From the NCBI RefSeq assembly GCF_026151205.1, contig NC_087080.1, forward strand, positions 3,141,096 through 3,205,095: a DNA stretch of 64,000 bases, read 5' to 3'. The DNA is from Bolinopsis microptera (taxonomy: Eukaryota > Ctenophora > Tentaculata > Lobata > Bolinopsidae). The notes beneath the pieces were generated by a model. The model made no database searches. It had not been told where the DNA came from and was given only the letters and a program-made list of their open reading frames with translations. A program made the position numbers and the translations under genes. Positions 1 through 64,000 of this stretch are shown one piece after another. Numbering within the stretch: the first letter of the stretch is position 1; each line of letters begins with the position of its first letter.

Positions 1-2640
1 AGGAAGAAACATTGGTCCAACTTGCGGACCGTAACTCAAAAAGCAAAATTATCCATTTGGTGAAGTTATGCCCCATGCAGAGGGTGGCGCACACCGCTGA
101 GCTAAACAGTAAGATAGTTCTTGAGCACCTTATAGATGCTTCGCATGGAAGAGTGAAGCCTCAACCGAGCCTGATCGAGAAACTTGTCAAGAAAGGCAAA
201 AATGACGCAGTTACTGCCGAACTGATGAACATAGGTATAAAAGTGCCGAAAAGTGCCAAAATGTGCAAGGGTGCCCTCGAGACTTATCTCAATAATGGGT
301 TTAGTGTTCTTAACACAGGTGATTACAATGAAACCTGTCATTTGGAAGAAAGTCGAATTGGAAGCCCCAATACTAGAAAACAAAAATCAAATGGGAAAGA
401 AACTAAGACCAGTAAAAAGAATCCAAAGAGATCAAGAAACACGATGAAAGCAAAGTAATAGTTGACCCCGATAAAAAACACGAGCCTGTGTGACTAGAAG
501 AAATTATATGCTGATAGAAACTGACACAACTAATGCAGCTGCATTTCTCATTGACAGTGACCCTCTCTGCCAGACTTAATGAAAGAAGAACATAAGAAGG
601 ACAGTGAAAATTCCAATAACTCCTTCGAACAAGATCTAGTGACTAACAGCACATCAAACACACCAGAGAACTCTACTGAACCGCGAGTCATGAAACGGAG
701 TGACGAAGTTGAGACAGAAAAGAAGGGTAAGAAGAAATCAGAAAAGAAAAATACCACGAATGAAGATTTATACTGTCCTAAAAAACAGAGACTGGAAAAG
801 CCCCACGCTCTCAAAATACCCCAGTACTTCCTGGCACTGAGCTCATGAAACAACACAGCAAAATCCTGACACAAAGCAGTGTCTTTTGCCTGCAAGAAAC
901 CAAACAGGACTTTTTCCCCAACTATGAGTGCTTCACAAGAAAAGGCTGTCGATCGGGTGGAATTTGCATTGGGGTACATCGCTCAATTTCAAAACAAGTA
1001 AAGCAAGTTAAAATAATTCCCTGACTTCCCAGCTATTACTTTCTATCTAGCTATCCCAATGATAAGGAAAACAAGTTCACCATCATCAATGTCTACGACT
1101 CACCAGAGCAGTCGTCGTACAAATCAAAACTCAAGGCTAGAAATGGCTCCCCTTACATAACACCTTCAGAGCACCTCCTTGACTTCAAAGCTCAAAACCC
1201 CGATCTTAGCAAGATCTTGCAGGTGGGCGACTTAAATGCTCATACTGGAAACATTAACTTCGACTTTGAAGAAGATGACTCTAACACTGAACCAGATGAA
1301 ATCCCGTACAGCCATCCAAAAGCCAGCAGGAGAGTAAGAAAGGATCAAGTACTTGATCAGTGCTGTTATTCCAAGTGCAGAATCTTAACAAATTCTCTGA
1401 CTACAAGCCGTGCATCTGCAAAATAAAGCACAAACACAGATTGGTTGAATTCGCCAGAATTTGTTCTGAAAATAACCCGAATCGCGGAAATATAGAACTC
1501 GTATCTATCTTCCAAGATATTGCCGATGTAATAATTGTAATTCTTCCGACAACGGTTCTGTCATTAATGCAACTAATGTCAGTTGTATTAATGACAAGCG
1601 GGAGATGAACAGTCAACAGATATAGATTGTCAAAAAGTTACGACAAAAACTTAGAGACTCTTACTATGAAAGTCGCCGATCATACCGGAAACTCATAAAA
1701 CTTTAAAAATCTGCATTCATAGAGGACCTTTGTAGTAAGGTCGAACTAGGCAGGAATATAAACTGGGCCCGTTTCAAGAGGCTTAAAGAAATGAAGACAA
1801 ATGGAAGCAAACTGGACGTCCTTTGATATGCTTAACTTCAGTAAATTCTTCGAAGGGCTGTATAGTGAACCATCCATCGGCCCAAAGAAAGAAAACAGCT
1901 TCAAGACGATCATTAAAACTTACTCAGATAAAACTTAGACAAAAAGGACTCTACTTCTCAAGAGTATGCTAGACCTTCGGTATCTCCGGTAGACAACCAT
2001 ATTTAACCTTTTCGACACCCTGATTGTTCCTGTTCTTTCTTACGGGTGCCATATATGGCTTCTCATGACAAACTTCATGTCTATCTTTGCATCAAGGAGT
2101 CATCCGGCTACACAGGACATAGCAAAAGACCCCCTGGAGAAAGTTATCATCATCTATCATTGATGAAATGGACCATGAATGTCAACATATCGACTTCGAA
2201 CACCGCTGTTTGGGGTTGATACTGGAAGATATCCGCTTGCTATCGAGCTTTCGTCCCAAGTCTATAGCTACCTCAGGAGGTTGGAGGGATTGGACAAAGA
2301 GGGATACTCTTCCTTAGTGAGGCACGCTTACGCCGAGCAGAGAGATCTGAAACTGTTATGGTTCTCTAGGCTGGAATCCACCAGGAATACAGTAATATAT
2401 AATATTGCGCCCTTGCCCTCTTTGACATACGTTGCATGCCACTTTTCGCGCGCCGCCTCTCTATTAAGATTTCCGTCACTGTTTGTCACTGTTTGTAAAA
2501 CATTACTATTCTCTGATATTGGACAGATATTCGCACACCCTACAACCATCGGAGACCTAGGAAGGTTCCTTACCAAAGCACACGAACAAAGATTCCCTAA
2601 AGCATCCCCTAATCAAATTCCTAACAATAACGATATTGCC
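1..2640 (+). mobile_element. Decayed non-LTR retrotransposon (LINE) relic
   Basis: Broken reading frames in order match a LINE ORF2-type protein. Around 880-1290 lies an AP-endonuclease-like stretch with the motifs CLQET and GDLNAHTG. Around 1640-1930 is a linker-like region with several stops. At 2000-2400 is the post-RT C-terminal part (SYGCHIW, then WGDTGRYPLAIELS after small frame changes). The central reverse-transcriptase core with its YxDD box is missing, so an internal deletion joins linker to C-terminal part. The open frame at 12-458 (148 codons, basic C-terminus) is probably upstream coding of the same element but I recognise no domain in it. Multiple stops and shifts mean it is dead. 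The exact clade and both ends are not resolved. Confidence 0.75.
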
Positions 2641-2848
2641 TAATGTGAAACTCGGAACACTTTTAGAAGAGTTCATTTAAGTTAAAAAATGAAATCTCAT
2701 TCTGAAGATTTGCGGGGATTATTTCTTTGTTTGTCATAGTGGTTTCAATGTTATTCTCATTCTCTTGTATAAATACTTTTTGACTTTTGGACAAATTTTA
2801 TTTTTATATTGGGTCAGACATTACCATTATAATTTGACTTTTGAATCG

Positions 2849-2932
2849 TTTAATCCGTTTAATCCGTTTAATCCGTTAAATCCGTTAAATCCGTTAAATC
2901 CGTTAAATCCGTTTGATCCGTTTGTCCCGTAT
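2849..2932. repeat. 9-bp minisatellite (AATCCGTTT/AATCCGTTA)
   Basis: About nine tandem copies of a 9-bp unit, AATCCGTTT shifting to AATCCGTTA in the middle and degenerate at the end. It lies just past the decayed LINE. The remainder of 2641-3326 is AT-rich with no gene that I can support. Confidence 0.9.
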
Positions 2933-3326
2933 TATATGACATCTATGACTTAATAGTCCATGTTTAATGTCACATTTGTTTTAATAATTGACTTAATTTT
3001 TAAATCGATTAATGTGTATCCTATGATATATCTTAAAACATGATTATATTTATAGTTTATGCCTCAGCAAGATTTATTATTTACAGAATCACCTTTTGGT
3101 TCGCTCAATCTTTAGCATAATGAATCGTTAATTATAATATTATCATCTGCTATGATCAATTATATACTGGGGCTCTGAATTATGATTTCTTTATTTTGGA
3201 AGAGTTCATTGTACCTTTTATCATGACAGAATGCTAATTAAACTGGTATCAAGGCTGCTTTATAATCCTATAGGCAACTAGACTTTTACTGTGCCCAGCT
3301 ATGTATTGTTGAATAAGCTCCAGCTA

Positions 3327-3860
3327 GGGGGGGGGGGGGGGGGGGGGGGGGGCAAAAGTCAGTACCCATACGTTGGCCATAATAGCACTGAGTGCCAAAT
3401 TGATATAACTCTTTCTAGTATGACTTACTACCACCACTGGTTCGAGGAATTTGTCAAATCGAAAAATATTCGTGTTCATTTTTTTCAAATAGAGGTTTAT
3501 TTTCGTATTTATTTGATAGTTCGAGCCAAATTTTATTGAATGGTGTTTGGCCATTTAAATTACGTTTGTCCTGAAAAAATGAAAGTTCTAGCTTTCAGAT
3601 GACCGAGATATGTGTTGATAACTTCGTAATTTTAAATCCGTTTCGCACCATCTTTTCAGATTATATTCCGGATTAAATGGCTATTGCAATATCAATATGC
3701 AGTTACAACGGAGTCTCTAACATGTTCACAAACACGAAATCCTCGAACAAGTAGGTACAGTATGCCATCTGCAAAGCAACAACTCTCAAATATAAAACAC
3801 GGCGGTGGTATAAGACCCAACGTATGGGTACTGACTTTTACCCCCCCCCCCCCCCCCCCC
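3327..3860. mobile_element. MITE bounded by G/C homopolymers
   Basis: The left end is 26 G followed by CAAAAGTCAGTACCCATACG. The right end is the inverse complement, TAAAAGTCAGTACCCATACG, followed (on the top strand) by 20 C. The ~24-bp inverted repeat next to oppositely oriented G/C tracts defines a ~534-bp element. The interior has no coding capacity. The left subterminal region is clearly related to 36928-37045, where the end reads CAGGGTGGGCCAAAAGTCAG, so here the usual terminus appears replaced or expanded into poly-G. No clear target duplication was seen. Confidence 0.75.
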
Positions 3861-4701
3861 ATGTAGTTTCAACAATATCTAATGTTTGGCGAGTTTTTGA
3901 CTTTAAAGTTTTAATAGATAATGATTATTAATAAGTTATTATATTATAACTTAACTGATATCAAGACTGAATACTAATGCTCTAATGATGAGTTAAACTA
4001 TGTCAATTGAATGTCTTACTAATAGTAATAGTAATAAAGTTAAGTACATTCTTTATTCCTCGATATACTAAATACTTAAGAGTGCACGACAGAAAGTCTA
4101 ACACTAACAAGAACACTATTTAGATGGAGCTGTTTAGTTTATTTGCTTACTTTTCAACGGCTTTATATATTCAAACTACGTATTTATCGATGATCATTTT
4201 CTTTTTCGAAATTCTTTGTTTTATTTTTGTAAAATTACAAAATAACATTGTTCACCGAGAACAAATTAAAAAATATTTTCAGATAAGAGTTGGACCCTTG
4301 TTTGAGCTAAACCACATGCAATCCAATTTGATATGCTGAATACAAGAAAGTTTTATATCCGTTGCTCCTTAGGTTCAATTAAAAAGAAGATAATTTTAAG
4401 TTCCATCCTGTCTATCCTACGGCCACGCCCATATTTAAAATCGGCTATTTTAGTAAGAAGGAGTAATGTTAGCGGTTTGAGATTCGTTTTTCGAATATAC
4501 TGATACATTTCATAAAGGCATTTCGTTTAATTTGGTGTAATGAAAATTTGGAGGATAGACCAGTCATAAACTGTGCTTGAATGATTTTATGTTTAAGATA
4601 TATCTCCTTAAGTTTAGCAGATCATTTAATTTTATATAAGAATTAGTGTATCCGAATTAGAAAAGAGGCTTACGATTGATTAACAAACGAAGCTTTTTGT
4701 G
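3861..4701. other. AT-rich intergenic stretch, nothing identified
   Basis: No coding region, RNA gene or convincing repeat seen; short open frames here have random composition. Confidence 0.6.
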
Positions 4702-5634
4702 TTCAACCAAGGGACAGTTCAACACGGTTGATGAAATTCCATGGAGGTGTCCAATCAGAACACCACAGAAGAACACCTGATAGCAGATGGACCAATCACA
4801 GTCTCAAACGGCGGTCTATGGATCGTAAGAATGGATAGTGAGCGGCAGAGTTTAACGATAATTAGCAGCAGACTCAGGACTCTTTGAGATTCGGAGACGA
4901 TATATGAGGATGACGATCGGAGGATAGACCAGTCTTAGGTCAGCACAGTAGATGGGGTTGTTCCAGTAATCAGGGGCCAGTTGACCAGTTTCGATCAGCT
5001 ACGCTATGTTTTGATAAGCTTGCTAGTCGTAGTAAACCAGTAAGTTATTTTTCTTAATTTGATGTGATCGTTTAATTTAGCTGTCTTGGCGTCTTGCTTC
5101 TAAATTAAAAGTTCAGACGTGATTTTATAATAATATTGTTTTCAATCGTCTATTCCAGTTTCCTCCATTCATCTAAATCAAATTCAATGCAGCTAGTAAT
5201 ATTAGTAATATGTAATTTCTATCTGCAGGTTCAAACAGACACGATACATGTTGCAGTTTTGTTGATAAGATTCCTCCTAAACTAGATTACCATTCCTAAG
5301 ACCATCATGCGTGTTAGGTTCGTTCTAGAGGTAGATTACTTTTATATTAATCTTGGCATATTACTGTTAGATCTAAAATTATAAGAAGGTAGTTGAACAT
5401 CGTAGTTCCTTATTCTCAATTAATATTTTTGTGTTCTGCCAAGGGACAGTTCGACACGGTTGATGACATTCCATGGTCTATGGATCGTAAGAATGGATAA
5501 TGAGCGGCAGAGTTTAACGATAATGAGCAGCAGACTCAGGACTCTGTGAGATTCGGAGACGATATATCAATATGGGGATGACGATCGGAGGATAGAGCAG
5601 TCTTAAGCCAGCACAGTTGATAGGGATGTTCCAG
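4702..5634. repeat. Direct duplication (4702-4966 and 5431-5634)
   Basis: Both copies start at CCAAGGGACAGTT(C/C)(A/G)ACACGG and run through TCTATGGATCGTAAGAATGG and GATTCGGAGACGATATAT to a shared TTCCAG end. The second copy lacks ~70 bp present in the first, just after ATTCCATGG. The second copy abuts the ~345-bp tandem repeat. Between the copies (4967-5430) is unique AT-rich DNA. Nature unknown; it may be a dispersed element present twice. Confidence 0.75.
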
Positions 5635-7555
5635 CACCTCAATCGTGTCATATGCCACCTATTATAGTTGACTTATTAATTGGTTGCAGGTGAGAAATTC
5701 AGTCAAGACTGTAAGATCTCGGTCTTGGAAATTTCATCTTCAAAAACTGAAAATGGGACTGAGATTGGGATTTGGGACAATATGATTTTACAATTTTATT
5801 CGGGATTTTGACTTCCAGTACCCCAGTGGCCAGTTTGGTTTCATACCATCATCAATTAACTGACTATTTGGTTTGTGGGCAAATATTTTATCCAATATGT
5901 CAAATTTGTGTTCAGAAAGTTTCATATTTGAAAATGAGACAGACTTTTGAAAATACAACTTTTCGTTTTGTTAAGGGGGGGGGGGGGGGGGGTTTACCCT
6001 GATTTTTTTGTGAAACTTGTTTTCGAGATAGCAGTTGACCAACAAACTATTACAGTATTACCGGTGACCGAACTTTTGAGGGGGTCTCGGACCCCAACCG
6101 CCAAACGGTGCCCGCGGGGCAGCCACGCCCATATTTTGTCCAAATTAGGCCCAATTTAGCCAAATACCCTGGACATGCCCAAAACCCAGATTTTAGGTGC
6201 TCTACTTGTAGCTAGTGGTGCCCTGAACCCGTATATGAATTTTAATCAAGATTGGACAAAAATGGCTGAGTAATGAGCAAAAAACCATATGACCATATTT
6301 GGGCATACGCACCAATTTTGATCGATTTTGGCCCATAAATTGATCAAATATCAATATATTTCAATATAACTAACTTTATATGGAAGGTATGCCTACATTA
6401 CACCTTCTCTATGATTATCAGCTCAATATCTACCTAACTGTGGATTTTGTGTTCAAATAATTGCAAACAATGAACAAAATTGCCCATATCTCAGTTCGCG
6501 ATATTTGCAAAACTGACTTCGCTCAAAACAATAGAACTCAATAGGGTTTCAATATTTTTACATGAAATTTTCAGAATCAACGTAGAATCGCATTTCGACC
6601 TTAAGTTTTGGGACAGAATTTTGAGTTAGGCATTTAAAAAAATTTAGTGGCCAAATTCCAAAATTTGCCGGGCATTTTTCAGAATTTGTCCAATCTTGAT
6701 GGAAATTCACATACGGGTTCAAGGGACCACTGGCTACAAGTAGAGCACCTAAAATCTGGGTTTTGGGCATGTTCAGGGTATTTGGCTAAATTGGGCCTAA
6801 TTTGGACAAAATATGGGCGTGGCTGCCCCGCGGGCACCGTTTGGCGGTTGGGGTCCGGGACCCCTCAAAAGTTCGGTCACCGGTCCTAGTTTGTTGGTCA
6901 ACTGCTATCTCGAAAACAAGTTTCACAAAAAAATCAGGGTGAACCCCCCCCCCCCCCCCCCCCCTTCAGCTTTCTGCTGTGGGCTTCATCCGACCGAAAT
7001 CAAACTTCCAGCACCTCAATCGTGACATATGCCACCTATAGTTGACTTATTAATTGGTTGCAGGTGAGAAATTCAGTCAAGACTGTAAGAGCTCGGTCTT
7101 GGAAATTTCATCTTCAAAAACTGAAAATAGGACTGAGATTGGGACAATATGATTTTACAATTTTATTCGGGATTTTGACTTCCAGTACCCCAGTTTGGTA
7201 TCATACCATCATCAATTAACTGACTATTTGGTTTGTGGGCAAATATTTTATCCAGTATGTCAAATTTGTGTTCAGAAAGTTTCATATTTGAAAATGGGAC
7301 AGACTTTTGAAAATACAACTTTTCGTTTTGTTAAGCTTTCTGCTGTGGGCTTCATCCGACCGAAATCAAACTTCCAGCACCTCAATCGTGTCATATGCCA
7401 CCTATAGTTGACTTTAACTAATTAGTTGCAGGCATGAGAAATTCAGTCAAAACTTTAAGATCTCGGTCCTGGAAATTTCATCTTCAAAAACTGAAAATGG
7501 AACAGAGATTGGGACAATATGATTATTCGGGATTTTGACTTCGATTGTCTGTCTC
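5629..7555. repeat. ~345-bp tandem repeat, three units, interrupted by a foldback element
   Basis: Units begin near AGCTTTCTGCTGTGGGCTTC / CCAGCACCTCAATCGTG and run through GAGAAATTCAGTCAAGAC and CAAATTTGTGTTCAGAAAG to TTTCGTTTTGTTAAG. Copy A occupies about 5629-5970, copy B about 6969-7334, copy C about 7335-7555. A foldback element (5975-6964) sits at the A/B junction. The B/C junction (TTTTGTTAAGCTTTCTG at 7326) preserves the unoccupied target site. Confidence 0.85.
5975..6964. mobile_element. TTAA foldback element, copy 1 (poly-G/poly-C ends)
   Basis: It starts with 18 G then TTTACCCTGATTTTTTTG and ends with the inverse complement followed by 21 C. Long inverted arms (about 250 bp are obvious, e.g. 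CAGTTGACCAACAAACTA and GTGCCCGCGGGGCAGCCACG mirrored at the other end) surround a single-copy middle, so one arm carries an internal deletion relative to copy 2. It is flanked by TTAA (5971-5974) and TTCA (6965-6968), a target duplication with one mutated base. TTAA duplications are the hallmark of piggyBac-type insertion; with no transposase present the superfamily is inferred. The open frames across the arms are by-products. Confidence 0.8.
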
Positions 7556-8098
7556 ACAAGAAGACTGTATTCAAATACCACCTTCAGTTTCTGTTATGTT
7601 TAATAACACATCAGCAATAACTTTTTCTCATACAAGAGATGTAAGATCGAAAAAACACCTCATTAAAAAGAAACACAGCCTCGAGGCCAAGCACTTATCA
7701 TGCTGTTTTTAAATGGCCGTAGTTATGGCCGTAAATCTAAAAATGTTATTTATGTGGCCCAATGTAAGCTTTGTATCTAATCTAGGAAGTATCTAATAAA
7801 GGAAGAAGGTTATGAGATAGTTGTAGAAGACACTTATTTCGGGCAAACAATGCAAAACTTTCATAAACGTGGCAATGGACACAGAGCTTGTTTTAAACTG
7901 AAAGTAGAGGATCGTAATAAATCATCTCTTTCGATTCATGCCTATGAACATCACAGTGACAGTTTTACTATTGACAACTATAAATTTGCCATTTTGAAAT
8001 AATGTAACCCCAGGGGATTAAATAGGGAGGCCTTTAGGTATATTGAGAAGTATAGAACTAATTGCTTTGGTTTAAATAGGTGCAAAGTTGAAAGATAA
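7556..8098 (+). pseudogene. Penelope-like element fragment: GIY-YIG endonuclease end
   Basis: Two frames joined by stops read like the C-terminus of a Penelope-type or related RT-GIY-YIG protein. There is a KNVIYVAQCKLC stretch (the GIY half, here YVAQCKLC), then YFGQTMQNFHKRGNGHRACF (YVGQT-like YIG half with the R and H of the motif), then a short C-terminal part ending FAILK. In-frame stops between the halves and the absence of the RT show it is dead. Family assignment rests on the motif pair only. The following 8099-8458 is AT-rich and holds nothing recognisable. Confidence 0.6.
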
Positions 8099-8462
8099 GG
8101 TCCTTAGTTTTTAATTCAATTTTTGAAGCTTTTTTCTATTTGTAGTTCATTTCCATTTACCACGTGTATTTTATTTAGGTAATTTGATTCTCGATTTTTT
8201 GAGGCATTTTAGATCTTCGTTTGTTAAGTACTAATTAAACTAACCAACTTAATTCCATTGTAGCTAATGATGTAATCTTACGAAGTATACACTACATTTG
8301 CGTGTTTCACTGTCTAGCCCACCAACCATAATCTAAGAAGAAAAGAACGCGGTATTAAGAAGCTTTTTGTTAGATCAGTAGATTTATTATTTTGAATGTG
8401 TTGACAAATCTTAATACGAATTTTCAAAAATCGGATAAATATAACATTTTAACCTGAATTAA

Positions 8463-9830
8463 GGCTGGGGGTTCACCCTGAATTTTTTGTGAAACTTGGT
8501 TTCGAGATAGCAGTTGACCAACAAACTAGGACCGGTGACCGAACTTTTGAGGGGGTCCCGGACCCCAACCGCCAAACGGTGCCCGCGGGGCAGCCACGCC
8601 CATATTTGGTCCAAATTAGGCCCAATTTAGCCAAATACCCTGAACATGCCCAAAACCCAGATTTTAGGTGCTCTACTTGTAGCTAGTGGTCCCCTGAACT
8701 CGTATATGAATTTTCATCAAGATTGGACAAAAAATGACTGAGTTATGAGCCAAAAACCATATGACCATATTTGGGCATACGCACCAAATTTGATCGATTT
8801 TGGCCCATAAATTGGTCAAATATCAATATTTTTGAATGAAACCAACTTTATATGGAAGATAAGCCTATACTACAGATTCTCTATGATTATCAGCTCAATA
8901 TCTACCTAACTGTGGATTCTGTGTTCAATTAATTGCAAAAAATGAACAAAATCGCCCATATCTCAGTTCGCGATATTTGCGAAACTGATTTCGTTCAAAA
9001 CAATAGAACTCAATAGGGTTTCAATATTTTTACATGAAATTTTCAGAATCAACGTAGAATCGCATTTCGACCTTAAGTTTTAATATGGAATTTTGAGTTA
9101 GGCCTTTAAAAAAATTTGGCGGCCAAATTCTGAAAAATGCCCGGCAAATTTCAGAATTTGGCCGCCAAATTTTTTTAAAGGCCTAACTCAAAATTCCATA
9201 TTAAAACTTAAGGTCGAAATGCGATTCTACGTTGATTCTGAAAATTTCATGAAAAAATATTGAAACCCTATTGAGTTCTATTGTTTTGAGCGAAGTCAGT
9301 TTTGCAAATATCGCGAACTGAGATATGGGCGATTTTGTTCATTTTTTGCAATTAATTGAACACAGAATCCACAGTTAGGTAGATATTGAGCTGATAATCA
9401 TAGAGAATCTGTAGTATAGGCTTATCTTCCATATAAAGTTGGTTTCATTCAAAAATATTGATATTTGACCAATTTATGGGCCAAAATCGATCAAATTTGG
9501 TGCGTATGCCCAAATATGGTCATATGGTTTTTGGCTCATAACTCAATCATTTTTTGTCCAATCTTGATGAAAATTCATATACGAGTTCAGGGGACCACTA
9601 GCTACAAGTAGAGCACCTAAAATCTGGGTTTTGGGCGTGTTCAGGGTATTTGGCTAAATTGGGCCTAATTTGGACCAAATATGGGCGTGGCTGCCCCGCA
9701 GGCACCGTTTGGCGGTTGGGGTCCGGGACCCCCTCAAAAGTTCGGTCACCGGTCCTAGTTTGTTGGTCAACTGCTATCTCGAAACTAAGTTTCACAAAAA
9801 AATCAGGGTGAACCCCCCCCCCCCCCCCCC
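8463..9830. mobile_element. TTAA foldback element, copy 2 (giant near-perfect palindrome)
   Basis: The element is 1368 bp and folds back over almost its whole length. The centre is at about 9142, where TGGCGGCCAAATTCTGAAA faces its inverse complement across a 13-nt spacer that is itself nearly palindromic. Arms of about 670 nt run out to GGTTCACCCTGA at the left and TCAGGGTGAACC plus 18 C at the right. Perfect TTAA copies flank it (8459-8462 and 9831-9834). Arm sequence is the same as in copy 1. No transposase is encoded. Transcription in either direction would give a ~670-bp hairpin RNA. Confidence 0.85.
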
Positions 9831-9834
9831 TTAA

Positions 9835-10875
9835 ACCATGCGTTTGAGGAACTGTGCAAAACGCTAGACTCGGAAGACACACAGAGAAATAGTCTATCAT
9901 CTTTTTATGTTCGACATTCATGACCACATTAAATATACAGCGAATACCAGAATGTTGGACCTTTCACCCAACATTAGTAATAACATCAGTTGGCGGCAAT
10001 GCACCCGGCATCTAGTGGAGTCTTATGTAGTATTTATCAAAAAGAGGATATGAATAGATAAACTAAATTGTGGTAAATAAGATCATGCCATAGATCAGTG
10101 ATAAATGATGGAAAATGAAGTTAATGACTGCCACATCATCTGAACTGTAATTAGAGGAACAACAAAGGGCAAGTTTAAATTTAAGTTTGAGGATTAAATT
10201 TCATTAACTGAACAGCGCTTGCGCGCTTTCCTCTCGTGTAGAAATTGTTGTAGCTTTCTTTATTTCTCTGATTAACTGACATTCGGCGCCGCGCGCTCCA
10301 CACAGTGAAATTACGTAAGACCTATCATTTATATAATCGTCATTTCCCCATGACTTTTAAATACGGAAACCATGCCCGTCTCAACATGAACAGTGGGCAT
10401 TTTCCAAAGAAAATGACCCACACAAGGAAAATAACAACACGGAATTTTATTTTGAGAATTATAAAATCAAATTAAGCAATGTTCTTCACTTCGAGTCTTT
10501 TTCTCCTGACTGAAGTCGGCCTGATACCCATGGCGATCAGCAATGGCGCGTTGTCTGTATCTGTGGATGGGCAAATTAGCAAATAATAATTATTGCAATC
10601 AAGCATCATTACCAAGAAAAAAGTGACTCAACCTAAAACTTGAGAGGAAAACAGCTTCCTGTTTGTAATTTTCGTCGTGATTTCTTTAAAAAGTTAAGGT
10701 ACTCTGAAGTTTCAGACATCAAAGTTACCAAATGGCGAGAAATCGATAAGCTTACGAACAGAACAAGGCTGTCGGCTGATGTGAAAAATGTATCCCTTGA
10801 CTGATGGAAACAAAACAATTTCATAAATGTCACCTGTATCATGGTTATTAGGCCCGGTTTAAGGCCGTCCACATG
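9835..10875. other. Region 3' of eRF1, nothing identified
   Basis: Contains small GC-rich patches (for example GCGCTTGCGCGC near 10207) but no supported gene. The part next to 10876 is expected to be the eRF1 3' UTR; no unambiguous poly(A) signal was assigned. Confidence 0.5.
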
Positions 10876-13800
10876 TCAGAAGTCAAAATCGTCCAAATCA
10901 TCCTTGTCGTAGTGGCTATCAAACACTTCAAAGGACTGGAAGTCGACCTTGTACCGGAGAATACCCCCAACTCCACCAAATCCCTTACAGAACTGGGAGC
11001 CTTCTTGTGATTTGTCTGTGATGATCTCCAGCGTTGCACCTGGATGATGCAAGTATCTGTTATTATCACAATAGTCAGATGTTTATTTCGCTTAGTTTAT
11101 TTAGTTAGTTACTTAGGGCAATTAAAAATACTCTCATTATTTAATAAAGAAGCGAAGTACCGAAGGTTTTGTAGTTGTTTGCAAACCACTCTATCAATGC
11201 CATCTTCTCCAACACCTCTAGCTCTACGCCAGCCTGAAAAACAATATTTTGCTAGAACATATCATTTAGTAGTACCTGTAACAATTCTGCCGTTTTCTGA
11301 CAAATGTGGACAATTTTTTAAATTTTCGATTCTTTTATCCAGATTTCGTTTTTAGGTCAAGATCTATCCCTAAAAACCATCAGAAATCATCAGAACCAAT
11401 CACCAGCCGGCCCCTGATATATATGCCTTTTTACAAAAGTGCTTACTTGTATATATAAACACTTTTGTAAAAAGGCATGATTAACGTTACATGCAGATTG
11501 CAGAGCATTATGCATAAGCGGTAATATCATTGATCAGAATCTAATGAACGAATTTGATTGGCTGTGTCTTTGTAAGCTAAGAAAACAAACACGCCAAACC
11601 TACCTACGATATTATAATGACTCTACAACTGTAGATAATCGCTACTTTTACATAGCTCATTAGAAAATTCCGATATTTATAATTTTATTCTTAGATATCA
11701 CTTAACAAACACATGTAATTAAGTAAAGTACGTGTAAAAGTACGTGTAAAAGTACGTGTAAAAGTACGTGTAAAAGTACGCATCAAAGTACTGACGTCCA
11801 TAAAGAGTGTTTTGTCCTGTTCATCGTCAGGTCGAATGTGTATAACACGTTCTTCTTCCGTTTGGTGGTTCTTCAAAGTTATCCTGAGTTTTAAAATTGT
11901 TTAGGATTACGACCATATAATCTATAAGTTTTAAATAGCTCAACAATTTTTTCTCTAAATTCAGCATTAATTTTACATTGTATTAATTTAACATTATATT
12001 GATATAAACCAAATTTCCCATCTCACCGCATAACATCCAGATTTTCCCACACTATCAGAGTTTCTACAGCTCCCATATCGAGGGCCTTCATGGTGTCTTC
12101 TACTCCGAAGCAGTACTTTCCCGTATCTTGTGAGATCTCGTCAAAATATCTGCCTGAAATAAAAAACATGATGAAAACCTAACATGAAATGTGATGCTTA
12201 TTATAACTGCCCAACAAGCTGAGAATGTTGCAACCCGAGAAGGAATTAAAAACTACGTCATCAAAAGTTGTTATCAGTAGCCACCGGCTGAATTCAATAT
12301 GAAATACAACGAAAAATATCCAACTTCTATTAAAACTTCATCACTAGAGTTACTCGAATCTTACCGATAAGTTTTTTCTCCTGAATGAACTTTACATTAG
12401 CTAGACACTCCTGCGATAGTTCTATAGCCTGATTGAAGCCATTCTCTCCACCGTACGAGACGTCCACTAGTTTCAATACCTTGGTTTGTAACCGAGGGTC
12501 GAACATGTCCGAACCGCTCAGCTCGCTCTTAAAATCTGCTGATCCCGCCAAAATTAGTCCAGTTACGTTGGGCTAAGAAAAAGAGGGGATTAGTAAGAAC
12601 AACTAGCTCACAGAAGGAAACCAAATAATCACATTTTTTAAAAGTAATGCTAAACAATGACCAACAATTTCAGCAGACAATACCTTGTCGTTTGCTATGA
12701 ACAGACCCACGGCAGTTTCGGCCACTTTTCTGACGTAGTTGTGCCTTTTTTCCATACGGAGTCGAGCGAAACGGAGAGCGGACTGACCACCTCTTCCTGA
12801 GGAAATATAATATTAAATATTATAAATAATCTGAGAAAGCGGTACATTACAGTGTGGGGAGACTTTTAATGTACAGCTCACAAACGTAACTAAACAATTA
12901 AACTATTAACTAATAATACTGAAACAATTAAAATATTCACAAAATCATCAACTAACTAATTAACAAACTGCAATACACTTACCGTGTTTCTTAGGCAAGT
13001 CAACTGTGAACTTCTGGAGAACATTCCTGGTATTACCACAGAGTGTACCAAACAAACAACCGTTACCGTCCATAACTATGAACCCAAATCTGAAATAGTA
13101 TTATATTTTATAACACCGGCTTAATTGAATATCTAATTGATTTAAGAACTGAAGTGGGGGCCAGGGGGGGGGGGGGGGGGGTGGTTTTGGCCGGGGTAAC
13201 TGAAAGACAACAGAATAATCAACAACCTGTTAGATTGATTATACCGATTCTAAAAGGGATTTTTATTTATCAAACGCATTCAATACTCCGCACAATTTCA
13301 TGACATACACTTGTTATAAAATTAACAAAGAAAGAGATAAGAAATACCTGTTATCATCGGCTAGGAGAGCGTCCAGGGCCTCCGTGTGGAACTTGTTATC
13401 ACACAAGTACAGAGATGTATTGATCGGTTTAAAGGGCTCGAAGTCAATGTTAACCTTTTTTTCTTTTCCTTCGTCTGTGATGATGGTACCACAGTACACT
13501 ACCAATCCCTTTGGAGGCACTGAAACATGAGAATTTAGTCAGATGTTCTTAAATCTGATATTGTTTTCGATTAAAGAGCGGTCCATGACCACTGGAAGGT
13601 TCTGCACACTTTCCATTATAACTTAGAATGATCAAGATTCTTTAAAGATGTAAAAGCATCCGATAGATTACCTCATGTAACTCTCAAATAAACAAATCTA
13701 AATAACAATGAGTTTTAGTGATAAACTGAATACAATAGTCACCTCTGTTGTAGAGCTTTATTCTGTGTTGTACAGAAGTTATAGCTCCCAAAACGGAAAG

Positions 13801-14832
13801 CCTGCGGAGTAAATCATTATAATTACAGTCTGTTATCTGTTAGTGTTACAAACCGGAACTGTTACATACTGTTACAGTGTTACAGTCTATAACAATCTGT
13901 TACAGTCTTTAACAGTCTGCTACAGACTGTGACAGACTGTAGTTCTCGTTAGAAAAATTATAGTACACTTTTTGCAACAATCCAAACACTTATACAAAAT
14001 CAAAGTTACAACTTCTAGCATATGTTGTAAGATGGTAACGAGCACCTCTACATATTCCTTCTCAAAAAATAAATTCTAATTGCTTGTTAGTTAATGGAAA
14101 CTAAAGAAGGGGAAATGTATTAATTCAGATTTCCGAGATTCTATGATATAAATTATAAACTAATATAGCAGCTAGCTCTAAGATATTGATAGTAACCTAG
14201 TAACCAGATAGTAACCTAGTAACCAGATTCAGATTTATAAGCTTTACCTGTTTACACGTGACTTAATGTTAGCCGCCGTTCCGTACTCTTCTGCTAGCAG
14301 TTTGCTAACTCTAGCTATTTGATCTTTAGGTGGGATAATGAGAGAGATCATACTGGTTCCGTTACTGAAATTAAAAGTCTTATTTTTCAGCAGATTCAGT
14401 TGCTTGCATTCTTTAACATTAGACCTGAGCAGTCCTCGAGTAGATTATTACAAAGAGGTAACCAGAAAATAATTGGTGCAGCAAACATGTGCTTATATAA
14501 TGTATTGTATATATTTATTATTTATTCATCATGATATTAAAACATTAAAATTGACATTTGATAGTAATGATTGCAAAAAGTTGTTAAAGCCATAATTTAC
14601 AATTATACGATCTATTACATATTGAAAACTAGTTTAAATTATTTGAACATTTAACGTAATGCATGAGTTCAGGAAATACAAAAAAGCACATTTAAAACTT
14701 TATTATATAGTGATTTAACAAGCAAGAGTTAAGCTCATAATAGAATTACCCTCTAGCGGCCTCCAGACTTTTGATTAGTTTCTTGATCTTCCATATTTCA
14801 ACATTTCGGTCAGTTGAATCGTCACCAGACAT
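10876..14832 (-). CDS. ETF1: Eukaryotic peptide chain release factor subunit 1 (eRF1), 11 exons, complete
   Basis: eRF1 recognises all three stop codons in the ribosomal A site and triggers peptide release with eRF3. Exons (minus strand): 14750-14832, 14248-14364, 13743-13801, 13348-13519, 12983-13089, 12684-12796, 12365-12572, 12027-12153, 11796-11883, 11161-11233, 10876-11039. All introns are GT-AG, phases match throughout, and the sum is 1311 nt, giving 436 aa against 437 in human. Hallmarks are intact: NIKS at residues 60-63 and YLCDNKF near 124-130 (stop-codon decoding), and GGQ at 182-184 (peptidyl-tRNA hydrolysis). The C-terminal domain (from ~270) ends acidic with DDLDDFDF, as in other eRF1s. 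Nothing suggests loss of function or reassigned stop codons. Introns carry several repeats (a hairpin at 11423, a 12-bp minisatellite at 11726, an 18-nt G tract at 13164). Confidence 0.98.
11423..11478. repeat. 19-bp perfect inverted repeat in an eRF1 intron
   Basis: ATGCCTTTTTACAAAAGTG at 11423-11441 faces its exact inverse complement at 11460-11478 across an 18-nt loop. It lies in the intron between exons 9 and 10 of eRF1. It could be a tiny MITE or a structured intronic hairpin. Confidence 0.85.
11726..11780. repeat. 12-bp minisatellite beside an eRF1 5' splice site
   Basis: Four to five copies of AGTACGTGTAAA. On the coding strand the unit is GTACTTTTACAC and the array starts a few bases inside the intron after the exon-9 donor (GTCAGTACTTT at 11795). 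Confidence 0.85.
13164..13181. repeat. 18-nt poly-G tract
   Basis: Uninterrupted G run in the eRF1 intron between exons 4 and 5, embedded in GGGGGCCA...TGGTTTTGGCCGGGG. No inverted arms were seen around it, unlike the tracts at 3327, 5975 and 9813. Confidence 0.9.
13840..13945. repeat. Degenerate TTACAGTCTG-type minisatellite
   Basis: Repeated (G)TTACAGTCT(G) motifs in the intron between exons 2 and 3 of eRF1, spaced irregularly by about 10-20 bp. Confidence 0.7.
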
Positions 14833-15399
14833 CCTTGCCTAAATGTGGTTTAGAATAAGATAAAATGCAAATTTTGATAAGAGACTTTATATTTCTATAT
14901 TTTAGGTGGTTGTTCGGTTGAAAAGGGTATTTATAGATGAGTATGAACATTGACCAGGTGTTCGTATTGAAAGGTTTTATCATTATTTCATTCTAAAAAG
15001 GCTGATTTTTAAATTTCAAATGCTCTGAGCAATTAGATTGCAGGAGTAGTTGAAACACAGATAGAGCTTTGAAATTGAATGAAATGACGAGCTAATTACA
15101 ATAAATCCGGGTTTATTACATTATACTGCACTGCTTGGCTCAACATGAAAAATCACCTAGATTTACAATAAAACCAATACCACATATTTAAAGTGATGAC
15201 TTGATTGCTTGGAACAGTTCCAGCAGTCTTTTATTAACTGAACAATGGATAAAGAAATTTCCTATAATTTACAATAAGTCTTGCAATTCTACTGTCTAGC
15301 CTATTCTCCATAAGGTATAATCTAACCAATCTTTTCCTAAATTAGTGGTAGCAAAGATCTATTTCTAGAGTTCTAAAGATTTTTTTCCAAACCACAAAC
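14833..15399. other. eRF1 5' flank
   Basis: Upstream region of the minus-strand eRF1 gene; it should hold the 5' UTR and promoter, but no TATA box or initiator can be singled out. No other gene seen. Confidence 0.4.
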
Positions 15400-16060
15400 A
15401 GATAAAATAAATAAATAAATTTTAACATTTATTACACGCTTCGACATTAAAATATACCCAACAAAGAAATACATTTAAGTAATTAAAGCGAGACTTAGTG
15501 TTGAAATACCAAGATTATGGACTTTTTATCAGTTCAGATTTTATGGACAAATATTTGTATGAAGTTCCCAAAATTATGCACTTTCATATCAGTTCAGACT
15601 TTATGGACAAATATTAGAAATATTATCAAAAGCTAGGTGGAAATAAAACGTCTTTAGCGTATTTTTAAAACATTCTACAGATGATAATGATCTCACTGAG
15701 TAGGGTAGTTCATTCCAAATTTTTGGTCCACAAAACATAAATGCAGCATCCGTTCGTCTGAAATGAGGAGCAGGAGGAACTTTCAACAAATAAAAGTCAT
15801 CATCTAGTCTGGAACTTTGTCTTCGTACTTCCCTTAGATTGATGTGTCCTTGTAAGTACTGAGGGGCTATGTTATTAAGACACTTGAAGACCAGAAGTGA
15901 TATTTTGAACTTGATTCTGAACCAAACAGGTAAAAAGTGGAGCTTTTTGAGGTAAGGCATGATAGGTTCACGTATCTTTTTTCCGTAAAGACCAAAGACA
16001 GATGGTACCATTTTGACGGAACCCAAAATGACCGCTGAGTTATTCGAGTTCTGCACGCCT
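15400..16060 (-). pseudogene. 5'-truncated LINE fragment (ORF2 C-terminus)
   Basis: A 151-codon frame (15601-16056) resembles the C-terminal tail of LINE ORF2 proteins: RIKFKISLLVFKCLNNIAPQ (the family's FKxLxxxAPxYL block), then RTDAAFMFCGPKIWNELPYS (the xFGPxxWNxLP block) and SVECFKNTLKTFYF. Downstream on the minus strand an (ATTT)n tract at 15401-15420 looks like the 3' tail. The RT and endonuclease are missing, as is usual for a 5'-truncated insertion. It is a different family from the LINE at 16.9 kb. Confidence 0.75.
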
Positions 16061-16891
16061 ACAATAAAAACACACCACTTTTCAATCTTGGATGCAAGCT
16101 GGAATAACCGTCATGGGGAAATATCGTGAGGAAAATGTATTGTATGCAGTGTGATTACGGGAAAATTCTTTTTAATATAAAAAATTATATTTTTTGAAAA
16201 ATATGGGTCTTATAACAGGGGCCATAGCAAACATTCTTTATGACTTATGATTTGACTAAATTATGATTTGACTACATTTTTTCAGTAAGGAAAATTCTGG
16301 GGTACTTTCTTGCTATGCATCGTTTTAGATGCCTGTTGCATTTTTGCTCTACTAAGATAAAAACATCATAGGGAATAAGTAATTAGGTTTAAATATGAGA
16401 TGGCAAAACGTTGCACCAGTGTCTGCAGAAGTCTGCTCCTTTGCTATATATACACCACACCCTTTCTGTAAGGCAACTATTTTGCTGCGTGTGATGGCAG
16501 TCATGTGATATATACGTCATGTGATATAACACGCACGTATAAACCTGCATTTTGAGGGTTGAGGATGATACAACATTAAGTGCTTCATTTATTTAACGTG
16601 GATCTGGGCCCCCTATAGCTGAAGTTTTAAATGTGCAGCGTATATCTTTGATTGGCACATTAATTTTTTTAAGATGCTGGATTTCTATAATAAGGATTTT
16701 AAATTATAACGTTATTTACAATTATCTAAATTTTAATGTCGAAAGTTTCTCTCTGTCTAACCAGCCACATGCAAATTGGATAAGAAATAGGAAGTTGCAT
16801 GTGCTACACCTGCAAATCTGTTTTTGTTTTGCGTCAAATTTCTCTCTCTTCGTTTTAACACTAACAGTACTGCACCCCTTGTACTTGTAAC
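16061..16891. other. AT-rich region upstream of the LINE ORFs
   Basis: Probably includes the 5' UTR of the downstream LINE, but its 5' boundary is not marked by any repeat I can see. No gene. Confidence 0.4.
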
Positions 16892-17971
16892 TTGATGCCC
16901 GACCATATAGCCAAGGCTCAGACGGCCTACACTGAAATTTCCGATATATTGGATAGTTTCCCGACTATAAATAAAAGCAACAGATCGAAGGAAGACAGTC
17001 AAAAGGCGTTTGATAATTCAAAGCTGAAGATTTTCAACCTCATGAAGTCAAGCATTCTGCCTGTTATCACTGATAAGGGTGCTACATCATACACTTACAT
17101 TGTAAAGGAGAATGTGCGAGCATCGGCTGAGATCAAAGATTTGCAGCTCATAATCAGAGAGTTGCAAACGGAAAACAAGAGCTTGAATGCCCGAGCAGAT
17201 ACGCTAATTGGGACCTATAGTGACGTTGTTGGTGAAGTCAAGACTGTTTTGGAAAACTGGAAGCAAGATCTTGATGTATCAGGTATAGATATGAAGAAAG
17301 AAGTGAAGCAGGTCGTTAAAGAACACCTGAAAGAGATTATGACTGAAACTGTCTCCACGATAGTCAAAACAGACAAAATGACAAAAACATTTGCTGACGT
17401 TGTGAAGAATACAGAAAGTATCATTGGCCGCGAGACGAAGAAATGTTTCGAGAACAGTTTAGCATCTGCGCTTAAGGAAAGCCAGTCTGAGATTGTATCT
17501 CAGACCACAGCTCGACAGGAAGCTGATGTGTTCGACAAAGAGAAGCGTATCAGGAACGTCGTGATCACTACTGTTCCCGAGAGCTCACTAACAGAGATAA
17601 AGGACAGGATCGCAGCCGATAAGCTGATAGCTGCCACGGTTCTAGATGTCACAACCGACCAGATAGAACGCTGCTACAGAGCTGGTCCCCCTCTCGGGTC
17701 TGGCTCTAATAAGGAAAGAACAAAGCCACGACCCCTTGTTGTTGTGCTTGCGCACCGGATCTTGCCCGTAGCAAGCACAAGTACGGAAATGGCTGCAAGG
17801 TTCTCAAGGATGGTGAGGACTACTGGATAAATCCAGACTTATCCCAGGCTGAAAGAAGGGCGAACTACGAGGCGCGGCAAAAAAGACGGGAGCGGACGAA
17901 GGACAGTGGTTCCAAGGGACTATTGACAGGTGGTACGGAATCGGAAAACTCCGGCAACGTTGCGACCTATT
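16892..17971 (+). pseudogene. LINE ORF1 (coiled coil plus RRM-like region), one frameshift
   Basis: Open for 312 codons to 17830. Residues ~60-110 have heptad-like ELQIIxxLxxE composition consistent with the coiled coil of LINE ORF1 proteins. The region from ~210 (RNVVITTVPESS...) resembles the RRM-like part of CR1-type ORF1s. Around 17745-17755 the natural continuation moves to another frame: KHKYGNGCKVLKDGEDYW and the basic tail AERRANYEARQKRRERTK run on to a stop at 17969-17971. Either one base has been gained or lost, or programmed frameshifting is used; the simple reading is an inactivating indel. Confidence 0.65.
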
Positions 17972-18050
17972 AGCTGTCTCTAGTTATAACTCTAAACTAA
18001 GAAACAATGCTAGTCATTTTCTGAAAGTTTTTTATTCAAATGCAAATGAC

Positions 18051-20975
18051 TTGAAGAATAAAATCAGTGAACTGCAAATTGTAGCCGAATCCAGCGACTG
18101 CAAGGTTTTGGGAATTACAGAAACAATGTTCAGTGCAGATGTGTATGATGCAGAGGTAGCATTAGCGAACTTTAGGCTGTATAGAGTAGATCGATTAACG
18201 GGGAAAGGTGGTGGTTCTTGTATATATGTGCATGATTCTATCCAATCTCACAATGTAACAATAAATGTACCTGATTGCATATGTGTCATGCTAAATTCTG
18301 ATTGTATTGATATTGCATTATTTGTTATATACCGATCCCCTTCATTAACAATCGATAAGTGTCAATCAATGTTATCTAATCTGTCCGTAGCGATTGAAAA
18401 TCTAGCCCCTAATACCGAACTAATCATGATGGGAGATTTCAATCTTCCTGATGTTGTGTGGGATTTAGGTGTAGTTAAATGTCCGAATAATTCAATTAAT
18501 CAAAAATTCCTGATTCAACAGTGCTATCTTGATTTTTTCGCAAAACATGATCTCAGTTGGGTTATCGGAGACGATGTTAAAACTCGCAGAAGGAAGGTTT
18601 TAACAACAGTGCAATCGTCAACTCTTGACAATGTTATGACTTCAGACCCCGCCATATTTCAGGAAGTTCAAATAACCGCACCGCTGGGAAAATCAGACCA
18701 TGTGGGAATTATCAGTAAGTGGTCAATTGCTAACCATGATGAGTATGTGACTCAACAGAAGAAAAATTGGTCAAAAGCAAACAAAGATCTAATCATTGAT
18801 ACAGCAGGGCCGCTGCAATGGAGTGCCAATCATGACTTGACTATTGAAGAGCACTGGAATCTGATCCAGGCCAATGCCAACACCATTGCTGAAGCTGTTC
18901 CAGTCGTCAAATTGAGGATAAATCGTGCAGGTGCAATAAAATCACGATCGGTCTGGGACAAACCATGTCTAATCAAGGCACGGAAGCTAAAAGAAAAACT
19001 GTGGTCTATTTTTGAAAACGACCCGACATCAAAAAACCTGAATCATGCACTACATCAGCAGAGTGCTTACGAGAAGAAGCAACAGCAGCTCATGATATGC
19101 TATGAGAATAAAGCAGCAGCCCAGCTAAAAATAAATCCAAAAGCTTTCTACAGCTATATGAACTCCAAGCGCAAGATTAGGGCTGCAATATCTGGAATCA
19201 GAGATGCTAGTGGGGATGAACTCCACTCAGCACATGATATGGCTAACCAACTTGGGATTTTCTTTGAGAGCACGTTTGTAAAGGAGGATCAGGCCTCAAT
19301 ACCTGACCCACTACCCGGAGACAGCGCAAAGGAGACGATTCCTGACCTGAAATTCAATACAAGTGAAGTTCAAGATCAACTTCGTAAAGTTAAGATCTGG
19401 AAGTCCGTTGGACCTGATGATATACACCCCAAGCTTTTGAAAACACTAGCCGAAAACAAACAGTTTGCTGATTCAGTCACAGCACTGTTCCAAAAATGCT
19501 ACAACGAGGGAAAGATTCCCGAAATCTGGAAGCAGGCAAATGTCACTGCATTGCATAAAAAGGGGGATAAATCCCAAGCCAGCAATTATCGCCCTATTAG
19601 CCTAACGTGCGTTCTTTCCAAGATCTTTGAGAGGTTTTTAAGGAACCATATTCTAGCTCACGTATCCCCCATGATTGTGAATGAACAACACGGTTTCCTA
19701 CCAAAAAGATCCTGCGTCTCGAACCTACTGGAATGTATGGACATTGTCAGTGAGATACTAGAGAAGGACGGGTCAGCTGATATACTGTATCTCGATTTTC
19801 AGAAGGCTTTCGATTCTGTACCACACAAACGATTGCTGAGAAAATTACAATCCTTTGGAATATCTGGCAACACCCTTGCAGTCGTGGAAGACTTTCTAAC
19901 AGGAAGAACATTTCGCGTCAGGGTTGGATCATCATTTTCTAGAGTGTTTGCTGTAACATCTGGGGTCCCTCAAGGAACCGTGCTGGGCCCCCTGCTCTTC
20001 CTGCTCTTCATAAATGATCTCCCTGATGGAATTGAGAGCTTCGTATCACTCTTTGCGGACGATCTTAAGCTAGTAACGAGCACAGCTAAGCACAGTGTTG
20101 CACAAGATGATATACTGAAACTCAATGCGTGGGAGAAGGAATGGCTCCTAAGATTCAATGTGAAGGATGGCAAGTGTAAGGTACTACATATTGGGCGTAA
20201 CAATCCAATGCACGAGTACTTCATGAATGGGGAACGCCTCCCACAAGTGAAGACAGAAAAGGATCTTGGAGTTCTAACTACCAGAAACCTGGACTGGAGT
20301 GATCATATAGATAAGTCCGTGAAAAAAGCAAAGTCTGTTATAGGCTGGATCAAACGAAGTTTGATCTGCCGTAACAAATTTGTTATGCTAAATGTCTACA
20401 GAACTCTAGTTCGACCTCACATCGAATACGCTGTGCAAGTGTGGAATCTACCAGCAGAGCACGGAAACTGGAGGACTATTAAGAAGATAGAAGACGTTCA
20501 GAGAGAATTTACACGAATAATCGACGGGATTGGTATCCTACCATACGATGAGAGACTGAGAATCCTCCAGTTAACAACACTACTGGAGCGCCGTATGAGG
20601 GGTGATCTTATTGAAACCTTTAAAATAACGACGGGTAAAGTGGACTATGGACAAGATCTTTTCAGGATATCACGTAGCGGTACCAAGATCCTAAAAGATA
20701 AAAGAGGAAATCAGGTCCTCAGTAACCGTGTTGCCAATTACTGGAACAAAGTACCAAGTTCGGTTAAAGAAGCCAGTTCAGTAGACGCATTCAAAGCTCG
20801 ACTTCAATGTTATAAAAATGAACTGATAGCGAGTGGAGCATCGTCAAAGGGTCACTTCTGGGATCTCAGCGAAACCTTGATGTCAAAAATAAATACATGT
20901 GAGCATGATTCATATGCACATTTCATGTCTAATAACCCATTGATTGCTAAATACCGAGGAATCAATGTTTCTTGA
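18051..20975 (+). CDS. LINE ORF2: AP-endonuclease and reverse transcriptase
   Basis: The enzyme nicks target DNA and copies element RNA at the nick. Order: exonuclease-endonuclease-phosphatase domain at ~1-230 (GITET, MGDFNLPDVVWD, catalytic SDHVGII), a linker with VGPDDIHPKLLK at ~460, and the reverse transcriptase at ~440-720 with LYLDFQKAFDSVPH, the SGVPQGTVLGPLLF block and FADD as the catalytic YxDD box. A C-terminal region (RTLVRPHIEYAVQVW, NYWNKVPSSV) is as in CR1-like elements. The ATG at 18051 follows at least 100 nt of open, ATG-free frame that overlaps the end of ORF1 (which stops at 17971). Translation may therefore begin by reinitiation or at a non-AUG upstream. No stop or shift is present. 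Confidence 0.93.
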   Translation: MKNKISELQIVAESSDCKVLGITETMFSADVYDAEVALANFRLYRVDRLTGKGGGSCIYVHDSIQSHNVTINVPDCICVMLNSDCIDIALFVIYRSPSLTIDKCQSMLSNLSVAIENLAPNTELIMMGDFNLPDVVWDLGVVKCPNNSINQKFLIQQCYLDFFAKHDLSWVIGDDVKTRRRKVLTTVQSSTLDNVMTSDPAIFQEVQITAPLGKSDHVGIISKWSIANHDEYVTQQKKNWSKANKDLIIDTAGPLQWSANHDLTIEEHWNLIQANANTIAEAVPVVKLRINRAGAIKSRSVWDKPCLIKARKLKEKLWSIFENDPTSKNLNHALHQQSAYEKKQQQLMICYENKAAAQLKINPKAFYSYMNSKRKIRAAISGIRDASGDELHSAHDMANQLGIFFESTFVKEDQASIPDPLPGDSAKETIPDLKFNTSEVQDQLRKVKIWKSVGPDDIHPKLLKTLAENKQFADSVTALFQKCYNEGKIPEIWKQANVTALHKKGDKSQASNYRPISLTCVLSKIFERFLRNHILAHVSPMIVNEQHGFLPKRSCVSNLLECMDIVSEILEKDGSADILYLDFQKAFDSVPHKRLLRKLQSFGISGNTLAVVEDFLTGRTFRVRVGSSFSRVFAVTSGVPQGTVLGPLLFLLFINDLPDGIESFVSLFADDLKLVTSTAKHSVAQDDILKLNAWEKEWLLRFNVKDGKCKVLHIGRNNPMHEYFMNGERLPQVKTEKDLGVLTTRNLDWSDHIDKSVKKAKSVIGWIKRSLICRNKFVMLNVYRTLVRPHIEYAVQVWNLPAEHGNWRTIKKIEDVQREFTRIIDGIGILPYDERLRILQLTTLLERRMRGDLIETFKITTGKVDYGQDLFRISRSGTKILKDKRGNQVLSNRVANYWNKVPSSVKEASSVDAFKARLQCYKNELIASGASSKGHFWDLSETLMSKINTCEHDSYAHFMSNNPLIAKYRGINVS

Positions 20976-21179
20976 TTGTTAAATTCAGAACTACATGTTA
21001 ACGTCCTAAAAATAATTAATCATTAAATGTTCCGGATAGGAACATTTTTCTTTTTGATAATATTGTGCGAACTGCAATAGCGTAGAGTGCAGTTGGGTTT
21101 CAAGTTTTGTCGAGATGGCCATGTGGCCATAATCCTATTATTATTATTATTATAAGGATTTGCGAGTGACATTTTGATC

Positions 21180-22040
21180 GGTTTTGTGGTTATTAAGTTG
21201 TGTTCAGTGCAAGCAACAGGGTGGCCCAGAAGTAACTGCCCCCAACTCCCAAAATTTCAAGTTGGTTGTTCAAAATTTAACCGAGTTATGACCCTTTTAA
21301 GATATTGCAGATACGTGATCTTCGCAATTAATCAGTGATATTTTCACTCAATCAATGTATCAGTGTACATATTGGAAAGTTTATGTGTATTTATTATGTA
21401 TTTTGTATTGAAAATAGTCTCAGATTTGTGTAATGATTGTTTACTGATGAAATTTAAATTTTGTTTTACTTAAAAATGTTGTTTTACTTTTACTTACTGG
21501 ACTATGTGATATACAATTTTTGCAGTTGTTTCTGTTGTATTTCTTCCCTTGCTCTGCAAGCCCTGTTTCTTGTATAAACACTGTGTTTAGTATATTGTAT
21601 GTTCTTGTATTGATTGTAGTATAATTTGTGGGTCAGATTTCGGTAATAAGTGTTTGCTGAATTACTGTATTATACATTCTGTGGCCAGTTCTAGTGAGTC
21701 CCATCTCTTGCCCTGCAAGCCCCGTTTCTTGTTTATACAACATATTATGTTTACGTAATAAACATTTATTGTAGTGTAGGATTGTTAGAATCTCTATTTG
21801 CTAAGTCATATAATATACACTTTGTGATTGTTCCTCCCGTTTTTCTTCCCTTGCGTTGCAACCCCTGTCTCTTGTAAAAACAACCTCTTTTGTAGATACA
21901 CAGTCTCTACGCCTTTATCCTCTGGTCCCTACACCCTAGGGTCAGCTGACTCCGGGCCAGAGAAAAATGACCGATTGCCAGGGTTTAATGACTAGGCAGT
22001 TGAGACCTCTTATTGAGACCAAATATAATAATAATATCCT
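21180..22040. mobile_element. Non-coding 3' part of another retroelement, with a thrice-repeated motif
   Basis: A CAGGGTGGCCCAGAAGTAAC start at 21219 resembles mariner-type MITE ends. The segment 21540-21900 repeats TCCCTTGCTCTGCAAGCCC/GTTTCTTGTATAAAC about every 150 bp (near 21546, 21709, 21847). The stretch ends with (ATA)n at 22024-22036 after TTGAGACCTCTTATTGAGAC, which looks like a LINE 3' terminus. No coding capacity. Boundaries and class are tentative. Confidence 0.45.
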
Positions 22041-22199
22041 AAGAAGATTTTAGATTTTTTTAGAACGTTTCGAACAGTATACAGATAATTTCAGCAATGG
22101 TAATTATCTAACTGTAAAGATATAGACACTCTCGAAAAATTAATAAACCTATACAATAAATTAAATGTGATGAAAATGGAACAAATTTTTAAAAATAAT

Positions 22200-23737
22200 G
22201 AAAATTTTGCTCTATCCAGATCCTTTGCAGTGGCGCGCCTTCGCCCGCAGTGGCCGCACGAAAAGACATGGGTAGGTGAAGATTTAACCCATAATCACAG
22301 TTTTGCATTTCAAATATATTATACAATGCTGTACGATTGCAAGGCAAGTGGACGGTGAGCAACGATAATACTCAACCTTGAAAGTGGGTGTTGAGAATTC
22401 TCAACTAAACTTTTTTAAACGATCGTGAAGATTGATGAGGAGGATTAAATCCCATACTTCAAATGATCAGGCAGTATATGCGAGTAAAAATGATGAAAGA
22501 AACTAAATTTTTATAGCGCGACGCAATGCGTTATATACTGGGCCGCGCCGCGCATTTAATAATACTTTTCGCTTCGTTAGTTCACATAGCCATGTTTATA
22601 CGCGTACTGCGTGACGCGCTTGTTTCACAAGTAGAATATATATCCTTTGCCGCCTTCGGCGGTCGCGCGCTACTGCAAGCGAGAGGGCTCTGGTTAGAGC
22701 AACTTCGTTAGATTGGCGAAATGCATTTGCTATTTCGAGAAAAAAGCGGCGCGCTATACTTCAAAGAAATTTAGACGAGTAACATCCGTCAACCACGGGG
22801 TCTGCTACATTTTTACGCTATTTTACCTGGGGACCTTAGGCTATCATTTTCATAAACATATAGAGATTCGGCGGAAAGACAGGCTGAGCGCAGCCCAGTG
22901 AGCACTACAATATACACTTTTGCTTTTTTGGTGTGTAGCATGTATACACTATACTAAAAAGTGTAGTAATTTAACGGGTGATACTAATGCAATATTTGTT
23001 CCAAATAGGGCCGTCGACGAGTCCAACTCGGCGCGCGTCCTGGTAGGTTATAAACCTACAACATACAAGTAGTAATTAGTTGACGGATGTTACTAATTGT
23101 TTAAATTTCTTCGAAGTACTAGCCTGTAGCGAGCGCCGCTTCCTTCTTGACGGTCCAACTCGGCGTGCGTTTTACTGGGCCGCGCTCAGCCTGCATCATT
23201 TCGCAGAATCTCTATTCGAATCTAGCTATGTTTATGAACATGACAGCCTGAGGTCCCCGCCCCAGGTTGAGGTAACGAGCGTCTTGCAAGACGCACGCCG
23301 AGTGGTAGGTTATATAAGCCTAGATAGTTATACGTTTTACAAGTAAAATGGTGTGTCGCTGCTTGGCTTGCTCTATCCAGAGCCCTTGCGCTTGCAGTAG
23401 CGCGCGCCCGCCTCACGGCGGTAAAAGGACTTTTCTTGACTTGTGAAACAAGCGCGCCCGCAGTGGCGCGAAAGCACATGGTTATTGTATCACGTGGTGA
23501 CCCCCACGGTCGCTTCACTATAGTACTGTAGAGTTTCGACGATACAAGGGGGAGCCGCGCACTTGTGCGCGGCGGGTCATACAACGTATGACAACATGGT
23601 TAAGTTAGGTGAACTGCTTGGCGGGCGCACCTACTGCAAGCACGAGGGCTCTGGTTAGAGCAAACACACGGTGTATACCTCTTTTCACGCGCAAAGACCG
23701 CCAAAAGAAATGAGGTATACAACGTGTTATCGCTCCT
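22200..23737. repeat. GC-rich inverted-repeat region (decayed foldback)
   Basis: A segment at about 22605-22705 (GCGCTTGTTTCACAAGT ... GCGCGCTACTGCAAGCG ... GGGCTCTGGTTAGAGCAA) recurs inverted at about 23360-23455. A further direct copy of the GGGCTCTGGTTAGAGCAA block lies at 23647. The GC-rich, CpG-rich patches stand out from their AT-rich surroundings. No protein-coding gene; open frames here are by-products of GC-rich palindromes. Confidence 0.7.
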
Positions 23738-24105
23738 ACTAAATCGCTCGCCCAAATTTTAAGAAACTTCTTGTGAAAACAGAAAAGGCCCTTTGGGTAT
23801 GAAATTGATCTCGTTCGGTGTATTTTTTGGACGCTGATTCCGAATCACCCCCCATGACGTAGGGTAAAAATGCTTCCCTGGAGAGTTATGGGCAAAAAAC
23901 CGTTTTGGTCACGTGACAGGCTAGTAAAAGATGAATTCGATTGTTTAGGGCTCGGGTTAGGGTTAGGGTTGTGGTAAGGGTTATGGATAGCTTCGGGGTT
24001 ATGGTTAGGTTTAGGGTTGGGATTAGGGTTTATGTAAAACCGTTTTGTACGGCTGCAAAACCATAAAAACCAAAGTCACGTGAAATTTTTGGGCGAGCGA
24101 ATTAG
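23738..24105. mobile_element. MITE carrying a telomere-like (TTAGGG) array
   Basis: Inverted ends ACTAAATCGCTCGCCCAAA (left) and the inverse complement of ACTAATTCGCTCGCCCAAA (right). Inside, 23946-24030 is a degenerate run of GGTTAGGGTTAGGGTT and variants. Next to it are TCACGTGA and AACCGTTTTG motifs present in both orientations. The telomere-like run therefore sits within a mobile element and not at a chromosome-fusion scar. No coding capacity. Confidence 0.65.
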
Positions 24106-24235
24106 TAAGAGCCACGTGTTATTATAGCACTAGCAGTACATTTCCAAAGGTAAAACATACCTTTATATTAGTGAGAAATAATGTTACTTGTTTTACACTT
24201 TTTAAGGCTTTTTTTGGCTACAATTTTTTACACAG

Positions 24236-24356
24236 ATTAACTGGTAGTTTTGTAGTCCTATATGGAATCGTAGTGCTTGCCTTCCCCATGACTATCATTA
24301 TCTTTATGGGATTAAGATTCCTAGCAAGAGTTGCAATGGTCCCTGTCTACAGCTGA
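24236..24356 (+). pseudogene. Orphan last-exon candidate resembling a K+ channel S6 helix
   Basis: After a good 3' splice site (TTTTTTACACAG at 24224-24235), a 40-codon frame reads TGSFVVLYGIVVLAFPMTII followed by FMGLRFLAR and a stop. The pattern GSxxxxxGIxxLAxPxxII resembles the S6 helix of voltage-gated K+ channels. The selectivity filter and S1-S5 were not found upstream, where the DNA is transposon-filled. It may be a remnant, the far end of a gene with very long introns, or a chance match. Confidence 0.3.
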
Positions 24357-24640
24357 TCTCTGTATTGAGTTTCCAGTTTGTTGAATTATACGCAAAAAGA
24401 TAACAAGTTGGTAAAGTTCAATAATGAATAAGATATCAAACATAACAAAAATTCATCATATTTCGCCCTTTAATAAGACTTAGCTTTAATTCTATGATAA
24501 AAATAACTTATCTGTTATCGATACTAAAAACCTCTGACTGAAACTCAAACTTATAACATCAACACTAACATGTAAGTGTAACAGAATAATCATTAATAAA
24601 ATAAATCTATAATCAGCTCCCATTCTTAATCATTTAAAAA

Positions 24641-27600
24641 CTAAACACTGGGTCGTATCAGGGCGCTGTTCTCTTCTTCGATACAAAGACTAACATCATT
24701 ACTTCTTGAAGATGTTGTGGCAGGGGTCTCCCCCTCCTCCCCCTCTTCTTCAGGCACGGGGGACGCGGTGCGGCTGTTGCAGCAGCTACCCGAACTGTTA
24801 CTACTACCACTACTACTTCCACTGCTCCAGTAGCTTGAAACTGCAGAAAAGGTTTGTTTGAAAGTTTTTGGGATTTCGAGAAGCGAGCTAAGTGCATATC
24901 GTCACGTTTTATCAAATAATTAAATTAAAAGTATGAAATTTACATCGTTATTAATTAAGAACTAAATGACTCATAGTAATTCTGCGAAGAAAACATAATA
25001 AAATTATCAAGTTTCTTTATATCAATATCAATCAAATCAACTTAATGAGATTCATTGAATTCCCGATCTCTACTCACTGGAACTGTAGTCTATGTATTGT
25101 TTTAGCAGTTTCATCATGTTCTTGTTTTTGTTGTCAAACGCTACAGCAAGACATGTTCTACCATCGTAATCTCCCGAGTGTATGTTGATCCCTACAACAG
25201 ATCATACAATCTTTACATTCAACAAATTATAACATATGTAATAAATGATAAACAACCATCTTTCTTAGAATTTTCTGTGACCAAACTTAAGAATGTATTA
25301 CTATTGATTATTCGTTTAATCGTTCATCGCCTGACAAGGATTGAAACTTATGTCCTACTAACAGAAAACAAGAATGATCTCAACCAACAGTTACCCTACT
25401 ACTTAAGTGAGCATGTACCTGCGTTCACAAGACGTTGAATCATCTCAAAGTCGTTACTAAAAACAGCCCAGCACAACTCTGAAACCTGAATGGAGTTGGG
25501 TTAAGAACATATAAGTGATACGATAGTTAAACTTGTAGCTGTAGAAGCTTTCAATAAACATGTGTTAGTCAAAATTACAGTACAATGTCAATAAACCTGC
25601 ATCTCCAGCGGTAAACACAGCTGGGCTCCCTGGTCCAGCAGGAACTCACACACGTCATCGTGCTCACTTTTACATGCCTCCAGTAGGGGCGAGTAACCGA
25701 ACCTGGTCACAAGATTGTAAGTCAGATCACGTGATCAGATTAAATAGATTTAAAACGTTCATGCTTTAACAATTTGATCGGTTATATTGTTGATGTATGC
25801 CCAAATAGGTTTAACTTTGCGATGATGATGTGTCGAAAATAGGGTTTATCGTGTTGAAGTCATTTGAGCGCGTAATTGTAATTTATACCTGTCGATTATA
25901 ATTATAATTATAATTACCTGTCGATAGCATTAATGTTAGCGTTATTCCAGCAGAGAGTTTTTACTGTTGCTATGTCTCCCGTAGCGCATGCTATGTGAAG
26001 TGGTGTCCGCAAATCATAGTCCGCCACCTGGGGTTAGCAATTAGTAATTAGTAATGAGAAATTAGTAATAAGTAATTAGAAATTAGTAATTAGTAATTGG
26101 TAATTAATAATTAGTAAACAGTTAATATTAATTAGTAAATAGTAATGGGAAATAGTAAATAGTAATTAGTAATTAGTTAATAGTAATGGGAAATTTGTAA
26201 ATACTAATTATTAATTAGTAAATAGTAATGAAAAATTTTTAATTAGTAATCAGTAATTAGTAAATAGTAATTAATAATAATTAATAATTAATAAATAGAA
26301 TCCTACTAAAAACTGGTCTCTGAGATCACTGTTACGCAAACTTAATCCTCGGCCACTGTGGTCAACTTAACTGCGAAACTTATTTTGCCAATAAAGGCAG
26401 CAAAATGTAGACTTACATTCAAGTCGATGAGAACGTTCTCTTTGATAAGGATGTGCATGATATCCCTCTCTTTTTTAGCGACCACCTCGCAGACAAGGGA
26501 TGGTAGTAAGGCCTGGAGATAAAGGGGTTACAATAAAAAAAATAAAAACAAAGCAATATCAGATATGGGAAAATCTATGTATGGAAATAAGCTTTTTTTT
26601 GTCACGTGATGAAACGCTATCACCCCTCGAGCTTTTCACAAATTTTGGAATCAATTTGTTTGCTTGTGTGTACCTTGTATTACAATTTACTTGTACTCTT
26701 GTCTTATTAGTTGAGATTGTTATAATTACTGCATTCTGCAAATACCACAGCTTATTTTCTAAATCGCGTTTATTATATGTAGTAAATCCTGAAGAGACAT
26801 GCTGAATGGTGAATGATACATTATCCATCCTTTTATTGACGGACCTTATTTGATTAATTAGCCCTCTACTGCCTATAATTAGGACCGTTCTTTGTTCCAA
26901 CCCTAATTTCGTTGTTTATCGTACTCATATTAGAAAATTATAGTCGGGTGGTAAGACAAAGAAATATAATCAAACTCTGAGATAATAATAAAATTATTAG
27001 AATATATAAGATATTTTGGAAGACTTTTGAAGAGGAGCTTTTCTGCCCTCCCCTTTGACCTAAATTTCGCGGTTTTTACTGAAATTTTGACCAGTGACCA
27101 ATCAGTGAGGTCGGTGATAATGACACAAGTCGCCATCAACTATCAAGGCGGTACTGGAAGCAGTATTTCCTTCATGACTAGCTCCTATTACGCTAATTAT
27201 GCTATAGATGTTCAAAACTTGGGTTATGATTGATATTTTGGGATGCGGTTAAAAGTATCGATCATTGAATAGTATAGTGATTACTCAAAACACGGTTCAC
27301 AGTGGTGCTCAAGGCTCGACCGAGTCCTCAGCCTCGGTCAGGAAGACAATTCCTCGGTTTGCCTCGGCCTCAGTTTAATCAAAGCAAAATTTCCTCGGCC
27401 TCGGTCGCAAATCCTGCCCTCGGTCGACCCTTGGTGGTGCTACATGATAAAGAGAAATTGGGACATAATACTGATTTTAAAATTCCTGAGTATAGCTGCA
27501 TTTCGACCAGTGACCTTCTAGTTACTAGTATTACATCATACATGTATGATTATGCAATATAATACAATATTTAATTTTAATGAGTCTTTAGTAATATAAT

Positions 27601-30600
27601 ACAATAGTCCATAGCTCAATATTTTATTTCAGACTAGTCTTAAATACTGGGGGTAAATGGGGGAATTTCTGGATATATTTTCTTGGTATGGGAGAATTTG
27701 TTGCTAATTCTAGTGGAGTTGGTTTATCTAATAAGTATACCTTACCATACTTTACTTGAACGGGCATTTATTGGACGCTGGAGGCCCTTATAACTTAATA
27801 ACGTTTATTTTAATGTCCGTTCAAATAAAGTCGGTCCGTTTATGATCCGTTAAAATTTCTTTCCCAAACTTATTGTATGCACTACGAACTTATTGGCCAG
27901 GATATGATTACTTATATTTTGTGGTTCGTTTAGTTTACTAGTTTAGTTTAAATGCAACCAATTGCCAAGTTACATCAAAACTGTGTCTGAATGCACTTTT
28001 GTTAAGGAATAATTTTATATCCTGCCTTGAAACTTTTACATAGTGGCCAAATCAAAACTCGCGAGCAGCCCTGATTTGAGCAATTTGCCCTTCTACTTAT
28101 TACTAAGGTATTCCATAATTTTACATTACTTTTGTCGGATGATTTGAGTTCACCATAACATTGCAAGTCTTGTAATCTTCCTATCTTTGATAAGTTTGGT
28201 ACAAACGATTGTGAGTGATCAAGCATACATGGTCTAATGACTATCAGTGAGAATATAAAACAGAAAATTCACCATAATCTTATCCTTATCATCAGTCCTC
28301 ATGATGTGCCTGATGATTCCCTCTAGGATGACTGGGTCTATCTTCATATGCTGACGACTCCTTTTGCCATGCTGGTGTCTGTTCCTCATCAGTTCGGCGC
28401 TTTGATCAATCTCTGATAGAATTTGTGAATCAGTGATTTTTACCACATTATGATGACATTAATGATGATTATCTGAGGGTTCACGATTAGGTGAACTGGG
28501 TTATTTATCATGCAAAAACGCCATTTTGGTCAACCTTAACCGAAATAGATTCAAGTTAAACTGAAATTCAGTAAGTTTTTACTTTTCTTAACGTCTTTAA
28601 CAGGCTGCAGGTCCTGAACAGTTTTCCCGTAGCATTCTGAAGGTTTCTTACCCCATCTGTCTGAAGTTATGTAGTCATTTTAAAGCATTGCAATTAAATT
28701 CTGTTTTATATTTAATTTGAAGTTGAGCTGTGATTTTTCAGTAAAATGAACCAACAAACACAGATCACGATATGTCGTGCCAGTCCACTGAACTCTGCAA
28801 TAATCTCACAGTACGCGACACCCACAGTGGATACCACTGTATAAATCTGCATAGATTCTTTAGAAAGACACACACGTCAGAGGTGGCTATTATATTCCCA
28901 CATAACATGGTGATAGTCATAGTAACTGTACCTTCAACCTCTTTCTTAGGCGCATAACGTTTGAGGAAATTGATCATCTTGTCGTTTTTCTTAGAGTACG
29001 CAATGTGTAGAGGTGTCCTGTTGTCGTAGTCACTCGAGTTGGGATCCGCACCACAATCTAACCAAATCTGGGGGATTAACTGTTTTTAATATCCAAGGTT
29101 GAGCAATTTTCCAATAAAAATCAACCTTTCATTCATTGAACAATAACTCAGTGACCTAGTATGGTTATGACGTCACCTTCGTAACAGATATATGTTTAAT
29201 CTCATTTCCCATCTGCTTAGTTCTGTCGGACAATTTCAATTGATGTAGAAGACATGCGACCAGACGTTTATTGCTTGTTCAGGCACGTGATGAATTGAAA
29301 CCCAATCGCAATATTCGGAGAACAAATAGTACTATTAGTTCGTAGAATGGGCTTAGTTATCCGACCTTAATTTCAGGGAAACCTCACGCACTCCTCCAAA
29401 TATCTTGTTCTTCTATAGCCATTAATATCAATCTAGTGATTGAACCAAGTATCAGTGATGAGTGAGATGCATAGTTATATTATATTCACCATTATAGTAA
29501 GGCGATCTTTGTCAAGCACTTTCCGTTCTAAACGCAGAACCTCTAGAGACGGTTTTCTACGACACGTACGTAGTTTCAGAAGACTTGGTCTGTGTCATAT
29601 TGCTTTCATAAAATGACACGACATTGATCATACGTATTTATTTCACACATAAATATCATAACACGCCGCTTTTTGAGAATAAACAATTTTTGCATTTCTT
29701 TAGTTTTAAATCAACCATGTCTTGGCATTTTCCCTATAATATGAAACTACACTTTATTTTGGCTTATCAAGTACGGCTACCAAAGTCAGTAGTTTCCGTC
29801 ATGCTAGAAAACATTACGTTCAAAAACAAACTAGTTTCAAAAACAAACTAGTGCCATATTCTCACCATCACAGTTATAGGCAGTTGAAAAGCTTATAGTT
29901 TACTAACTTACTTTAAGTCGGTCGAGGTCGTCGTAAGCGACCATATAACACAGCATGGAAGATATCTGACTTTTCTTCAGCCTGAGTCTACCTCCTGCAG
30001 AGACACGTGAGTCGAATTAAAAAGTTGCTCTTTTAGAAGAACTCTTCTGTAATTTATGTAATTTACATATTAAATATATTAAATAAACTCTTTAAACAAA
30101 CTTAAATAAACTTAATTTAGTAAACTCTTTAAATAAACTCATAACACATGTCTGGTGACATAACAAAGAATCTGAAGAGCAGCTCACCCTTTTTATATAT
30201 GTATTTAGCAAGGTTAAAGTGTCCGTGAAGAATAGCGGAACTGAGGGCGTTGTTCTGGAAATTATCAGTCTGGTGAATATCAGCCTGATTCTGTAGGAGC
30301 AGATGTACCAGTTCCTCTCTGTTCTCAGCACAGGCCAGGTGTAACGCACATCTCCCGTCATAGTCACTGCAGATAAACATTAAACAGTCATAGTCACTGC
30401 AGGTATACAGTCATAGTCACTGCAGGTATACAGTCATAGTCACTGCAGATATACAGTCATAGTCACTGCAGATAAACAGTCATAGTCACTGCAGGTATAC
30501 AGTCATAGTCACTGCAGATATACAGTCATAGTCACTACAGGTATACAGTCATAGTCACTGCAGGTATACAGTCATAGTCACTGCAGATATACAGTCATAG

Positions 30601-31700
30601 TCACTGCAGATATACAATCATAGTCACTGCAGATATACAGTCATAGTCACTGCAGATATACAGTCATAGTCATTGCAGATATACGGTCATAGTCACTGCA
30701 GATATACAGTCATAGTCACTGCAGATATACAGTCATAGTCACTGCAGATGTACAGTCATAGTCATAATGTATAATGTATAATGTATAATGTATAATGTAT
30801 AATGTATAATGTATAATGTATAATGTATAATGTATAATGTATAATGTATAATGTATAATGTGAATAGGTTTACTCATCAGACAATGTCTTGCTTATCATA
30901 AAATTAGCAGATCTAATTCTATTTCTAGGTTACTTGTGGCCCAAAAAGTCGGCCCGAAATGTATTCTTTTTACTGTTGGAAAACTTGCCTTGCGTTTAAA
31001 TCAGCCCCTAAGTCAATCAGTTCCTTTATCTTCTTTATAAAACCATGTTTTGCGTAAGCACAAAGTAAAATAGGCAGAATGCTTTTTTCAATGTTTTTAT
31101 AAGCAGATGGAGCAATTTTACGTTTCCCAGTCCGTATCTTTAAATCCTGTGCAAATGAATATTTTACAAAATGTGTTGATTAATTATTCATAAATCTCGA
31201 AAACTTTTCGAAAAGTCGGTTACTGAAAAGTTCTCAGTTTCTAACGATAATGTTGGTATTATTAATTCATATTTCTGCATATAATCTAAAATAAAACTTC
31301 GTAATTTAACCGTGACTTGACTCACTGTTATTATCTTCTGGGAGAGCCAATAACGTCTGAGGTGATCCTCTGGTGTGGTCACTGACATGAGTTCTACTTG
31401 AAGTATCCGTCTAAACGCTCCTGGGGTGGATTCAGTGGAACACGCTGCTAGTCCGAGATATTGTTCAGACGTCAGGTTAATTCGAGTGCATCAATATTTA
31501 TTTTTTGCATTTAACTTAATTAATCCATATTAATTCCCATTCTGAATGTAAATTTCTCCTACCTCCAGTGATATTGAGGATAATAATGACAATGTAAGCT
31601 GCTAGCGGGGCTGAGGTTTCCAGGTTAAATAGCTCAAAATAGGAGTTAAGAACTATCGATAGGAAAGTCGTGAAGAAGCAGGCAAACAGACCAATTATCA
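24641..31700 (-). CDS. Ankyrin-repeat protein with an N-terminal membrane segment (5' end missing)
   Basis: Thirteen exons read in consistent phase: 31563-31700, 31326-31444, 30989-31146, 30188-30366, 29912-29994, 28932-29067, 28273-28412, 26417-26512, 25918-26027, 25597-25702, 25419-25485, 25078-25191, 24641-24840 (stop). The first exon found has two hydrophobic stretches (IIGLFACFFTTFLSIVL; LAAYIVIIILNIT) and starts in mid-codon, so an upstream exon is missing. Three blocks of ankyrin repeats follow, each with a DYDxRxxLHxA signature (SDYDGRCALHLACAE, SDYDNRTPLHIAYSK, ADYDLRTPLHIACAT), plus a last DYDGRTCLAVAFD. The C-terminus is Ser-rich then Glu-rich, ending ENSALIRPSV. The repeat style resembles ankyrin tails of ASPG-type and channel proteins, but I saw no catalytic or channel domain. 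The third intron has a GC-AG donor. Confidence 0.8.
26030..26300. repeat. TAATTAG-type AT-rich array in an ankyrin-gene intron
   Basis: Irregular AATTAGTAATTAGTAAT repeats begin about 10 bp from the 3' splice site at 26028 and run through most of the intron. Confidence 0.9.
27303..27443. mobile_element. Small GC-rich MITE (CCTCGG repeats)
   Basis: Imperfect inverted ends (GGTGCTCAAGGCTCGACCGA and the inverse complement of GCACCACCAAGGGTCGACCG) enclose repeated CCTCGGCCTCGGT motifs. It lies in the large intron 26513-28272 of the ankyrin gene, which otherwise holds nothing recognisable. Confidence 0.55.
30366..30762. repeat. 23-bp minisatellite that repeats a 3' splice site
   Basis: About 16 copies of CAGTCATAGTCACTGCAGATATA. 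On the coding (minus) strand each unit reads TATCTGCAG followed by TGACTATGAC, the same as the true acceptor plus first ten exon bases at 30357-30374. The array directly abuts that exon and so forms a ladder of near-identical 3' splice sites. Confidence 0.95.
30764..30858. repeat. 7-bp tandem array (ATAATGT)n
   Basis: About 13 perfect copies directly adjoining the 23-bp array, in the same ankyrin-gene intron. Confidence 0.95.
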
Positions 31701-32579
31701 CTGAAACGGAATGTTTTCAGATACACAATAATAATATAATAATAATAATTTGGTCGACCGCAGTCGGGGAGCCGATTTCCCTGTCTAATTGCATTTCGGC
31801 CACGGTCCTTTCGGTACAGATTTCCCTGCAGTATAGTCGGGACGCAACCCCAGGCATATACACTCGTGTTATTTTCGCAACTCTAATGAAAATACACAAT
31901 AAACAAAACATTATTCATTCAAAATTAACTTGGACCAAGGTCGAGTAGGATTCTCACAGAGCAATACTCATTACCATTTACCAATCACACCAAAAAAATT
32001 AAGGGTGTGAGTTGAGGTTGAACATCTGAAGAACAGAAATGTAATTGACATAAATTCAATTTTAATCTGATTTTTTAATCGCCGTCCTGTCAAAGCGGTA
32101 TAGCCTCCCCATAGTTGAATACATCTATTAAGAAATATCTTGCATTTAACCCTAGCCACTTCATTCATAATATGTTAAATACATTTTAAAATTAGGCATA
32201 ACTTTAGATACGTTTGAGGTTACTATCGTTAAAAAGTTATAATAAGACCATATCTCGTCTTAAAGCACTTCATACTACGTCTTGTTTAATGTTTGTGCGC
32301 CTGCACGATACACACATAATACAGCAATAGTGATTGGGGTCTGGTTATAGCTGTACTACTTTTTATTGTTTAAAAACAAAGAGGCAATATTGAAGACTTC
32401 TTACACCGATTTTATGTTTCTCGAGACGAAGCGTGTAAAGCGTGTTCAATGTACAGATGTACATTGTACAGATGTATATCTATCATTTTGTTTTACAGTT
32501 TGCTAAAATAAAACTAAACATTGTCCTGAAGTTTATTTGTGAATAATCCGAGCTAAATTACATAGTTACATTAACTGTC
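31701..32579. other. Gap between ankyrin and sulfotransferase genes
   Basis: Holds a GC-richer patch at 31752-31865 (TCGGGGAGCCGATTTCCCTG, TCGGCCACGGTCCTTTCGG) that looks like a short interspersed repeat, and small ATGTACAG repeats near 32448. The missing 5' exon of the ankyrin gene could lie here, but none could be supported. Confidence 0.4.
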
Positions 32580-33332
32580 TTAAATCTTTAAAAATAAAAA
32601 GAACAATATACAGCTCATAAAACCAACAAATAACAATAATTTCAACCCGGCACGTCGTAAGTTAGTACTGACTTTCGCTCCGACTCTCCTTTTCCACTGC
32701 TCCTCGGTGTTCACCCTAGGAAACGGTGTATCAGGAACTGGGACCCCAAGAAAATCACACAGTGGCTTCCATCCTTCCTTCACATTGAATATCAAGAGTT
32801 TTTCAGCAGGCACAGTTTCAATAACTCTGTTGTTCCAATCTGTATACATCTGAGCTAGATCTGTTTTTGGGTCATTAGGGTCGACCCCATGAACTACGAC
32901 CATAATTTTCATGACCCAATAAACGTACGATGCCATCATATAGGAAAATATAAATCTTTTAATTTTCCAAGCTAACCATGACTGCTTCTTGTTGCCACTG
33001 AATATTGTCTCTTGAGCTGAAGTGACCCATAAATCTGGACTGTCTCTTACTGTCAGTATAACTTTGGCGTCCGGATTCCATTCCATTAGCTGTTCGTAAA
33101 ACAAGCACCCGGGATATGATAAAGTAGAAGAGAAGCCATGAAGCAACTGAAGTAAACTAGAGTTATCCTCCTCATCCTCGTGTAGTTTCTGAAATAGATG
33201 ATAAAGGTGGGTATTGTGGAACGCTCTGAGCATGTCATAGCCTGGACCGAACCCGAGTTCTTCTAAAGCTGCTTGCAGAGATCTTGTACCAGTCCTGCCT
33301 AGTCCCACGCCGATAACTTTCAAACTTGTCAT
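32580..33332 (-). CDS. Sulfotransferase-like P-loop protein, array member 1
   Basis: Intronless, 250 aa. The N-terminal P-loop (VIGVGLGRTGTRSLQAALEE, residues ~6-25) and the later VILTVRDSPDLWVTSA (residues ~90-105, the 3'-phosphate-binding RDS region) are typical of the PAPS-dependent sulfotransferase-like family found in many invertebrates. The last ~20 residues are a hydrophobic helix (LLLFVGFMSCILFFLFLKI), so the protein is probably tail-anchored. Compared with its two neighbours it has GTRSLQ for GTMSMK and GPGYDM for the usual PCHHM, the most divergent front half of the three. The substrate cannot be told. Confidence 0.88.
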   Translation of the reverse strand: MTSLKVIGVGLGRTGTRSLQAALEELGFGPGYDMLRAFHNTHLYHLFQKLHEDEEDNSSLLQLLHGFSSTLSYPGCLFYEQLMEWNPDAKVILTVRDSPDLWVTSAQETIFSGNKKQSWLAWKIKRFIFSYMMASYVYWVMKIMVVVHGVDPNDPKTDLAQMYTDWNNRVIETVPAEKLLIFNVKEGWKPLCDFLGVPVPDTPFPRVNTEEQWKRRVGAKVSTNLRRAGLKLLLFVGFMSCILFFLFLKI

Positions 33333-34043
33333 TATTGAAAAGTACGACGGCTTGTTTTTGCCCAGTAAATAAAGAGCAAACAGTACGAGAACACAGGGTG
33401 AGGTGGTCTCATTAATTAAAAGATTAGAAATATATATCTACATCCTACAGTGTAGAACTGTAATCTTAGATAACAAAATTACCATATCATATAATCAAAT
33501 TTTATTACATAATTATACAGTAGTATTTACATAACTTTATTCAAATCAAAACTAGAACATAAAAATCTGATAAGTAGCCTGAAAAGAAATACTAATACAT
33601 AAACTAAAACAACTTCCTCCATCCTGCTCCGTGATAGGCTATTATTCTAAAACTATACAAATCGTCTGTATTTACCGATGGAATGTTTTTATTCCTAATC
33701 AAATCTAATTTTATAGTATCCTAAGCAAGTTTGGCTGTGTCTGCCTAGTTCGGCTGGTGTCTGCCTACTCTAGTACTTTTCCCTTTTTAGTAGTTCGGCT
33801 TTCTACTGCGAAGTGTAAAGCAGCTGATTAATGTGAGCTGTTTTCATTGTGAAGGACTATTAGACAGTAGCAAAACTAGACAACTTCATGGAAGGAAGAA
33901 CTCCTGATAAAACTCTGTAATCACGAAGAAAGAATCGCTATAGCAAGGGGAAACGACAATAATTATGATACAAAAGTCTGACAATTAACTATAGAATAGA
34001 AACTACACACAAATAAATTCTAAATCGTCATCGAACGCCACAT
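33333..34043. other. Spacer between sulfotransferase genes
   Basis: AT-rich; short direct repeats of GTGTCTGCCTA near 33737 and 33761. No gene. Confidence 0.5.
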
Positions 34044-34808
34044 TTATGAACAGAAATACATGCGATAAAGTACATAGCCGCAACCTAAGAGTGCCCATGC
34101 AAGTAAAACTTTTGGCAATGTCTCGCACAACTTCACTTCAATGCTTATGGAAACAAGTTCATTCCATTCTTCAGTGCTGTTCACCCACGGAAACGGTGTA
34201 CCAGGAACTGGGACCCCAAGAAAATCACACAGTGGCTTCCATCCTTCCTTCACATTGAATATCAAGAGTTTTTCAGCAGGCACAGTTTCAATAACTCTTT
34301 TGTTCCAGTCTGTATACATCTGAGCTAGATCTGTTTTTGGATCGTTTGGGTCGATCCCATGGAACTTCGTATCTGCCATTATCTTATGCACCAACTGAAT
34401 TTGTGGTGGTTCAAAGAAATCCCAAAAAAGTCTCTTGATATTAGACGGAATCCAGCCAGAGCTGTTGTTGCAGCTGAAAATAGTATTTCTGGCTGATCTT
34501 GCCCACGATTCTGGGGAGTCTCTGACAGTAAGGATAACTTTTGCTTTGGGGTTCAGCTTCATAAAGGTTTGGTAAAACATATTACCGGGCTGATCTACCG
34601 TGGCTTTGAAACCTTCAAATATAGCTTCGATAGCCTCTTCATTTTCAACGTCCTGCAAAATGGCTCTGAAATGGTGATTACGGTCGGGATGATTGGACGT
34701 CTCCTTCATATGATGACACGGAGTAAACCCCAACTCCTCCAAAGCCAACTTCATGGACATTGTACCGGTTCTCCCCAATCCCGTCCCGATTACTTGCATA
34801 CTCGTCAT
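34044..34808 (-). CDS. Sulfotransferase-like P-loop protein, array member 2
   Basis: Intronless, 254 aa. P-loop VIGTGLGRTGTMSMKLALEE, then GFTPCHHMKE, VILTVRDSPESWARSARNTI and the conserved C-terminal half TDLAQMYTDWNKRVIE...EGWKPLCDFLGVPVPGTPFP. A hydrophobic tail (VLLAWALLGCGYVLY) suggests tail anchoring. Same orientation and same single-exon structure as its neighbours, consistent with tandem duplication of one founder. Confidence 0.9.
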   Translation of the reverse strand: MTSMQVIGTGLGRTGTMSMKLALEELGFTPCHHMKETSNHPDRNHHFRAILQDVENEEAIEAIFEGFKATVDQPGNMFYQTFMKLNPKAKVILTVRDSPESWARSARNTIFSCNNSSGWIPSNIKRLFWDFFEPPQIQLVHKIMADTKFHGIDPNDPKTDLAQMYTDWNKRVIETVPAEKLLIFNVKEGWKPLCDFLGVPVPGTPFPWVNSTEEWNELVSISIEVKLCETLPKVLLAWALLGCGYVLYRMYFCS

Positions 34809-35329
34809 ATTACCAGAGCATTAATTTCAACCTGATGTTAGTTGTGAAAGTAATGCTCATCTCGTAAAAGTGAAAAACATCAAATCTCAAGAGAAGAAAT
34901 TCAAAATAGAAATAAAGTCGGTAAGTATAAAACTTAAAAAGAGCAGATGTGAAGTTTCGGTTGTGCTACATTAGTCCTAATGAAATACGCTATCAGATTG
35001 CACTGAAAGATAAATATTGTCTGCACTGAAAGATAAATATTGTTTGCATCAACTTATCGGATGACAGTCTGCTTAACCCTGGCGAATCGTATGATAAGTT
35101 TACATTTTAGAGGCTTACATCGCCCAATTTGGCAAATATCCTAATTAAAAATTGTCATAGCTTTACAAATTGTCATGGCTTTGATAATCTAATCGCTCAA
35201 ATACATATCAATTTAATTCCTAGTCTGCTATTAATGCATTACGTCTTAAGGATGTAAAATAATCAAATTTGTATTATAATCGAGCATAAAAATCGAGCAT
35301 AAAAATCGAGCATAAAAATGACCATACCA
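34809..35329. other. Spacer between sulfotransferase genes
   Basis: AT-rich, with three copies of AAAATCGAGCAT at 35277-35316 and a duplicated CACTGAAAGATAAATATTGT near 35001. No gene. Confidence 0.6.
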
Positions 35330-36082
35330 CTAGAATCCTACAAGAAGGTAATACCCGCAAGCAAATATGAGTCCAGCCACTACGACTCTAGTCAGAGCAT
35401 TCAATATGTTTCCCTTCATCATTCCAGAAACTTTATTCTGCCACTGCTCCGTGCTGTTCACCCTGGGAAACGGTGTATCAGGAACTGGGACCCCAAGAAA
35501 ATAACACAGTGGCTTCCATCCTTCCTTCACATTGAATATCAAGAGTTTTTCAGCAGGCACAGTCTCAATAACTCTGTTGTTCCAGTCTGTGTACATCTGA
35601 GCTAGATCAGTATCCGGATCAGTAGGAGCGACTCCGTGGACACTTTGCTTTTCCATTATCTTGTGTATTAAGTAGAGGTGAATTGGCATAAACATTTGGA
35701 ACATGAAGACTTTCAGTTGTGACACGAGCCAATTAGCTTGGTTCGCACTGAAAATAGTGTCGCCTGAAGATTTAGCCCAAGCTTCCGGAGAATCTCGTAC
35801 ATTGAGGATCACCTTAGCATCTGGATTCAGTTTCATCAACTCCTCATAGAACATACATCCCGGATAGTCTACCGCTGCGACAAAATCTTTGAATACCGCT
35901 TTAATGGATTCCTCGACTTCCTTGTCTTTCAATATGTTATTGAAATATTTAAAACATCCTTCTTGCCCAAACGTGACCACCATGTGATGGCATGGTCCGA
36001 AACCAATTTCTTCCAGAGCTAACTTCATGGACATGGTTCCCGTCCTTCCCAACCCTGCTCCTATTACTTGGAGGTTTGTCAT
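35330..36082 (-). CDS. Sulfotransferase-like P-loop protein, array member 3
   Basis: Intronless, 250 aa. P-loop VIGAGLGRTGTMSMKLALEE at residues 6-25, GFGPCHHM, VILNVRDSPEAWAKSSGDTI, TDLAQMYTDWNNRVIE, FLGVPVPDTPFPRVN, and a C-terminal hydrophobic helix (VVVAGLIFACGYYLLVGF). The start ATG at 36080-36082 begins directly before the P-loop as in the other two copies. Transfer of sulfate from PAPS to a small acceptor is expected for the fold, with membrane attachment; the acceptor is unknown. Confidence 0.9.
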   Translation of the reverse strand: MTNLQVIGAGLGRTGTMSMKLALEEIGFGPCHHMVVTFGQEGCFKYFNNILKDKEVEESIKAVFKDFVAAVDYPGCMFYEELMKLNPDAKVILNVRDSPEAWAKSSGDTIFSANQANWLVSQLKVFMFQMFMPIHLYLIHKIMEKQSVHGVAPTDPDTDLAQMYTDWNNRVIETVPAEKLLIFNVKEGWKPLCYFLGVPVPDTPFPRVNSTEQWQNKVSGMMKGNILNALTRVVVAGLIFACGYYLLVGF

Positions 36083-36927
36083 TCTTTCACTTTGTCAATG
36101 CTTAAACGCTGCTGGGAATTAATATGTCAGGTATTTAATGTTGTTAATCAATACCTTACGTTGATAAGTTAATAGATAGGTCAGATAAATACTAAACAAA
36201 AACTAAATCGAAAAATTAAAATTGACATCAAATTCTTGAGCTGACGAAATTGAGCAAGGACTTGATAAAGATTGGCAAATAAAATCGTATTTTGGGAGTT
36301 ACATATTTTTGTCATATGGAACATGAAAATTGAAAATTATGTTTTTTTTCCTTCCCTTTTAACCCTTGCCAGTTTGTTGCCAAAAATTAAAAATTACATC
36401 ACTAAGCATGGTGCAATGAAAACTATGTCAAGATATGATATTTTTGCCTTCGTTGCTGAGCAAGAGATAAAGAGAGGTATTAGGTAACACGCACAGAAAA
36501 AACGTTTATAAACGTATAAATACCAAACAAACACAATTATCATTAAGACTAGGAACTAGAAAGTCAATGACAAACTCATTATTCAATTTACAATTTACAT
36601 CACTTCCTAGTATAGTCTTAATATGGTAGTTTCAGACGGTAAATACAGGAAAACTGCACTTAAGCTTAGACTCGTGATTCTGAAAATTCGCATGTCAAAT
36701 ATTTGTTGCCATAACATGCAGAAAAAAAAACGAAACTTTTAAAAACATGAAAACAATGTAATATTTAGTGAGCACAGATTGTCTTTTATTTCTGCCGTCT
36801 AGAAAATTACGTGTAAAATTACAATGTGTAACTTCACATTATTCTCCATAACAGCTGGCCTGCTTATTGAAAAGGTTTGCAGTTATTTCACGAGGCGCAG
36901 CCGAGTCCAATAACTGGTGTTATTTTA
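36083..36927. other. 5' flank of the sulfotransferase array
   Basis: AT-rich; should hold the promoter of array member 3. No gene or clear element. Confidence 0.4.
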
Positions 36928-37082
36928 CAGGGTGGGCCAAAAGTCAGTGGGCATACGTTGGCCCTAATAGCTCAGTCACTGAGTGCCCAATTGAAATAAT
37001 TCTTTCTGGTATGACTTACTATCACCACTGGTTCGGAGAATTTGTCATTGTCTGCGCAGCAGAGTCCGATAACTGGTGTTAT
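36928..37082. mobile_element. MITE end related to the element at 3327
   Basis: CAGGGTGGGCCAAAAGTCAG followed by GGGCATACGTTGGCCCTAAT and TATGACTTACTATCACCACT matches the left half of the 3327-3860 MITE. It is flanked by ~25-bp direct repeats containing GAGTCC(A/G)ATAACTGGTG (36903 and 37062). Only one terminus is present. Confidence 0.6.
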
Positions 37083-38794
37083 CGTATTATACACGCAGTT
37101 TGATTCGCGAATAAGTTCACGCTAATTCTGGTGTTATAATTAGTGCGATTAGTTTTTAATCGCATCGACGATGCTGTCAATTCACAATCGCTCTAAAAAC
37201 AATCAAACAATGCAATATGTTTTATTCGCACTCCATCTCAGGCCTAAAGTTTCAAAATTTAAAGTTAGCCTGGAGGAGCAAACACCGAAAAAAAATTCGG
37301 TGCGATAAAAATTTCAGTGGCCGTCAAATAAGCCGAAAGTGAAGTTTGATTAAAAAGCTTCAAGTTCAAGTTACAGATCAAATAAAATGGATCGTAATAT
37401 TGTTTATTACGGCATGATCTCATTTTATAAAATTAAGTATGTATGAACTCCCATCAATTGCTGTGAAATGCTCAGCCGTCCATTATCAGGTCGATTTGAT
37501 TCTTGGGATGATAATATTTCCAAGCAGCTGTTAAATGCACCACAACACGGCAGCAAACAACCATCGGGCCTGTATCAAAAGAAAAAGAAGCGGCCGGTCA
37601 CACTAAGCTTTATATAATAATAGGGTCTTGTGATTCACACGATCAGTGACATTACATTATTGTCTTTATTGAGCTATATTATTACAGTCGTGCAGCTAAT
37701 GTAGACTTAGCGTTTGAGCAGCAAATTGCGGAACACGATATTCAGACTTTCAGATAATCAATTAGTTTTATATTATCCATCTCCCTGCTTGGTCACAAGT
37801 TTTATTTAGCCCGGAGGGCGGAGAAGGAAAGTCCGAAAAAATCATCCTAATCATTCATTCACAGGGAATACAACGTCTTAGAATCTCGCTACGCATTTCC
37901 TACTTTAGGTGTGGGATTTAGCGATTCCACAACTGCGAGCCAGTTTAGAAGTAGAAGTAAATGAAACTAAAATAATTCACAGTTCAGAAAACAGAAAGGT
38001 AATATGATTATTAGCACAAGAAAGTCTACCAGGATTAGTTAATACAACTTCGTTTGACTACGACAGCCTCATTTCTAAATTACATTCCAAAATCGTAAAC
38101 CTATGGCGAGGGCCTCATCCTTAAAATAATATCATAGCAGTCAATACTGATATCATGATATGGATCACTGACTATTTGTCAGCTAGCACATACCTAAGAT
38201 GTGATTCTAGATTATGGATACAAATTCTTAATCATTGTCTCAATTTATTTCGTCATATTTTCGAAAAGTCCTAATGATGCAAAAATTCAATGCCATTATA
38301 AATCGTTCGGAAAATGAAGAATCCACTTTCCAAGAATCCTGTAACTAACAAAATTTTAACAAATTCACTCAACATCACAAAGTACTTGATTTCACAGAGC
38401 TTCAGGGTTATGATCGGACGTTGCTAAAAGCTGATTGGTTGGTAAATGTGACGTCACAGTGACGTCACAGTGACGTGTCTCACCTTCCCACCAGTATCCA
38501 AGTCAGGGAACAGTTTATAAAGAATTTTATAAGAAAGTCACAAAGTGACTCCCTTCCTTCCTGATGAAAAACTTCTGACACTCAATGTGAAGGAAGGAAG
38601 GACGTTTGAATTGAAGCTGTGAATATATCGTTTTCTTATCGAGCGTAGAGTGATTAATCATCGTGTGATAACATTGAGTTATCTACTGCCAGTACACTAT
38701 TTCGAAGTCTTGATGCCGTTAAAGTCCACCTTGATGCCGTTAAACTTTAAAGTCCACCTTGATGCCGTTAAAGTCCACCGCTTATATTAGTATA
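37083..38794. other. Intergenic region without a recognised gene
   Basis: No coding region seen. It contains the CRE-like cluster (38449) and, at 38705-38778, three to four tandem copies of CTTGATGCCGTTAAAGTCCA. An inverted CTTCCTTCCT/AGGAAGGAAG pair lies near 38550-38605. Confidence 0.5.
38449..38478. promoter_or_regulatory. Three CRE-like sites at 11-bp spacing
   Basis: TGACGTCA at 38449 and 38460 and TGACGTGT at 38471, one helical turn apart. TGACGTCA is the consensus palindrome for CREB/ATF-type bZIP factors. The cluster lies 3' of the GPCR, so which promoter it would serve is unknown; it may simply be a short tandem repeat. Confidence 0.4.
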
Positions 38795-39881
38795 TTAGCT
38801 TGGACTATCAACAACCTCTCGTACCCTACCCAGTGATGATAAGTGGTCCAATGTTGCAGACACAGAGTAAGCCTTTGTCCTAAGGAAACTCCTGAAGCTT
38901 GGTACAGTCAGACAATAAATGTAAAAATTGGACACTATGTTGAGAGTGGTCAGAAATTCCGTAATTCGTCTCAAAGCAATCCCTTCATCAACACCAGACG
39001 TAATGTTGATGTTAAACAGAAAAGCCACCAACACTACCCATAACGGGACGATGGAAATGCAGTAAACCACCGCTGTTACCATAACTGTAACCAAACCGTG
39101 CCACTGTCTTCTCCCTCCACTGCGTCGTGATACCCTCCTAGATTTCACCAAGTAGCACGATGTTGCAGAGGTAGTGACAATAACCAGTAATATAGGAAGG
39201 AGAACTGTCAACACAAGGGAAGCTTTAGTTATTATCATGATCCACACAGAAGAAACACCAAGTGTGATGTGATAAACTGAGTAGTTAAAGTAAATGGTCT
39301 GGTTATCAGAGAGACGGAGAGCAGGGTACCACAAGGATACCACCCAAACAACACCGCACATGACATGAACCCTTCTCTTCAGCCAGTCAGTTGTCTGTGC
39401 AGGGTACTTTAGCAGCAGTATTTTAGTTGTTGTTAGAACACAAATCAGCATGTTACTGACCTGGAAACTGACAATGTTAAGGAAGAAAACAACATATCCC
39501 AGTGTTTCTCCGAAGATCCATCTCTTTGTGATGAGGGAGACTGTAGTTGGCAGGACGAACACAATGGACCTCAACAAATCAGACCGCTATATGCTGGATT
39601 ATTACAACAACGTATCTGTTGAGCTTCAAAGCGTTGTACCCCACAGAGGCTACCAAGATGAAGATGTCTCCGATGAGCGATGATAGAAAAGCTATGAGGA
39701 AATACAGGATCCAAGCATATTCTTCAGCAGAAGATTCGATCTGATGTTGCGTATTTCTGGAGATCATGATTGGTGCGCTTTGAAATAATCTAGTGAGAAA
39801 TAATGAGAGTACGATAATAATTTGAAACATTTCAAGAAACTTATAGTTAACGAAGATAAAATTACAACATCTGGGTCGCAT
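38795..39881 (-). pseudogene. Class A (rhodopsin-like) GPCR with one frameshift in TM2
   Basis: The first frame (39579-39881) has a possible signal peptide from an internal Met (MFQIIIVLSLFLTRLFQSAP), TM1 (WILYFLIAFLSSLIGDIFIL) and the start of TM2 (IIQHIAV), then stops. The second (38795-39577) resumes without a gap at SDLLRSIVFVLP, the rest of the TM2 block, and continues through TM3-TM7 to a C-terminal tail. The junction (39577-39581) needs a net one- or two-base indel to restore an AVSDLL motif. TM7 reads NIVSNFYIYCLTVPSFRSFL, an NPxxY-like variant. The DRY motif after TM3 is replaced by TKILLLKYP and the usual TM3 cysteine is not seen. Ligand unknown. It is a pseudogene or a sequence error. 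Confidence 0.75.
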
Positions 39882-41052
39882 GATGAAAGTTCAAATAATA
39901 AATAAGATGTAATTGTAACGATGTGTTCGAGGTCGCGAAAATGGAGCTACAGTAACAGCTTTGATCACTAACAAAATTAAAAGTTATCAATATTGCTGAC
40001 TCCGTCTATAAAAAGTTGTTAAAATTGCCGACATTATACCACTGATCCATTCTAGTCTCTACAAAAATTATCGTTTAAAACATCGAGGGACAGCTGCGCG
40101 AGTGAAAGGCTCAACAGTCCATTTAAAATGTTTTGTAGCTTTTAAATCGCTGCCAAATAACGAACAGCTGGGCCAACAACACCGTCAGTGGCTGGTCAAC
40201 ACTTACCAAATGGTTCTGTCAGTCAAGTTCATTAGTCTGGTAGTTAATGTCTGCTGCATAGTGTGATGTTTCAGATATGTCAAAGTTGTTTGAAGCAAAT
40301 GCCAACGAAATTTACAAAAAAAAACATCATAAAAGTCTATTAAAATAGTTAACAGAACATATGTATCATGTTTTTAGCACCTGTTACAAGTTAACACAGG
40401 TTCGAAATCATCGAGGCGAGGTATAGTCCAGAGCCCTTTTGTTAGAAAGATAAACGTATTATGACTTGCATTATGTGCTCTGGTCTATAATTTATCAGAA
40501 TAATTTTCAGCAGGTGTTGACGATGATTAACACATGTTTATTGAAAGCTTCTACAAGTTAAACTATCTATATGTTTTTAACCAACTCCATTCAACATTCA
40601 GCAGGTGGTTGAGCTGTTAGATGGGTCAGATCATGTTTCTAGAGCCCTTAAGATCTATGGCGGACACAAGAGGTGTTAGATATTTATACCTGATTCTTAC
40701 GAATCTTACGAATAGACGAAACAAAGACGCGAAAAAGAAACATTAGAACAAAACAGTAATATCTTAATTCTTAAAAACCAAACACAATACAAGACTGCAC
40801 CGCAAAATGCTCGTGATTTTCTGAGCTTTGAAATCAATGAAGTAAAGAATATACATTTTGTTTGAAAACAGAGGACGATACAATGCCGCAACGACCGAAA
40901 CAACAACTCACCTAACTTAACCTTAATGCGGATTGAGGAAGTTTAGCACTCATCATGGTTTTCAGAGCTTTGAAATCATTGAAGTAAGGAATATATATTT
41001 TGTTATGAACACAACACAAGTTTACAACTTTACAACAACCGCACAAACTAAC
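39882..41052. other. Region that should hold the last urea-transporter exon(s)
   Basis: SLC14 proteins continue past the last exon identified (41053), so a further exon is expected here or beyond, but none could be placed with confidence. A partial duplication is visible: 40811-40870 and 40960-41030 share GAGCTTTGAAATCA(A/T)TGAAGTAA, and the second copy resembles the 3' end of exon 41053-41235. Confidence 0.4.
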
Positions 41053-44000
41053 CTGAGTGAACTCCAATGACGAAGTAGAGCCCAGAAATGCTCATCATGG
41101 TGAAGACCGAGGGGAATATAAGGAGTTTAATTGAGACAGTAGTCCAGAGGGGGGAAAGGAGGATAGCACTGACTGCTCCTGCAACTGCTCCTATCCACGC
41201 CATTAGGCAGGAGATCGGCGAAGTTATCAGTAACCCTGGGGTTAATCAGCGTCAGTGAGGGATTACAAAAGTAGTATCAGTTGTTTCCTTGAGATGAGAT
41301 GATGTTAATACGTCAAACAACCAATTGTGTTCTTGATGTTCAAGACACAATCTCAGTTCATACAATAATGGAGCACAGAAGAACGCAGAACTAAAAGTAT
41401 TGGTAAATGTTGACAAACATATAGTGAGTGGGATGATAAACTAGAAGTGTTGGTAAATGTTGACAAACCTATAGTGAGTGGGATGATAAACTAAAAGTGT
41501 TGGTAAATGTTGACAAACCTATAGTGAGTGAAATGATAAACTAAAAGTGTTGGTAAATGTTGACAAACCTATAGTGAGTGGGATGATAAACTAGAAGTGT
41601 TGGTAAATGTTGACAAACCTATAGTGAGTGGGACGATAAACTAGAAGTGTTGGTAAATGTTGACAAACCTATAGTGAGTGGGACGATAAACTAGAAGTGT
41701 TGGTAAATGTTGACAAACCTATAGTGAGTGGGATGATAAACTAAAAGTGTTGGTAAATGTTGACAAACCTATAGTGAGTGGGATGATAAACTAGAAGTGT
41801 TGGTAAATGTTGACAAACCTATAGTGAGTGGGATGATAAACTAAAAGTGTTGGTAAATGTTGACAAACATATAGTGAGTGGGATGATAAACTAGAAGTAT
41901 TGGTAAATGTTGACAAACCTATAGTGAGTGGTATGATAAACTAGAAGTGTTGGTAAATGTTGACAAACCTATAGTGAGTGGTATGATAAACTAGAAGTGT
42001 TGGTAAATGTTGACAAACCTATAGTGAGTGGTATGATAAACTAAAAGTGTTGGTAAATGTTGACAAACCTATAGTGAGTGGTATGATAAACTAAAAGTGT
42101 TGGTAAATGTTGACAAACCTATAGTGAGTGGTATGATAAACTAAAAGTGTTGGTAAATGTTGACAAACCTATAGTGAGTGGTATGATAAACTAGAAGTGT
42201 TGGTAAATGTTGACAAACCTATAGTGAGTGGTATGATAAACTAAAAGTGTTGGTAAATGTTGACAAACCTATAGTGAGTGGTATGATAAACTAGAAGTGT
42301 TGGTAAATGTTGACAAACCTATAGTGAGTGGTATGATAAACTAGAAGTGTTGGTAAATGTTGACAAACCTATAGTGAGTGGGACGATAAACTAGAAGTGT
42401 TGGTAAATGTTGACAAACCTATAGTGAGTGGTATGATAAACTAGAAGTGTTGGTAAATGTTGACAAACCTATAGTGAGTGGGACGATAAACTAGAAGTGT
42501 TGGTAAATGTTGACAAACCTATAGTGAGTGGGATGATAAACTAGAAGTGTTGGTAAATGTTGACAAACCTATAGTGAGTGGGATGATAAACTAGAAGTGT
42601 TGGTAAATGTTGACAAACCTATAGTGAGTGGGATGATAAACTAGAAGTGTTGGTAAATGTTGACAAACCTATAGTGAGTGGGACGATAAACTAGAAGTGT
42701 TGGTAAATGTTGACAAACCTATAGTGAGTGGGATGATAAACTAGAAGTGTTGGTAAATGTTGACAAACCTATAGTGAGTGGGATGATAAACTAGAAGTGT
42801 TGGTAAATGTTGACAAACCTATAGTGAGTGGGATGATAAACTAGAAGTGTTGGTAAATGTTGACAAACCTATAGTGAGTGGTATGATAAACTAAAAGTGT
42901 TGGTAAATGTTGACAAACCTATAGTGAGTGGGATGATAAACTAGAAGTGTTGGTAAATGTTGACAAACCTATAGTAAGTGGGATGATAAACTAGAAGTGT
43001 TGGTAAATGTTGACAAACCTATAGTGAGTGGTATGATAAACTAAAAGTGTTGGTAAATGTTGACAAACCTATGGTGAGTGGTATGATAAACTAGAAGTGT
43101 TGGTAAATGTTGACAAACCTATAGTGAGTGGGATGATAAACTAAAAGTGTTGGTAAATGTTGACAAACCTATAGTGAGTGGGATGATAAACTAAAAGTGT
43201 TGGTAAATGTTGACAAACCTATAGTGAGTGGGATGATAAACTAAAAGTGTTGGTAAATGTTGACAAACCTATAGTGAGTGGGATGATAAACTAGAAGTGT
43301 TGGTAAATGTTGACAAACCTATAGTGAGTGGTATGATAAACTAGAAGTGTTGGTAAATGTTGACAAACCTATAGTGAGTGGTATGATAAACTAGAAGTGT
43401 TGGTAAATGTTGACAAACCTATAGTGAGTGGGATGATAAACTAGAAGTGTTGGTAAATGTTGACAAACCTATAGTGAGTGGTATGATAAACTAGAAGTGT
43501 TGGTAAATGTTGACAAACCTATAGTGAGTGGGATGATAAACTAGAAGTGTTGGTAAATGTTGACAAACCTATAGTGAGTGGTATGATAAACTAGAAGTGT
43601 TGGTAAATGTTGACAAACCTATAGTGAGTGGTATGATAAACTAAAAGTGTTGGTAAATGTTGACAAACCTATAGTGAGTGGGATGATAAACTAGAAGTGT
43701 TGGTAAATGTTGACAAACCTATAGTGAGTGGGATGATAAACTAGAAGTGTTGGTAAATGTTGACAAACCTATAGTGAGTGGGATGATAAACTAGAAGTGT
43801 TGGTAAATGTTGACAAACCTATAGTGAGTGGTATGATAAACTAAAAGTGTTGGTAAATGTTGACAAACCTATAGTGAGTGGGATGATAAACTAGAAGTGT
43901 TGGTAAATGTTGACAAACCTATAGTGAGTGGTATGATAAACTAGAAGTGTTGGTAAATGTTGACAAACCTATAGTGAGTGGGATGATAAACTAGAAGTGT

Positions 44001-46138
44001 TGGTAAATGTTGACAAACCTATAGTGAGTGGGATGATAAACTAGAAGTGTTGGTAAATGTTGACAAACCTATAGTGAGTGGGATGATGCTTTCCCATCTA
44101 TCTGTAAATAGAACATACGACATTCCTTTATACAAATCAATACCAAACTGGCTCCTAGAATGGAATATTATGTGTTAGTCTTAGATAACTTTTACTTATT
44201 CAGCAACAATTGAACAAAACAGGTCTAGGAAATAAAGTCATAAAGTAATAAAGAAATGTGAAAACTGATTGAAAGAACTTATATAAAAGCAAGTTGATCA
44301 CAATAATTATCTCACGCTGTAACAGAGCAGTCGGCACTACCAGGATTATCACAGTTAACAAAAAACATAATATTGTCAGCGTCCACACTGGTTGGTTTGA
44401 GGTCTAGGGTAGGAGCAGGACTTGTGAAGAGGTAGGTGCTGTGTGACTTTAGAGTGACTACCATGAACCCCACCAGTGCTGGGGCTAAGAACAAAGGGGT
44501 GCATCTTAATCTGATTGAGAGATAGTGGGTTTGAAAAGGTTGTAACCTTTAAATTGTAGTTCAGATCAGAAATCCTCTATTCGGGAAGTAAAAACAAAGT
44601 TTTAAATCAAAACTATAGTTCCAAACTCGCAAATAAATAGACAAATAAAAAAGAAGACTAACACTTTCACAAGGAAGATGCCAATAGCCTGGAAGAGGAG
44701 TAGAGTGAGTAAAGTGAAGGGGATTAGTAGCACTAGCTGGGGTAACTGACTGACATGATCCTCTTCTAAGTTAGCTCTGTACACTATAAAACCCAACAGT
44801 ACCCCTGAAAATGGAGTTATAAACATTCAAAATAGTTGTAGTTTCAAACATTCAAATAGTTTGAGATTTAAGTATTTTTGTTTCTAAATTCAACTCAAGA
44901 GAAGCTGACACGCTTACCTTGAGGGGTAGAGTCTATAGAGACTATATTATTATATAATATAGAAACTATAGATACTATATTATTATATAGTATAGAGACT
45001 ATAGAGACTACTACTATACCTTGGGAGGGATAGAGACCGTTATAAATCTGTTCGTCAGGAACTCCCAGATAGAAGGCCCACACTCCAACCCACAACACAC
45101 ACCAAGTTACATATATCACACCATACGGCCTGGAAAGTGAGGTGTGAACGAAAACACTGTGGATATAGAAAGTAAATACAAATCTCAGTAGTCATTAATA
45201 AACACATGATAACACTGTGGATATAGAAAGTAAATACAAATCTAAGTAGTCAGTATTAAGCACAAGGTAACATTACCAGCTGATCAAGTATTATATAAAA
45301 TGTGTTGTCAGGTAACTGAGGTAGACCAGGGACACAAGAAAATCGCGATTATTTTGCTCAAAAATCGCGATACCGCGATTTTTGACAGGCTATACATAAG
45401 ACTATACATAAAATTTGTCGCAAATAAAGGGACAAAATCGCGATTCCGCACATCCGCGATTTCCTTTTGTCCCTGAGGCAGACAGGTCACGTGATATACA
45501 GTGTTCCTTACCAGCAGCCTAAACAGATCCCAACGAACACACAGAGACCGAGAAAAGGATTGCTGATTCCTAACCACATCCCCAGAGACCGCAGGAAGGA
45601 GAATATTACTGAAATTAGAAATGTTCAGGTTAGATAGTTAAATGTGTGGAACTATCCCAATGAAATAGGCTAAGCAGAATATATAGGGTCACACTGTAAT
45701 TATGATACAATATTTGTATTTCTAAAACCAAAATGGACAGAAAGCTGGCTCACACGTGAGAGTGGTGTGTCCCCTAATGATCTGATGAAAGTCTGGCATG
45801 GTGCCAGAAAGGTATTTCCATGTAGGGTTAGAGGCTCTCTTGAAACGATTCTGGTAGTTGGTATTCCAGGGGCTTATTTCACTGTAGTCTGAGTAGAGAT
45901 TACGGTCTGTACTCTCAAACGGTCCCCTGAAAGGAATACCTTCAGTCACAATTCAGGTGATGTTTCGTTAAACATTATCTTTTAACATCTCAAATATATG
46001 TTTAGGATTGTTTCAAACGATAAACAGAACGGCCGGAAATAGACATGCCATATTTTCCCTCTTTCTTTTCAAGGAGAAAACATAGTGGAGCGTTGAGAAC
46101 ACTTACTCATATCCATCATACTCATCAGCTTCACTCAT
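41053..46138 (-). CDS. SLC14-type urea transporter (3' end not located)
   Basis: Passive urea channel of the plasma membrane; the family has two homologous membrane halves. Exons: 46107-46138 (ATG), 45754-45926, 45512-45608, 45020-45129 (or to 44918), about 44665-44804, about 44360-44510, about 44069-44147, 41053-41235. The first-half match is IFSFLRSLGMWLGISNPFLG, LCVFVGICLGCWPYGVIYVT, GLYPSQGVLLGFIVYRAN, which aligns with the LRG...NNPxSGxLILVGLL...SGLYGYNxxLVG blocks of SLC14. The second half has KGMSYVLFTDRWES (for GxGQxxxCDNPWTG) and LLITSPISCLMAWIGAVAGA. Phases agree except at the join of the fifth and sixth exons, where no canonical GT-AG pair keeps frame. Soluble N-terminus ~75 aa. 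Confidence 0.75.
41391..44090. repeat. 50-bp minisatellite (~54 copies) that repeats a 5' splice site
   Basis: The unit contains TGGTAAATGTTGACAAACCT then ATAGTGAGTGGGATGATAAA; variants are limited to a few positions (GGATG/GTATG/GGACG, CTAGAAG/CTAAAAG). On the coding (minus) strand each unit reads CACTCACTATAG followed by GTTTGTCAAC, identical to the exon end and donor at 44069/44068. The array fills nearly the whole intron between the urea-transporter exons at 44.1 and 41.2 kb. Confidence 0.97.
44918..45019 (-). repeat. In-frame duplicated exon end with a second 5' splice site
   Basis: After CCCTCCCAAG|GTATAG (45019) the sequence runs through two CTATATAATAATATAGT-like repeats to CTACCCCTCAAG|GTAAGC (44917). 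The 102-nt segment is open in the same frame and would add 34 residues (repeated SIVSILYNNI). The distal donor is closer to consensus, so either form may be made. Confidence 0.65.
45327..45475. mobile_element. hAT-type MITE (149 bp)
   Basis: Ends CAGGGACACAAGAAAATCGC and the inverse complement of CAGGGACAAAAGGAAATCGC, flanked by 8-bp duplications AGGTAGAC/AGGCAGAC (one mismatch). Internal CGCGATTTTTG palindromes. Eight-bp duplications and CAGGG ends are typical of hAT elements. It lies in an intron of the urea transporter. Confidence 0.8.
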
Positions 46139-46569
46139 GATATCTCAATATCATGAAGATTGAAGAGGTCACTCAGCTTAGCAAGACAGCTTTAAAAGAA
46201 CACGTGTAAGTGTTTTGGTAGAAATACGTTTCAATAAACTCTAAGCTAAGACTAGCAACAAAAATTAAATTATGAAATATGAGCAGGCGGCAACAGTTAG
46301 GATGGGTTGTTTAATGATTATGTTTTAAGTAACTTAACAATACAATTACGTTACACAGCATTCATTGTGCGAGTTTAAAATTATATTCAAAATTCATATC
46401 ATAATATTTTGTAGTAAGAGCGGGTATGTGGTACATGTTTTGCTGGAATGTGAAATCAAATCAAACGAGTATACCTATATAACCAGAAGTAGACTATAAA
46501 TTTCATGATAAACACAATGAACTGGTAAGCTATGCACCACAAATATTCCTGATTTTAAATCAAGGATGG

Positions 46570-46945
46570 ACATTAATTTTAAGATGATGCACCTTGCACG
46601 TTAATAGCTATACATGACACGTATTTTCATTGTAGCAAGCATATTCTTTCCGGGAGATTCGAAAACTTCTTGAAAATTCCTGATTTTCACATACTTCTGA
46701 TCCGATCCAAAAGTATCTACTTTCCAGACAAAGATTATTTAATAGAAGTTGTGATTTGACAGGAAATAAAATGGGAAGAAGTTGTCTAGAATCTTCCGAG
46801 CAAGCATGGAGCAGCCATGGTCCAACAGCAAACATTTAACTTTTACAATATACATGGCAGAAAAGTTGGAAAAATGTATGATATTAAAGTATTAAGGGTT
46901 GTAAATATGGGGGAGAATGATCTGGAACTAGTCGTTTGTGATCAT
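46570..46945. repeat. Dispersed duplication, also at 49130-49350
   Basis: Shared blocks GCACCTTGCACGTTAATAG-like, CACGTATTTTCATTGTA(A/G)C, AGCATATTCTTTCCGGGAGA and ATATACATGGCAGAAAAGTT. The copy at 49.1 kb is shorter by an internal deletion. Position upstream of both urea-transporter first exons may be coincidental. Confidence 0.75.
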
Positions 46946-47204
46946 ATAAAGTGTGGTATGTGGTAGATATTTATACAGCGTACTCTACAATCTAGATCTA
47001 TAAAACGAAGTACGAGTTACCACGATAGTCTATCTCTCCGTCTACAATTATGCTAACTAACAATTGAGTATGAGGTCAATTACATGTCCACAGATATGGA
47101 TTATAGAGATTACACTCACACATAGTTGAACATCATGAGACAAGTGGAAAACAAACAAACGAATAGACTTCAAGCTCATAAAGGATCGTTCTTGAGATCG
47201 CAGA

Positions 47205-47390
47205 TTTCAAAACTCTTGTTCGACAGTCGAAGTTCTCTTGTCGAAGTTTAGTACGTGTCGAACTTGAGTCCAGGTAGCGCACTTTAGTTCAACAGAGTCG
47301 AACCTTAGTGTTTGTCAAACTACAGTACGTGTCGAACTACAGTACGTGTCGAACTTGAGTACGTGTCGAACTTGAGTACGTGTACCCATA
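47205..47390. repeat. Minisatellite of GTGTCGAACTTGAGTAC units
   Basis: Several ~17-bp units, degenerate at the 5' end. Short copies of the same motif occur at about 58215-58255 and, inverted, at 61677-61712, so this is a dispersed repeat. Confidence 0.8.
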
Positions 47391-47984
47391 TATATGACAT
47401 GAATATTATTGCTGAACTACTTTGAAGTTTGACTATTACACATGCTTTCTTATTCTTTTACTTCCTTTTCCCATCAGGCAGTATCTGCATCTATTTTAAC
47501 TCATAATGTAATTATGTGAAACGACCTCTTCTAGAATTTAGCCTTTAAAACCGTTGCTATATGTTATAGTAAACCATTAAAGTATGACTATGACTTTATA
47601 TAAATCAAGAGGCTTGCATATGAACATATTATGTGCGAAATATGAAGAAAAACAACTAGCAAATGGAATGGAAAATGCAGTCTCAAAAAGTCGAAAAATG
47701 TGACTAAAATTGTTGCCGACTAGAAATGTGCGAAATTTGCGACTAAAATTATGGTAACCAACATTTTTGTAAATTTATTGTGAACCAAATTTATTGGACT
47801 TAAGGTATATAATAAACTGGTCTCAATCACTAAAATTTAATAGCTACAAAGTGAGGTACAAAGTGGGGTACAGAACTGGTGATCTCATGTAGAAGCTACA
47901 AAGCTGGGAATAGGATGTAATATGTGATCTAGTTAAGAGGGTGCAGCCAGATTATGCAACATTCAATTTCGAGACCAACAAACT

Positions 47985-48215
47985 TCTAATATACAAGGGG
48001 TACCGGATCACAGCAATTTTTGTCTTTAAAAAGTAAAAAGCTGAATCCCTGAGTTCGTATACGAATTTCTATCCAAATCGAACAAAAAAAGCAATTGAAT
48101 GAGACTAAACTTAAAATATTTCGCCATATCTCAGTTCTAGATGCTCTCAAAATATCAAGGGTTCTAAATTTTTTTACAATATTTTTATGAATAACGCAAA
48201 AATTGATAAACGCAC
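47985..48215. mobile_element. Degenerate relative of the TTAA foldback arm
   Basis: Shares the order CCTGAGTTCGTATACGAATT, ATCCAAATCGAACAAAAAA, CATATCTCAGTTC and a TTTTTTACAATATTTTTATG block with the arms of the 8463-9830 element. Only a fragment remains. Confidence 0.5.
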
Positions 48216-48343
48216 TGAAATTTAAGAAAGTAAAATGTAGACACACTGTGACACGGAAGGAACGAAGAAGCAAATTGCTGTGAAGTTCAAATCAAATACC
48301 GCTTAGCAATTACCCTGGATACATGAAGTACACACGGCGAGCG

Positions 48344-48665
48344 GAGAGAGAGAGAGAGAGAGCGGATGTACCACCCTAATACCACTTCAGTATATCTTCA
48401 GACCAATGTTCATTCTAACACTTTGTCATTCGCGTCTATTTAGCCATTAACCATGCAATAAATGTGATTGTACCATTAGCATAACTAATGGTGAATGATT
48501 AACATAAGTAATGGTATTTATCGAGCTGCATAACAGGTCTGATAAGCTTGATTTGCTGGTCAGTCCCAGCCATGGTATGGTAGAAACCGATTACATGGTT
48601 GTTTGGGAGAATTAGCAGTTTAAAGTAATCTGGCGGTCGGGAGAGAGAGAGAGAGAGAGAGAGAG
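48344..48665. repeat. Two (GA)n microsatellites (48344-48362, 48641-48665)
   Basis: Pure GAGAGA runs of 19 and 25 bases in otherwise unique DNA. Confidence 0.95.
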
Positions 48666-48814
48666 CAAGGATCTCTCCACTTCCTGATGGTTCGTTCTCC
48701 AGCATAGCTGGTTAACTACTATACTGGCTTACTGGTAGTGCTCAGTGGGTAATTTGTTTAAGCTAGTATTTGCACGGTTTCTTTGCTGTGCGGGAATATT
48801 GTTTTCGTCCATAT

Positions 48815-49800
48815 TTCATATGTTAGATTAAAGGATCATGTTATTATAATCAATATTTCCTTTTATTTTCCGGTTTATTGGGTTTGTCAATGTGTTTGTT
48901 GGTGATCGAGCGGGACGAGCATGGCTAAACTTACTTTTATAACCGTTAAAGAGTTGTCAAAAATGCAAAACGTTCCCTACAACACTAGTCTTACTGAAAA
49001 AGTGATGACGAATCGAGGAGTCCCATCTTCGTAACCACATCAACTCGAGTCATGGTTGTAGCAACCGGTTATCACGTACCAAACCTTCAATACTAGGTAC
49101 ACAAAATACTCTAAAAATGTAACAAGATAAACATTAGAAAATGCAGCTTGCACGTTAATAGTTTTACAGTATTATACATGGCACGTATTTTCATTGTAAC
49201 AAGCATATTCTTTCCGGGAGATTCGAAAACCTCTTGAAAATTCCTGATTTTAACATACTTCTGATCCAGAAGTATCTACAATATACATGGCAGAAAAGTT
49301 GGAAAAATGTATGATATTAAAGTATTAAGGGTTGGAAATATGGGGAGAATGGAGATGTATCGGCTTCAATGGGAATAAGACGCTTTCCGATGTGGAAATA
49401 ACTACATCATAGTATAAAGACAGGTTATGATGATGACTGAATACTTACATAATATATACATTCTTAATTCTTTTATAATAAACTGCTCTTAAGTGAGCCA
49501 TATTTCATATATTAGATTTAAAGGATCATGTTATTGCAATAAATTTTCCATTTTAATTTTCCGGTTTACCGGTTTTATCGATGTGTTTGTTGGCGATCGA
49601 GCGAGACGAGCATGGCTATTTTAAATTTGTTTTTATAACCCTAAAAGAGTTGTTAAAAATACAAAACGTTTAGTCTTACTGAAAAAGTGATGACGAATCG
49701 AGGAGTCCTATCTTCGTAACCACATCAACTCGAGTCATGGTCGTAGCAACCGGTAACCACGTACCAAACCTTCAATACTAGGTAGGTACACAAAATACTC
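48815..49800. repeat. Tandem segmental duplication (48815-49110 and 49490-49795)
   Basis: Both copies share CCATATTTCATAT(G/A)TTAGATT, GATCGAGCG(G/A)GACGAGCATG, GAAAAAGTGATGACGAATCG and CACATCAACTCGAGTCATGG at an offset of ~675 bp. The second copy ends about 50 bp 3' (minus-strand sense) of the alternative first exon at 49844. No reading frame. Confidence 0.85.
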
Positions 49801-49843
49801 TAAAAATGTAACAAGACAAAAATTTAGAAAATGAATAACTCAC

Positions 49844-49917
49844 CATGGTCCCGGCTGTTTCGTTAGGATATCACAATATTCACCCACACGATTATAATAT
49901 GCTCCTGAATCTGTCAT
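49844..49917 (-). CDS. Alternative first coding exon of the urea transporter (candidate)
   Basis: ATG at 49915-49917 opens a 24-codon frame (MTDSGAYYNRVGEYCDILTK, then QPGPW) that ends with a good donor, CATG|GTGAGT, in phase 2. That is the same phase as the 46107-46138 first exon, so splicing to 45926 gives PGPW-GPFESTDRN without a shift. The distance to the next exon would be 3.9 kb. This implies two promoters. It is not proven: it could instead begin a separate gene. Confidence 0.5.
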
Positions 49918-52900
49918 ATCAGCAGTGGTCTGGCAGCTGGTATGTGATATAGTTTTCCGGTATAGAGAGGCAGTTCATCACAGGTCCATGTTCATTATTG
50001 TCACGTGATGTCTGCCCTTTGAAACAGATAAACTAATAAACAATGGAGGCAAATAAGCAGATTGAGATGAGAATTGTTCGTTTAAAACTAAAATACAGAA
50101 CTAACAACGATCGAAGGTATGTGGTAATCAAGGATTACCCAATGCATGCGAGAAGTATGCCACGTGAATATTCAAGGACTTTTTAAACTGTGATAAATCC
50201 AGAGGCCCAAACCAAAAATTTGTCAGCCTTTTAAAGACGCGGTGAATGCAGTAAATTCAATGATCAATACTGATTCCGAGAGCGATATAAATTAAGGCTG
50301 GACAATTGAATTATAAAACATATAGGGGAAGTATGCAAGAATATCAAACAAGTTGCAATTGGTGTACCTGAGCACTCCGCAGGATTCACTTCAATCCATA
50401 CAAAACATTTGTATATATAGTATAATGTATAATATAAATATTATTTGTAGTCATTTGTCTTCAAAACAATTAAAAGTTTGATTCTGTAAACTTTGGTTTC
50501 GATGGCAGATAATTACATACGCAAAAAACTTACAATTCACATCAAATCAGTCAACAATACTACAATTACTTTAATTACTTTAATTAACAATACTACAATA
50601 ACTTAATTTAATTTGGATTTTGGCGGATGCTTCGAGTTGTCCATTTTCGGTCACAAGTTACCATTTGACTTTCGCAAGCCTAGGTCGAGTTAATCTAAAC
50701 CTAAATTAGGTCAATATCTGTCTAACAATCAGTACTTGTGATTTGTATTTAATTAAACTTCATTTAATAATGCCCATTCTATTCCTGTACACAGCCACGC
50801 GATAAAAAACAACAAAGATTACGGAAGATTGACACACATATTTTATTCAAGCCCCATCGGCTAAACATTCCTCTGATATCTAAATAAAACTAGGTCATTG
50901 TAACTGTGACTTTGTAGTAGACCTCATAAATATGTAATATGAATTGGAACATCATTGTGGGTCATTATCGAACCGCGACAGAGTTATTTCAAACTGATCT
51001 TTTGTAAGCATTAACTTCTCTTTTGTAAGCAGTAATATAGGTTTAATTAGAAGTACAAATGTTCATGAACATAAACACAAAGCTTTTAAATGAAGATATT
51101 AGACTATTAGACTACTGTCGTGTTTAGTAGCGATCATCACAGCTCTCCATAGACAAAGTAAAACAGGGAAAACAAGACAAATACTGGTGAATACTTAAAA
51201 AAATAATCTACGTATCGGTATTCATTGGCCTTCTCCTCAGATTACTGATTAAAAATTACAAGGGTATCACTTAAATAAACAAACCCGATTATAGGAAGTA
51301 AACAGCATATAAGGTGGACCCCAAATTGGCTAAACATACACGGTAGTTTAAGTCTGGAAGTCATGACCTTCTGATCAAAACTATGCCTTTTATTGCGTCA
51401 TACACGGTAGTTTTGAAAGAATAACAAATTAGGACATTGATTAGGTAGCCTAAATCCTAATCAGCGTCCTAATATGTTATTCTAATTTATGTTCGATGAT
51501 AACATGTATCAAACTATTTTCATTTAGTGTTCACCAGTTATTTGCCTTGTTTCATTCTGTCTGTTGAGAGCCGTGATGCTCCCTACTAAACACTAAAATG
51601 TTAAAAACTAACGCCCGGCCTTACGAGATCTAGAGTTAGAACCGAAGAAAATTTAGAACCACGACAGAGAAATTGAAATACAGAAACAGAGTTGAAGACA
51701 TATAACAGCTGATCTGATTGAACAGTATGGAGTATCAGTATGATAACTGTTAATATAAACAGTGCTATAATTCATACATGACACAATTCCTACTCTAAAA
51801 CATTGCGATTTACGCGAACCATCTAGACTGTAATTTTACAGCTACTGTACGTGCGGTCGACAGTAAAATGTAAAACTTTTAAGAGCATCCGAAATGTGAT
51901 CATTTATCGATGCAACAAATTTGGCGTGTAATGTTGCAGTGGTTAAATCAATCATTAATGGTTATAATGAGAGGAATAACAGTGCATTTAGAAAAACAGT
52001 TGATTGCACGGATATGGAAAAATGACTAAAAAATAAACCCAAGATTTCAGCAAATTACCTTTTTTCAGAGGCGAATAAGAACCACTTAACATTGTATGTT
52101 CCTAAGAGAGATTATGAGCTGTCGTTTAGAATTTCTAAGACGATTACACCTCTTTCACTAAAATAAGGCTGCTAAACTTCCAGTTTTATTCTTTTAAAAG
52201 TTGATTAGAAAGTGTAATAACTTTTCCCAAGTTACAAACAAACTTTTCATGAACAACTGAAAATTTAAGCCAAAGGTTAACATCAAAATTGTTAAAGGAG
52301 TCAATTTTTCGTCATCGTGCGTGATAAGTTTGAATTTGAAGTTTAAAATTACAACTATCAAACGTATATTTATTAATTCTGTCGTCTTGCCGAACCCATG
52401 TTGACGTAAGATATTTCAATTAATCATCGTGCGTGATACTGAATCTAAAGTTAAAACTCAAAAGTTCATAAATTAATTCCGTGGAATATAATATTGACCA
52501 GCCCTGTTAGATATTTCAATTAATTCAATAAAGTACATCGATAATTCTAGCTATCAGATTGGCAGATTAATCATTAAAATAATGTCAATTTACATTTTGG
52601 AGCCGGTACTAACATTGTCATTACCAATTTTGTGGGCTCAATCTTTGTGCGGCTCCCTATCATGAAGACTAACCTTATCGAACATAACAATGTCCGACAG
52701 TTACATAATATTATGTCCAGCGTTTGGGCCTTCAGTGCGAATATTAATGCGCATGAAATGAATATCCAGACAAGCTTGAGTCTACAAAACATTCCTTCGA
52801 AGTTTTATAATTGCTTTCCAACACTGCGTGCCCTTAAAGTGCTTTGTAGCCATTGTCGGCAGAACATACCACATGATAAAACAAAGCACACGGCACGTAC

Positions 52901-54779
52901 TATAACAAAATTCTGTGCTTTCTGCTATCAAAATCTGCTTAGTAGCTTCATTTGATATATCTCAAAAATAAGTGCTTGTTTCATTTTCATTTCATAGCCA
53001 ACTATTTCTATGGAGACTGCTTTCTGCTACCTAGTCACTCCTAAAAAGAAAAAAATCTAATGAACTGTAAACTAGGCTACGATTAGTGAACCCAGTTTCT
53101 GGCTATTTGATTTATGGCTAATAAGCAATGCCAAACGGCTGTTAGAGGGCTATTAGCCGGCTATTTTTGAGGGACAAATACCATCTATAAATAGCCCTGT
53201 AACAGCCGGTCGGCATTGTACCTATTTAAATGTGTCTGTTTACGAACCTATTTCACTGGATTATATTTCCTGTTTAATAGTGTTTAACCTCTGTTCACTC
53301 TCACAATTACCGTGTTACCGTCTGTTGACGTGTGTCACTATCCTCCGACTTACGCCTCTCCGTTTAAACCTGTTTGTATTTCTTTCATATTCTGCAGCTG
53401 AGGGTGATATTTTCGAACGGTTCTATTTTATGATCATTTATTGCTGAACTCTGTAAAATTTGAAAACTACTCAATAACAAAATGAGTACTCAAAGTCCAA
53501 CCTTCATAGAAAATTGTTTAAAAAATCAGTCTGGAAATGTCTCACCTCATCAGATATAGGGAGTCTATAAGCTAGTGACCGGCTAGGGTATACATGATTA
53601 TTAATGGTCCGTACTCTGTACCGATAATCGTTGTGATGTAACGAGCTGTAAGATATTTTACACAACAATGCATTATACTTAATTACCTTGTAAATAGATT
53701 TGGTTGTGCTGTTAAATTAGTTTGGTGAAAGTTCACCATAATTTGTCTGATTAATGTCGTACATATCCGGACAATTTCCAAGACATTTGTTAAATATTTA
53801 ACTAACATCTGCAATAAGAGGACCAGTCTAGTTTAACTTTATGCTTTTATGCTTTAATAATCTTGAGGCACAAAGAAAGATACATGCACGCTATTGTGAT
53901 ACACACCCACGGGTTAAGTTGTAAGCCTCAATTAACCTATACCCTGAAGGAGTACATTGTCACATACATGTTAACATTTAGCATTAATCTTAAACATTAT
54001 GGTTACCTCATACATCTGCCATTAATATGTTATGGTGAGCTACCTTTAAAGGGTCATCTCTGTTATACTTGAGTATTTACAGCTACCTTTAAAGGGTCAT
54101 CTCCGTTACTTGAGTATTTACCTCGCAATTTGAGGGGGAAGGAATCAGCTGCGGATAATCAGGGGGATCGCTGCAAATCAGTGTTTTGATCGTTAACATT
54201 ATGTGGAGACAAGAAATAACCGAGATTTTACTGTATTTGATACTATTCAATATTCCCCTCAACTTGATACAGACACTGTTCTGGTATTCTGCTAAGTTAC
54301 CTCTAACTACAGCTTTTGTTAGGGACACAGTTTAAAAGTTCCTCATTTGATTATATTCTTCGTTTGAAAATATTTCATATTACTTTATTTTTGAACTTTT
54401 TTGTCAAAAAAGACTGGTTTTACGATTTATCATCCTCATACTGCAGTAGCTATCTATAAACTGTCTATTTTACGTAAAGTTAACGTAAAGGATTAAGTTT
54501 CTCATTTTTGTTTTCAAGAGGTCGTTTAAAAGGTCTAGGCGATGAGGTTAATTACAGCTCATTTCTATTAGCACAGCTGCCCTTTATTATAGAAGTATAG
54601 ACTCACTCACTTATACCTTGTGCATCCTACCGATGTCATTCTTTGATTAATTTGATTTTTTGTTACGCTATTTATAGTTTTAGTGCATATAACTTCTTGT
54701 GTCAGTCTAACAATAGGTATTAGTATATTGAACATGCCGTTATATCAGATCTTGGGAAATTAATTATAAACTGAATCAG
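49918..54779. other. Long AT-rich region without recognised genes
   Basis: No domain-bearing reading frame, RNA gene or clear mobile element found on either strand. The part nearest 49918 would be promoter if the alternative first exon is real. The longest frame (52632-52955 +, 107 codons) has no recognisable motif and is probably chance. Confidence 0.5.
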
Positions 54780-54783
54780 TTAA

Positions 54784-55573
54784 CCTACCTTACTCGGGAT
54801 TGTTATGACCGGGATAAAGTGGTGGGTTTAGGGTAATTTCGCCATATTTTTCCCGAACCACATTTTCACCGGTCGTTAATAAACCCGCCTACTCAGCTTT
54901 TAGGGTTCCCAAGGGGTATGGGTGCTCATATTTTAATCGTTGTCTTATATTCACTAAAGAAGACTATTGGGACACTTGTTGTAGGTTTTTCGACTTCATT
55001 TGGCTAAAATTGCAAACAATTCACCTTTTTGCCCAATTCTTGTCGTATATCCTTATTGTCAAATTTGATTTAAATACATAATAGGACTATCTCTACATAA
55101 TGAAATAGGACTCAAAGTAAAAGTAACAGTTAAATTAAAACTCGAATTAATTAAAACTGATGAAAGGGATGATCCAGATGAAGATAACGAAGATTATTAC
55201 TACTTATTGGAAGACTAAACAGCTCTCCCTTTATCTTAATATCGATCTGGTTGTTACGCTTCAAATGTTAAAAATAATTTTCCATCTAGTTTGATTAACC
55301 ACGAGTCATTATTTCTGTCTACTTTCAACAATAATTGATAATTCGACTTGTTTCACAAGTTTTAGCAATGCGAAAATTTCTAAACTTGCTTATCTCTAAT
55401 AAGGAAATTTACATCTGCGACAAAATTTTTGAATCTAAAATTGAAAGGTTGGACACCGGTAAAATGGCGACCGGGAAAATGTGGTGGGTTTTGAGCAATT
55501 TCGCCATATTTTTCCCGAACCATATTTTAACCGGTCGTTAATAAACCCGTTGTAATAATCCCGAGTAAGGTAG
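54784..55573. mobile_element. TTAA MITE (790 bp)
   Basis: Ends CCTACCTTACTCGGGATTGT and the inverse complement of CTACCTTACTCGGGATTATT, flanked by perfect TTAA (54780-54783, 55574-55577). Subterminal blocks TTCGCCATATTTTTCCCGAA and CCGGTCGTTAATAAACCCG occur near both ends in direct orientation. Non-coding. TTAA duplications suggest piggyBac-type mobilisation. Confidence 0.75.
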
Positions 55574-55577
55574 TTAA

Positions 55578-56256
55578 CTTTAAAACGACAACTCCAGATT
55601 GCTTATACTAAGTTAAACAGTTAAAATACCACTGAACATATTTACACTCAAAAACTGAGTTACATCATTTCTCAATACGAGGGTCACAAACACAAACACA
55701 CAACGGAAAGATGTTTTAAAGGAATTTTAAAAGAAAATCAGATAATGTAGGTAATTACTAATTAGGTTTGAAGTGATCGAATCTTATCATAGAGATCAGG
55801 GTAGGTACTGGGTGCGGTCTGGAGGCTGAAACTAGATGGCCACTGATTTTATAATCGGAGTATCGGTTTATCGGCCGTCTATTATATAATAACACTTATA
55901 TAATGATATACCTAACACCATATAACACATAACAATACACCATTGACTGTGTTAATAATAATATCATTAACATTGATCTCTAAAGGGGGGACACAATGAC
56001 GATATTATGATATTACAGTGGTAATGGTTATAAATTCTCACCGCCAGTTTATTCATTTGCTGGGATGTTGTTGTTGTCTCTTGGGTGAGTTTAGTCCTCC
56101 TTGTTTTTAGAATTTTACCCAACTTGATGCCACATGTTGATCAAGCGGGACTAACGGTTTTATTTGGAGTGAAATAGAACGTAAAGTTTATAAAACGTAT
56201 CTCACCATATAAATTTATACTAAACTGTTAGTTACCGCGTATAAAAGCCTGAAGAA
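55578..56256. other. Intergenic, nothing identified
   Basis: AT-rich; no gene seen. Confidence 0.5.
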
Positions 56257-56992
56257 CTCTCAGGATAACTCAGGATAACTTTTAGGAGAAATCACAGGAT
56301 AACTCTCAGGAGAACTCTCAGGAGAACTCTCAGGAGAACTCTCAGAAGAACTCTCAGGAGAAATCTCAGGAGAACTCTCAGGAGAACTCTCAGGAGAACT
56401 CTCAGGAGAACTCTCAGGAGAACTCTCAGGAGAACTCTCAGGAGAACTCTCAGGAGAACTCTCAGGAGAACTCTCAGGAGAACTCTCAGGAGAACTCTCA
56501 GGAGAACTCTCAGGAGAACTCTCAGGAGAACTCTCAGGAGAACTCTCAGGAGAACTCTCAGGAGAACTCTCAGGAGAACTCTCAGGAGAACTCTCAGGAG
56601 AACTCTCAGGAGAACTCTCAGGAGAACTCTCAGGAGAACTCTCAGGAGAACTCTCAGGAGAACTCTCAGGAGAACTCTCAGGAGAACTCTCAGGAGAACT
56701 CTCAGGATCGAGAACTCTCAGGAGAACTCTCAGGAGAACTCTCAGGATCGAGAACTCTCAGGAGAACTCTCAGGAGAACTCTCAGGAGAAATCTCAGGAG
56801 AAATCTCAGGAGAACTCTCAGGAGAACTCTCAGGAGAACTCTCAGGAGAACTCTCAGGAGAACTCTCAGGAGAACTCTCAGGAGAACTCTCAGGAGAACC
56901 CTCAGGATAACTCAGGATAACTTTTAGGAGAAATCTCAGGAGAACTCTCAGGAGAACTCTCAGGAGAACTCTCAGGAGAACTCTCAGGAGTC
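56257..56992. repeat. 12-bp minisatellite (CAGGAGAACTCT)n
   Basis: About 60 copies with a few variants (AGAAATCTCAGG, CAGGATCGAGAACTCT, CAGGATAACT at both edges). On the plus strand every unit contains an acceptor-like CTCTCAG|GAG; no exon could be tied to it. The following 56993-57304 holds nothing recognisable. Confidence 0.97.
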
Positions 56993-57306
56993 ACATAAAG
57001 TATTATTCCGCTAAGCGTGAACCTACTCAAGACTTCAAGATACAACTTGCACATCAAATTAATTAACTCTTAAAGCGCAGCCATATTACCTACCAAGCTA
57101 CCAATTCCTTCTTGGCAATTAATTTCCTCTCTGTTTGGTTGTTCTATACTTCTAAAAATAAGATGCAGCGTGAGTTTAATGCCGTATATATAATATTTAC
57201 TTTTGACTTTCCTGGCAATATTCATGGGATCTAATCTGATCATCATGGAATTTACAATAAGCGTACTGCTCTTCTAAGGTTCATTTCATTTCAGTCACTA
57301 TCAATA

Positions 57307-58785
57307 GGGCCTGTCGTGATATCATGGATCACTTAGGTTCCACCAGGATCTGGTAGTCCTCATAATAAATAAAATAATTCTGCGGCCTCTACGTATCGGC
57401 ATCTCGCACAACTCCTTAAGAAAAATAGGTGCTGGGTATGTGAAAATTTGCAACCTTCCAGATTGGGTAAAAATATAATAAAAAAATAATAATAATAAAA
57501 TAATTCTACGTATCGGCATCTCGCACAACTCCTTAAGAAAAATAGGTGCTGGGTATGTGAAAATTTGCAACCTTCCTTGATTGGGTTAACGAGGCGTCGT
57601 ACGTCACCTCAAGACCAGGTAAGAAGGAGCTGACCAGGCCAGAACCCAGTTGATTGGGTCTGAGCTCACTTGATTATGAGCCTGAGGTCACGTGATTATG
57701 ACGTCACCAGAGCTAGAGCTTGTTCTCCGTTTCCCGCTGATCATTGGACCAGGTGAGCTCGCATGCTTGTGAATGTGAGTGTAACCCATATCGATTTTCT
57801 GACAGATCAAAGCTGGAAATTTACCAAAATATCGACATTGTTATAAACTCATTTTGATAACCGTTCCTAACCTAAAATTGCACGAGAAATCGATAAAAAC
57901 TTGGTTGCAGAACCCAATTATGCTTCCTCATGCTCTAGAATCCATGTTTTACCAATATGATCAACATTTTGATATTAACTAGGGCGTAGTGTAGGCCAAC
58001 TAATAACTTCAAGTATAGTTATGTGGTAGACAACCTCAAAGTAAAGATCAAGACAGGACCCGGCAATAGCCGTTGGAATTAAAACTATACTGAAAGGTTC
58101 TGGAATTTCTAACTGCTGGTTGCTAGATGTCAAAAAATTGTTTATCTGCCATTGAACCCTGTGATCCTATGATCATGAGGACCCGGCAATAGCCGTTGGA
58201 TCACAAGCAGAAACTATTTGTCGAACTTTAGTACGTGTCGAACTTGAGTACGTGTATACCGGTGGTTTCGGCTTGTTGGTTAACTGTTTAATGTTCCTTT
58301 GCAGTTCATACTCTAGGGGGGGGGGGGGGGGGGGGGCCCCTACTCTAACTTATCGATCAGTTTAGTCGACGATTGTCTTGATCTTTACTTTGAGGTTGTC
58401 TACCACATAACTATACTTGAAGTAATAAGTTGGCCTATACTACGCCCTAAATAGTATCAAAATGTTGATCGTATGGGTAAAACATGGATTTTATGGCATA
58501 AGGAAGCATAATTGGTGGTGACGTACGACACCTCGTTAACCCAATCAATTTCTGGAAGGCTGCAAATTTTCACATGCCCAGCACCTATTTTCTTTGAAGG
58601 AGTTGTGCGAGAAGACGATACGTAGAGGCTGCAGAATTATTTTATTTATTATGAGGACTACCAGATCCTGCAGTGGAACCTAAGTGATCACGACCAGGGA
58701 CAAAAGGAAATCGCGGCATGTACGGAATCGCGATTTTTGGCCAAAATAATCGCGAAATCCTTTTGTCCCTGGTCACGACAGGCCC
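57307..58785. mobile_element. Foldback element with TA flanks
   Basis: Ends GGGCCTGTCGTGAT and inverse complement, next to TA on both sides. Matching inverted blocks include AAGTGATCCATGATATCACG-like termini, CAGCACCTATTTT, CGTACGTCACC and GTTATGTGGTAGACAACCTC (58021 against 58400). The left arm carries an extra ~290 bp and a ~130-bp internal tandem duplication (CGTATCGGCATCTCGCACAA twice, 57392 and 57512). A 21-nt G tract at 58316-58336 lies between the arms and reads into GGCCCCTA. Non-coding. Confidence 0.7.
58695..58771. mobile_element. hAT-type MITE nested in the foldback (77 bp)
   Basis: CAGGGACAAAAGGAAATCGC to inverse complement, flanked by ATCACGAC/GTCACGAC (8 bp, one mismatch). Same family as 45327-45475 but half the size. 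It interrupts the right terminal repeat of the 57307-58785 element, so it is the younger insertion. Confidence 0.8.
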
Positions 58786-58787
58786 TA

Positions 58788-59401
58788 CACTGTCCAATAG
58801 TACCTGCTTCTTGTGCCGAGCAGCATACCGACCTCCGATCGTGTTGTGATAAGATTTTGGCTCCACAGGATCTCCTCTTCTCGTCTTTTTTTTTGAAAAT
58901 TATACAAATTATGAGCACATACTGATGAGTGGGCTTTTACAACTGTGGTGCGTGCAATGCGCCAACAGAACCGCAATGCGCCAACAGAACCACAGATAGT
59001 TTTAGCTAAGAATGGTGATTCAAGTTAGAGGTGATCATTAAGTTAATCAATATATCCAAGGAAGTAATGTAATGAATAGTGCGTAAAGTGTCACGGCTTA
59101 AGTCGTACACAATAGCTAATGGTTATTGATAGCTTTTAATAAGCGGTTAAGCCTTACCTCACATGACATATTTGAGACCTCGTGGCTAATAGCTTATTTA
59201 CAGTTCTTACTCATGCCCTCGCCATATTGTCAGCAGGAGTGACATAATGCTCCTTCATAATATTAATGGATGACCAATATTTAAACGTAAAACTTATGAT
59301 CATCCAGCCATTTGACAATTTATTTTCTTTGCTATCTTTCGTTAGTTTAGTATACGACGTCGTATTTTGAACTGTGAAAATCTTGAAATTCACAAGTCTT
59401 A
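58788..59401. other. Intergenic, nothing identified
   Basis: Contains a duplicated GCAATGCGCCAACAGAACC at 58954 and 58973. No gene. Confidence 0.5.
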
Positions 59402-61172
59402 TGTCCGTATGCTCCAAATTCCCTTTTAAATACGACCTTGGCTTTAAATATAAAGCTGGTCTCCCCTTTACAGCGGGGCTTTAAAATTTTTCGTATGCTC
59501 CAAAAATTTAAAGGTCGCCTTTAAATCTAAATACGAGGTCATCTTTATCGATAAAGGGGACCTGAACTTTAGCTACTTTGCCGGTATGCTCCAAAATTTG
59601 AAGACGAGCTGCTCTTAAAAAACGGTCATCTCCATATTTGGAGTGAGAATTGACCAAATAAGGCAGACCCAGTTTTACTTCCTGTTCACACCTTCCGGGA
59701 CATCCGTCACACTTCCTCTCACTCAGGTATGGTTTACTGCAGCTTTTCTTTGATTTTTCAGCCTGACTGTGTAGGCATGTTGACTCAGTAATTCCTCCGT
59801 GTTCCTTTATAACATCCCTCTAAATTGTAATTAATTTTATCCAAGTGAATCTGATGGTAACTGTAAGAAAAAGGGGAAAAATTGGTCTAAGTCAGAAGAA
59901 GGGATATTAATGGACCTGATAGCGGACAAGCGGGATATTATAGAATCAAAAGCCACTAATCGCACATTTAAAAACTTAAATCTGAAAAATCAAGCGTGGA
60001 AAGAGGTTTTTGCATTATACAACAATAACTTGGGTGTTAATCACCGCAGTATAGAGCAGCTCAAGAGCAAATGGGACAATCTGAAAACTTCTGCCAAGAA
60101 AAGGAGTGATGCACTGAAACGGCATCTAAATCAGACTGGAGCAGCCCCCAATCCTAAACTGAATCTGAGCCCGAATGAAGAAAAGATACTGGGAATCATG
60201 ATGGGGGCCTTTGATCCAATCAAGAACGAATACGACAGCGATAACGCAATTGAGGAGAAGGAAACTAAAGTGGAGATGACTGGTTGTGTGAGCCCTGTTG
60301 CCACTGTGATTGATTTGGAAGAGGACTCCCGGCCAGAGGGTCAGCTGGAAGAGACAGATGACATGGAGACGGCAACAAGGAAGCGTGACGTTGACGTGAT
60401 GAAAACACCAGGTAACAGTGGGACTGCCGCCTCTAAAAGACCCAAGACTCAGGCACAGACTGTAAACCAGCTAAGAATGGACTATATGGAGCTACAGAAG
60501 ACGCTGCTGCTAGAACGGCACCAGAGATATATGCAGCTGATGGACACTTTGGAAACCTGTGCTAAGGAAACCTCCAGGTTGCGTGAAGAGAGACCAGAGC
60601 ACAGCCAGCTGCAGGATTTGGAGACAAACACTCAGCTGGCAGACCTCATCACCCAAAGTTTTGGGGTCATATCTGAGGACAACTGAATTTATACTAGTAC
60701 CTGATAATATATGCAAATGATATGTACAGTTATACACAACTGCAATTTCTACCTACAATTTTTTTGACAATTTTATATACAATTTTTATTGACAAGATTT
60801 TACTGCACAATACGACAGTTTTATTCCTTTGTTTGACAAATATGGCCTTCGGTATGACAAAAACTTGAGCATCGCATTTCGTAAATTATCAGGCACAGTT
60901 TTAGTGCCATTTAAAGACGACCTTGTCGTTTAAAGTACATGGGGACCCTACTTTAAATTTTCTTCGTTTAAAGTCCAACTTTAAGGGTGACCTGGCCTTT
61001 ATAATTTTGGAGCATACCGGTTTAAAGTCAGCTTTACAAGGTGCTCTTTAAATTTTAAAAAATTGCGTTAAAATTTGGTTTGCATGCGAAATTATACAAA
61101 ACACAACTTTAAAGCTCAGCTGAGCTTTAAATGGGCTTTAAAGTCGACTTTACCGTTTGGAGCATACGGACA
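59402..61172. mobile_element. PIF/Harbinger-type element lacking the transposase
   Basis: Terminal inverted repeat TGTCCGTATGCTCCAAA at both ends, flanked by TTA (59399-59401 and 61173-61175), the 3-bp TWA duplication typical of PIF/Harbinger. Subterminal regions repeat GTATGCTCCAAAA (59494, 59583) and its complement (61007). The only long reading frame is the Myb/SANT-like gene; no DDE nuclease gene is present in the 1.77 kb. Confidence 0.85.
59910..60686 (+). CDS. Myb/SANT-like DNA-binding protein of a Harbinger element
   Basis: Harbinger elements typically encode a DDE nuclease and a separate Myb-like protein that binds the ends and brings the nuclease to them. The ATG frame encodes 258 aa. 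The trihelix/SANT-like fold spans residues ~1-60 (AWKEVFALYNNN, SIEQLKSKWDNLKTSAKKR). The middle is acidic and low complexity (~115-165). A C-terminal helical segment (MDYMELQKTLLLERHQRYMQ...) may mediate dimerisation. The first helix with its conserved Trp, KNWSKSEEGIL, lies just upstream in the same frame but without an ATG, back to a stop near 59832. The true start may be non-AUG or in an upstream exon. No internal stops, so either recent or under selection. Confidence 0.75.
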   Translation: MDLIADKRDIIESKATNRTFKNLNLKNQAWKEVFALYNNNLGVNHRSIEQLKSKWDNLKTSAKKRSDALKRHLNQTGAAPNPKLNLSPNEEKILGIMMGAFDPIKNEYDSDNAIEEKETKVEMTGCVSPVATVIDLEEDSRPEGQLEETDDMETATRKRDVDVMKTPGNSGTAASKRPKTQAQTVNQLRMDYMELQKTLLLERHQRYMQLMDTLETCAKETSRLREERPEHSQLQDLETNTQLADLITQSFGVISEDN

Positions 61173-61175
61173 TTA

Positions 61176-64000
61176 AACTGAATTGATTAACAGCCAGATA
61201 TTTGCTATATGTTGCTTCACACGATAATATGTATTATATAACCATTATAAGTGTCATTTTCTTGGTTCATAAACAGCAGGAAGATGAGTTTAAATATTAT
61301 GCTTAATGCTTATTGCTTAGCATCGTGGACGAGTTGCGAAGTTTAAGAAGTTATAGCTTGATTTCATTTGAAAGCAAAGGCAGGGGCATTTTCACTCGTA
61401 GGGTGTTGTAACTGCTGTTGTTGAGATGGAATGCATAGATAGGTGTTCTTTTCTGACACATGGTTCAAAGTTTGCTGACAAGAAAACGAATATTATGTAA
61501 ACATGAAATATTAAAAGCTATCTGTGTCCATGATCCGTCTCGAAGCACTACACTGCAATGGAGTATTGCTTAGGCCTAAATTTAATCGATGTAAGTTTTA
61601 TAAAAGTTTGCCATATTACGGACATACGGTATTGGTAAAGTCGTCAATTGTAGGTTGTATCGGTACACGTATAAGTGCTAGTTCGACACGTACTCTAGTT
61701 CGACAAGCCCTTAAGATCGACTCAGTCTAAGTAAGCAACCTGGACTAGAGTATACTTCGACACGAATTTGAACAAAACCGATTAATACAAAGCATCGATG
61801 GTTGGTATTTTATAGCATCGATTATACCAATAACCATGAAACTATCCGTTTGTCAGCTCCTGATTTCGAGTGTCATTGTGTGATATAAAATACAAATAAT
61901 GCTCTTTATTAAAATCCAGCACCGAACAAATTGGTGAACAAAAGCCATAAACTAATCACGAACAAATGCTATCAAATCGGATTTATTTTGGTCCGACTTT
62001 CGTGAATAGATTGTGAAATAATTTTAATACAGCAAACATAGTTTTATATCACGTTGACTACTCTTTCGCAGTCTATTATTTAGCTTTCAAGCAGTATATA
62101 TTATTTTGTTTTCTATATTCATTCAGACTTTTACTGAAGTCTAGTTATCTACTTTATCATATTTTATCGAACTAATACATAATAGGTGTATAATTGCCAG
62201 ATCCAAGTTCATTTTGTAACGGAGTTTTATATTAACAGGAAACGATGTAACAGAATCGATATATTTTAATGTTGCCATGGGGTGGCAAGTCCCCATACAT
62301 CGTGGTCCGGTAGTTTCATTGCGTCCTAATATTAGTAAATAAAGCTAATATTAGTAAATATTTTAAATTAAAATATTAAAGCTAATATTAGTAAATAAAC
62401 CTAATATTAGTAATAAAAGACCTTTTATGATAATTTATTATCATGCATTCTACGTAGTTATAGTACTTCCCAGGTTACAGGGTATATTTCCCGAGCAATC
62501 TCCTTCCATTTAAAAGCTAAAGATCTGATCACGACATTCGTAGTGAGTCACTGATACATACCATCAAGCGATCAGTATTCTGTCGACAGATCAATTAGTC
62601 AACGTCCTAGTTTTTTGACAAAATTTATCTTTCATGAAGTTTATCTACTTGTATGGCTTGTGACTTACTTGTGTTCTCAGATCCTTCTCGATTTCCTCTT
62701 TGTCTTGATCTGTTCTAGGGGTACACTAGCCCGTTCAATTTCCGGCAGCGGTGTGTATAAAACGGCACCGGCGTGAAAGTCCAAAATTTCGCCGATAAAA
62801 TTTTAAAAAATTAATAAATTCCATTACAGTACAAATGTTTTTTAACAAGTTGATCCCAGGTCTGAGCTGAACAATAATATTTTTACAACCGCATATTATA
62901 AGAATTCAATTAATCATTCCCGCTATTAAATTTTGTCTTTTGACATACATCATTATCTGTCAAGTCACAAATGTCATACCGCTAAAATTTGCACGCCGGC
63001 GTGAGACCTTGCAGCGTGGGCCGTGGCAGCATGTAAAATGTAACAATCTATCGGCGTAGCGGCGTCTGGCGGCGTCTATTTGCGTCTGGCGGGATGTGGA
63101 CTCCTGATATGACCCGTTTTAAACGTCTATTTTGGCAGTGTCTGGCTATTACTTTGTCATAGTGTAAAGGATTGCGTCACTTGAGCGATGAAATGGGTAG
63201 ACAGTAGGTACGGTCCGCTACAGATGGTTAATAATTCAATTAACCACTGAAACAATGCGGTGGAATGCCGAATGATCCGATGTAAGAACGTAAGAGGAAT
63301 GCAATTAAAAATAAGAGTAAAGAAACGTGCATTTTCTATCTTCGCATCGTATTGTTGCGTCCATTCACCATGGCATTGTAATTATTCTTGTTCAACGAGA
63401 TTTGTTTTGAGAAGATGGTCTTGCTGCCTTGAGCTTGCTTAGTTTGCTAAACTATTCACTTGTTGTAGAGTGAGGCATCCTTTAAATAGACATCCTCTAA
63501 ATTCTTAACTTCTTCTTCATGGGTTGTGTTGCTGGATTAATAAGTAGAAGGAGCTGCGAATAAACCGTAGTACGTGTTTATGGTAATTTATAATCGGTAG
63601 GACGTGGGAACTGTAAAACAATTTCGGTGGGAACCAAAGAAGCCGAGCAGCAAATTGTAGCTTTTCGCCACTTGCACTGGTGCCATTACAATGTGTTACT
63701 GTTATAGAATGTGAATAGTTTGAATACATCATTTCAAAACGAATGTTGAAAATGTAAAATTATTATTGTTAAGTCGGGAAAAAATAAAAAAGTTAGATTT
63801 TAAGAATCACGACAACTATTCCAAAAATTCCAACTATCTCTCGACTCTCCTTCTATTCGGTGCCACTGAGTATCGGGAATTTATTTCTCAGTTTTCTAGG
63901 CTCAACCCGGAAATGTAAATCACAATTCGTTATACTTATATGATCACATTACAACGTATCCGCACGATACCTTTCTTCGCGTAACTTCGCCCCACACTTA
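61176..64000. other. Gene-poor end of the window
   Basis: No supported gene. Contains repeats of CTAATATTAGTAAATA(AA) at 62325-62425, and a CpG-rich stretch at 62740-63100 with CACGCCGGCGTG (62990) and GGCGTCTGGC repeats that may be a degenerate element. Confidence 0.5.

Follow-up and report, generated by a model that had tools for sequence, protein, structure and literature searches.

In amphioxus, exon-intron boundaries, either 5′ or 3′, can be copied in tandem in the manner of a minisatellite, and such arrays have been described under the name of mirages (Canestro 2002, as reported in PMC3087553). Mirages are found in small introns of ordinary genes, such as Adh3 and the globins BflGb6 and BflGb9, and contain many units carrying AG/GT signals. 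According to the same report, their length differs between haplotypes (units of 150-160 bp number 6 in one BflGb6 haplotype and 3 in the other), and RT-PCR suggests that splicing stays regular despite their presence (PMC3087553). In the human gene IFI6 (6-16), a minisatellite supplies several splice donors, the downstream ones being used (Turri 1995, as cited in PMC4526556). The model of Rogers, as cited in PMC3087553, links tandem duplication of AG/GT segments to intron gain. For ctenophores, the literature searched yielded no report of boundary-spanning arrays. Tandem repeats are reported to make up 13% of the Hormiphora genome, in which nested intronic genes are numerous, and the word minisatellite is absent from the main text of that paper (PMC8527503).

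We analysed a 64,000-nucleotide stretch of Bolinopsis microptera DNA (hereafter, the window) that contains an array of this kind. The features concerned, all on the minus strand, are the following (in sequences, a slash marks the exon-intron boundary).

25078..46138, minus strand: host gene, with a UT domain followed by ankyrin repeats (modelled as 21 exons totalling 2518 nt, with an open frame of 839 codons)
44069..44154, minus strand: exon 7, 86 nt (UT match across the junction)
41236..44068, minus strand: intron 7, 2833 bp, of which the 53 extra units make 2650 bp
41053..41235, minus strand: exon 8, with acceptor CCCCAG/GGTTACTG
41389..44087, minus strand: minisatellite, 50-bp unit, 54.0 copies (TRF and unit listing)
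44019..44021, minus strand: TAG of unit 2 (coordinates derived from the 50-nt spacing)

The first-pass annotation of this DNA had claimed a 54-copy minisatellite with a 50-bp unit. TRF indeed gave a period of 50 and 54.0 copies at 41389-44087, with 97% matches and a score of 5055, and this repeat number is far above chance expectation. Read on the minus strand, each unit is made of 19 nt of exon end followed by the donor within 31 nt of intron start, with the consensus ATCATCCCACTCACTATAG/GTTTGTCAACATTTACCAACACTTCTAGTTT. GTTTGT is preceded by ATAG in 52 of the 54 units, and the full CACTCACTATAG/GTTTGT is present in 50. The earlier statement that every unit carries the exon end and GTTTGT is slightly too strong, since ATAT replaces ATAG in two units. 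Across the window, the exact 18-mer CACTCACTATAGGTTTGT has 50 occurrences on the minus strand and none on the plus strand. The first 53 units show a mean identity of 0.983 to their consensus. A search for higher-order structure in the array over 20 lags revealed nothing convincing (lowest p 0.04). In the 264.7-Mb genome, as represented by one assembly, all 51 exact occurrences of a 23-mer taken from the unit are at the window locus. The array had been thought to begin at the splice site itself; it really begins inside the exon, at 44087, and positions 44088-44147 are unique sequence.

Because its units cross the donor of exon 7, whose position is fixed by homology as described below, and carry splice signals (ATAG/GTTTGT), the array is most likely a boundary-spanning minisatellite, that is, a mirage. 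As in amphioxus mirages, the boundary is copied in tandem and AG/GT is found in many units. The window array is known in kind. It is striking in degree, being a 54-unit mirage with 50-bp units, as compared to BflGb6, for which 6 and 3 units, each of 150-160 bp, are reported. It further differs from amphioxus mirages in that one gene has arrays at both a donor and an acceptor, and in that the genome is not that of a cephalochordate. Amphioxus mirages are known with their length variation and with cDNA, whereas the window array is known from the sequence of one assembly. The described IFI6 minisatellite resembles the window array by having its units at an exon end, each offering a splice donor. 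Its downstream units give isoforms, whereas those of the window gene would give nonsense.

Some other genes of this genome were also looked at. For one glutamate-receptor gene, the best scores were those with the three ML032222a iGluR entries (Mnemiopsis leidyi), ahead of those with full-length kainate or AMPA receptors; the stretch GNDCW is shared. For a second glutamate-receptor gene, kainate receptors scored best and that pattern is not seen. Innexins are present in the genome, some of them in uninterrupted frames of 430-469 codons. COX1 was looked for in the genome and was not found.

The model of the host gene runs from 46138 to 25078 and ends at exon 21. It has AG at all 20 acceptors and GT at 19 donors, the single GC donor being that of exon 11 (AAG/GCAAGT). 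The Pfam UT domain (PF03253) was matched by residues 74-369 (E = 6.8e-15, 55.4 bits versus a cut-off of 25), and ankyrin repeats were detected after it, likewise above cut-off. The gene is therefore predicted to encode a urea-transporter-like protein with ankyrin repeats. Previously labelled "SLC14-type", it is not a plain SLC14, the UT domain being fused to ankyrin repeats.

The position of the exon 7/intron 7 junction was deduced from the same homology. When exons 7 and 8 are spliced (89 residues), residues 7-86 align with Pfam UT positions 164-243, that is, 80 residues for 80 positions with no net gap over the junction. The score is 35.6 bits, whereas the portion from exon 8 reaches 21.5 bits by itself. 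Therefore, exon 7 ends at 44069. This match backs the exon end at 44069 and intron start at 44068 proposed in the first-pass annotation, and the UT homology together with the open gene model bears out the phase in which it joined exon 7 to the next exon, starting at 41235. The last 19 nt of exon 7 (44087-44069) make up the exonic portion of unit 1, and about 150 nt of unique sequence separate the array from the acceptor (41236/41235). The view that a tandem expansion had captured a true exon-intron junction is supported, in donor as well as in phase.

The consequences of donor choice for the reading frame were then derived by splicing every one of the 54 GTTTGT sites in turn to exon 8. The 839-codon frame is open from the first site only. 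All 53 later sites lead to a stop after residue 294, at one shared TAG in unit 2, as had been foreseen for any donor but the first. The first donor is most likely still the one spliced, since exon 7, of 86 nt, is closed by it. Its exclusive use is not self-evident, since this donor is weak (a generic matrix gives it 4.0 bits, which ranks 4th lowest among the host gene's 20 donors) and since identical copies follow every 50 nt. Predicted RNA pairing did not single out donor 1, the unpaired values being 0.31-0.36 over donors 1-6 and 0.31-0.32 over donors 1-12.

The host gene contains a second array, which is a mirror image of the first one in that it spans an acceptor.

30384..30764, minus strand: acceptor array, 23-bp unit, 16.6 copies (TRF), at the exon 12 acceptor
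30188..30366, minus strand: exon 12 (gene model), whose start is the last copy of the acceptor array

Its unit repeats the acceptor and the start of exon 12, CTGCAG/TGACTATGAC, and the self-match of this acceptor reaches 23/24. When 16 AG sites of the array were tested, the true one and one located 30 nt upstream kept the frame; 14 led to a stop. Two further relatives of the host gene were detected in the genome at E <= 0.01, at C9:13.11 Mb and C5:18.19 Mb. The C5 paralogue carries a donor-spanning array of its own, with a 52-bp unit (21.0 copies by TRF) and 19 intact GTTAACG/GTAAG sites at 52-nt spacing. This array closes the exon corresponding to window exon 15, and the next exon is, as judged by eye, similar to window exons 16-17, so that the intron differs from that of the window array.

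Boundary-spanning arrays were also observed in 180 kb (100 kb of C5b and 80 kb of C1) that had been chosen irrespective of arrays. At C5:2.07 Mb, an Arf-like gene (Arf match with E = 4.6e-20) has a donor array with a 36-bp unit in 8.6 copies. All of its 8 GT sites are in frame with the next exon, each adding 12 residues. Because all its donors stay in frame, this array is a nearer likeness to IFI6. At C5:2.08 Mb, an array with a 28-bp unit has 5 GTAAGT sites closing an open exon-like frame with no Pfam hit, and probably spans a donor. Overall, about 283 kb contain 42 arrays whose units measure 15-200 bp, of which at least 4 are boundary-spanning in homology-backed genes and 1 more is probably so; outside the urea-transporter genes this count is a lower bound, 9 arrays having been read in their gene context. 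These 9 comprise the donor-spanning Arf-like array, the probable one, a possible one (C1 66597) and 6 with nothing alike. The C1 66597 array may be donor-derived, though located within an intron. Smaller donor duplications in the host gene, at exon 4 (offset 102) and exon 18 (offset 29), scored 13 and 15 of 24 and were left uncounted, because array-free introns often score 13-15 of 24. The units of the various arrays are mutually unrelated, showing that each array is a local event.

This recurrence, and the occurrence of donor-type and acceptor-type arrays within one gene, would be accounted for if arrays were preferentially born at splice junctions, through a process tied to transcription or splicing. 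Several results make such targeting unlikely. Enrichment of donor motifs was not found in the array units (9 of 42, versus 6.8 ± 1.8 in 300 shuffles, as scored with a donor matrix). Junctions were no more self-repetitive than array-free intron sequence. In the host gene, a self-match of at least 18/24 was reached by 2 of 40 junctions versus 8.8% of the 354 intron positions lying outside three arrays. With arrays included, it was reached by 45.8% of 600 intron positions (the 9.4-kb intron 8 being excluded from the intron positions), and it was reached by 0 of 300 exon positions. Moreover, 9.3% (50-bp unit) and 4.2% of placements straddle a junction by chance in this 20-intron gene; two boundary-spanning arrays in it, the first of which was preselected, are slightly more than these values would lead one to expect. 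Random tandem duplication, together with tolerance by splicing, suffices to explain the arrays.

The first-pass annotation had gone further and proposed that splice-site choice along the array switches the transcript between productive and nonsense forms. In this case, donor choice or array length would set the share of productive transcript, as a rheostat does. The fact that donors 2-54 all run into one TAG agrees with this proposal, as does the use of several repeat-borne donors by human IFI6, as cited in PMC4526556. However, any 50-nt unit with a stop would give such a frame effect, and the Arf-like array, with the same architecture, is open at all 8 donors. Predicted pairing, in addition, was alike at all folded donors. 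The same architecture is found at several other junctions, where the units are unrelated and the effects on the frame differ, so that it looks like a mutational by-product. On this evidence, a regulatory switch appears improbable.

It is just as improbable that the gene is dead and its array thus unconstrained. A truncated gene or pseudogene had come into question at first, the sequence immediately below 41053 showing no C-terminal exons; tblastn located these exons, from 31427 to 25103, and the 21-exon model stayed open. Besides its 839 open codons, this model has AG at 20 acceptors and GT or GC at 20 donors, and the UT and ankyrin domains are both above cut-offs.

The origin of the intron itself was also considered. 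Rogers' model, as cited, involves tandem duplication of an AG/GT-bearing segment, as does the window array, and such a duplication of exonic sequence might have made intron 7. The array units do carry AG/GT, and in the C5 paralogue the frame is continuous, with no intron at the place of intron 7. However, in the paralogue at C9:13.11 Mb the homologous exon ends with CAATAG/gtatgg and coding sequence resumes at cccag/GGCTGGCA. The corresponding intron, of 166 bp, has the same place and phase as window intron 7 and is devoid of any array. For comparison, window intron 7 less 53 units measures 183 bp. An intron gained in this manner would be absent in duplication-free relatives and would take its acceptor from the last copy; at intron 7, the C9 paralogue has the intron array-free, and the acceptor is located about 150 nt past the array, outside the repeats. 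Intron gain by tandem duplication is thus largely refuted and highly improbable, the C9 paralogue speaking against the idea of an "intron factory". Rather, these two observations suggest that the array most likely grew inside a pre-existing small intron, as judged from one paralogue of two.

Recursive splicing, in which each ATAG/GTTTGT would be both acceptor and donor and the intron would be removed stepwise, has in its favour the AG immediately 5′ of GT in 52 of 54 units but is equally far-fetched, as the consensus unit shows by eye no long pyrimidine tract before the AG and the donor is weak.

Overall, we consider it likely that the array results from a tandem expansion of the mirage type in an ancestral intron of about 180 bp, with the first donor still used and the rest being decoys. 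In this process, a 50-bp stretch over the exon 7/intron 7 junction would have been duplicated in tandem, and slippage or unequal exchange would have brought the array to 54 units. The additional units would all have been placed in the intron, past the first junction, with unit 1 retaining the exon end and donor of the original gene. The 51 intact and 2 altered later donors would then be intronic decoys, any use of which would lead to the stop in unit 2. The expansion, presumably neutral, was most likely tolerated owing to exon definition by the first donor.

Competition between 5′ splice sites is usually studied with few engineered copies. With 52 intact, equally flanked donors in series, the window gene offers a natural test of choice among identical splice sites. 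It comes with a built-in readout, the frame being kept by the first donor only, and an acceptor of the same gene adds a ladder of 16 AGs. The arrays described here extend boundary-spanning minisatellites from amphioxus to another phylum, and the coding end of exon 7 sits within an array presumably evolving by exchange between units. A broader and decidedly doubtful view would be that splice junctions are recurrent birthplaces of minisatellites, which would provide many genes with ladders of spare sites whose length tunes the form or the dose of the protein. If this were true, an open unit with a length multiple of 3, as in the Arf-like gene (36 bp, 8 donors), would give variable numbers of a 12-residue repeat, and a unit of another length, such as the 50-bp one of the urea-transporter gene, would give a length-dependent share of transcript lost to nonsense.

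A GC-AG intron and two repeats stand out in the urea-transporter/ankyrin gene:

Window 30989-30367, minus strand: GC-AG intron, donor AAG/GCAAGT after exon 11
Window 26034-26278, minus strand: degenerate 7-bp array, 35.1 copies, unit TTACTAA on this strand
Window 45153-45272, minus strand: 58-bp unit, 2.1 copies, immediately upstream of the exon 4 acceptor

The acceptor array of this gene, built of 23-bp units, sits inside the GC-AG intron. The 7-bp array ends 6 nt upstream of exon 18, and its TACTAAT resembles a branch-point consensus. The 58-bp-unit repeat contains TTCTATATCCACAG twice.

Second donors downstream of exons 4 and 18 are possible:

Window 44918-45020, minus strand: candidate after exon 4, 102 nt downstream, in frame
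Window 25889-25918, minus strand: candidate after exon 18, 29 nt downstream

In a self-similarity test, the similarity at both candidates was no higher than that of ordinary intron sequence.

The 9.4-kb intron 8 holds open frames that appear 7TM-like by eye; no family reached the Pfam cut-off for the longer one.

Window 38795-39881, minus strand: two adjoining open frames, 260 and 100 codons

The 50-bp unit of the main array (window 41389-44087, minus strand) agrees at 16 of 20 bases with the phage T7 promoter consensus; ACTCACTATAGG is part of this stretch, which could disturb T7-based library methods.

Three further arrays were noted, two of them on C5 of the genome, outside the window (C5b, its 100-kb sample):

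Window 56253-56990: 12-bp array, 61.2 copies
C5:2010006-2010354 (C5b 10006-10354): 24-bp array, 14.5 copies, plus strand open
C5:2070663-2071300 (C5b 70663-71300; locus L020): Arf-like GTPase gene, 36-bp array, 8.6 copies, over a donor

Five frames of the 12-bp array are open (141-213 codons). The open strand of the 24-bp array reads as the repeat LSKVGDPG, and this array is probably a coding repeat. In the Arf-like gene all 8 GT sites (8/8) join in frame, so that their alternative use would add 12-residue repeats.
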